Source: a bacterium
Lineage (GTDB): Bacteria; Calditrichota; Calditrichia; RBG-13-44-9; J042
DNA: 36,338 nt
Assembly: GCA_015485355.1 (NCBI GenBank)
Contig: WFTQ01000073.1
Span: forward strand, 1-36,338
Direction: 5' to 3'
The position numbers and the translations under genes are program-made. Below, piece by piece: positions 1-36,338 of this stretch. The number at the start of each line of letters is the position of its first letter. Positions within the stretch are counted from its first letter, which is position 1. The notes below the pieces were generated by a model. That model searched no databases. It was not told where the DNA came from and saw nothing but the letters and a program-made list of their open reading frames with translations.

Positions 1-140
1 ACACAATAACGCGCTTCCGGTAAATTTTCTTCCCCGCAATTTGGGCAAATGTTCTGTTGTTTTTTCTTAAGACTTACGCCACAGTAATTGCAAAACCGGG
101 CGTCGTTATCGTTTATTTTTCCACAATTTGGACAAATCAT
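1..140 (-). CDS. zinc-ribbon protein, N-terminal part (cut by window edge)
   Basis: Reading leftwards from the ATG at 140-138 gives an open frame of 46 codons that runs off the window. It holds a CPNCG...CNYCG pair (C3, C6, then C19, C22) followed by a second CPNCGEEN knuckle whose closing cysteine lies near the edge. This is the double zinc-ribbon pattern common at the N-terminus of small bacterial membrane or regulatory proteins; the rest cannot be seen. An AGGGG ribosome-binding site lies about 8 nt upstream. It sits 74 nt after the YHS gene on the same strand and is probably the third gene of the rseC-YHS transcript. Function unknown. Confidence 0.75.
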   Translation of the reverse strand, partial: MICPNCGKINDNDARFCNYCGVSLKKKQQNICPNCGEENLPEARYC

Positions 141-214
141 TCGCTATCCCCTTTTCCCTTTCGATTCCCCTCATTGCCTACAGACTCTCGGGATGTGACG
201 GGTCCATCCATTTC

Positions 215-394
215 TCAGATGGATTTGCCTTTCTTCTCTTCCTGCTGTTTGGATGCAATATATTTCTCCGGATTTTCACTGAACTTTACTTTACAATCCA
301 TGCTGCAAAAGTAATACATTTCACCTTTATACAGGGTCTGTGCCGGTGGATTTTTCTTATCCACCATCATACCGCATACGAGGTCCTTGACCAT
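215..394 (-). CDS. small YHS-domain protein
   Basis: This 59-residue protein begins MVKDLVCGMMV and has a second cysteine pair in YYFCSMDC, which is the YHS pattern (C7, C30, C34). YHS domains are small metal-binding modules often found with copper/silver P-type ATPases and other metal-trafficking proteins. Here the domain is free-standing, with a Lys/Glu/Gln tail. A strong GGAGGG site lies 7 nt before the ATG. It starts 17 nt after the rseC stop codon and is surely cotranscribed with it. A likely role is a cytoplasmic metal-binding or relay protein; the metal is an inference from context. Confidence 0.85.
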   Translation of the reverse strand: MVKDLVCGMMVDKKNPPAQTLYKGEMYYFCSMDCKVKFSENPEKYIASKQQEEKKGKSI

Positions 395-411
395 GGCTGT
401 TCCCTCCTCAG

Positions 412-894
412 TTAATTTGGGTGAATGGGTGGAAGTCCGTTGTCCCCGCGGGATTCGTTATGGGATTCCGGGGAATGCCGGTTGACTTCTACCCGGGGCA
501 AAAAGAAACTGGAACGACTCAGATTTTGATTTAAAAAGTAAATAAAGATACCGGATAGGAAAAGTCCTCCAATTAAGCCGATGGCCCCGTATAGCTCCGA
601 GGAGGGGAAAAGGTTGGTGGCTATCAGGAATCCAGCCAGAGCAAACACAATGGGCACCACGAAGACAATCATGGCGGCGATCAGACTGGACGATTGCCGA
701 AAGGTTAAAACAACCTGCTGGCCGGGTTTTACTCCGTTGATGCGCGGCAGGGTAATGATGCGGAAACCGGCCGTCTCGTTACCGGCATGACAAACGCCTC
801 GGGCCGAACACGCCTCGCATCCCGCGGGAGCCTGGATGAGAATTTCCATTTCCCTTTCCCCTACCTTTACCACCTGGCCCACTTCCCGATCCAT
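412..894 (-). CDS. rseC: RseC/MucC family (SoxR-reducing system) membrane protein
   Basis: The 160-residue protein has an N-terminal soluble part with a C26-X2-C29-X5-C35 motif, then two membrane helices (about 69-97 and 101-125) and a short polar tail. This matches the RseC family, known in E. coli as part of the membrane system that reduces SoxR and as a sigma-E regulator, and often linked to Rnf electron transport. No Rnf or rpoE gene is nearby. Instead it leads a metal-type unit (YHS, zinc ribbon) and has its own sigma-54-like promoter about 30 nt upstream of the start. A membrane redox role under metal stress is an inference. Confidence 0.8.
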   Translation of the reverse strand: MDREVGQVVKVGEREMEILIQAPAGCEACSARGVCHAGNETAGFRIITLPRINGVKPGQQVVLTFRQSSSLIAAMIVFVVPIVFALAGFLIATNLFPSSELYGAIGLIGGLFLSGIFIYFLNQNLSRSSFFLPRVEVNRHSPESHNESRGDNGLPPIHPN

Positions 895-935
895 CGCGAT
901 CCCCTAATGGTTACTGTTTTCTCTATCGAAAAGGC

Positions 936-951
936 TTCAAAATCAATGCCA
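936..951 (-). promoter_or_regulatory. sigma-54 (-24/-12) promoter candidate for rseC
   Basis: On the minus strand the sequence reads TGGCATT-GATT-TTGAA. It has the exact sigma-54 spacing of GG, 10 nt, then G of the -12 element, but the -12 dinucleotide is GA rather than GC. Counting from the -24 G at 949, transcription would start near 925, leaving a leader of about 30 nt before the rseC ATG. Paired palindromes lie 105 and 138 nt upstream of that start. Confidence 0.65.
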
Positions 952-1022
952 CGAATTTCATGATCGTGTATCCGATCCAAATCCTTTATATTCAACCTTG
1001 TCTTTCCTCGCTTGGGTCCGGC

Positions 1023-1071
1023 TGAATAATAATCTACAAAGAACAAATTTTCAAATGAAGAAAATTCTACA
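1023..1071. promoter_or_regulatory. paired enhancer-binding sites (UAS) upstream of rseC
   Basis: Two 16-mers, TGAATAATAATCTACA (1023-1038) and TGAAGAAAATTCTACA (1056-1071), match the perfect palindrome TGTAGAATATTCTACA found at 16063-16078 at 13/16 and 14/16 positions. Their centres are 33 bp apart, about three helical turns. They lie just upstream of the rseC sigma-54-like promoter, at a distance normal for NtrC-type activators. Binding by the regulator at 16195-17553 is inferred. Confidence 0.6.
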
Positions 1072-1091
1072 ATCCCCCGGACTTCCATCAG

Positions 1092-1430
1092 TTAGACGGC
1101 TTCTTCGCCGATGGCACCACTCCGGATTTTTACCGCCATCTCCACCGGGGTCACGTAAATCATGCCATCTCCTTTTAACCCGGTATAGGCGGCGGTGCGA
1201 ATGGTTTCGACAATCGCATGAACCCGCTCATCGGAACAGACGATTTCCAGCTTGGCTATTTTGGAATACTGCTCCACACATTCCATCGAATATTTGGCCG
1301 TATGGGGATCGGCCAATAATCCCATGCCCATGACATTGATCAACGTCAGGCTGCGGATCTCTTTCTCGATTAAGGCGTTAACCACCTCCTCCGCTTTTTC
1401 GCAACGGATATAGGCCTTAACGGCTTTCAT
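1092..1430 (-). CDS. P-II-like signalling protein (metal-efflux-associated type), Cys at position 51
   Basis: At 112 residues and P-II length throughout, this aligns without gaps to GlnB across the T-loop, with a GDGMIYV segment and an IRSG near the C-terminus. Several P-II positions are changed: 39 is Leu instead of Gln (2-oxoglutarate/Mg site), 90 is Met instead of Lys (ATP site), and 51, the uridylylated Tyr, is Cys. It matches the PII-NG branch described as linked to heavy-metal efflux pumps. It is therefore unlikely to be an ordinary nitrogen sensor; it may bind metal or another nucleotide. AGGAGGG precedes the ATG. It has its own sigma-54-like promoter and a close paralogue at 8139-8477. 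Confidence 0.85.
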   Translation of the reverse strand: MKAVKAYIRCEKAEEVVNALIEKEIRSLTLINVMGMGLLADPHTAKYSMECVEQYSKIAKLEIVCSDERVHAIVETIRTAAYTGLKGDGMIYVTPVEMAVKIRSGAIGEEAV

Positions 1431-1457
1431 GACGATCCCTCCTGGTATGGCTAAGCC

Positions 1458-1484
1458 CGGAAGCGAAGGAGCACTTCGCCTCCG
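1458..1484 (-). other. 5' leader hairpin of the P-II transcript
   Basis: An inverted repeat with a GCGAAG/CTTCGC core and outer CGGA/TCCG arms forms an 11-bp stem with one mismatch and a 5-nt loop. It starts at the transcription start predicted from the sigma-54-like promoter at 1496-1511, so it would cap the 5' end of the mRNA. No U-run follows, so it is not an intrinsic terminator. It may protect the transcript or control translation. Confidence 0.45.
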
Positions 1485-1495
1485 ACAAGGTATGG

Positions 1496-1511
1496 TTCAA
1501 AATTCATGCCA
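1496..1511 (-). promoter_or_regulatory. sigma-54 (-24/-12) promoter candidate for the P-II gene
   Basis: The minus strand reads TGGCATG-AATT-TTGAA, with the same exact GG-N10-G spacing and the same GA at -12 as the rseC promoter. The predicted start is near 1485, about 55 nt before the P-II ATG. No copy of the ATATTCTACA-type enhancer is visible in the 200 bp upstream; the nearest copies are the pair at 1023-1071, downstream of the gene. Confidence 0.6.
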
Positions 1512-1692
1512 GCATTGTAATTGTGGAGGAAGCTGTGTGCCGGGACACCCAAGACCGAGAAGGGGTGATTTTCCGGCGTTCCGGGAACCGATCGGATAAG
1601 GCCCATCCCGCCACGTTCCCTGGAATGGTTTGGTTTGATGCTTCTCCGCAAAGAAACGGATCAATCGTCGCCGGAGGCAAGCGTTGCGATTC

Positions 1693-2718
1693 TTAATTAT
1701 CCAGGGCGCCTTGATCAATCCAGGCGCGGATGGAATCGATCACTTCCTGGTGGAGCCGGGGACCGTTTAAAGGCATTAATCCCCCTTTCAAGGAATCGCC
1801 GCCTTCGATCTTAGTGATCAAATAACTCCGATCACTTCGATAGGGCTCGACCAGCATCCAGGAGGGCACTTCGAAACTGGGAACGTTGACCAGATTCTGA
1901 TAAGCCAATCCCGGACTTAAATTCAACCCCTGGGCGGGGAAATCCCCCGTGTGGCAGTTGGCAAGGGCACAGCTTCGGGCGAATACTTTTTCTTCGATGT
2001 CCGAGAATCGGGCGGTGACCACAAACAGGATGCTGAAACCGATCACCTCACTCCATTCACTATATTTCCCCACATGATTTTTCCCTCGCACCCGCCAATA
2101 GAAGCGCCCTTCCTGAATATCGGTCAGGGTATACCGATAGGATTGGGGAAAAAAAGTCTGAGGATTGCTGAAGTTTTCGCTCCGATCCATCTGAAGTTCG
2201 TAATTGGCTACGTCGGGAAGACTCGACCAGCGGAATTGAATTTCTCCCGGATTTTTAAAAAGAGTATCCGGGGTCGGACGAAAGATGCGAGGTCGAAAAG
2301 CAGCGCGTTTTGGAATGGTTACACGGATGGGATCCGAGGTGGACTCGTTGTTGTCGGTGTCATATGCTGTGGCACGAAGCTCGTGCGTTAGATCGTCGGC
2401 CCAATATCCAACATGCCATAGGTAGGCGTAGGGGCTATGGGTGAATTCCATAACGATTTGCCCATCGATGAACAACACCACTCGTTCAATTCGTTCATCA
2501 TCGCTGGCCTCTATGCGGATGGTGTCGCTCTGGGTCCACACGGCGCCATCGACCGGATCGATGATCCGTACCTCCGGTGGATGGGGATCCTTCTCCGCCC
2601 CGGGGGGCTCTGGTTTCTGACAGGACCAAATCCATAGTCCCAACCAGAAGTTGATCACCAAGAAAGCGACAAAATGCCTCTTTCCCCCTCCCCGAATGGA
2701 GAATCTATGATGAATCAT
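1693..2718 (-). CDS. lipoprotein with Ig-like and FnIII-like domains and a C-terminal haem c domain
   Basis: The chosen ATG at 2718 has GGAG 8 nt upstream and gives 341 residues. A longer in-frame start at 2811 exists but would bury the signal peptide. A hydrophobic stretch ends in a lipobox-like WSC (C33). Then follow an Ig-like domain (about 44-140), a fibronectin III-like domain (about 150-240) and a C-terminal segment with a C250-X4-C255-H256 haem motif and a possible distal Met at 315. Similar surface lipoproteins with a CX4CH cytochrome tail occur in Bacteroidota and relatives (from memory). Probable role: envelope-anchored single-haem protein; partner unknown. Confidence 0.7.
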   Translation of the reverse strand: MIHHRFSIRGGGKRHFVAFLVINFWLGLWIWSCQKPEPPGAEKDPHPPEVRIIDPVDGAVWTQSDTIRIEASDDERIERVVLFIDGQIVMEFTHSPYAYLWHVGYWADDLTHELRATAYDTDNNESTSDPIRVTIPKRAAFRPRIFRPTPDTLFKNPGEIQFRWSSLPDVANYELQMDRSENFSNPQTFFPQSYRYTLTDIQEGRFYWRVRGKNHVGKYSEWSEVIGFSILFVVTARFSDIEEKVFARSCALANCHTGDFPAQGLNLSPGLAYQNLVNVPSFEVPSWMLVEPYRSDRSYLITKIEGGDSLKGGLMPLNGPRLHQEVIDSIRAWIDQGALDN

Positions 2719-2757
2719 ATGCAGGTCTCCAATTGCGATTATTCCCATTTTTCTTTT

Positions 2758-2781
2758 TTCACCGGGGTGTCGTCCGGTGAA
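2758..2781. repeat. perfect inverted repeat in the SHOCT-lipoprotein gap
   Basis: TTCACCGG and CCGGTGAA are separated by 8 nt. Read on the minus strand it follows the SHOCT gene but is trailed by an A-run rather than a U-run, so it is not a classical terminator there. It lies 40 nt upstream of the chosen lipoprotein start and may be a transcript-processing or operator element. Confidence 0.4.
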
Positions 2782-2899
2782 GGATTGACCGCCTGCACCG
2801 CTATGGTTCAATACCGTTCAAAGCAATGGTCAGGTTCTTCCTATTATCGACCAGGGGAATTGACCGCCGGAGAAAAGTTGTTCCGCTCTTTCGTCCCGG

Positions 2900-3133
2900 T
2901 TAGGTATCGTCGCCCAGATCGGCTTTCATCTGTTGATACTCTTCGCGAGTGATTTCACCGCGGGCATAACGTTGCTTTAAAATTTCCAGTGGGGATTCTT
3001 TTTTGGGACGGGGTTCCTGAGAGCCCTGGGACCGCATGATCAAACTGATTCCCCAGACGATGATACCAATAACCAAAATCCAGAACAACCAGGCCAATCC
3101 CATATGTCCGCCAAACCAGTCGCTACCCATCAT
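2900..3133 (-). CDS. SHOCT-domain small membrane protein
   Basis: The 77-residue protein has an N-terminal membrane helix (about 12-33) and a C-terminal SHOCT motif (SPLEILKQRYARGEI...EYQQMKADL). SHOCT is a short oligomerisation-type domain common in small membrane proteins of metal and redox clusters. The start begins MMGSDWFGGHMG, with Met and His near the outer face. A GAGG site lies 8 nt upstream of the first ATG. It follows the terminator of the DUF302 gene, so it should have its own promoter, but I cannot identify one in the 40 nt available. Molecular function unknown. Confidence 0.85.
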   Translation of the reverse strand: MMGSDWFGGHMGLAWLFWILVIGIIVWGISLIMRSQGSQEPRPKKESPLEILKQRYARGEITREEYQQMKADLGDDT

Positions 3134-3170
3134 TGTAACTACCTCGATGTTTATCTCCCTCGGTCACCTT

Positions 3171-3215
3171 AAAATTAGGAACAGGCACCCGGGCGGGAGC
3201 CCGAGCACCTGTCCT
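3171..3215 (-). terminator. terminator-like hairpin after the DUF302 gene
   Basis: The arms 3181-3194 and 3199-3212 form a GC-rich stem (ACAGG...CGGGC) with three imperfect pairs and a 4-nt loop; AGG/CCT extends the base. On the minus strand the stem is followed within a few nt by AATTTT. It lies about 50 nt after the DUF302 stop codon. Confidence 0.55.
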
Positions 3216-3262
3216 GGTCAGGGAGGGAGGGAGAGTGTGAAGGGCTAAAAAGAAGCTTTTCA

Positions 3263-3649
3263 TTATAGTGAATCGATGATCTTTTTTAACTTCGCCCGAA
3301 TCTCGCCGGCAATGGCCCCCAGTTTCGGATTGTCGATGGCCTTCATGGATGCCACCGGATCGACCGCCGCCACTTCAATCTTACCATTCTCCAGTTCCTG
3401 CACCACCACATTGCAAGGAAGCATGGTGCCGATTTTATCCTCCGCCTGAAGGGCCTGGTACGCATAAGGCGGGTTGCAGGCCCCCAGAATCCGGTAGCGC
3501 CGAAAATCGACCTCCAATTTCTTTTTCAACGTTTCTTGAACATCAATCTCTGTGAGAATACCAAATCCTTCTTCCTTCAAGGCTGCGGTGACCCGTTGAA
3601 TCATTTCATCAAAATCGGCGTCGAACTGACGCGCAAAGTAGTAACTCAT
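3263..3649 (-). CDS. DUF302 family protein
   Basis: The 128-residue protein is soluble, with no signal peptide, and has the DUF302 layout: MSYYFARQFDADFDEMIQRVTAALKE, a KKKLEVDFRRYRILGACNPPYAYQAL core and a terminal helical segment. DUF302 proteins have a ferredoxin-like fold; their function is not established, but they recur near sulfur, cytochrome and metal genes. GGAG lies 8 nt before the ATG. It appears monocistronic, with hairpins on either side, and an unusual tandem-repeat sequence lies directly upstream. Confidence 0.85.
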   Translation of the reverse strand: MSYYFARQFDADFDEMIQRVTAALKEEGFGILTEIDVQETLKKKLEVDFRRYRILGACNPPYAYQALQAEDKIGTMLPCNVVVQELENGKIEVAAVDPVASMKAIDNPKLGAIAGEIRAKLKKIIDSL

Positions 3650-3670
3650 TGTATCTCTCCTTTATGTTTT

Positions 3671-3696
3671 GGTTAACCCTTTACCCGTTTACCCGG
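3671..3696 (-). repeat. three short tandem GGGTAA-like repeats before DUF302
   Basis: On the minus strand CGGGTAAA, CGGGTAAA and GGGTTAAC follow one another at 7-8 nt spacing, 20-45 nt upstream of the DUF302 start. A further inverted copy (CGGGTTACCCG on the plus strand) lies near 3761-3773. The spacing suggests a small operator array, but no regulator can be named. Confidence 0.35.
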
Positions 3697-3830
3697 ATAA
3701 AACGTGACGGTTTCGCCTAAGTCTCACGCCTTCTGTACCTTATCATTAGATGGTGAAAACGGGTTCGGGTTACCCGATAGATGCCCTTGGGCGTCGCCTG
3801 ATGGCGCTTCGGTAAAACGCTTTTTCGCCA

Positions 3831-3862
3831 CGGGGCGGATAGCATCCGGCTATCACACCCCG
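3831..3862 (-). terminator. hairpin after the DUF2231 gene, possible terminator
   Basis: This inverted repeat has two stacked stems, CGGGG/CCCCG and GATAGC/GCTATC. It lies about 90 nt downstream of the DUF2231 stop codon. A TTTT occurs on the minus strand 12-15 nt after the stem, too far for a textbook terminator. The remaining bases of the 304-nt gap between DUF302 and DUF2231 show no credible gene, only the CGGGTAA repeats and a 10-bp palindrome CGATATATCG at 3907-3916. Confidence 0.4.
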
Positions 3863-3953
3863 GCAGCGGTTGATGAGACGGCTTAATGTCAGAGACCGAA
3901 ATGTTGCGATATATCGTCATGAGCGACTCGTTCCGTTTCATTGGGGCCTCGTT

Positions 3954-4610
3954 TTAATGTTCATGCACGGAACCATCGTCATGTTTGTGCACCTCTTTTC
4001 CCTTCTTTTGCCCGGCAGCCGCCGGGGTTTCCCCTTCAGAAGGGGTTTCCTGCGATTCACCCTCATGGTGATCTTTTCCGTTATCGTGTTCAGGGGACTC
4101 CATCGGCTGCGTATCGTTGCCGTTGCCATGGGAATGGCCTTCACCGTCATGGGAATGTCCTTCAGATTCCCCCTGAGGAACGGCTTTTACGGCCACACCA
4201 AACTCGTATACCATTTTGCCACCCAGATCACTACTGACAACCACGGTACTCACCCCGATCAGCATAACCAGTAAGTAAACCCATTTCCCTTTTTCTGGAA
4301 AATTCCCTTTTAATCGGAAACGCCAGAAAGTCAGGACGGCCAGTATTCCCCCAATCACGTATCCCAGGTTTTCGTGGGTTTCCATGGTCTCGTGTGCCAG
4401 GTCGTTATGAGGCACATTGTTGGCCGCCAGAAGACCGGTCCCGATCGCCACGATCGAGGCAAAGAATGCCAGGACCAGGTTGATCCAGGCGAATCTATAA
4501 TACAAGGGGTTCTTTTTTATCACTCCCAGGATGTCGAACACAAACGCCACCAACACCAGGGCGATTGGAAAATGCACCACCTTCGGATGCCATAAAGTGA
4601 TATCAAACAT
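3954..4610 (-). CDS. DUF2231 membrane protein with a His-rich metal-binding tail
   Basis: The 218-residue protein begins FDITLWHPKVVHFPIALVL, a DUF2231 hallmark, and has four membrane helices up to about residue 140. The last 75 residues are hydrophilic, with 11 histidines, many acidic residues and repeated GHSH/HKHDD motifs. The DUF2231 core is a haem-independent membrane domain often found with cytochromes; its function is not established. The tail strongly suggests metal-ion binding, probably on one face of the inner membrane. GGAGG precedes the ATG. It lies 15 nt after the outer-membrane protein gene and is the last gene of the cytochrome/porin run. Confidence 0.85.
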   Translation of the reverse strand: MFDITLWHPKVVHFPIALVLVAFVFDILGVIKKNPLYYRFAWINLVLAFFASIVAIGTGLLAANNVPHNDLAHETMETHENLGYVIGGILAVLTFWRFRLKGNFPEKGKWVYLLVMLIGVSTVVVSSDLGGKMVYEFGVAVKAVPQGESEGHSHDGEGHSHGNGNDTQPMESPEHDNGKDHHEGESQETPSEGETPAAAGQKKGKEVHKHDDGSVHEH

Positions 4611-4625
4611 TCGTGACCTCCTTCG

Positions 4626-5501
4626 TTATAATGTGACTTCAATACTGGTATACAGGTTAAATGCCGCACTACTGCGGGTTATCCCCCTTCCTACCACAAC
4701 CAGGGCCGTCAGATCGTCTGATAGGCGATAATACATCCCAAGGTTGACATATCGGGGTGGTTCCACATTCTCCTGAATCTGGGTATACCAGAGATAATAA
4801 GCCGTGAACGATAATTGATTCGTTGCCAGATAATTTATCGTCAAACTGCCAAAAATAGGATTTTGAAATATAAGGGAATCGGGATCCCCAATATCCAGAA
4901 AACCCAGTTCCACTGCGGCGCCCCAATGCGGGGAGAATATGTTTTGAAAGGAAAAACTCCCTCCATAATCCCATTCGCCGGTACCGAACCCACGGGCTGC
5001 ACTGGCAGTGGGCGCTTTTAGTTGTAAATTTGCATATACAGCATATCCCGATGGACCACCACCATAAAGGCGATAGCTGAAATATCCATAGGTATCTCCC
5101 ATGCCACTGATATAGTGTGCGGTGGGAGCCTGGTAATTCATGTGTCGGCCCCACCCACCATGGCCCATGCTCATACCCATACCGTCTCCATCCATATGGG
5201 AACGGGTTTCGTCATCGGGCCCGATGGGATACAATACATTCCCGGTCTGTTGAACCAGATTGGAGTTTTGAATAACCCAGGGAATGCTTACCGATAGATT
5301 CCAGTCTGGTGTTCGATAGCGGAGACCCCCCGCCACGTAAAGGCTGCGGGTGGTCTCGGTTAAGTAGTACTTTCCGTTGTAATAGGACAGATAACCGAAC
5401 ACCGACCATTTCCCATTTGGGGCCGGAAGACCGGTACTCCCAAGGGACAGGAGAAGCATCAGGGCGACAGGGAACAGTGTGTTGATCTTACCCAAGTTCA
5501 T
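4626..5501 (-). CDS. outer-membrane beta-barrel protein with a Met/His-rich loop
   Basis: The 291-residue protein has a signal peptide (about 1-27) and alternating aromatic/polar strands ending in LYTSIEVTL, as expected of an outer-membrane barrel. Residues 101-130 form a loop containing M103, M108, M110, M112, M121 and H102, H114, H120, H129, spaced by Gly and Asp, a likely soft-metal (Cu/Ag) site. It is reminiscent of transporter-like barrels related to phenol-degradation or alginate proteins, but I cannot assign a named family. It sits between a lipoprotein cytochrome and DUF2231, with gaps of about 15 nt, so it is probably cotranscribed. Confidence 0.7.
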   Translation of the reverse strand: MNLGKINTLFPVALMLLLSLGSTGLPAPNGKWSVFGYLSYYNGKYYLTETTRSLYVAGGLRYRTPDWNLSVSIPWVIQNSNLVQQTGNVLYPIGPDDETRSHMDGDGMGMSMGHGGWGRHMNYQAPTAHYISGMGDTYGYFSYRLYGGGPSGYAVYANLQLKAPTASAARGFGTGEWDYGGSFSFQNIFSPHWGAAVELGFLDIGDPDSLIFQNPIFGSLTINYLATNQLSFTAYYLWYTQIQENVEPPRYVNLGMYYRLSDDLTALVVVGRGITRSSAAFNLYTSIEVTL

Positions 5502-5516
5502 AGCGGATTCTGGAAA

Positions 5517-5792
5517 TTAGTTGGCCATTTTTAAAAATTCGACGATTTTCTGCACCTCTTCGTCAGTCAGGGATGCTCTTACCCGCATATGAATGGCGAT
5601 GGTCTCCCACTGGTAATCGTTAAACGCAGGAGGGGACGGGGCGTTATGACAGCGCACACAATTTTCGCCCCATAGCTGGGCTCCGCTTTTTTCCGCAATC
5701 AACGGTTTGTTAGACGAACACGCAACCAGAAGGGTCAGGCCCACAACAACCGCAAGCATTAACACTGCTATCGCCAAATTGCGTTTATACAT
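5517..5792 (-). CDS. lipoprotein mono-haem cytochrome c
   Basis: The ATG at 5792 has AAGGAG 8 nt upstream and gives 91 residues; a longer in-frame start at 5822 lacks a site. A hydrophobic segment ends in the lipobox LVAC (C25), so the mature protein is lipid-anchored. The haem motif is C45-V-R-C48-H49, with M69 (HMRV) as a candidate distal ligand, followed by a C-terminal helix (DEEVQKIVEFLK) usual in class I cytochromes. At about 67 mature residues it is a minimal cytochrome. It sits between porin and barrel genes and could hand electrons across the periplasm; redox partner unknown. Confidence 0.85.
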   Translation of the reverse strand: MYKRNLAIAVLMLAVVVGLTLLVACSSNKPLIAEKSGAQLWGENCVRCHNAPSPPAFNDYQWETIAIHMRVRASLTDEEVQKIVEFLKMAN

Positions 5793-5822
5793 AATGTTCT
5801 CCTTATCGTTTGATACCACCAT

Positions 5823-7019
5823 TTAGAATCCAAACGACCAGTGGATCAGAAAAGCACCCCCCAACGGCGTGCCTTCCTCCTCATGTTCCACCGCTTCGGC
5901 TTCCGCGCCGGGAGCGTCGGTATACTGATAGGAAAATTTGACCACCGTCCGCCAGTCCAGCCAGTAATTTAAGCTCACGGCCCATTGATTTTTTTGCCCT
6001 CCCCAGGCGGCGCCTTCAGCCAGGGTCATCGCCGAGTAACGACCGGCAAACTCCAGCTTCTGGAAAAACGTGTTCGCCACAAATGCCGGCTTAAAGGTTC
6101 CCTGGATGAAATAGGCCGCATTTTCGTTCTTGAAAGTATACATCGTTTCGGGCTTGTCCGGATTGATGTAAGAGGCGTCGTCGACCTGGGTAAGACTGTA
6201 TTGCGCTTTAACATCCACGATGCCTCTTACCGCCGGCACCGTTTTTACCAGGGACAAGTCCAGGGCAAACAGGCGGGCGGCCACATCCCGATAGCGGGAG
6301 TTTTCGTTTCCTACCTTGGCGTATTGGGCCGAGACCCCCAGCTCCAATGCGGAACTGGAAAAAGGCAGAAAACCAAAACGCCCACCAACGGCCTTGTTGG
6401 TGTTGTTGTCCTCGTAATTATCGAAATGGAGCATCCCGGCCGCTTCGGGGGTTTCGCTGCCATCGTTCAGGCTGGGACCATTGATGATGTAGACCGAGTA
6501 ATTGATCTTAGCCGTACCCAACGGCGCCCCACCCCGAATTTCTGCACCCAAGGCCGCTGCCGGGCCAACCTGCTCCCCGTGGTTAAACCCCAAGGGATTG
6601 GAGGGCAGGCGATTAATCCAACGGGGATGCAGGCGCTCGGCAAATATGCCAAAGGGAATCAAAAATTTCCCAACACGCACAATCATGCGCTTGTTTATAA
6701 TGTAGGACATGTTGGCATATTCCAATCCCAACGTGGTCGTCCCGTCTTCCAGGGCCACTTCCAACTCGCCTTCAAACAGCAGGCGGTCGGATTGTTGCCA
6801 GAGGAAAATGGGATTGAAACTCCCACCCACAAAACTGTTTTCTTTCTCATAACTTTCAAAACCCGAATGGGCATAACCTCGCAGCAAAAAACGGCTCAGG
6901 CCTGGTTTCAGTGCCTTTACTTCCTGTTCAACGGTACTCCCTGTTTGGGCGTAAACCGGAAATCCTACCAAAACTCCCATTAATACCACCAGCACAATCG
7001 TAGAACCCCATCGTTTCAT
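5823..7019 (-). CDS. outer-membrane porin
   Basis: The 398-residue protein has a signal peptide ending near residue 24 (VYAQ) and a barrel sequence ending in Phe (LIHWSFGF), the usual C-terminal signature. Features such as the GYAHSGFESYE first strand, a KFLIPFGIFAERLHPRWINR segment and a GAEIRGG strand resemble the phosphate-selective porin O/P-type superfamily. Substrate unknown. AGGAAGGAG lies upstream of the ATG. It is between two cytochrome genes, which suggests either nutrient/metal passage or a porin-cytochrome arrangement. A 332-codon antisense frame here is a shadow. Confidence 0.8.
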   Translation of the reverse strand: MKRWGSTIVLVVLMGVLVGFPVYAQTGSTVEQEVKALKPGLSRFLLRGYAHSGFESYEKENSFVGGSFNPIFLWQQSDRLLFEGELEVALEDGTTTLGLEYANMSYIINKRMIVRVGKFLIPFGIFAERLHPRWINRLPSNPLGFNHGEQVGPAAALGAEIRGGAPLGTAKINYSVYIINGPSLNDGSETPEAAGMLHFDNYEDNNTNKAVGGRFGFLPFSSSALELGVSAQYAKVGNENSRYRDVAARLFALDLSLVKTVPAVRGIVDVKAQYSLTQVDDASYINPDKPETMYTFKNENAAYFIQGTFKPAFVANTFFQKLEFAGRYSAMTLAEGAAWGGQKNQWAVSLNYWLDWRTVVKFSYQYTDAPGAEAEAVEHEEEGTPLGGAFLIHWSFGF

Positions 7020-7053
7020 CTTTCCGCTCCTTCCTAAATCGTTTATCCCGGGT

Positions 7054-7479
7054 TTATTTAGTCTTTTCAGCCAATTGCCGTATGAAGTTCACCACTTGCC
7101 AGCGCTGCTCCTCCGTCAGGGATTCCCGATAGGATGCCATCGGGGGCCGACCGGTGGTGATCTTCCAGTATAACGCGCCATCGCTTTGCTTCTGTACCGC
7201 CTTGGAAATTAGATTGGCCGGTCGGGGATTCAATGCCATTCCAGCAACGCCATCACCTTTTCCGGAATTGCCGTGGCATATAGCGCACAGCTGATTGAAA
7301 ATTTTCTTGCCGGCTTCGGTTGCACCGGGATTGTTCTTGACCGGATTGATCAACGTATCGGCCCAGGCGGGGGCCACCCATTGACTGGATTGAGCCACCA
7401 CAGCGACCGGTGTATTCATCACCGGTAACCAGACCACAACCGCCAGAAGCACTATCAGAATGGGAATTACCGTTTTCAT
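7054..7479 (-). CDS. periplasmic class I cytochrome c
   Basis: The 141-residue protein has an N-terminal signal peptide (about 1-30), the haem motif C65-A-I-C68-H69 followed by GNSGKGDG, and distal Met 114 in GRPPMASYR. The C-terminal helix reads EEQRWQVVNFIRQLAEK. This is the standard single-domain cytochrome c type found with oxidases and alternative electron chains. A good AGAAGGAGA site precedes the ATG. It sits between the Met-rich protein gene and the porin, in the same minus-strand run. A role in periplasmic electron transfer is secure; the donor and acceptor are not known. Confidence 0.88.
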   Translation of the reverse strand: MKTVIPILIVLLAVVVWLPVMNTPVAVVAQSSQWVAPAWADTLINPVKNNPGATEAGKKIFNQLCAICHGNSGKGDGVAGMALNPRPANLISKAVQKQSDGALYWKITTGRPPMASYRESLTEEQRWQVVNFIRQLAEKTK

Positions 7480-7555
7480 GGTCGCTTCTCCTTCTGTTTA
7501 ACACCCGGGGAGAACCCTTTCGGCTTCCCCCCGGATGCGGTTGATGAGGCGTTCG

Positions 7556-8068
7556 CTACTTCTTCTCAGACTGCTTGCCACCACCTCGATGCATTTGTTC
7601 CATGTCCTGGAGCATTCCTTCCATCGCTTTCATCATGTCCTGCATGTGTTGTTGCATCTGCTCCATGTGTTGCTTCATCTGAGGATCCTTCATCATGTCG
7701 GCATTTTGCATCATGGCATTCATCTGTTGCATCATTGCCTGCATGGTTTGTCCCATTTCGCTCATCTGTTGCATCATCCCTCCCATAGGGTTTCCCTGCC
7801 GACCTCCCGACATCTGGCCATGCATCATGCCCTGCTGCCCCTGCATATGTTGCAGGTTCTGGTTTCCCTGCATCATGCCTTGCATGCGGAGCATCATCTG
7901 CTGCATATGCTGCATCATATTTTGCATGCTTTCCATTCCCCGGCTCTGTTGGTGCTGCATGGATTGCATGCCTCCCATATGTTGTTGGGCGGAAACGGCA
8001 CCGGCAAAAATGAACAGCGCCATACCCCATACAATGCGAATACCTATCTCCTGCATCCACCGTTTCAT
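7556..8068 (-). CDS. secreted Met/Gln/His-rich protein (possible copper or silver buffer)
   Basis: The ATG at 8068 has AAAGGAGG upstream and gives 170 residues, with a signal peptide ending at about residue 27 (GAVSA). The mature 143 residues contain 40 methionines (28%), plus many Gln and His, in MQQM, MM and HMQ repeats that predict a long amphipathic coiled coil. Methionine-rich periplasmic proteins bind Cu(I)/Ag(I) in several bacteria, so a metal-sponge role is plausible but inferred. No named family is recognised. The repetitive codons also produce a long His-rich antisense frame, which is a shadow. It is the first gene after the P-II/Lgt unit. Confidence 0.85.
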   Translation of the reverse strand: MKRWMQEIGIRIVWGMALFIFAGAVSAQQHMGGMQSMQHQQSRGMESMQNMMQHMQQMMLRMQGMMQGNQNLQHMQGQQGMMHGQMSGGRQGNPMGGMMQQMSEMGQTMQAMMQQMNAMMQNADMMKDPQMKQHMEQMQQHMQDMMKAMEGMLQDMEQMHRGGGKQSEKK

Positions 8069-8099
8069 AACGGCCTCCTTTGTTTTGATTGGTACCGTG

Positions 8100-8134
8100 G
8101 GACGATCGCATCCCTTAGGGGACTCCCATCGTCC
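8100..8134 (-). other. hairpin between P-II and the Met-rich gene
   Basis: GGACGAT and ATCGTCC pair over a 21-nt loop that itself holds a small TCCC/GGGA stem. It begins 5 nt after the P-II stop codon and ends about 32 nt before the Met-rich start. No U-run follows, so partial termination, RNA processing or differential stability is more likely than a strong terminator. Confidence 0.45.
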
Positions 8135-8138
8135 AACC

Positions 8139-8477
8139 CTACAGCGCGGCTTCGCCCTGGGCACCGGTACGGATCTTCACGACCATATCCACAGGTGAGA
8201 CGTAAATCATGCCGTCGCCTTTTAAACCGGTGTAGGCCGCTTTACGAATCGTCTCCACCACCGTATGGACGTTTTCGTCTCGACACACCACTTCCAGCTT
8301 GGAAATGCGCGAGTATTTCTCCACGTATTCGATGGAATATTTGGTGTTTTGCGGATCCGCCATGGCTCCCATACCCATCACATCGATCAGGGTTACCCCG
8401 TCGATGCCCGCTTCGTCCAGTGCTCGCAGCACTTCTTCTGCCTTCTCGACACGCACGTAGGCCTTGATCTCTTTCAT
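8139..8477 (-). CDS. P-II-like signalling protein (metal-efflux-associated type), Tyr at position 51
   Basis: The 112-residue protein is a close paralogue of the one at 1092-1430 and has the same departures from GlnB at positions 39 (Met) and 90 (Met). Unlike that copy, it keeps Tyr at 51 in IEYVEKY, the residue uridylylated in canonical P-II. It lies 15 nt after lgt in the cusCBA operon, fitting the reported association of the PII-NG group with RND metal pumps. Possible roles are sensing a cytoplasmic metabolite or metal and regulating the pump; neither is proven. Trimer formation with the paralogue is possible. Confidence 0.88.
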   Translation of the reverse strand: MKEIKAYVRVEKAEEVLRALDEAGIDGVTLIDVMGMGAMADPQNTKYSIEYVEKYSRISKLEVVCRDENVHTVVETIRKAAYTGLKGDGMIYVSPVDMVVKIRTGAQGEAAL

Positions 8478-8492
8478 TGATTTCTCCTACCT

Positions 8493-9302
8493 TTACCTTG
8501 CGGAGTTTGTTTTTAACGTGTGATCATTCATCCATTGCTGTAATTCTTTTTGCCGTTTGAGCCGGGCCGTCTGCCAGGTGTAGACACCCAGGAGCACGCC
8601 CGACATCATCAAGCCCAGGCTGATAAGCTGGGCCATGGTGAGACCGGCCCATACGTCCGGGGTGCGCCGCCAAAATTCCACAACGAATCGTTCCAATCCA
8701 TAAAAAATGAACAATCCGCTTACCATCCATCCTCGGGTGGCAATGCGACGGAAGCGCCACAGGATCAGGAAGAACAGTCCGGACAGGATCGTTTCGTATA
8801 GCGGTGTCGGATGGACGGGCACATCCGTGGGAACCAATCCATTGGGGAAAGCCATCGCCCAGGGTAAGTCTGAGGGGACCCCGTAGTCGCCGTCGCCGGC
8901 CAATAAACAACCGATTCGTCCAATGGCGTAACCCAGCAGAATCAGCGGGGCGATACGGTCCGCCATTTCCAGAGTGGGGATGGGAAGTCGGGATATTTTC
9001 CACAATACGGCAGCACTCCCCAAGAAGAACCCACCATACCAGGTCAAACCGCCCCGGTTAACAATCATTCCCAGGGGGTTGTTCAGGAATTCCGGAAAAT
9101 GTTCCAGGATGAAATACAGTCGGGCCCCGATGATACCACCCAGCGCCGCCCATAGCACCAGCTCATATGCCCATTCTGCGGGCAAATCGTGCAGGCGCAA
9201 TTCGCGGGCTAACACCAGGGCAGTTATGAGAAACGCCATAGCCATCATTACGCCATAACTGCCGATTTCCAGGGGCCCGACTTTAAAAAGTACCGGAATC
9301 AT
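8493..9302 (-). CDS. lgt: prolipoprotein diacylglyceryl transferase, divergent type
   Basis: The 269-residue membrane protein has about seven helices and the Lgt family layout: an SYGVMMAMAF start, GGLTWYGGFFLG, the GRIGCLLAGDGDYG signature region and a VHPTPLYE motif. Lgt transfers a diacylglyceryl group from phosphatidylglycerol to the lipobox cysteine of prolipoproteins in the inner membrane. The signature differs from the E. coli NGELYG form, so this may be a second, specialised copy. It lies between cusA and the P-II gene, and lipoprotein genes (5517-5792, 1693-2718) occur downstream, which may explain the placement. AGGAGG lies upstream of the ATG. Confidence 0.85.
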   Translation of the reverse strand: MIPVLFKVGPLEIGSYGVMMAMAFLITALVLARELRLHDLPAEWAYELVLWAALGGIIGARLYFILEHFPEFLNNPLGMIVNRGGLTWYGGFFLGSAAVLWKISRLPIPTLEMADRIAPLILLGYAIGRIGCLLAGDGDYGVPSDLPWAMAFPNGLVPTDVPVHPTPLYETILSGLFFLILWRFRRIATRGWMVSGLFIFYGLERFVVEFWRRTPDVWAGLTMAQLISLGLMMSGVLLGVYTWQTARLKRQKELQQWMNDHTLKTNSAR

Positions 9303-9324
9303 GATCTTTATTTCCTCCTGTTGT

Positions 9325-9355
9325 GGGGAGGATGCTCATAGGGAGCCTCCTCCCC
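9325..9355 (-). other. strong intercistronic hairpin between cusA and lgt
   Basis: GGGGAGGA/TCCTCCCC and an inner GCTC/GAGC stack form about 12 bp with one mismatch per side. It starts about 6 nt after the cusA stop codon and leaves the lgt ribosome-binding site free. No U-run follows on the minus strand, so it is more likely a processing or attenuation element that sets the ratio of pump to downstream proteins. Confidence 0.5.
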
Positions 9356-9360
9356 AGGGA

Positions 9361-12300
9361 TTAGTGCCGTGTTTCCTCACCGGGATTGCTTTCATCGTTG
9401 TTTTCTTGCAATTCCGCTATAATCCGCTTCACTTCCCGGCTTTTCCAGAGATAATAGATTGCGGGAATGACCACCAGCGTCAGAACCGTGGAGGTTACCA
9501 TTCCTCCCACCATCGGCGCGGCAATCCGCTTCATCACCTGAGAGCCGGTACCGGTGCCCCACAAAATGGGCAGGAGACCGGCCATAATGGCGGTCACGGT
9601 CATCATTTTAGGCCGCACACGTTCCACCGCTCCTTCGATGATGGCATCGTATAAATCTTTCAGGGATCGCAACCGTCCGTGCAGTTTGCGGTTTTTGTAG
9701 GCATGGTCCAGATAAATTAACATAACCACACCGGTTTCCGCCGCCACTCCTGCCAGGGCGATAAAGCCCACCCCCACTGCTACGCTGAAGTTGTAATCCA
9801 GAATGTACATGAACCAGATGCCACCCACCAGAGAGAACGGTAGAGAAAGCATGACGATCAGACTTTCCTGAACATTTTTGAAGTTAAAATACAGTAACAG
9901 AAAGATGATCATCAGGGTTATCGGGATGACCACCCGCAAGCGTTGCTGAGCGCGTTCCATATATTCGTACTGACCACTCCAGACGATGCTGTAACCTTCG
10001 GGAAAGTCGATTTGCTCTTCTACGGCTTTTTTGGCATTTTTCACGTAAGTCCCCACATCAATGTCTCGAATATCCACATATAACCAGGCCGTTTTCCGCG
10101 CATTTTCGCTTTTAATCACCGGAGGACCCTTTTTAATTTCCAGTTCGGCCACATAGTTGAGGGGGATTTGCGCCCCTGTGGGCGTGGGAATCAACACCCG
10201 TTTCAACGCTTCGATGTTATCCCGCAATTCCCGGGAATATCGCACATTCACCGGATAACGTTCCAGCCCTTCGACCGTGAAGGTGACATTCATTCCGCCA
10301 ATGGCAGACATAATCACATCCTGGACGTCTCCCACGGTCAGGCCGTAGCGGGCCGCCTCTTCTCGTTTGATTTTGAAATCCAGATAATTGCCGCCCACGG
10401 TCTTGTCCGCAAAAACGCTGAGGGTGCCCGGAACTTCTCGAATCACCGTTTCAATCCGCCGTCCCAGGTCCGACAGTACCTCCAGATCGGGACCCATCAG
10501 CTTAATACCAATGGGGGTTTTGATACCTGTGGAAAGCATGTCTATGCGGGTTTTAATCGGCATCGTCCAGGCATTGGTCAATCCGGGAAACTGGATGGCT
10601 TTGTCCAGTTCTTCCACCAGCTTATCCATGGTCATGCCCGGTCGCCATTCCTCCTTGGGTTTCAGGGTTATGGTGGTTTCAATCATGGATAGGGGTGCCG
10701 GGTCGGTGGCCGTTTCTGCACGGCCGATCTTTCCAAACACACTGTTGACCTCCGGAAAGCTCTTGATGATCTTATCCGTCTGTTGTAAAATTTCCTTGGC
10801 CTTGGTGATACTGATCCCCGGGTCCGTGGTCGGCATATAGAGCAAATCGCCTTCGTTGAGGGGGGGCATAAACTCCGAACCAATATGCTCTACCGGCCAG
10901 ATCGATATCAGGAGGATGATGATGGCAACGAAAATGGTGGTCCATTTAAACCGCAACACCAGGTGAATGATCGGGCGGTACACGCGAATCAGAAAACGAT
11001 TAATGGGGTTTTTTTCTTCGGGCATAATCTTGCCCCGAATGAAGTAACCCATCAACACCGGAACGATGGTAATGGATAACAGGGCCGCTGCGGCCATGGC
11101 ATAGGTTTTGGTGTAAGCCAGGGGTTTAAAGAGACGTCCTTCCTGTGCCTGAAGGGCAAAGACCGGCAGAAAGGAAAGGGTAATAATCAATAGCGAGTAA
11201 AACAGGGCCGGTCCTACTTCTTTGGAGGAATCGATAATCAATTGCCAGTGGTCTTTTTTACCCCCATAGCGTTCGATATGCTTATGGGCATTTTCGATCA
11301 TAACGATAGCCGCATCGACCATGGCCCCGATAGCGATGGCGATACCGCCCAGGGACATGATATTGGCGTTAATGCCCTGATAGTACATGACCAGAAAAGC
11401 CATCAGAATGCCCATGGGAAGTGTAAAAATGGCCACGAAGGAACTGCGAAAGTGCAGCAGAAAGATGATGGTTACCAGCGCGACAACAATGCTTTCTTCA
11501 ATCAGCTTTTCTTTCAGGTTATCGATGGCCCGCTCAATGAGCCCGGAGCGGTCGTAGGCGGGAATAATTTTCACCCCTTCGGGCAAACCCTTTTCCAGTT
11601 CTTTCAGCTTTTCTTTGACGGCATGGATCGTCTTCAGGGCATTTTCTCCCCAGCGCATGACGACAATACCGCCGACGATTTCGCCCTCACCGTTCCAGTC
11701 GGTTAACCCGCGTCGGAGTTCCGGCCCGATGTGAACGTTGGCAATATTCTTAATCAAAATGGGGGTACCGTTTTCGTCCACGCCTACGGGAATATTTTCC
11801 ACGTCTTCGATGGATTGTATATAGCCCAGTCCACGAACCATGAATTCGGTTTCCCCCATTTCCACCAGTCGACCACCAACGTCGTTATTGCTCCGTTTGA
11901 TGGCCATTTTCACTTTGCTTAAGGGGATGTTGTAGGCCAGTAATTTATTGGGATCGACCTCAACTTGATACTGTTTCACATATCCACCGATGCTGGCCAC
12001 TTCGGCCACACCGGGCACGCTCATCAACTCATAGCGCAAATACCAATCCTGTATGGACCGTAACTGCTGCAGGTCATACTGATCTCCACCGTCCAGAACG
12101 TATTCATACACCCAGCCGACACCGGTAGCGTCCGGTCCCAGCGAAGGTGTAACCCCCGGCGGCAGGTTTTTCGACACATAATTCAGATACTCCAATACCC
12201 GGCTACGAGCCCAATATAAGTCGGTACCGTCTTCAAAAATGATGTAAACAAACGACAGCCCAAAGAATGAGTATCCACGCACCACTTTGGCGTAAGGAAC

Positions 12301-12525
12301 CGCCAACATGGCACTGGTTAAGGGGTAGGTTACCTGATCTTCCACCACTTGCGGTGCCTGACCAGGATATTCGGTAAAAATGATTACCTGTACATCACTC
12401 AAGTCCGGGATGGCATCCACCGGTGTCTTTAACATGGTGTAAATACCACCCAGAGCAATGATCACAGTGAACAGGATGATCAGGAATCGATTATTTACCG
12501 AAGCCTCGATAATCTTTTCTAACAT
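9361..12525 (-). CDS. cusA: CusA/CzcA-family RND heavy-metal efflux pump
   Basis: The 1054-residue protein has the heavy-metal-efflux RND layout: helix 1 near residues 14-32, a large periplasmic loop, six more helices from about 340 to 540, a second loop and the final helix set from about 870. Two methionines in LSMIETT and RIDMLSTGI contexts correspond, from memory, to the M573 and M623 copper/silver ligands of E. coli CusA, so Cu(I)/Ag(I) is the best substrate call. It works as a proton-driven trimer with the MFP and TolC-type subunits encoded just upstream. GGAGAG lies 6 nt before the ATG. Confidence 0.95.
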   Translation of the reverse strand: MLEKIIEASVNNRFLIILFTVIIALGGIYTMLKTPVDAIPDLSDVQVIIFTEYPGQAPQVVEDQVTYPLTSAMLAVPYAKVVRGYSFFGLSFVYIIFEDGTDLYWARSRVLEYLNYVSKNLPPGVTPSLGPDATGVGWVYEYVLDGGDQYDLQQLRSIQDWYLRYELMSVPGVAEVASIGGYVKQYQVEVDPNKLLAYNIPLSKVKMAIKRSNNDVGGRLVEMGETEFMVRGLGYIQSIEDVENIPVGVDENGTPILIKNIANVHIGPELRRGLTDWNGEGEIVGGIVVMRWGENALKTIHAVKEKLKELEKGLPEGVKIIPAYDRSGLIERAIDNLKEKLIEESIVVALVTIIFLLHFRSSFVAIFTLPMGILMAFLVMYYQGINANIMSLGGIAIAIGAMVDAAIVMIENAHKHIERYGGKKDHWQLIIDSSKEVGPALFYSLLIITLSFLPVFALQAQEGRLFKPLAYTKTYAMAAAALLSITIVPVLMGYFIRGKIMPEEKNPINRFLIRVYRPIIHLVLRFKWTTIFVAIIILLISIWPVEHIGSEFMPPLNEGDLLYMPTTDPGISITKAKEILQQTDKIIKSFPEVNSVFGKIGRAETATDPAPLSMIETTITLKPKEEWRPGMTMDKLVEELDKAIQFPGLTNAWTMPIKTRIDMLSTGIKTPIGIKLMGPDLEVLSDLGRRIETVIREVPGTLSVFADKTVGGNYLDFKIKREEAARYGLTVGDVQDVIMSAIGGMNVTFTVEGLERYPVNVRYSRELRDNIEALKRVLIPTPTGAQIPLNYVAELEIKKGPPVIKSENARKTAWLYVDIRDIDVGTYVKNAKKAVEEQIDFPEGYSIVWSGQYEYMERAQQRLRVVIPITLMIIFLLLYFNFKNVQESLIVMLSLPFSLVGGIWFMYILDYNFSVAVGVGFIALAGVAAETGVVMLIYLDHAYKNRKLHGRLRSLKDLYDAIIEGAVERVRPKMMTVTAIMAGLLPILWGTGTGSQVMKRIAAPMVGGMVTSTVLTLVVIPAIYYLWKSREVKRIIAELQENNDESNPGEETRH

Positions 12526-12576
12526 ATGTCGCTCTCCATCTTCTCGTTATGCAGTTTCCCCATTGCTTTTCGTCCA

Positions 12577-14118
12577 TTAATGCGCATGTTCGTTGGATTG
12601 CCCTGAATGGTCCATATCTTCCCTATCGCCCGACGGTTTTTCCGGGCCGGACGGTGCCTGTCGCTTTTTCATTCGTTCTTTCAACATCTTCTGAATGGCT
12701 TCTTGCAATCGGCTTTCGCTATCCAGCATGAACTGGGCCGACACCACGATCTTTTCGCCGGGTAACAGCCCGGCCAGTATCCGCAGCATCCCGTCTTCGC
12801 CTTCCTCGCCGATCTTGACCTGCCGCGGTTCGAATTTTCCCGGCTCTCGGACAACAAATACTATGTTCCGCACTCCCGAACGAATCACCGCCTCGGTCGG
12901 AATCACCAGAGCATCGGGAATCGTCTTGCCCTTGATAAGCACATTGGCATACATCCCGGGACGCAACTCCAATCGGGGGTTTTCAAATTCCATTCGAATT
13001 TTTACATCCCGGGCCTTCTTGTCCAGGTAAGGATAGATGTAAATAATCCGACCATTAAATGTTTTTCCGGGTAGGTAAGACAATTCCATGGTCGCTTCCT
13101 GACCCAACTCGATCCAGGGGAGTTCGTGGTCATATACCGTGGCATATACCCATACTGTGGATAGATCGGCGATCTGATACAGCGGTTGGCCTTCCTTGAC
13201 GTAGGAGCCCTCCACCGCATTCTTATGAATGACCACTCCTCTTGCGGGCGCTTGCAGCTGCAGCGTTTTTCGAACTTCCCCGGTCTCCTCCAGGCGGCGA
13301 ATCTCGGTATCGGGGATGTCCCAATACTTCAGTCGCTTCAGAGAGGCCTTTAGTAGAGACTCCGCACCGTCCCGAATCGATTGAAACGAGGTTTTATTGA
13401 CCAGTTTAAGGTTATTCAACGCCAGAAGGTATTCTTCCTGGGTGGTCACCAGCTCCGGCGAATAAATTTCCAATAAAGGCTGCCCGGGAAATACCATCTT
13501 GCCGGTAAAATCCACATACAGGCGCTCAATCCAGCCAGAAATTTTCGGCGAAACGGTGTAGAGGGTCTTTTCGTTATATTCGATGTATCCCACGGTACGG
13601 ATGACTTTATGGAAATCCCGTTTTTTCACCCGGGTTATCCGGATACCCATGTTCTGCACTGTCACCGGATCGATACGCACCGTGCCACCGGCCCCCAGTT
13701 CCGCTTCATCTTCATACACGGGGATCAGGTCCATTCCCATTTTCGATTTACCCGGGCGATCATAAATCTCCGTGGGATCCATGGGCGCCCGCCAATAAAG
13801 GATTTTGCGTTCCTTTTTGGGTTTTTTCTCTTTCGGCTGATCATCCGCGGCCATGGCCTCGTGTTCCATGTCGCCCATGGCTTCTTCGGCGGCACCGGTA
13901 CCTTTGACAGGCACCAGTTTCATTCCGCAAATCGGACAATTGCCCGGTTCATCCAGAATCACTTCCGGGTGCATCCCGCAGGTCCATAACTGCCCCTCGG
14001 CGGATTGTTCCGTTTCCACACCGGTATCGGTATCGGAGAACATGAAGTAACCACCCACTGCAATCAGCACAATCAGCGCAGCAATCGCAATTCCAAGGAT
14101 AGTGCGTCGATTTTTCAT
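12577..14118 (-). CDS. cusB: CusB-type periplasmic adaptor with heavy-metal-binding domain
   Basis: The 513-residue protein has a membrane anchor (7-27), a heavy-metal-binding domain at 45-72 with C47, H50, C61, C64 (TCGMHP...CPICGMKL), and a second, cysteine-free copy at about 106-136 (YWRAPMDP...KMGMDLIPV) typical of CusB proteins. Barrel-sandwich, lipoyl and beta-barrel regions follow, and the tail is His-rich (HSGQ...EHAH). As the membrane fusion protein it bridges CusA to the outer-membrane channel and can hand metal to the pump. It sits between tolC and cusA, with gaps of about 40-50 nt. Confidence 0.93.
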   Translation of the reverse strand: MKNRRTILGIAIAALIVLIAVGGYFMFSDTDTGVETEQSAEGQLWTCGMHPEVILDEPGNCPICGMKLVPVKGTGAAEEAMGDMEHEAMAADDQPKEKKPKKERKILYWRAPMDPTEIYDRPGKSKMGMDLIPVYEDEAELGAGGTVRIDPVTVQNMGIRITRVKKRDFHKVIRTVGYIEYNEKTLYTVSPKISGWIERLYVDFTGKMVFPGQPLLEIYSPELVTTQEEYLLALNNLKLVNKTSFQSIRDGAESLLKASLKRLKYWDIPDTEIRRLEETGEVRKTLQLQAPARGVVIHKNAVEGSYVKEGQPLYQIADLSTVWVYATVYDHELPWIELGQEATMELSYLPGKTFNGRIIYIYPYLDKKARDVKIRMEFENPRLELRPGMYANVLIKGKTIPDALVIPTEAVIRSGVRNIVFVVREPGKFEPRQVKIGEEGEDGMLRILAGLLPGEKIVVSAQFMLDSESRLQEAIQKMLKERMKKRQAPSGPEKPSGDREDMDHSGQSNEHAH

Positions 14119-14158
14119 GTGTGTAACCCCTTATATTTTTTTCTCATTTGTCGTAGAA

Positions 14159-15433
14159 TTAATAAGTTAAAATGTCCTGCCCGACGACGTACTCCATTCG
14201 GGCGATGCTTTTGTAATAGGCACTCAGAATACGATGATAATCCATTTCGTAGTTGTAGAGGGTAATCTGATTGTTCAGCAATGTCAGAAAGTCCACCTTA
14301 TCCGTCTGGTACCCTGCAATGGCCGAATTCAAAGATTGGGTGGCCTGAGGGATAATTCCGGTGCGGTACAAATCGATCAATTGCCAGCTCTTTTCCAGGG
14401 TGGACCAGGTGCTTTCAACTTCCGAGAGCACTTGATTTCTCAAATTCTCATATTCCTGTTGGGCCGAGATCTGCTGATATTGGCGTTGTTCCACCACTTT
14501 GCGTTGTTTCTTCCAGAAGTACAACGGTACTTTAATGGTAAACAGGCCGGAAATGAAATCCACTCCTTTTCCCCCGGTGCGCAGCGCATCCCGCTGGGTG
14601 TAAGCAACGGCTACTTTAAAATCCGGTAAATATTCCTTTTTGGCCAGTCGCACGGCCTTTTGTTGTTTCTCCACCCTAAACCGCCAGGCTTTCAATAAAG
14701 GGCGGTTGGCCACCGCCAGTTCCCGCAAGTCTTCCAGCTTCAGGGGAAAAGGCAATTCCGTTAAGCGAGCGGTTTGCCAAACCGGCGAGGCCGGGGGGCG
14801 GCTCAGCAAATAGTTCAATCGGGCCACCAGTACTTCCCGACGGTTTTGCAAGGATATGATCTTATCGGTCATCCGGGAATGTTCCACCTGGGCCCGCAAC
14901 ACATCCTGTTGTAAGCCCCTGCCAACCGTGTATTTGGTTTCCGCTATCTTGATGAACTGCACCAAAATGTCTGCATTTTTCTGGGTGATTTCGATCGCCT
15001 TATCGATATAATAGATGTCGTAATAGGTTTGTTTGACCAGCATACGCAATTGATTCAACCCTTCCTGATATTGTTCGTGGGCTATCTGGGCATCATCCCG
15101 GGCGATATTTTCCTTTAAGCCCAGTTTTCCGGGGAAGGGAAAGTACTGCATAAAGGAAATTTGCTTACCCGTCATGGCTTCCTGGTCGAAGGCAAAGCTA
15201 TTCACCGGTAAATTCAGAAAATTAATACCAATCTGCGGATCGGGCAGGGCCCCTGCGGGAGCGACGGCCGCCTCCTGAGCCTTCCACTGATGCAACAGGG
15301 CTTTTACTCTTGGGTTTTCTTCCTGAAGCTCCTGCAACAGATCGGAAAGTCGCAATGTATCGGTCGCACTCTGAGCGAGAACAGACCCGGTTAGTATTAG
15401 CACGAAGAAGAAAAGCGCATAAACATTTCTCAT
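14159..15433 (-). CDS. TolC-family outer-membrane channel (CusC-type)
   Basis: The 424-residue protein has a signal peptide (about 1-20, VLAQ) and two TolC repeat halves rich in long coiled-coil helices, with the family motifs NPRVKALLHQW, ARDDAQIAHEQY and TARLTELPFP. It is the outer-membrane exit duct for the CusBA pump. AGGAGG precedes the ATG. It lies 17 nt after the small membrane protein and 40 nt before cusB, in one operon driven by the sigma-54-like promoter at 15904-15919. Confidence 0.92.
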   Translation of the reverse strand: MRNVYALFFFVLILTGSVLAQSATDTLRLSDLLQELQEENPRVKALLHQWKAQEAAVAPAGALPDPQIGINFLNLPVNSFAFDQEAMTGKQISFMQYFPFPGKLGLKENIARDDAQIAHEQYQEGLNQLRMLVKQTYYDIYYIDKAIEITQKNADILVQFIKIAETKYTVGRGLQQDVLRAQVEHSRMTDKIISLQNRREVLVARLNYLLSRPPASPVWQTARLTELPFPLKLEDLRELAVANRPLLKAWRFRVEKQQKAVRLAKKEYLPDFKVAVAYTQRDALRTGGKGVDFISGLFTIKVPLYFWKKQRKVVEQRQYQQISAQQEYENLRNQVLSEVESTWSTLEKSWQLIDLYRTGIIPQATQSLNSAIAGYQTDKVDFLTLLNNQITLYNYEMDYHRILSAYYKSIARMEYVVGQDILTY

Positions 15434-15450
15434 CGGTTCAACTGCCTCCT

Positions 15451-15870
15451 CTATAGTTTAGCGGTTTGTCCAGGATCCGTGGGCCTGGAAATTCGGTTCC
15501 GGCGTTTCTTTTTTCCGATGCCTCGGGTAAAAACGATGTAACCGATAAAAATGATAAACAGACTGGCCCACCAGAAGGGGGCGAATTTTCGTAAATAAAA
15601 TTTCAGCGGCTCCGAATGTTGATCCATTTCCTGAACCCGGTCACTTTTTGCATCGACGATTCCCGGTGATTGAGACTTCCCGATAGCGGGAACGGTGGTT
15701 TCATCGGCATGGTAATGATGGGTACCGGGATGGTCTGAATAGACCAGACGATGATACAAACAGGTATAATCATTCCCCAACTGAACCGGAAAAAACAGAA
15801 TGCCCCCCAGCATTCCCAGGGTTACTAACACCCATCCAATAATCCTTATGGTGAGTTTCCTTTGATTCAC
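15451..15870 (-). CDS. small two-helix membrane protein, first gene of the efflux operon
   Basis: The 139-residue protein has membrane helices at about 8-28 and 98-117. The segment between them, likely periplasmic, contains Cys and a His cluster (TCLYHRLVYSDHPGTHHYHADE region), a plausible metal site; the C-terminus is basic and likely cytoplasmic. I do not recognise a family. As first gene of the sigma-54 efflux operon, with AGGAGG before the ATG, it may act as a metal-binding accessory or signalling protein for the pump or kinase. That role is inferred from position and composition. Confidence 0.75.
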   Translation of the reverse strand: MNQRKLTIRIIGWVLVTLGMLGGILFFPVQLGNDYTCLYHRLVYSDHPGTHHYHADETTVPAIGKSQSPGIVDAKSDRVQEMDQHSEPLKFYLRKFAPFWWASLFIIFIGYIVFTRGIGKKKRRNRISRPTDPGQTAKL

Positions 15871-15903
15871 CGATTCCTCCTAAATCTTTTAGCCCGCTTA
15901 TTT

Positions 15904-15919
15904 AACAACTGCCGTGCCA
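15904..15919 (-). promoter_or_regulatory. sigma-54 (-24/-12) promoter of the efflux operon
   Basis: The minus strand reads TGGCACG-GCAG-TTGTT, an exact -24 box with correct GG-N10-G spacing; only the -12 C is replaced by T. The predicted start is near 15893, leaving about 22 nt of leader with AGGAGG before the first gene. An NtrC-type activator is encoded immediately upstream, and paired palindromes lie about 155 and 178 nt from the start. Confidence 0.8.
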
Positions 15920-16039
15920 TAAAATCGAAGGGGTTTTTATGAAGAAACGAAAACCCTGAAAAACGACCAATTGTTAAAGAGCCCAGCGCCGAGACCCGTA
16001 TTCTCCCTTGCCGGTCTCCGGCTATAAGTTGCTCCATAA

Positions 16040-16080
16040 TGTGGCATATTCTACATGGAGTCTGTAGAATATTCTACAGA
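16040..16080. promoter_or_regulatory. paired enhancer-binding palindromes (UAS) of the efflux operon
   Basis: Site B, TCTGTAGAATATTCTACAGA at 16061-16080, is a perfect 20-bp palindrome. Site A, TGTGGCATATTCTACA at 16040-16055, is an imperfect copy. Centres are 23 bp apart, about two helical turns, as for NtrC-type dimer pairs. They lie between the regulator gene and the sigma-54-like promoter. Related sites at 1023-1071 support a shared regulator. Confidence 0.75.
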
Positions 16081-16122
16081 GACCGATGTTTTGATGAGGT
16101 CCCGTGTTCTTCGCATTTTGTC

Positions 16123-16168
16123 AAAAAACCCGGGATATTCGACGGATCCATGGAGGGTATTTCCGGGT
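16123..16168 (-). terminator. candidate terminator of the kinase-regulator operon
   Basis: On the minus strand ACCCGG pairs with CCGGGT across a 34-nt loop, and the downstream arm runs straight into six Ts. It lies about 27-72 nt after the regulator stop codon and ahead of the enhancer pair. The long loop makes it a weak call. Confidence 0.4.
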
Positions 16169-16194
16169 GGATGCATTGGGGAACCTTGGAAACG

Positions 16195-17553
16195 CTATTC
16201 CATTCCCAGCTTTTTCAACCGGTACAGCAGCACGTGGCGGGGAATGTTTAACAAACGTGCGGCCTTGGAGCGGTTGCCGCCCGCCCGACGTAACGCCTCT
16301 TCAATAACCTTGCGCTCAATCTGCTCCAGGGAAAGGTCTTCTTCTTGCAGAAAGGCCTCGCCGGAAAGGCGGGATGCCTTCTCGCGGTTCAGCAAACGGG
16401 GCGGCAAACAGTCCGTACCAATGCGGTTATCCTGGGCCAGAATCACCGCGCGTTCGGCAATGTTTTCCAGCTCGCGTACATTGCCCGGCCAATCATAGCG
16501 CATCAGCACGTCCAACACCTCCGGCTCCACACGGAACATCTTCCCCTGTCCGTGTTTTGTTAAAAAATGTTCAAACAGTACGGGAATTTCTTCTTTTCTT
16601 TCCCGCAGGGGAGGAATGGTGATGGGAAAGACGCTTAACCGATAATACAGGTCTTCCCGGAAACGGCCTTCTTTTACCAGCTGTTCCAGATTTTTATTGG
16701 TTGCCGCGATAATGCGTACATCCACGTGCACTTTTTCGGAGCTGCCCACCGGCTCGAACTCCTGTTCCTGCAGTACCCGCAGTAATTTGGCCTGCAGATC
16801 AAATTTGAGATCCCCGATTTCGTCCAGAAATATGGTTCCCCCGTTTGCCAGCTCAAATTTACCCTTGCGATCTTTAATGGCGCCGGTAAAAGCCCCTTTC
16901 ACATGACCGAAGAGTTCGCTCTCCAGCAGATTGTCGGGAATGGAAGGACAATTCACGGTAATAAGGGGTTTTTCCCGGCGGGGAGAGTTGTAGTGGATGG
17001 CCCGGGCCAGTAATTCTTTTCCTGTACCGCTTTCGCCGAGGATGAGCACGGTTGCATCGCTGGCGGCCACCCGTATGGCCATTTTTAAAACGGCTTCCAT
17101 CTTGGGACTACGGGAAATTAAATTGTTGAACCCATGCTGATCGATCAGCTCTTCTTTTAACTGAATGTTCTCCTGCTGGAGCTCCCGCAACCGCTGGGCC
17201 TTGCCAATTACAAAACGCAGCTGCTCTTGGCTGAAAGGTTTGGTCAGGTAGTCATCCGCCCCCAGCTGGCAGGCCTTGATCGCACTATCCAGACTGCCAT
17301 ATGCGGTGATGATGATGACGATCACCTGATCGTTTTTCTCCCGAATTTGCTTCAGGACATCAATACCCGAAAGATCGGGCATCTGTACATCGGTGAGCAC
17401 AATATCGAAAGGTCGGCTCTGGAAAAGTTTCAATCCCTCCCGCCCGCTGTGGGCGATACTCACCTGAAATCCCTGTTTTTCCAGCTGGTACCCCACTACC
17501 TTGCAAAGATTGATATCATCATCAATTAATAACAAACGATTACCGCCGCTCAT
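16195..17553 (-). CDS. NtrC-family sigma-54 response regulator
   Basis: The 452-residue protein has a receiver domain (D11-D13, phospho-acceptor D55, K105), a sigma-54 AAA+ domain with Walker A GESGTGKE (173-180) and the sigma-54 contact loop GAFTGA (220-225), and a C-terminal Fis-type helix-turn-helix (about 415-450, GGNRSKAARLLNIPRHVLLYRLKK). All elements look intact. Such proteins bind upstream palindromes when phosphorylated and remodel sigma-54 polymerase. Overall design is like ZraR/HydG, a known Zn/Pb-responsive activator. It overlaps the kinase gene by 4 nt and lies next to the predicted sites at 16040-16080, so regulation of the efflux operon is a strong inference. Confidence 0.93.
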   Translation of the reverse strand: MSGGNRLLLIDDDINLCKVVGYQLEKQGFQVSIAHSGREGLKLFQSRPFDIVLTDVQMPDLSGIDVLKQIREKNDQVIVIIITAYGSLDSAIKACQLGADDYLTKPFSQEQLRFVIGKAQRLRELQQENIQLKEELIDQHGFNNLISRSPKMEAVLKMAIRVAASDATVLILGESGTGKELLARAIHYNSPRREKPLITVNCPSIPDNLLESELFGHVKGAFTGAIKDRKGKFELANGGTIFLDEIGDLKFDLQAKLLRVLQEQEFEPVGSSEKVHVDVRIIAATNKNLEQLVKEGRFREDLYYRLSVFPITIPPLRERKEEIPVLFEHFLTKHGQGKMFRVEPEVLDVLMRYDWPGNVRELENIAERAVILAQDNRIGTDCLPPRLLNREKASRLSGEAFLQEEDLSLEQIERKVIEEALRRAGGNRSKAARLLNIPRHVLLYRLKKLGME

Positions 17554-18758
17554 GCTTGAACCTGTTTTATGGTTTTGGGTATACGAAGGTTAAAGGTGGT
17601 CCCCTTACCCGGGGCACTGTCCACAGCAATTTGCCACCCGTTTTTCTCCACAATGCGTTTCACAATGGCTAATCCCAATCCGGTTCCCCTGGCTTTGGTG
17701 GTAAAGAAAGGATCGAAAATACGGTTCAGGTTTTCCGCCGGAATGCCCATTCCGGTATCTCTCACCTGGATCTGAACCCATTCCCATTCCGGAATAAGGG
17801 TGGCGGGTTTTCCCGGAGGGGAAGGCTTTTCCGGGCGATCCTCATCGCTGACCAATCGACAGACGATTTCGATGCGGCCGCCATGGGGCATGGCCTCTCG
17901 GGCATTCAGCAATAGATTCAGCATGATCTGCTGCAACTGAATGGCATCTCCGTAAATCGTGATGGGGTAATCCGGTAAATCCAGTTCCAGTTCAATGCCC
18001 GCCTTCCGGGCACTCTTTTCGAACAGGATCATAGAAGTTTGTAGAACCTCTCGAACATCGAATCGGCTGAGGATGTGTTTTTCCTTGCGGGCCAAACCCA
18101 GATAATTTTCCACCACGTCGCTTAACCGCCGGGTTTCTTGAAGCAAGATTTCAAAAAACTTTTCCGTGTTCGGGTCTTTGGGAACTTCATCCCGCAAAAT
18201 TTCCACCGCTCCCTGGATGGCGCCCAGGGGATTGCGTACCTCGTGGGCCAGGCTGGCGGAAAGTTCTCCCACAATGGCCAGACGATCCGTTGTTCGCAAC
18301 TGCTCTTCCAATTCGGCCAATTTCGCCGCCTGCTCCTGGATTTTACGAAACGACTGCTGCAATTGAAGCGCCACCTCCTGATAACGCCGTTTTTCCTCCT
18401 GTTCCCGCTCCGCCTTCACCCCGGTGAAGTAGCCTATCACATTAAACAGCACGATCTGAATAAAGCGTAACAAATTGTTTTCATTGATCCCTCCCCATTG
18501 TAACATGATGTGGGGAAAATAGATCAGGCTGATGATGACGGCCGAACCCAGTCCCCCTTTTACCCCGAACTGAAGAGCACCGACCAGAATCGGAATAAAA
18601 TAACTTTGCATGTAAATGATATGAAACTGCCACTTATTGGTCGGGGTGGAATAGTGGAGGAAAGAGATCAGGGCGATCAGCAGTAAAATGGTTACCCCCA
18701 GAAAGAGCTGATAGGTCAACGACGGTGCCTCACCATTATGATTGGTGAAGAATTCCAT
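17550..18758 (-). CDS. membrane histidine kinase, partner of the adjacent NtrC-type regulator
   Basis: The 402-residue protein has about four membrane helices in residues 15-115 with almost no periplasmic domain, a coiled-coil linker (118-155), HisKA with H172 (SLAHEVRNPLG), and an HATPase domain with N-box NLLLNAREAM and G-boxes DTGMGIP and GTGLGLAIV. Sensing may therefore occur in the membrane, unlike ZraS or CusS, which have periplasmic sensors. The stop overlaps the regulator start as ATGA, coupling their translation. It phosphorylates the regulator; the signal, presumably metal or redox, is inferred. No strong ribosome-binding site is seen. Confidence 0.9.
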   Translation of the reverse strand: MEFFTNHNGEAPSLTYQLFLGVTILLLIALISFLHYSTPTNKWQFHIIYMQSYFIPILVGALQFGVKGGLGSAVIISLIYFPHIMLQWGGINENNLLRFIQIVLFNVIGYFTGVKAEREQEEKRRYQEVALQLQQSFRKIQEQAAKLAELEEQLRTTDRLAIVGELSASLAHEVRNPLGAIQGAVEILRDEVPKDPNTEKFFEILLQETRRLSDVVENYLGLARKEKHILSRFDVREVLQTSMILFEKSARKAGIELELDLPDYPITIYGDAIQLQQIMLNLLLNAREAMPHGGRIEIVCRLVSDEDRPEKPSPPGKPATLIPEWEWVQIQVRDTGMGIPAENLNRIFDPFFTTKARGTGLGLAIVKRIVEKNGWQIAVDSAPGKGTTFNLRIPKTIKQVQA

Positions 18759-18926
18759 TCCGTTTCGCAGGTTAATTGAATTTAATCCTTTCCCTTTGTG
18801 CGGGACCGCAATTTTATCCTCGGTTCATTCCCTCGGTTTAGACCGACCCACTCCCTCATGTATCCCTTGCCCGGGCGAAAGGGGCAATACCGGAAAACGG
18901 TTTTCAACCATTCCTCCATGGGGCTC

Positions 18927-18957
18927 AATTTACAAGGATATTTGAACGATTTCAAAT
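18927..18957 (-). promoter_or_regulatory. sigma-70 type promoter candidate for the kinase operon with inverted repeat
   Basis: On the minus strand -35 TTGAAA (18955-18950), a 17-nt spacer and -10 TAAATT (18932-18927) fit a vegetative promoter (5/6 and 4/6). An inverted repeat ATTTGAA-ATCG-TTCAAAT at 18940-18957 covers the -35 box and could be an operator. The leader to the kinase ATG would be about 160 nt, which is long. Confidence 0.45.
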
Positions 18958-18976
18958 CGGTAAATTTCTTTAACCC

Positions 18977-19003
18977 GAAAGCCCCCGATATCCGGGGGCT
19001 TTC
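18977..19003 (-). terminator. strong intrinsic terminator after the outer-membrane protein gene
   Basis: GAAAGCCCCCG and CGGGGGCTTTC form an essentially perfect stem with a short loop, flanked by As and Ts. It lies about 40 nt after the stop codon of the gene at 19041-20132 and ahead of the kinase promoter. It is symmetric and may work in both directions. Confidence 0.8.
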
Positions 19004-19040
19004 CTCGGAGGCACACAACCGGTTCGTATACCGGACACCT

Positions 19041-20132
19041 TTAAATAATGATGTTGACACCCAGAGTAATCGAGTTGTACCGGCTGATGTTATAATCGAG
19101 GTTCAGATTGACCAGCAACAGCCGCAAACTGAGTCCCAAAATGATTCGATTCCGATTTTCGCCTTCCAGCCCGAAGGTAATATTCTGCTCCATCGGTCCG
19201 GCAGGGGTGCTGACGATGTATTGGTAGGAAACGTCCATGCGGCTTCTTTCCAGCATGTATCCGGCATAGGGGGTTAGATTTAAGACTCCCCAACCGATGC
19301 GCTTGCCGGCATTGATGCCAAAAGCGGTGGCATTGGCAACGAACAACTTTCCGACTTCCATTTTTTGAGTATAAAAGCTTACGGCCAGATCGAACGGCAG
19401 GGGATTCTCATCGAACCAGACAAAGGGGTTGTGTTGAACGCCATACCCGAAATATCGAAAGGTTCCCAGATCCTCTTCCAGGGCGATGGAAGGCAGAAAC
19501 CGCAGAGTAAATTGGGAGCCGGCCAGGGTCCCGATGGTCAGTTGAAAAGCCCCCAGCGGCAGGGTGGTCATTTCGGACAATCCCGCGACTCCACCGATGG
19601 GCAATTCCACCTGATTGGCAGGCAAAGTGACTTCCCCCATGGATGTGTTGTAGCTTCCCCCAGGAAAGTCGATGGTAATCCGATCTGTGGAGCTGCCGAT
19701 CACCGTAGGCCCGGAAATCGTCACCCGCGAGGGTTGAGTGGTCAGAAGATGGATCAGCTCGTTCTGAACGGCAGGGTCGGCTCCAGATACCAATTGACTC
19801 GCTTCGTTCACACTGAAGATAAATTCTCCCGATGTGGAAAACGAGCGACTGGCATCCGGGAAAAACGTTCCCATCGCCACCAGCCCGAACTCCAGATGGA
19901 AACCTTTCATTTCGGCTTCCGGAGCTCTATGAAACCAACCCCCGTTTAAATTCGAACCGAAGGCGGAAGACAGCGGCGCCACATACCGCCGTGCCGCATC
20001 TTCCGACAACTCCTGAAGGGATGCTTCCAGCCCCCCATCCTGGGCGCTTGCTGTCAGAAACCAGAACAATAGAAACACTCCTGATAATGGAAACCACCTT
20101 CGCCACCGAATTCGGTTCATTGGATTTGCCAT
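19041..20132 (-). CDS. outer-membrane protein, DUF6588-like
   Basis: The 363-residue protein has a signal peptide ending near residue 30 (LTASAQ), an early conserved region (ARRYVAPLSSAFGSNLNGGWFHRA), a middle section with PANQVELPIGG, and barrel strands to the end (YNSITLGVNIII). The NGGW and YVAPL motifs resemble DUF6588 proteins of Bacteroidota and relatives (recalled, not searched). Function unknown, likely outer membrane. It stands alone between the terminator at 18977-19003 and a hairpin at 20249-20273, so it is probably a single-gene unit unrelated to the metal locus. Confidence 0.7.
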   Translation of the reverse strand: MANPMNRIRWRRWFPLSGVFLLFWFLTASAQDGGLEASLQELSEDAARRYVAPLSSAFGSNLNGGWFHRAPEAEMKGFHLEFGLVAMGTFFPDASRSFSTSGEFIFSVNEASQLVSGADPAVQNELIHLLTTQPSRVTISGPTVIGSSTDRITIDFPGGSYNTSMGEVTLPANQVELPIGGVAGLSEMTTLPLGAFQLTIGTLAGSQFTLRFLPSIALEEDLGTFRYFGYGVQHNPFVWFDENPLPFDLAVSFYTQKMEVGKLFVANATAFGINAGKRIGWGVLNLTPYAGYMLERSRMDVSYQYIVSTPAGPMEQNITFGLEGENRNRIILGLSLRLLLVNLNLDYNISRYNSITLGVNIII

Positions 20133-20248
20133 TCGTTACACCTCCTTTATTTTGTGGATAAAGTAAAACCCCTATCGGCGTCGGGTCGCCGGCACAATAG
20201 TCCTGTCACTGCCCCGCGGCCTTCACCCTCTCCAATCATGGGCATTCC

Positions 20249-20273
20249 GCCAAAGCCACCGGGCGGCTTTGGC
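20249..20273 (-). terminator. hairpin after the SirB1-family gene, candidate terminator
   Basis: GCCAAAGCC and GGCTTTGGC form a perfect 9-bp stem with a 7-nt loop in the 187-nt gap after the stop codon at 20320. No U-run follows on the minus strand, so termination would need Rho or be partial. Confidence 0.4.
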
Positions 20274-20319
20274 CGGTCTCTTGCTTTCGGCCGAACGGTA
20301 CGGTCCGGTTGTCAGAGAA

Positions 20320-21189
20320 CTAATCGATGGCACCGCGGACGTCCAACAAACTCAACAGTTGTTCGATGAAGTGAATTTTCTCCGGCTCAAAATAGTAGGA
20401 TGAATAAACCAGCCGCAGATTGCGCAAAATCCGTTTGACGATTTCATAGTGATCGCACCCGGCCAGCACTTTTTCCGGATCTTCGTGCCGGGCGCTGATT
20501 AAAAAGTTGTAACATTCTTGTCGGGAATACACCTTGCCTTCGTAGTAAGGATCGAAAAAGATTTCGTCTTCCCCATTGTTGAATTTCAAAATAAAATGAG
20601 CCGGCATGGAAACGCCGTAGATGGGCATGGATAACCGGCGGGCAACCAAAAGGTAAATGACGGCCAGGGTGATCGGAATGCCCTTGCGGGTCTTCATCAC
20701 CCGATCGATGAAAGAATTCTCGGGATTGTAATAATCGCGGGAATTTCCCGTAAAACGGTATTGGCTGAACAGCACGTAATTGACATGGTCCAGATAAGCC
20801 AGTGGGTGTCCCGAGCCCGGCATCAACGCGCGCACATCGGCGGCTATCTGGTCCAGCTGGGAACGAATCTGATGGCAATCCACGGTGGAATCGTTCCAGT
20901 AAGCAATCAGCAACACCCCCCTTTCCAGATCGATATCCTCCAGGGCATTGCGGGTCAATTGCTGGAAGGCCGAAAAGATGAATTCTTCGTGAGAGCCCCG
21001 TAAAATACTATCCAGGGCGGCCGCTTCCCGGTCAGGTAACTGATCCATTAATCGGAATTTGTTGAGCAAAATTTCCAGAATATTCCGGTGCAGCTCCGTT
21101 TGCACCACCTTCTGAATCTCGGGACTCTCATCATCCAGCAGACGGAACAGGTTACGCAGTTCATCCATTTTTAATGTCGACGGGGGCAT
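20320..21189 (-). CDS. SirB1-family (transglutaminase-like) protein
   Basis: The 289-residue soluble protein has the SirB1/Transglut_core2 signature: LDHVNYVLFSQYRFTGN, NSFIDRVMKTRKGIPITLAVIYLLVARRLSMPIYGVSMPAHFIL and the FFDPYYEGKVYSRQEC segment. Members fold like transglutaminases, but most lack a demonstrated activity. The catalytic Cys is not obvious at the usual place; H in PAHFIL and D in FFDPY are conserved. The stop codon of the upstream fumarase gene is only 4 nt away, so they are cotranscribed. No signal peptide is seen; cytoplasmic. Confidence 0.8.
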   Translation of the reverse strand: MPPSTLKMDELRNLFRLLDDESPEIQKVVQTELHRNILEILLNKFRLMDQLPDREAAALDSILRGSHEEFIFSAFQQLTRNALEDIDLERGVLLIAYWNDSTVDCHQIRSQLDQIAADVRALMPGSGHPLAYLDHVNYVLFSQYRFTGNSRDYYNPENSFIDRVMKTRKGIPITLAVIYLLVARRLSMPIYGVSMPAHFILKFNNGEDEIFFDPYYEGKVYSRQECYNFLISARHEDPEKVLAGCDHYEIVKRILRNLRLVYSSYYFEPEKIHFIEQLLSLLDVRGAID

Positions 21190-21193
21190 CGGC

Positions 21194-22714
21194 TCACTCT
21201 TTCAATTTCTCCAAAAATTGTTGACGAGAATGTGCGGCCACCGATTGATGAAGCGACCGGCCATGGCTGTCCATGGTCACCACGGCAGGAAAACGGCGTA
21301 CTTCAAAATGCCAAACCGCTTCGGGGCTCCCAAACTGTTCCAGGTACACCCCATGAACGCGAATAATGGTTCTGGCATAAATCTGAGCGGCACCCCCGAT
21401 GGCATGCAAATAGACGCATCCATATTTGCGACAGGCCTCCAGGGTACGGTCGCCCATGCCACCCTTGCCGATGACGGCCCGGATCCGAAAGCGGCGGATA
21501 ATCTCGTGTTGATAAGGTTCTTCCCGAATGGAAGTGGTTGGTCCGGCCGCAACGACACGGTGGGTCTCCCCTTCCCGCACCACCACCGGTCCACAATGGT
21601 AAATCACTCCGCCTTTCAGGATGTCCAGTTCCCCACCATCGAACAGGTATTTGTGCACCGCATCTCTACCCGTAAACAGTGGACCGTTCAACAAGACCAC
21701 ATCCCCGACTTTCAGGGAACGAATCGCTTCTTCCGACACGGGAAGATTCAATACCCGTGCCGTTTCGGCGGCAATTTCGGGTTCAGGGAAACGGGTGTAA
21801 TCGACCTCAAATTCTCCGGGATGGTGATAGAGCCACTCTTTGAGGTTGCCTTCCATGTCCAGCACCATCCCGCGACGCCGGAAGGCCCAACACATGTAAG
21901 AGACGCTGACATAAAAGGAGGCCGGCAGGCGATTCAAATAATCGATCTTGCAACCGCCGATGGTGAATTTGCCACCGAACCCCATGGGACCCACGTCCAG
22001 TTCATTGGCATCCCGGAGGATGCTTTCTTCCAACCGGGCCAGCTCCGGTATGGGGTTGACGTCGTCGACCTCCCGAAGGAGTTGCTTTTTCGCGTGGGAA
22101 TACCCCGAGGCCCGGTCGCCACCGATACATACTCCCAGAAATCCCGGTGCACATCCTTTCCCCTGCGCCCGGACGATGGCATCCATAATGCAGAGTCGCA
22201 CCCCATCCAGATTTCGATCGGCCCGACGGCCATCGATTACCGTGGGCAAGGCATACTGGGTACTCATGTTTTCGCAGCCACCGCCCTTCAATATCAGCCG
22301 AATATCCACGACATCTTTTTCCCATTGTTCAAAATAAACAACCGGACTGCCTTTTCCCAGGTTGTTACCGGTATTTTTCCCGGTCAGCGAATCGACGGAA
22401 TTCTGACGCAGGTATCCTTTTTCCGTGGCCGCCACCACGGCGTCTTCGGCCGCGCGGCGGAATTGCAGCTGGTTCATTCCCACCGGCGCTTTTACGTAAA
22501 ACGTAATCGTCCCGGTATCCTGACAAATAGGTAATGAATTCTTTTTCGCCAGACCGATGTTTTTCATGATAATGTCCAGCGCCATCGCCGCCATGGAATC
22601 CTTTTTTTCCAGGGATCGGTTCAATTGAATCACGTTCTCCACATCCGGAGGCAGATGGGCACTGGTCCGGCGAATCAGTTCCACAAGATTGTCTCGAAGT
22701 TTAGCGTGATTCAT
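21194..22714 (-). CDS. fumA: class I fumarate hydratase (fused alpha-beta, 4Fe-4S type)
   Basis: Start ATG at 22714 with GGAGGAAA upstream gives 506 residues; a 5-codon longer frame is less likely. The alpha half holds CQDTGT (C64), KGGGCENMSTQ, KGCAPG (C188) and MCWAFRRRG (C275), which fit the three cluster-binding cysteines of class I fumarases; the beta half has LTGRD-like FTGRDAVHK and AAGPTTSIRE. It converts fumarate to malate in the TCA cycle using an oxygen-sensitive 4Fe-4S cluster. The fused form resembles FumA/FumB rather than the split archaeal type. It ends 4 nt before the SirB1-family gene. Confidence 0.92.
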   Translation of the reverse strand: MNHAKLRDNLVELIRRTSAHLPPDVENVIQLNRSLEKKDSMAAMALDIIMKNIGLAKKNSLPICQDTGTITFYVKAPVGMNQLQFRRAAEDAVVAATEKGYLRQNSVDSLTGKNTGNNLGKGSPVVYFEQWEKDVVDIRLILKGGGCENMSTQYALPTVIDGRRADRNLDGVRLCIMDAIVRAQGKGCAPGFLGVCIGGDRASGYSHAKKQLLREVDDVNPIPELARLEESILRDANELDVGPMGFGGKFTIGGCKIDYLNRLPASFYVSVSYMCWAFRRRGMVLDMEGNLKEWLYHHPGEFEVDYTRFPEPEIAAETARVLNLPVSEEAIRSLKVGDVVLLNGPLFTGRDAVHKYLFDGGELDILKGGVIYHCGPVVVREGETHRVVAAGPTTSIREEPYQHEIIRRFRIRAVIGKGGMGDRTLEACRKYGCVYLHAIGGAAQIYARTIIRVHGVYLEQFGSPEAVWHFEVRRFPAVVTMDSHGRSLHQSVAAHSRQQFLEKLKE

Positions 22715-22735
22715 CGTTTCCTCCCGCATATTCGG

Positions 22736-24163
22736 TTAAAAAGGGGCTTCGGAGATAAAGGTGGGTTCTTCCTCCTGTTTGGGCATGTCGGAAAATTTTC
22801 CGTATTGCTTCAGGAAGCTTAAGTGGACGACCCCCGTGGGGCCGTTTCGGTGTTTACCGATGATGATTTCGGCTTGATTTTCCACCGCCTTCAGGCGCTC
22901 GGTGTCTTTATGGGGCCGCAAGTAGAACTCTTCGCGGTATACAAACATCACCAGGTCGGCATCCTGTTCGATGGCCCCCGACTCCCGCAGGTCGGCCAAA
23001 TTGGGCCGTTTATCGGGCCGATTTTCCACCGCACGGGAAAGTTGAGAGAGGGCGATGATCGGAACCCCCAGCTGTTTGGCCAGGTTTTTCAGGGACCGGG
23101 AAATATAGGCAATCTCTTCCTGGCGACTGTTAAACCCTTTAGGCGCTTCCATCAATTGAAGATAGTCGATAATCAGCAGGCCGATGTTTTTTTCCAGGGC
23201 CATGCGGCGCGCACGGGCGCTTAAGCGCATGATATCCAGTCCGGGGGTATCATCGATGTACATGGGGGCGTCCGCCAGTTTACCCGAATAACGCGAAAGT
23301 CGGGTCCATTCCTTCTCGGTCAATCGCCCGGTACGCAACCTCTGGGAATCGATAAGCGCCTCGGCACAAATTAACCGTTGAACCAGTTGCATGTCGCTCA
23401 TTTCCAGGCTGAAAAAACCCACCGGCACGTTATGGTCCAGAGCGGCGTTCCGAGCCAGGTTTAATGCAAAGGCCGTTTTCCCCATGGAAGGACGGCCGGC
23501 AAGAATGATCAAATCGCCCTTCTGAAACCCGGCGGTAATGTCGTCCAGCGCATGAAAACCCGAAGGAACACCGATGACGCCGGTATGCTCGGTATGATGC
23601 TTTTTTTCGATTTCCGAAATGGTCTCTTTTAAAATGTCTTCCAGACTGGCGTAACTCCTTTGCTTCTGGGCCCTTAAGAGGTCAAAAATCTCCTGTTGCG
23701 CATGGGCCAGAACCTCTTCAGCCTCTTCCTGCTCTTCGTAGGCTTCCTTTAAAATACCGGTACAGGCCAGGATCAATTTTCGCAGGATGGCCTTTTCCCG
23801 GATAATTTTTAAATGATATTCGATATTGGCCGCCGAGGGCACCAGGGCCACCAATTCGGTCAAGTAATAGGCTCCGCCGATTTCCTCCAACTCCCCCCGC
23901 TTTTCCAGCTCGTTTTCGACGGTGATCAAATCCACCGCCTCATTGCGCCGATATAGGGAAATAATGGCCTCATAAATCTTACGATGGGCCTCTCGATAAA
24001 AGGCGGTTTCATCAATCACTTCGATGGCGATGCCCACCGCTTCCTTCTCCAGCAGCATGGCGCCCAAGACGTAGCGCTCCACGTCCACCGCCTGGGGCGG
24101 CACACGCCCCCCCAGTTCCAGCATCTCCCGGTCATTTTTCTTCTTACTTTTTTTTCCTGCCAT
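22736..24163 (-). CDS. dnaB: replicative DNA helicase DnaB
   Basis: The 475-residue protein has the DnaB N-terminal domain (about 20-120, PPQAVDVERYVLGAMLLE), a linker, and the RecA-like C-terminal helicase with Walker A GRPSMGKT (223-230), GFFSLEMS, LLIIDYLQLM (Walker B) and LSQLSRAVENR. No intein interrupts the Walker A region. It unwinds DNA at the replication fork as a hexamer. It lies 21 nt upstream of fumA and 21 nt after the uracil-DNA glycosylase gene, all one direction. Confidence 0.96.
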   Translation of the reverse strand: MAGKKSKKKNDREMLELGGRVPPQAVDVERYVLGAMLLEKEAVGIAIEVIDETAFYREAHRKIYEAIISLYRRNEAVDLITVENELEKRGELEEIGGAYYLTELVALVPSAANIEYHLKIIREKAILRKLILACTGILKEAYEEQEEAEEVLAHAQQEIFDLLRAQKQRSYASLEDILKETISEIEKKHHTEHTGVIGVPSGFHALDDITAGFQKGDLIILAGRPSMGKTAFALNLARNAALDHNVPVGFFSLEMSDMQLVQRLICAEALIDSQRLRTGRLTEKEWTRLSRYSGKLADAPMYIDDTPGLDIMRLSARARRMALEKNIGLLIIDYLQLMEAPKGFNSRQEEIAYISRSLKNLAKQLGVPIIALSQLSRAVENRPDKRPNLADLRESGAIEQDADLVMFVYREEFYLRPHKDTERLKAVENQAEIIIGKHRNGPTGVVHLSFLKQYGKFSDMPKQEEEPTFISEAPF

Positions 24164-24184
24164 AGCGCTTCTTCCAACAAAGGG

Positions 24185-24940
24185 TTAAGGTTTCTGAATC
24201 ACTTCTTTGACAAAATGGGCGATAAAGCGGAAATCTTCCAGGGCCACGTCCAGCAAATTCATGTTTCGCAAAACGGCCGCCGGATGGTATGTGATGATCA
24301 GGGGTATGCTCCGGTATTCCATTACTTTTCCCCGTAATTGGGAAAGGGACTGTTTGGTGTTCAACAGGTTTTGAGCCGCCACTCGTCCCAATGCCACCAA
24401 CACCCGGGGCTGAATCAGCTCGATCTGCCGGTGCAAATAAGGAATACACGCCCGCACCTCTTCGGGTTGAGGATCCCGATTGTTGGGGGGACGGCATTTG
24501 AGAATATTCGCGATGTACACGTCGCTGCGCTTTAGGTGAATGTGTTCCAGCATCCGGTTCAGCAATTGGCCGGCCCGGCCCACAAAAGGCTCCCCCTGCA
24601 GGTCTTCATCGCGACCCGGCGCTTCTCCGACAAACATGATATCGGCCTGCTCGTTCCCCACGCCAAACACGAATCGGGTTCGGGTGCGGCCCAACGGGCA
24701 CTTCCGGCAATCGTTAATATCCTGATAAAACTGTTGCAAAGGCGTCAAAGGCGTTTTCCTTTCTGCTGGTACGGAACGAGGCTTTCGGGGAGAGGCTTCC
24801 GGCGGCGAGGAGGCGACCCCAGAGGGAACTTCCAGAGCGTCTTCCTTTACATACCACAGATTTCCGAACAAATCCGTGTACCATTCCCAAAATGCTTCAA
24901 TTTCCTTAAGAATGTCCGGTTTTTCCTGCGTTTTCGCCAT
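24185..24940 (-). CDS. family 4 uracil-DNA glycosylase (4Fe-4S)
   Basis: The 251-residue protein has a 75-residue N-terminal extension, then four cluster cysteines C78, C81, C149 and C165, motif [21 protein letters not shown] (residues 105-124) and motif [12 protein letters not shown] near 214-226. These define family 4 UDG, which removes uracil from DNA and is common in thermophiles. The N-terminal extension ([18 protein letters not shown]) is unusual in length and of unknown role. It is followed by dnaB 21 nt later. The 204-nt gap upstream to coaBC holds nothing I can recognise. Confidence 0.92.
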
Positions 24941-25144
24941 GCTTCACCTTTTCGGTTTGGATGGGGCTTACCAGGCCGCCACGACCTCCTCCTGCTGTTC
25001 TCTTCCGCCGGGAAAAGGGGCTGCTCCCTTCATTGCGGATCCACTATCGCCACCGCGGTTCCGGAACGCAGGTTTCCACCGGTTGCGCCATTGTGGAACA
25101 AGGCCCCCTCCGGCTTCCCGCCGATCCTATTCAATCAACACAAA

Positions 25145-26359
25145 TTATCGGTTCGGTTCAAGTACAAAATCAAAGATTTTCCGCGCCACATCCAGTTTAA
25201 ACATCAGCTCCAGTTCCAATTGCCGCCCGTTTCTATGGAACAGGGTTACCCGATTGGTATCTCCCGCAAAACCGGCCCCCGATTCCAGGGGATTGTTAAG
25301 CACCACCATATCCAGCGATTTTTCTCGGAGTTTTTTCAGCGCGTGCCGTTTCCCTTCCGTCGTTTCCACGGCAAAGCCGATGACGATTTGCTCCGGGCGT
25401 CGGGAACGTGCCACCGTGGCTAAGATATCGGGATTGGCCTCCAGTTCCAGAATCGTTTTATGGGCCGTTTTCTTGATTTTTTCCGTCGCCTGCTGAGCGG
25501 GTCGGAAGTCCGCCACCGCAGCGGCACCAATGATCCAGTCCGCCTCTTTCATCCGATCCATTACCGCTTCGAACATCTGCCGGGCGCTCTCCACGCCGAC
25601 GGTTTCCATGCCGTAAGGGGTGGTCAGTTGTATCGGGCCGTGGATAAGCACCACCCTGGCCCCGCGGGCAAATGCCTCCCAGGCCAGGGCGACACCCATT
25701 TTTCCCGTGGAATAATTACTGAAGAAACGCACCGGATCCAAGGCCTCCCGGGTGGGACCGGCGGTTACCACGACGGTTTTTCCCTTCAGGGATTGCCGGG
25801 CAGGATGCGCAGTGCGGTACAGGGCCTGAATTAAATATTCCAGACGGGCCAAACGCCCCATGCCCTCATATCCCTCGGCCAAAAAGCCATACTCGGGCGG
25901 ACAAATCTCATATCCCGCCTCGCGAATGCGTTTCAAGTTGGCCTGCACAAACGGATTCTCCCACATCCGGTCATTCATGGCCGGGGCGAACAGCAGGGGA
26001 CAATGTAGAGCCAACAAGGTAGAAGAGACAAAATCATCGGCGATGCCCGCGCTAAACTTGCCCAGGATATTGGCCGTCGCCGGAATGACGGCACCCAGCT
26101 CCGCCCAGTCCGCCAGATGCACATGCTGTGGGGCGGCATACCCATTGCGGGGAAACAACTCCCGATATACCGGATGCCGAGAAAGCGTTTCCAGGGTGAG
26201 CGGGGTCATAAACTCGCAGGCCGATCGGGTCATCATCACCCGAACGTCACTGCCTTGCGTCACCAGGTAGCGGATCACCTCGCACACCTTGTAGGCGGCG
26301 ATACCACCGGTAACCGCTATCAGGCTCTTTTTGTTTCGGAACAGTTTAGTGGGAAACAT
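25145..26359 (-). CDS. coaBC: bifunctional phosphopantothenoylcysteine decarboxylase/synthetase CoaBC
   Basis: The 404-residue protein has an N-terminal flavoprotein CoaC domain (AVTGGIAAYK, active-site H79 in QHVHLADWAE, and PAMNDRMW) and a C-terminal CoaB ligase (VVTAGPTREALDPVRFFSNYSTGKMG). It converts phosphopantothenate and cysteine to 4'-phosphopantetheine for CoA. The ATG overlaps the gmk stop by 14 nt, so the two are translationally coupled. rpoZ, often between them, is missing here. Confidence 0.95.
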   Translation of the reverse strand: MFPTKLFRNKKSLIAVTGGIAAYKVCEVIRYLVTQGSDVRVMMTRSACEFMTPLTLETLSRHPVYRELFPRNGYAAPQHVHLADWAELGAVIPATANILGKFSAGIADDFVSSTLLALHCPLLFAPAMNDRMWENPFVQANLKRIREAGYEICPPEYGFLAEGYEGMGRLARLEYLIQALYRTAHPARQSLKGKTVVVTAGPTREALDPVRFFSNYSTGKMGVALAWEAFARGARVVLIHGPIQLTTPYGMETVGVESARQMFEAVMDRMKEADWIIGAAAVADFRPAQQATEKIKKTAHKTILELEANPDILATVARSRRPEQIVIGFAVETTEGKRHALKKLREKSLDMVVLNNPLESGAGFAGDTNRVTLFHRNGRQLELELMFKLDVARKIFDFVLEPNR

Positions 26360-26936
26360 GACCCCGCTCTTTCCGCTGATGTTGACGCACGATATCCTCG
26401 ATCTGGGCCACGGTGGCCATCAAGTCGTCGTTAACGATGACGTAATCGAATAATACCGATTTCGCATATTCCTCCGGCAACCGCTGCAATCGCCGTTCAA
26501 TTTCCTGGGGGTCTTCGGTTTGGCGCGCCCGCAATCGGTTCTTCAGCTCCTCCAGGGAGGGCGGCCGAACGAATATGAGGATGGCCTCCGGGAATTGCTT
26601 TTTGATTTTAACGGCCCCGTTCACGTCGATATCAAACAAAACGGTGAATCCCTGTTTCAATAATGCTTCCACATTCTGGCGCGGCGTTCCATAAAAATGC
26701 CCGTGAACATTCTCGTATTCCAGAAAATCACCGTTTATCGCCCGTTTTTGAAATTCATCCCGAGTAATGAAATAGTAATCCACCCCGTTGCGTTCCGTTT
26801 TTCGTGGCGGGCGCGTAGTGGCCGAAATGGACATGCGAAAGTCGGGATTGCGTTCCGCCAGTTTTTTGCAGATGGTCGTTTTACCCGCGCCCGAGGGGGC
26901 GGAAATGACAACCAGCTGAGGCTTGCCGGATTCCAA
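26346..26936 (-). CDS. gmk: guanylate kinase
   Basis: The 196-residue protein has P-loop SAPSGAGKTT, the GMP-binding RMSISATTRPPR and GVDYYFITRDEF, and a lid region NRLRARQTEDPQEIERR, the standard Gmk layout. It phosphorylates GMP to GDP. The start is TTG at 26936-26934; no ATG is available before the P-loop, so TTG is likely real. A perfect TATAAT lies just before it (26940-26945). It follows yicC by 39 nt and overlaps coaBC. Confidence 0.94.
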   Translation of the reverse strand: MESGKPQLVVISAPSGAGKTTICKKLAERNPDFRMSISATTRPPRKTERNGVDYYFITRDEFQKRAINGDFLEYENVHGHFYGTPRQNVEALLKQGFTVLFDIDVNGAVKIKKQFPEAILIFVRPPSLEELKNRLRARQTEDPQEIERRLQRLPEEYAKSVLFDYVIVNDDLMATVAQIEDIVRQHQRKERGHVSH

Positions 26937-26939
26937 GCG

Positions 26940-26969
26940 ATTATACCCCTATATTGATTGCGTGTTCAA
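26940..26969 (-). promoter_or_regulatory. sigma-70 type promoter candidate at the gmk start
   Basis: On the minus strand -35 TTGAAC (26969-26964), an 18-nt spacer and a perfect -10 TATAAT (26945-26940) sit between yicC and gmk. The expected start, near 26933, falls on the TTG start codon. So this promoter would give a leaderless gmk message or serve only downstream coaBC. Confidence 0.4.
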
Positions 26970-26975
26970 GCGTCA

Positions 26976-27860
26976 TCATTCAATATTCTGCACCTGCTCC
27001 CGAAGCCGCTCAATCTCGTCTTTTAACGCCACCACCCGATGACTGATCTCGATCATGGTTTGTTTCGAGGCGATGGTATTGGCCTCCCGATGCATTTCCT
27101 GCAGAAGAAAGTTCAATTTTTTACCAATGGGCGAGCCCTTTTCCAGGTACTGCCGGAATAGTTTCATGTGACTATCCAACCGCACCAGTTCTTCGGTGAC
27201 GTCCACCCGATCGCTGATAATAGCGACTTCCTGTTCCAGGCGATCGCGGTCCACCTTCTGCTCTTCGATTAAGGAAAGCAACCGCTGGTACAACCGCTGA
27301 AATTCGATGGTAGGATTTTCCCGGGCATATCGGCGAATTTCGCCTACCAGACGAGCCATGGCTTCTAAGCGCTTCTCCAGATCGCGATGCAAATTTTTCC
27401 CCTCCTTGGCCCTTACACCGTTCAATTGCTCCAGTAGGTTCTCCACCAGTCGAAAAATCACCTGTTTGAATTCCTCATCGACCTCTGCCTCCTCTTCAAA
27501 TGAAATAACATCTTTAAAAAACAGCAGATGCTCTAAACGAAGCGGTTCCTGAATACCCGCAATCTTACGAATTTGATCCAGTAAGTGGGTATAGGTTTGA
27601 ATGGTCCCTGGATCCACGGATAGATTTTGAAGCACCGGGGTAACGGAGGACAGATTCATACTGACGCTAATTTTCCCCCGATGGACGTAACGGCGGACCC
27701 GCTCTTTAATCGGATCCTCCAGCTCTCGCAGAACCTGAGGTAAACGGGTAAAAATTTCCAGATATCGGGCGTTTAAAGAACGAATTTCGCAGGCAATCTC
27801 CACACTATTGTGCTGAATCCGTCCGGTAGCAAAGCCGGTCATGCTGAAAATTGGGGTCAT
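26976..27860 (-). CDS. yicC: YicC-family endoribonuclease-like protein
   Basis: The 294-residue protein begins FSMTGFATG and has the family features EIRSLNARYLEIFTRLP, an RGKISVSMNL strand, a long central helical region and the C-terminal DUF1732 segment GKKLNFLLQEMHREANTIASK. E. coli YicC is an endoribonuclease acting on RyhB. The ATG at 27860 has a GGGATGGAT site upstream. It leads the yicC-gmk-coaBC run, a common bacterial order. A TAAATT box about 28 nt before the ATG might be its -10. Confidence 0.92.
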   Translation of the reverse strand: MTPIFSMTGFATGRIQHNSVEIACEIRSLNARYLEIFTRLPQVLRELEDPIKERVRRYVHRGKISVSMNLSSVTPVLQNLSVDPGTIQTYTHLLDQIRKIAGIQEPLRLEHLLFFKDVISFEEEAEVDEEFKQVIFRLVENLLEQLNGVRAKEGKNLHRDLEKRLEAMARLVGEIRRYARENPTIEFQRLYQRLLSLIEEQKVDRDRLEQEVAIISDRVDVTEELVRLDSHMKLFRQYLEKGSPIGKKLNFLLQEMHREANTIASKQTMIEISHRVVALKDEIERLREQVQNIE

Positions 27861-28213
27861 TGATCCATCCCATGATTTCGTCGGTTAAATTTAAGGATAA
27901 AACGACGTCCTGCAAAAACATTCGCAACGTTTTATCTTCGGCTTCTCCACCCTGGCAAAATTGCGAATATTTTGCTTCAAAACAAACCGCTTCATCAAAT
28001 TCTTCCAATCTGCCGAGGGAACACCGGGATCGCTTCCTATCCCCCGCCACCCTTTCCCTCAACGAACCGAACCCACGTCCCTTACGGGGATCAAGACCAT
28101 TCAACGGTTTTCCCCGGTAACCCTGCGTTCTTGATTTTCTCAGGGAGTTTTCAGGAAAACCAAAACAGGGGATTCAGCGTTCATTCAATGGAATCCCAAA
28201 TGGAGAGGTGGTT
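27861..28213. other. divergent intergenic region with one doubtful ORF
   Basis: This 353-bp region separates minus-strand yicC from the plus-strand PfpI gene and should hold both promoters. On the minus strand TTGCAG-N16-TAAATT just before yicC is the best promoter guess, and it is weak. A 99-codon minus-strand frame (27805-28104) covers much of it and overlaps yicC by 56 nt. Its C-terminal half looks protein-like (DKTLRMFLQDVVLSLNLTDE), but it has no clear start or ribosome-binding site, so it is recorded only as a possibility. Confidence 0.4.
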
Positions 28214-28732
28214 ATGAAGCTAACCGGTAAACGAGCGGCGATTTTGGTCGACAGATTGTATGAAGACCTGGAATTATGGTATCCCAAAATTCGGCTGGAA
28301 GAAGAGGGGGCGGAAGTTCAACTGATCGGTATGGAAAGGACAACGTATTCCAGCAAACACGGCTACCCCGCCCCAGCCGATATGACCGTGCATGAAGCGG
28401 GTGTGCAATCCTGGGATGTCCTGATCATCCCCGGCGGTTATGCACCGGATTATTTGCGGCGTTACCCCGAGATGGTCCGCTTTGTTCAACAGCAATTCCA
28501 GAAAGGCACCTTGATTGCCACCATTTGCCATGGCCCCTGGCTGGCCATTTCCGCAGAAATCGTGGTGGGAAAAAAGATGACCTGTTTTTTTGCCATCAAG
28601 GACGATGTCATCAATGCGGGAGCCCAATACGTGGATGAACCCGTTGTGGTGGACGGAAATCTCATCTCCAGTCGGCATCCTCACGATCTTCCCCATTTTT
28701 GCCGCGCCATCATTGAAAGGCTCCTTTCTTGA
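28214..28732 (+). CDS. DJ-1/PfpI-family protein
   Basis: Start ATG at 28214 with GAGAGG upstream gives 172 residues; a GTG two codons earlier lies in the ribosome-binding site. The fold is PfpI-like, with the DLELWYP acid E20, IIPGGYAPD, and nucleophile elbow ATICHGPW with C105-H106. Family members are described as proteases, deglycases or glyoxalases, with Cys as nucleophile; the true substrate here is unknown. The gene is single, divergent from yicC, and ends in a good intrinsic terminator at 28778-28808. Confidence 0.9.
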   Translation: MKLTGKRAAILVDRLYEDLELWYPKIRLEEEGAEVQLIGMERTTYSSKHGYPAPADMTVHEAGVQSWDVLIIPGGYAPDYLRRYPEMVRFVQQQFQKGTLIATICHGPWLAISAEIVVGKKMTCFFAIKDDVINAGAQYVDEPVVVDGNLISSRHPHDLPHFCRAIIERLLS

Positions 28733-28777
28733 GAGGTGGGAAGGTTCTGAAGCCCCAGGAAACCCGAAACCCCCTTC

Positions 28778-28808
28778 GCCCGGCTTATCGGGCCGGGCAC
28801 CAATTTTT
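28778..28808 (+). terminator. intrinsic terminator of the PfpI gene
   Basis: GCCCGGC pairs with GCCGGGC across a 7-nt loop. After ACCAA comes a run of five Ts. It lies 46 nt after the stop codon. Confidence 0.75.
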
Positions 28809-28861
28809 CCTCCGCCTTGTAACACTCCGGCCGATGGGGCATCCAATCCCAATAAAAGACT

Positions 28862-29059
28862 ATGGCAGAACCGGAAACGTTGATCGGAGAAAATTCCGGG
28901 GATATTGTTCAGAGACGCTGCCCCGTTTGTCGGGCCGACATGCGCTATGTTCCGGGTTGCTGCGGCCACTCCCCTCTGTGGCGCTGCGAACATTGTGGAA
29001 TCGTTCTTCTCCAGCGGGAGGCTCATGCCCCCAGGGATCGTTACCTGACCCTAAAATAA
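28862..29059 (+). CDS. possible small zinc-ribbon protein
   Basis: This 65-codon frame has RRCPVCRADM (C-X2-C) and RCEHCGIVLL (C-X2-C) about 19 residues apart, a plausible zinc ribbon, plus CC in the loop. No Shine-Dalgarno sequence precedes the ATG, and a TTG slightly downstream is an alternative start. It lies between the PfpI terminator and the first glycosyltransferase, same strand. It could be a genuine short gene or a chance frame; the cysteine pattern favours the former slightly. Confidence 0.45.
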   Translation: MAEPETLIGENSGDIVQRRCPVCRADMRYVPGCCGHSPLWRCEHCGIVLLQREAHAPRDRYLTLK

Positions 29060-29140
29060 GCGCTTGAGGCTCCTTCCCCCAAGGGATCAAAAAATCGCCG
29101 GGGTTTGTTTCGCTTTTCTCCGGGATTAAATTTGTTTCTT

Positions 29141-30280
29141 ATGAGCAATCGGCAATCGATACACAGTTTGCAAATGATTTCGGTTCGGTGGTGGAATGCC
29201 GGCGCTTACTATGCGGTCAGTTTATCCCAGGCTTTACAGGAACAGGGGCATCGGGTGACGGTGATCGGTCGGGAGGCCAGTCCGCCCATTCGGAAAGCCA
29301 GGCAGCGGCGGTTGCCGACTTACGGAGCGGTGGATTTGGAAAGCCTGAACCCCTGGGTTGCCCTGCAGAACTTACGGCGGATTTACCACTATGCGGCCGG
29401 CCGATCGGTCGATCTGTTCCATGCCCATCGTCCGGAAGATCACTTGTATGCCGCGCTGGTTAAACGGCGCTATGGTCTGGCCATCCCCCTCGTCCGTACA
29501 GTTTCCGACGTGCGTTCGCCACGGCGCAATCCGTTCAATCGCTGGTTGCATGGAGCCGTTACCGATTTCTTTATTTTTAGTTGTAAAGCAAGCTATGAAC
29601 GCTATCAACGGATGTGGCCTGTCTTTTCGGATCGTAGTGTCATTATTTACAGTGCCGTCGATACCCGCTTTTTCACTCCCCGGACGGGTAGTCTCTCGCT
29701 CCGCCGGCGGTTGCATCCCAGCGGCGGGGAGATCGTGATCGGGATGATCGGGCGGTTATCCCCGGTCAAAGACCCGTATACCTTTCTTCGAGCAGCGGCC
29801 CAGGCGGCCCGACTGGTGCCCGAAGCCCGATTTCTGATCAGCGGTGAGGAAGTAGAAATCTCTGTGGCGGGATTGCAGCGCCTTGCCGAGGAACTGGGTG
29901 TGGCCTCCCGGGTCACCTTCCTGGATAAACAGAATGATGTGCGGGATGTCATCCGGGCGCTGGACATCGGGGTGGTGGCTTCCCGAGGTTCCGAAGCGGT
30001 GTGTCGCATTGCGGTAGAATATATGGCCATGGGTGTCCCTCAGATCGTAACCGATGTGAATGTCTTGCCGGAATTGATTGTGGACGGACAGAACGGTTTT
30101 GTGGTACCCCGGCAAGATCCCGAGGCCATGGCCCAAAAAATGGTTTTCCTGGCCCGGCAAGCGGCGTTGCGTAAGCGGATGAGACGCCACGCCCGAAAAA
30201 TGGCGGAACAGAAGTTCAGCCTATCCGTACTGGCCAAGCAGACTCTGGAAATTTACCACCGGGTGTTAGACCTATCATGA
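29141..30280 (+). CDS. GT4-type glycosyltransferase (GT-B fold)
   Basis: ATG at 29141 gives 379 residues; a TTG at 29105 would add 12 codons, and neither has a good ribosome-binding site. The N-terminal half reads RWWNAGAYYAVSLSQALQEQGHRVTVIG, and the C-terminal donor half has IGMIGRLSPVKDPYTFLRAA, the E-rich SRGSEAVCRIAVEYMAMGVPQIVTDVNVLPELI segment and GFVVPRQDPEAMA. It transfers a sugar from a nucleotide donor to a lipid or LPS acceptor. The stop overlaps the next start as ATGA, so it is the first of three coupled glycosyltransferases. Confidence 0.88.
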   Translation: MSNRQSIHSLQMISVRWWNAGAYYAVSLSQALQEQGHRVTVIGREASPPIRKARQRRLPTYGAVDLESLNPWVALQNLRRIYHYAAGRSVDLFHAHRPEDHLYAALVKRRYGLAIPLVRTVSDVRSPRRNPFNRWLHGAVTDFFIFSCKASYERYQRMWPVFSDRSVIIYSAVDTRFFTPRTGSLSLRRRLHPSGGEIVIGMIGRLSPVKDPYTFLRAAAQAARLVPEARFLISGEEVEISVAGLQRLAEELGVASRVTFLDKQNDVRDVIRALDIGVVASRGSEAVCRIAVEYMAMGVPQIVTDVNVLPELIVDGQNGFVVPRQDPEAMAQKMVFLARQAALRKRMRRHARKMAEQKFSLSVLAKQTLEIYHRVLDLS

Positions 30281-31047
30281 AACTGTCGATCACCATCATC
30301 GGCCACAACGAGGCCGAACATCTTCAGGAGCTGCTGCCCACCCTGGAGTGGGCCGATGAGGTGGTTTACGTGGATTGTGAGAGCCGGGACAATTCCCTGG
30401 AGATCGCCCGGCGATGGAACTGCCGCTGCTTTTGTCGTCCCAATCTTGCAAATTTAAATATCAATAAAGCCTACGCCATGGAACAGGCCCGGGGGGAATG
30501 GATTTTTTACCTGGACCCCGATGAACGCATCCCTCCGGAGTTGGCCCGGGAAATCCGTCGGGTCATTCTGGCACCGGAACCGTTTCACGCCTTTCAGCTC
30601 AATCGTCGAAATCATTATTTCGGCCGATGGTTGCGCTTCGGCAGTCAATACCCCGATGTGCAATTGCGGCTCTTCCGAAAAGGATATGCGAGCTTCCCTC
30701 AACAGCACGTTCACGAAAAACTGCGAGTACAGGGCCGGATTGGACGCCTGCAAAACGATATGCTGCACTTCCCATACCGGAACATTTCGCAATTCCTGAA
30801 AAAATTCGATTTCTACACCTCCTTTGAGGCCGATTACATGTATCGTCAGGGGATCGCCGTTTCCTGGTGGAATGGTTTCAAGTATCTGTTTTGGATACCC
30901 ATACTGCGATTCTTACGCCGTTACGGTTTAAAAATGGGATTTCGCGACGGATTGCCCGGTTTTTTCGCCTGTGTGTTCGACGCCCTGAATTTTGTTGTGC
31001 GTTATTTGAAATTGTGGGAATTGTATAGACAACGGGATTGCCGATGA
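30277..31047 (+). CDS. GT2-family glycosyltransferase (LPS core WaaE/KdtX-like)
   Basis: The 256-residue protein has the GT-A start LSITIIGHNEAEHLQELLPTL, VDCESRDNSLEIA, the DXD-type YLDPDERIP and a tail FRDGLPGFFACVFDALNFVVRYLKLWE typical of the WaaE/KdtX-like branch. Those enzymes add beta-linked glucose to LPS core heptose. The C-terminal amphipathic part suggests membrane association. Start and stop both overlap neighbours as ATGA. Confidence 0.88.
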   Translation: MKLSITIIGHNEAEHLQELLPTLEWADEVVYVDCESRDNSLEIARRWNCRCFCRPNLANLNINKAYAMEQARGEWIFYLDPDERIPPELAREIRRVILAPEPFHAFQLNRRNHYFGRWLRFGSQYPDVQLRLFRKGYASFPQQHVHEKLRVQGRIGRLQNDMLHFPYRNISQFLKKFDFYTSFEADYMYRQGIAVSWWNGFKYLFWIPILRFLRRYGLKMGFRDGLPGFFACVFDALNFVVRYLKLWELYRQRDCR

Positions 31048-32096
31048 AAATCGACCTGCAGCGCATTCTTTTGATCCGTACCGACCGCATCGGGGACGTG
31101 GTGTTGACCGCCCCGATGGCCAGTATCCTGAAACGGGAATACCCCCAGGCGGAAATTGTCTTTATGGCCCGTCGTTACACGGCCGCCATACTGGAGTACC
31201 ATCGGGATATCGACCACGTGTTGGTTTATGATCCTGAGGGTAAACATCGGGGATGGAAGGGGCACCTGGCCCTGGCCGGAGAACTTCAATCCTGGCATTT
31301 TGACATCGCTTTTTTATTTTATCCGACTTTTCCCCTGGCCTGGAGTCTTTTTCAGGCGGGCATCCCCCGACGAGTGGCAATGGGATTCCGCTGGTACGCT
31401 CCCCTGTTTATCAACTGGAAGGTCTACGAGCACCGCAAGCATAGTATTAAACACGAACTGGAATACAATCTGGGCCTGCTGGAAAAATTTGTGGAGCATC
31501 GGCCCGGGGAAATCGCTTTTCATTTCCAGATACCCCGGAGCATGGCCACCTGGCGGGAAGAATTTCTCCAACGGCTGGGCATTGGGGGCGATTACGCGAT
31601 CTTGCATCCCGGCAACGGGGGGTCCGCCCCGAATCTGAGCGTGAAGCAGTATCAACATCTGTTAAGGGAATTGCTGGACAAAACCACCATGGTCGTCTTC
31701 CTCACCGGTTCCCCGGAAGAAAAAATATTGGGCGATCAGATTCTCACCGGCATCGACACCATGCGAGTATACGACCTCATCGGCAAATTATCGCTGAAAG
31801 AATTGATCGCCTGCATCGCAGGCGCCCGCCTGTTTCTCTCCTCCAGCACCGGGCCACTCCATATCGCTAACGCGTTCGGCATTCCGGTACTGGCATTCTA
31901 TTGCCCGGCGGTTTCCTGTTCCCCGCGGCGATGGGGGCCTTACCATCAAATGAATTGGGTGCTCACTCCCGACGTCTCCCCTTGCAAACTGTGTCAACCG
32001 GCCCGGTGTCCCCACGGGAACTGCCTGGAAAAAATCCCCTCCTCCCTGTTGACCCTCTGGCTGGAAAAACGCCTGGAAACCCTGACCCCAGGGTAA
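31044..32096 (+). CDS. GT9-family glycosyltransferase (heptosyltransferase-like)
   Basis: ATG at 31044 overlaps the previous stop and gives 350 residues. It has the ADP-heptose:LPS transferase pattern: ILLIRTDRIGDVVLTAPMA, LHPGNGGSAPN, LIGKLSLKELIACIAGARLFLSSSTGPLHIANAFGIPVLAFY. The C-terminus has a four-Cys segment (SPCKLCQPARCPHGNCLEKI) seen in several GT9 proteins. It likely adds heptose or another sugar to LPS/LOS core. The three genes together point to outer-membrane glycolipid assembly. Confidence 0.88.
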   Translation: MKIDLQRILLIRTDRIGDVVLTAPMASILKREYPQAEIVFMARRYTAAILEYHRDIDHVLVYDPEGKHRGWKGHLALAGELQSWHFDIAFLFYPTFPLAWSLFQAGIPRRVAMGFRWYAPLFINWKVYEHRKHSIKHELEYNLGLLEKFVEHRPGEIAFHFQIPRSMATWREEFLQRLGIGGDYAILHPGNGGSAPNLSVKQYQHLLRELLDKTTMVVFLTGSPEEKILGDQILTGIDTMRVYDLIGKLSLKELIACIAGARLFLSSSTGPLHIANAFGIPVLAFYCPAVSCSPRRWGPYHQMNWVLTPDVSPCKLCQPARCPHGNCLEKIPSSLLTLWLEKRLETLTPG

Positions 32097-32152
32097 ACCC
32101 CGTGCACCAATTTCATTTTTTCATGGTTTTCTCTGGTTAGAACAGTATATTT

Positions 32153-32168
32153 CCGTCAAAAAAGACGG
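32153..32168 (+). other. small hairpin directly upstream of hpnC
   Basis: CCGTC-AAAAAA-GACGG ends 8 nt before the hpnC ATG, where a ribosome-binding site would be. There is no Shine-Dalgarno outside it, so the hairpin or its GACGG arm may affect hpnC translation. Short and uncertain. Confidence 0.3.
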
Positions 32169-32176
32169 CAAAATCG

Positions 32177-33016
32177 ATGTCCAACAGCGCGCTCCAAAGC
32201 GCCTACACCTATTGCAGGCGGATAACTTTCAACCATGCCGAAAACTTTCCGGTCGCATCCATCATTGTTCCCGCCCGGTTGAGAAATCCCATTTGTGCCA
32301 TTTATGCCTTTGCCCGCCATGCGGATGATCTGGCCGACGTCCACCGGGATGCCGAAGCTCTGGAGCGGTGGCGGCGATCGCTCCACGCTTATCCCGATGC
32401 CCGCCGGACGGAGAGTCCCATCTTTCTGGCCTTGTTCGATACCATTCGGCGATTTCGGCTTCCCCTATCGCTGCTGGACGATCTGCTCACGGCGTTTTTC
32501 ATGGATGTTCGCGGAACAGAGTTTCGTACCCTGCAAGAGGCTTTGCATTATTGCCGCTATTCCGCCCATCCCATCGGACGCTTGATTTTGCTTCTGTTCG
32601 GCTACCGAGACCCGGCCCTGTTTTCCTATTCAGACGCGATCTGCACCGCCCTGCAATTCACGAATTTCTGGCAGGATGTTCGGATTGACATTCCCGCCGG
32701 CAGAATGTATATTCCCCACTCTTTACGAAAGGCCTATGGCGTGGATGAACGGGATTTACGGTCATTGACATGCACCCCGGCCTTTCGATCCATGATGTCG
32801 GAACTGGTCCACATCACCACCGATATGTTTCGGAAAGGACGGCCCCTTCTGGCTCGGGTCCGCGGGCGGCTCCGAAAAGAGCTGCAATTGACCGTCGCAG
32901 GTGGGGTGACCCTATTAAAAAAAATAGAAAAGCAGAATTTTGACGTCCTTTCTCGACGCCCGAGGCTGAATCGCCGGGACTGGATCCGTATCTTTCTGCA
33001 AACCTGGACCCATTAA
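32177..33016 (+). CDS. hpnC: squalene synthase HpnC (hydroxysqualene synthase)
   Basis: The 279-residue protein has the HpnC start YTYCRRITFNHAENFPVAS and two Asp-rich motifs: D50-D51-L-A-D54 and NFWQDVRID (D166, D170). HpnC converts presqualene diphosphate (made by HpnD) to hydroxysqualene. It leads an hpnC-hpnD-hpnE run with gaps of 11 and 1 nt. It follows the GT9 gene by 80 nt and may share its transcript. Confidence 0.93.
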   Translation: MSNSALQSAYTYCRRITFNHAENFPVASIIVPARLRNPICAIYAFARHADDLADVHRDAEALERWRRSLHAYPDARRTESPIFLALFDTIRRFRLPLSLLDDLLTAFFMDVRGTEFRTLQEALHYCRYSAHPIGRLILLLFGYRDPALFSYSDAICTALQFTNFWQDVRIDIPAGRMYIPHSLRKAYGVDERDLRSLTCTPAFRSMMSELVHITTDMFRKGRPLLARVRGRLRKELQLTVAGGVTLLKKIEKQNFDVLSRRPRLNRRDWIRIFLQTWTH

Positions 33017-33027
33017 GGAAGACTTCC

Positions 33028-33879
33028 ATGCACGATATTCAGTTGGTAAATCCCGAGGTGATCACGAAAAAAAGCAAAAGCAACTTTCTGTATTCCTTTC
33101 TCTTTTTGCCCAGAGAAAAACGCAAGGCCATCTACACTCTGTATGCCTTTTGTCGGCAGACGGACGACATCGCCGATCGGATGGACGAACCCGTGGAGGC
33201 CCGCATCCGAAGATTGAACCGGTGGGAGGGAGAACTGAAACGCTGTTTTACCCGCAATGTATCCTCGTATTTTTCGGCATTGCGTCAGGTAGCGGAGCAC
33301 TTTCGCATTCCCTTAGACTATTTTCTGGAACTGATCGAGGGCGTGCGGATGGATTTATACAATTTTCAATACCGCACCTTCGAAGATCTCAAGCTCTATT
33401 GTTACCGGGTGGCCTCTGTGGTTGGATTGATGAGTATTCAGATTTTCGGCTTTCGGGATCCCTCCACCCGAAAATACGCCGAACACCTGGGAATCGCCCT
33501 GCAATTGACCAATATACTCCGGGATGTGAAGAAAGACGCCCGGATGGGACGGATTTATCTTCCCCATAGCGATCGGCAGCAGTTTCACGTAAGTGATCAG
33601 GACATCTATCGTTCCCGGTATACGGCGAATTTTTATCGTCTGATGCAGTTTGAGGCCCGGAGGGCGCGGCATTTTTATCGGATGGCCACCGAGTTCCTCC
33701 CCCCTTCCGACCGCAAAAACATGCTGGTGGCAGAAATTATGCGTGCCATTTACTGGGCACTGCTAAAAAAAATGGAACAGGTCCATTTCAATGTGTTTGA
33801 CGAGCGGATTCGCATTACCAGTGCCGGAAAGGTGATGATTACCCTGCGAACCGTTTCGCGAATCAAGTTGTTGGGTTAG
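33028..33879 (+). CDS. hpnD: presqualene diphosphate synthase HpnD
   Basis: The 283-residue protein has the KKSKSNFLYSFLFLPREKR start, Asp motifs D46-D47-I-A-D50 and NILRDVKKD (D166, D170), and RIYLPHSD, as expected of HpnD. It condenses two farnesyl diphosphates into presqualene diphosphate. A TAAGGAAG site lies before the ATG. It is followed by hpnE after a single nucleotide. Confidence 0.93.
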   Translation: MHDIQLVNPEVITKKSKSNFLYSFLFLPREKRKAIYTLYAFCRQTDDIADRMDEPVEARIRRLNRWEGELKRCFTRNVSSYFSALRQVAEHFRIPLDYFLELIEGVRMDLYNFQYRTFEDLKLYCYRVASVVGLMSIQIFGFRDPSTRKYAEHLGIALQLTNILRDVKKDARMGRIYLPHSDRQQFHVSDQDIYRSRYTANFYRLMQFEARRARHFYRMATEFLPPSDRKNMLVAEIMRAIYWALLKKMEQVHFNVFDERIRITSAGKVMITLRTVSRIKLLG

Positions 33880-33880
33880 G

Positions 33881-35212
33881 ATGTCGAAAGAAGTCATCAT
33901 TGTGGGAGGGGGACTGGCAGGCATATCCGCCGCCCTGGAGGCGTTGGAGTGTGGGATGCGTCCCATCGTTCTGGAAAAAAGCCATAGTCTGGGTGGTCGG
34001 GCACGGTCACTATACGCCCGGGACGTTAAAGCACCTATCGACCATGGCCAACACCTGCTATCCGCCAGCTACCACCATACCCTTCAACTCCTTCAAAAAC
34101 TGGGCACCCTTTCCCTTATAGCTTTCCAAAAACGTTTGTTTATTCACTTTATTTTTCCCGAGGGACAAAGCATCGCCTTCCGGGCATACAACATCCCCCC
34201 GCCTTTCCATTTTCTGCTTCCCTTGCTGGTTCGTCCAGAAATATCCTGGAAAGAAAAGCTGGGACTGATTCAGAACGGTCTGCGCATTTTTCAACAAAAA
34301 CCCCCACAGCGGGCTTCGTTGACGGTGGAAGATTGGATACGCCCGCCTCGGCCCCATTCAACCCTGAAGATGATCCTCTGGCAGCCGTTGTCTCTGGCCG
34401 TTCTGAACACTCCCATGGAAGAAGCCAGCGCCCGTTTGTTGCGAAATGCGTTCCGAATGGGTTTTCTGAGTTCCAACAAACGTAGTGGACTGGGTTTTCC
34501 GCAAAAGGATTTGAGTCAAATTTTCGGTGAGCCTGCCCGGAAATACATCCTGAAGCACGGGGGCAGCGTGTATATCCGTACGCAAATCCGGCGTCTGATC
34601 ATCGAAAACGATCGGGTAAAGGCCGTGGTCGGTCCTCAGGGAAAAGTATTCGAAACCCCGGCGCTGGTACTGGCCTTGCCTCCGGATGCGCTTCAGCCGT
34701 TGCTAAAACCCCATGCCGATCGGTTGGCCGATGTCTGGAACGCCCTGCAAGTATTTCGTTTCTCACCCATTGTCACGATCAACATCTGGACCCAACGGCC
34801 CATCGAACACCCTTTGCCCATTGCATTCGTCGATTCGCCCTTCCACTGGCTCGTTCATTTGCCCTGGGTGTTCCACCGAACCGGTTTTCAGGGATATGCC
34901 GTTGTAAGCAGTGCGGCCTCCCGACTGGCCGCCTGCAGCGCCGAAGCAATCATGGAACAACTCCGAAACGTGTTTCAACGATGCCTGGGCCTGGACCTGG
35001 ACCGGGATTTGCACCTGAAGCAATATAAAATCATCAAAGAGAAGCGGGCGACCATTATACAAACGCCTCGGGCCGATAGCGTCCGCCCCCGGAGCCGGAC
35101 CCGGATTTCGAACCTGGTTTTAGCCGGAGATTGGATACAGACTCACTTTCCCGCCACCATCGAAAGCGCGGTAATCAGTGGCAAAATGGCCATACGGTCC
35201 CTCCGTTGCTGA
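33881..35212 (+). CDS. hpnE: hydroxysqualene dehydroxylase HpnE
   Basis: The 443-residue flavoprotein has an N-terminal Rossmann motif VIIVGGGLAGISAALEALE, LEKSHSLGGRARS and DHGQHLLSASY, and a C-terminal FAD segment NLVLAGDWIQTHFPATIESAVISG. HpnE removes the hydroxyl from hydroxysqualene, with FAD and a reductant, to give squalene. With HpnC and HpnD it completes squalene synthesis, needed for hopanoids or carotenoid-like lipids. No squalene-hopene cyclase is seen in the window. Confidence 0.92.
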   Translation: MSKEVIIVGGGLAGISAALEALECGMRPIVLEKSHSLGGRARSLYARDVKAPIDHGQHLLSASYHHTLQLLQKLGTLSLIAFQKRLFIHFIFPEGQSIAFRAYNIPPPFHFLLPLLVRPEISWKEKLGLIQNGLRIFQQKPPQRASLTVEDWIRPPRPHSTLKMILWQPLSLAVLNTPMEEASARLLRNAFRMGFLSSNKRSGLGFPQKDLSQIFGEPARKYILKHGGSVYIRTQIRRLIIENDRVKAVVGPQGKVFETPALVLALPPDALQPLLKPHADRLADVWNALQVFRFSPIVTINIWTQRPIEHPLPIAFVDSPFHWLVHLPWVFHRTGFQGYAVVSSAASRLAACSAEAIMEQLRNVFQRCLGLDLDRDLHLKQYKIIKEKRATIIQTPRADSVRPRSRTRISNLVLAGDWIQTHFPATIESAVISGKMAIRSLRC

Positions 35213-35700
35213 GACCGATCCCTCGGTTCCGGGTCTACCCGATGGGGAAGCTTTTTTCGCCCCGGATTTCAGGCCGGCAACGCAAAAAAAATGGCCGTTG
35301 AAGAAAGCAAAAGCAGGTTTCGATCTTCGGGCCCTTGTACGGACGGGGTGCGGTGCGCGATCGTTCCCGCACTTCCATCACCCCGATTGCAGGGTACGAA
35401 CCTTTGCTCCAACCAGGGAAGGGATGAGGACCCGGTGACCGGATCGGGGTGGACTCGGCCGGCACCCTATCGAGCGGCGATATCACTCACGCCCATCCGG
35501 AAGGCTGTGCAGATTTCCCGGCGTGGTGAGGAAGCGATCTCTCCGCCGATTCCGCATCGAGGGCACATTCCGGTGCTACGGCGTTGCGCCTGCAAGGTGG
35601 GCTCCTTCTTCCCGAAGACCGTTCCTTACCCTTAAAAGCCTGGCAGCGGCCATTCGCCTTCTCACACGGATCGACAGGAGCATGCCGAAGTCGCTGCCCT
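35213..35700. other. 488-bp gap with no credible gene
   Basis: Several overlapping frames cross this region, but none has a ribosome-binding site, a recognisable motif or normal composition. The only candidate signal is at 35231-35257, where a small CGGGT/ACCCG inverted repeat is followed after GATGGGGAAGC by six Ts, a weak terminator guess for hpnE. No tRNA-like fold was spotted. Confidence 0.6.
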
Positions 35701-36000
35701 TTACCGACCCTCCTTTTCGGGAATCAACGTTTCCGGAAGGGGTTCCTCGTTATCCACCTCCATGAGGAAAAATGATGTGTGAGGTATAAAACCGGTATCG
35801 GGGGGGATAGGTAAGCGATCCTGGAAACGTCGCACTTTCCGGCGCCGATTCAGAAGGCTTTGATACCGCGGATCCAGAAAAACGATTCGCCAGGTCTTTT
35901 CCTCCGCGGAAAGTTCGATGACGATGTCGTTCCGCAAATAATCCTCATACCGTCTGCCAACGAGCCGGCGGCGGTCTTGTTCCTCTACCTGAAGCAGCAT
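35701..36000 (-). CDS. short protein with a possible nuclease-fold remnant
   Basis: ATG at 36000 gives 99 residues; a GTG at 36075 would extend it by 25 residues of AT-rich, low-complexity sequence. The region RRYEDYLRNDIVIEL...WRIVFLDPRYQS resembles the core of PD-(D/E)XK nucleases (DIVI ... V-L-D-X-K-Y), with Lys replaced by Arg, which would fit an inactive or degraded copy. The length is short for such enzymes and no ribosome-binding site is clear. It may be a pseudogene; the resemblance is a hypothesis, not a match. Confidence 0.4.
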   Translation of the reverse strand: MLLQVEEQDRRRLVGRRYEDYLRNDIVIELSAEEKTWRIVFLDPRYQSLLNRRRKVRRFQDRLPIPPDTGFIPHTSFFLMEVDNEEPLPETLIPEKEGR

Positions 36001-36275
36001 CCCTGTGTCTCTGTTGTTATTTCCTTGGTTCGGCAAGTTAAAATAAAAATTCAGTTTTTTCGGGAGTTGAGTCACGTTTTGCCATTTGTGAATTTTTTGA
36101 AAACCGCTGACCCATCGCCGTTTCGGGCATGGAAAAGGGATTCCTGTGGGATTTCAATGAATCGGCCGCTCTACCCCGCTGAATGCTCGGCCGGGGGGGA
36201 AAATTTTCATCCGATTATTTCCTAATTTGAGAAAACATTTTATATTGCAATCAAACAAAGGATGAGGACATTTGG

Positions 36276-36338
36276 ATGAAATCGACGAATCATTCCCCCT
36301 CCACGGTACAATCGATCATTAAAAAGCTGCTGCCGGAT
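36276..36338 (+). CDS. start of an unidentified plus-strand gene (cut by window edge)
   Basis: ATG at 36276 has GAGGA 7 nt upstream and opens a frame of 21 codons (MKSTNHSPSTVQSIIKKLLP...) to the window end. Too little is visible to name it. The upstream 60 bp are AT-rich, with a TATATT box at 36240-36245 that could be a -10. Confidence 0.6.
   Translation, partial: MKSTNHSPSTVQSIIKKLLPD

Follow-up and report, generated by a model that had tools for sequence, protein, structure and literature searches.

The CusR regulator of E. coli is an OmpR-type protein that acts with sigma-70. ZraSR responds to zinc/lead and envelope stress and is not known to control a CusCBA operon. Activators of the NtrC family form hexamers, loop the DNA and use ATP, and NtrC also acts at its own genes. 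Sigma-54 control of copper genes has been reported in Myxococcus xanthus, where the CorSR system acts on the curA operon (PMC3707914), and the sigma-54 activator Nla28 of the same organism has a reported target locus, MXAN989, that encodes CusA and CusB (PMC9765219). So far, such control has been described mainly in Myxococcus. A 2020 copper review makes no mention of sigma-54, RpoN or NtrC (PMC7558416), the Caldithrix abyssi genome paper makes none of sigma factors (PMC5317091), and papers on the Desulfovibrio sigma-54 regulome and on response-regulator mapping do not mention copper. We found no prior description of the regulon or motif reported below in the open-access literature.

The window analysed here is the whole stretch of 36,338 nt. 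The initial annotation had proposed that a cus-type operon within it is controlled by a sigma-54 promoter, enhancers and an adjacent activator, and had called sigma-54 control of Cus-type genes an unusual design. The latter was overstated, given the Myxococcus precedents of CorSR and of Nla28 on a cusAB locus. The proposal itself is supported by a conserved layout and by a regulator clade that tracks both CusA and motif density, and has to be widened from one operon to a copper regulon. From these sequence comparisons, we consider it highly probable that the cus promoter belongs to a phylum-wide copper regulon in Calditrichota that depends on sigma-54 and is controlled by the adjacent two-component system.

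The cus operon and its promoter region

A near-consensus -24/-12 box, TGGCACGGCAGTTGT, was indeed found before the first operon gene, on the minus strand at 15919-15905 and 35 nt 5' of the GTG start of ORF139 (15870). The ribosome-binding site AGGAGG lies between box and GTG, and the -12 end of the box reads TTGT, not TTGC. The closest relative carries a box, TGGCACGGCAGTTGA, at the equivalent place, and further relatives likewise have a box there. The box pattern alone is not exceptional, with 13 matches in the window at ≤2 mismatches compared to 10.6 expected; because counts in both window and genome were near the control, the box on its own was dropped as evidence.

Palindrome matches in the window at ≤3 mismatches numbered four, compared to 0.04 expected. 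One of these, TGTAGAATATTCTACA at 16063-16078, is exact and forms the centre of a longer palindrome, TCTGTAGAATATTCTACAGA, which is perfect over 20 bp. The second, TGTGGCATATTCTACA at 16040-16055, has two mismatches, so that the original description of two copies was right for the first site and slightly generous for the other. The starts at 16040 and 16063 confirm the 23-bp spacing, and the distances given to the predicted transcription start near 15893, ~155 and ~178 nt, are also correct. The remaining two matches (1023 and 1056) are part of a second promoter of the same kind.

Features of the window and, in the last row, of relatives
Feature	Position	Strand	Basis
Sensor histidine kinase: membrane domain, HisKA, HATPase	17550-18758	minus	domain search
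NtrC-type response regulator, predicted activator: receiver, GAFTGA AAA+ domain, Fis-type HTH	16195-17553	minus	domain search
Enhancer palindrome 1, exact TGTAGAATATTCTACA (predicted)	16063-16078		palindrome search; genome-wide counts
Enhancer palindrome 2, TGTGGCATATTCTACA (predicted)	16040-16055		23 bp from palindrome 1; spacing kept in relatives
Sigma-54 -24/-12 promoter TGGCACGGCAGTTGT of the cus operon (predicted)	15905-15919	minus	pattern match; box kept in relatives
ORF139, first operon gene, small protein, two candidate TM segments	15451-15870	minus	YTCLYHR motif, His-rich loop
CusC-like outer-membrane efflux protein	14159-15433	minus	PF02321
CusB-like adaptor, two heavy-metal-binding (HMBD) repeats	12577-14118	minus	domain search
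CusA RND pump	9361-12525	minus	TIGR00914; alignment to E. coli CusA
Co-directional copper island	3263-9302	minus	gene direction; domain matches
Lgt	8493-9302	minus	copper island
Met/His-rich protein	7556-8164	minus	copper island
Cytochrome c	7054-7479	minus	copper island
Porin	5823-7019	minus	copper island
ORF291	4626-5501	minus	copper island
DUF2231	3954-4610	minus	copper island
DUF302	3263-3649	minus	copper island
Terminator-like 16-bp hairpin 3' of DUF302, candidate end of long transcript	3179-3214	minus	hairpin search
P-II-like protein, 112 residues	1092-1430	minus	domain search
Second palindrome pair TGAATAATAATCTACA, TGAAGAAAATTCTACA, 33 bp apart (1023/1056)	1023-1071		palindrome search
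Second sigma-54 box TGGCATTGATTTTGA, 43 nt before RseC-like gene	937-951	minus	box search; like arrangement before RseC-like gene in L108
RseC_MucC-like gene, predicted target of second promoter	412-894	minus	domain search
YHS-type gene, predicted target of second promoter	215-394	minus	domain search
Kinase-gene palindromes over sigma-70-like promoter (relatives)	L108:5019, L111:5353, L114:4187, L151:2983, L160:2607		sequence search

The window's CusA scored 1286 bits against a TIGR00914 cut-off of 701, and in an alignment over the whole length the Cu(I) methionines of E. coli CusA, M573, M623 and M672 (numbering counted off the printed alignment), are all Met in the window protein. For the adaptor the best model was CusB, at 232 bits against a cut-off of 390. 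The CusA methionines and the HMBD repeats, together with the CPH-type ATPases and multicopper oxidase described below, suggest Cu(I)/Ag(I) as the cargo. ORF139 had no family match in Pfam or NCBIfam; its homologs (L107, L108, L113-L120, L122, L123, L129, L132, L136, L137, L146) evolve fast, with 25-42% identity outside the genus, and retain YTCLYHR, the His-rich loop and a YAFxWW motif. Possibly, ORF139 is a copper-handling accessory protein that replaces CusF.

All genes from 15870 to 3263 share one direction, and a hairpin stands at 3214-3179, making a single transcript of ~12.7 kb possible; an internal promoter would fit into the gap after Lgt, which measures at least 330 bp. For several copper-island genes, homologs in relatives follow CusA or palindrome/sigma-54 sites of their own. 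The protein at 7556-8164, rich in Met, His and Gln, carries MQHMQQMM repeats, is probably secreted and is perhaps a periplasmic metal buffer. Elsewhere, an RseC_MucC-like gene stands behind a palindrome/sigma-54 promoter in two genera (412-894 in the window; L108:14900-15379), and the P-II-like protein recurs right after CusA or behind such a promoter in L108, L113, L117, L118, L120, L126, L129 and L133.

Palindrome sites across the genome and the phylum

In the window's own genome (3.44 Mb in 114 contigs), the palindrome was found 23 times at ≤3 mismatches, compared to three times for a reversed-pattern control. A sigma-54-like box, scored with a simple home-made weighting, lies 60-200 bp away and correctly facing at 8 of the 9 sites with ≤2 mismatches; the same box is found near 7.7% of random positions (binomial p=1e-8). 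In the relatives, 48 of 57 good palindrome sites have a box nearby (binomial p 1e-44 against the same 7.7%). The combination of box and palindrome is far above chance. These comparisons drew on 40 genomes of the phylum, the window's own included, with the relatives' loci partly chosen by motif.

The arrangement is constrained as well as frequent. Over the 48 promoters, the two palindromes are spaced by 22 bp (16 times), 23 bp (9 times), 20-21 bp (6 times) or 31-33 bp (5 times), that is, about two helical turns for 20-23 bp or three for 31-33 bp, and the start of the -24 box is 67-152 bp from the nearer palindrome. The consensus from 86 sites is again TGTAGAATATTCTACA, with flanks that lack strong conservation; for the box it is TGGCAY-N5-TTG(A/C).

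Kinase, regulator, palindrome pair, sigma-54 box, ORF139, CusC, CusB and CusA follow one another in one direction, an order that is mostly kept where the contig is long enough to judge. In L129, L132, L136, L137 and L146 the cus operon lies apart from the regulator, on another contig or in another place, and pair and box are still present. In all, ~20 cus promoters are of this type, which answers the suggestion in the initial annotation that the palindrome be sought upstream of cusCBA in relatives.

In the own genome, C81 has such a box before genes for a YHS and an LTXXQ protein. In C104, one promoter precedes a thioredoxin-like gene and the gene of a CPH-type P1B ATPase, whose N-terminus is His-rich, and a second precedes genes of cytochrome c biogenesis type. 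Further boxes stand before a TAT-exported multicopper oxidase (C109) and an MMPL-type transporter (C35). Most ATPases behind such promoters are of CPH type, with CPC ATPases also among the targets, as are envelope-type genes (LTXXQ, RseC, porin, MMPL, CsgG-like). Some targets have single palindromes or weak boxes only. In C63, a well-formed palindrome (G000:C63:7315; L005:4816) and a box (7163; L005:4664) precede an unassigned 102-residue ORF that is not an evident copper gene and has no copper gene nearby. Matches with three mismatches in C3, C20, C25, C41, C72, C76, C89, C108, C111 and C112, mostly within coding regions, were set aside as background.

The adjacent regulator and kinase

As the initial annotation stated, the gene next to the promoter encodes a regulator with an intact GAFTGA loop and a Fis-type DNA-binding domain. 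The loop lies in an AAA+ domain, the DNA-binding domain is an HTH, and the receiver retains the phospho-acceptor Asp. The genome contains one rpoN, and -24/-12 promoters lie downstream of predicted enhancer sites, consistent at the sequence level with an NtrC-type assignment. The regulator scored 404.7 bits against the ZraR model, below the cut-off of 760 for an equivalog match. Orthologs (E below 1e-139, 51-93% identity) are present in 27 of the 40 genomes, including the window's own, and other NtrC-type regulators are about 50% identical or less. The loop reads GSFTGA in three orthologs and GSYTGA in one. The own genome has ~19 sigma-54 activators including this one; in a tree with 15 of the ~18 paralogs, the orthologs form one clade (support 99/96) apart from the 15. 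Of 23 orthologs, 21 share exactly the recognition helix PRHVLLY and the others differ by one or two similar residues (PRHTLIY, PRHVLIY); this helix was not seen in the 15 own-genome paralogs read.

Genomes with an ortholog have 1.41 motifs per Mb and those without have 0.40 (p=3e-5), compared to control values of 0.13 and 0.09. Both the regulator and this CusA are present in 24 genomes, the regulator alone in 3, CusA alone in 1 and neither in 12 (Fisher p=1e-6); since the genomes are related, these co-occurrence p-values overstate independence. We infer that the adjacent regulator binds the palindromes.

No recognised input domain, periplasmic sensor domain or HAMP match was found in the kinase, which scored 181 bits against the ZraS model, below the equivalog cut-off of 479. 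Its residues 1-115 are hydrophobic, with four candidate TM segments, and its invariant positions include H35, H46, P82-H83 and M85; M50 is almost invariant. With a cytoplasmic N-terminus, H35, H46, M50, H83 and M85 would all be at the periplasmic edge, forming a plausible Cu(I) site. The four-TM topology is our own reading, because the predicted model, although confident (pLDDT 89), draws residues 54-86 as one helix. A structure search with the sensor model gave no significant relative among solved structures. In a scan of 85,000 species, the sensor domain was found in 20 Calditrichota-type loci, a few of which carry other labels such as Deferribacteres, and in one Geobacter kinase; the latter has no link to the regulator, cus genes or palindrome, and we discarded it as a sign of wider spread.

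In five relatives, a single palindrome overlaps a sigma-70-like promoter (TTGCAt-N17-TACAAT/TACACT) just 5' of the kinase gene; this site is absent from the window's genome. Such a placement would allow autorepression and resembles the action of NtrC at its own genes.

Proposed mechanism, alternatives and known systems

In the mechanism that we propose, the membrane kinase (17550-18758) would be activated when copper is in excess, probably by Cu(I) on the outer side of the inner membrane, and would phosphorylate the receiver of the regulator (16195-17553). Regulator dimers would then bind the two palindromes, which the spacing of two helical turns would place on the same face of the DNA. Hexamers assembled there would reach, through a DNA loop, the closed sigma-54 RNA polymerase at 15919-15905 and, using ATP through the GAFTGA loop, would open the closed complex. 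The transcript from about 15893 would cover ORF139-CusC-CusB-CusA, and it may run on through the copper island as far as the hairpin at 3214.

That copper is the signal is suggested by gene content. The same architecture could serve another signal, either envelope or redox stress in general or a different soft metal (silver, zinc), much as ZraSR serves zinc and envelope stress; the envelope-type targets and the matches of kinase and regulator to the ZraS and ZraR models, albeit below their cut-offs, would fit such a role. We think this rather unlikely, because the commonest recurrent targets are of copper type (CusCBA with its Cu(I) methionines, CPH and CPC ATPases, multicopper oxidase) and the His/Met conservation of the kinase fits a soft metal, of which silver would act like Cu(I). 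A further and more specific proposal about the signal is that the kinase is a new copper sensor, with a four-TM input that lacks a periplasmic domain and takes Cu(I) at the membrane's outer edge via H35, H46, M50, H83 and M85, and that it drives a phylum-wide sigma-54 regulon through a phased two-site enhancer code, its own sigma-70-type promoter being autorepressed in some members. This we offer tentatively, as a possibility about which we have real doubts.

The palindrome might also be read by some other protein, such as another sigma-54 activator or an unrelated copper repressor, with the adjacent regulator binding elsewhere. Any of the sigma-54 activators in the genome could in principle bind it, and one genome (G003, an incomplete assembly) has seven motifs and CusA and lacks a regulator ortholog. 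Nevertheless, adjacency of the regulator in many genomes, its co-occurrence with CusA and motif, and the pairing of a near-invariant recognition helix with an invariant motif make this improbable, as does the fact that some relatives carry the motif right at the kinase gene; moreover, the steady position 5' of sigma-54 boxes would be needless for a repressor. It is more improbable still that the box is a chance match, the palindromes are an ordinary operator and transcription of the operon comes from sigma-70 read-through out of the regulator genes or from another promoter. The box pattern alone is barely enriched, and no terminator was found between the regulator gene and the operon, so read-through is possible. 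However, box and palindrome stand together at a constrained distance in 48 promoters, the GAFTGA loop is intact, and no sigma-70-like site was found on the minus strand at 15800-16220, leaving sigma-70 alone as the driver without support. Control by the adjacent system through sigma-54 is the reading we retain.

If this is so, a phylum known mostly from uncultured genomes gains a concrete copper regulon in which the regulator, the DNA code and the targets are specified, and its kinase may sense copper within the membrane. Relative to the systems already described, the phylum, the defined enhancer code, the regulon and a sensor with invariant His/Met and no periplasmic domain are new. Like NtrBC at glnA, the locus has paired palindromic enhancers upstream of a sigma-54 promoter, with a different signal, motif and targets. 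With CusSR/CusCFBA of E. coli it shares two-component control of a CusCBA pump in which all three CusA Cu(I) methionines are kept, but here the regulator is NtrC-type with sigma-54, no CusF gene was seen and ORF139 is first in the operon. ZraSR/ZraP of E. coli is likewise a metal-linked NtrC-type system with sigma-54 promoters and an LTXXQ periplasmic target, as found here too, although the window proteins fall far below the ZraR and ZraS cut-offs. Nla28 is a regulator of starvation and development with another 8-bp half-site motif and promoter sequence (PMC9765219). CorSR is also a copper-linked two-component system, its regulator has the same receiver, sigma-54 activator and Fis HTH order, and the multicopper oxidase and P1B ATPase genes under its control have putative sigma-54 promoters (PMC3707914). 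The searched text of that paper makes no mention of a palindromic binding site. CorSR differs in controlling curA, as opposed to a CusCBA operon, and CorS has a signal peptide, a periplasmic sensor region and HAMP (PMC3707914), whereas the window kinase has a membrane-only input domain. On the reading retained here, a sigma-54 answer to copper stress would be a conserved plan and not a peculiarity of Myxococcus.
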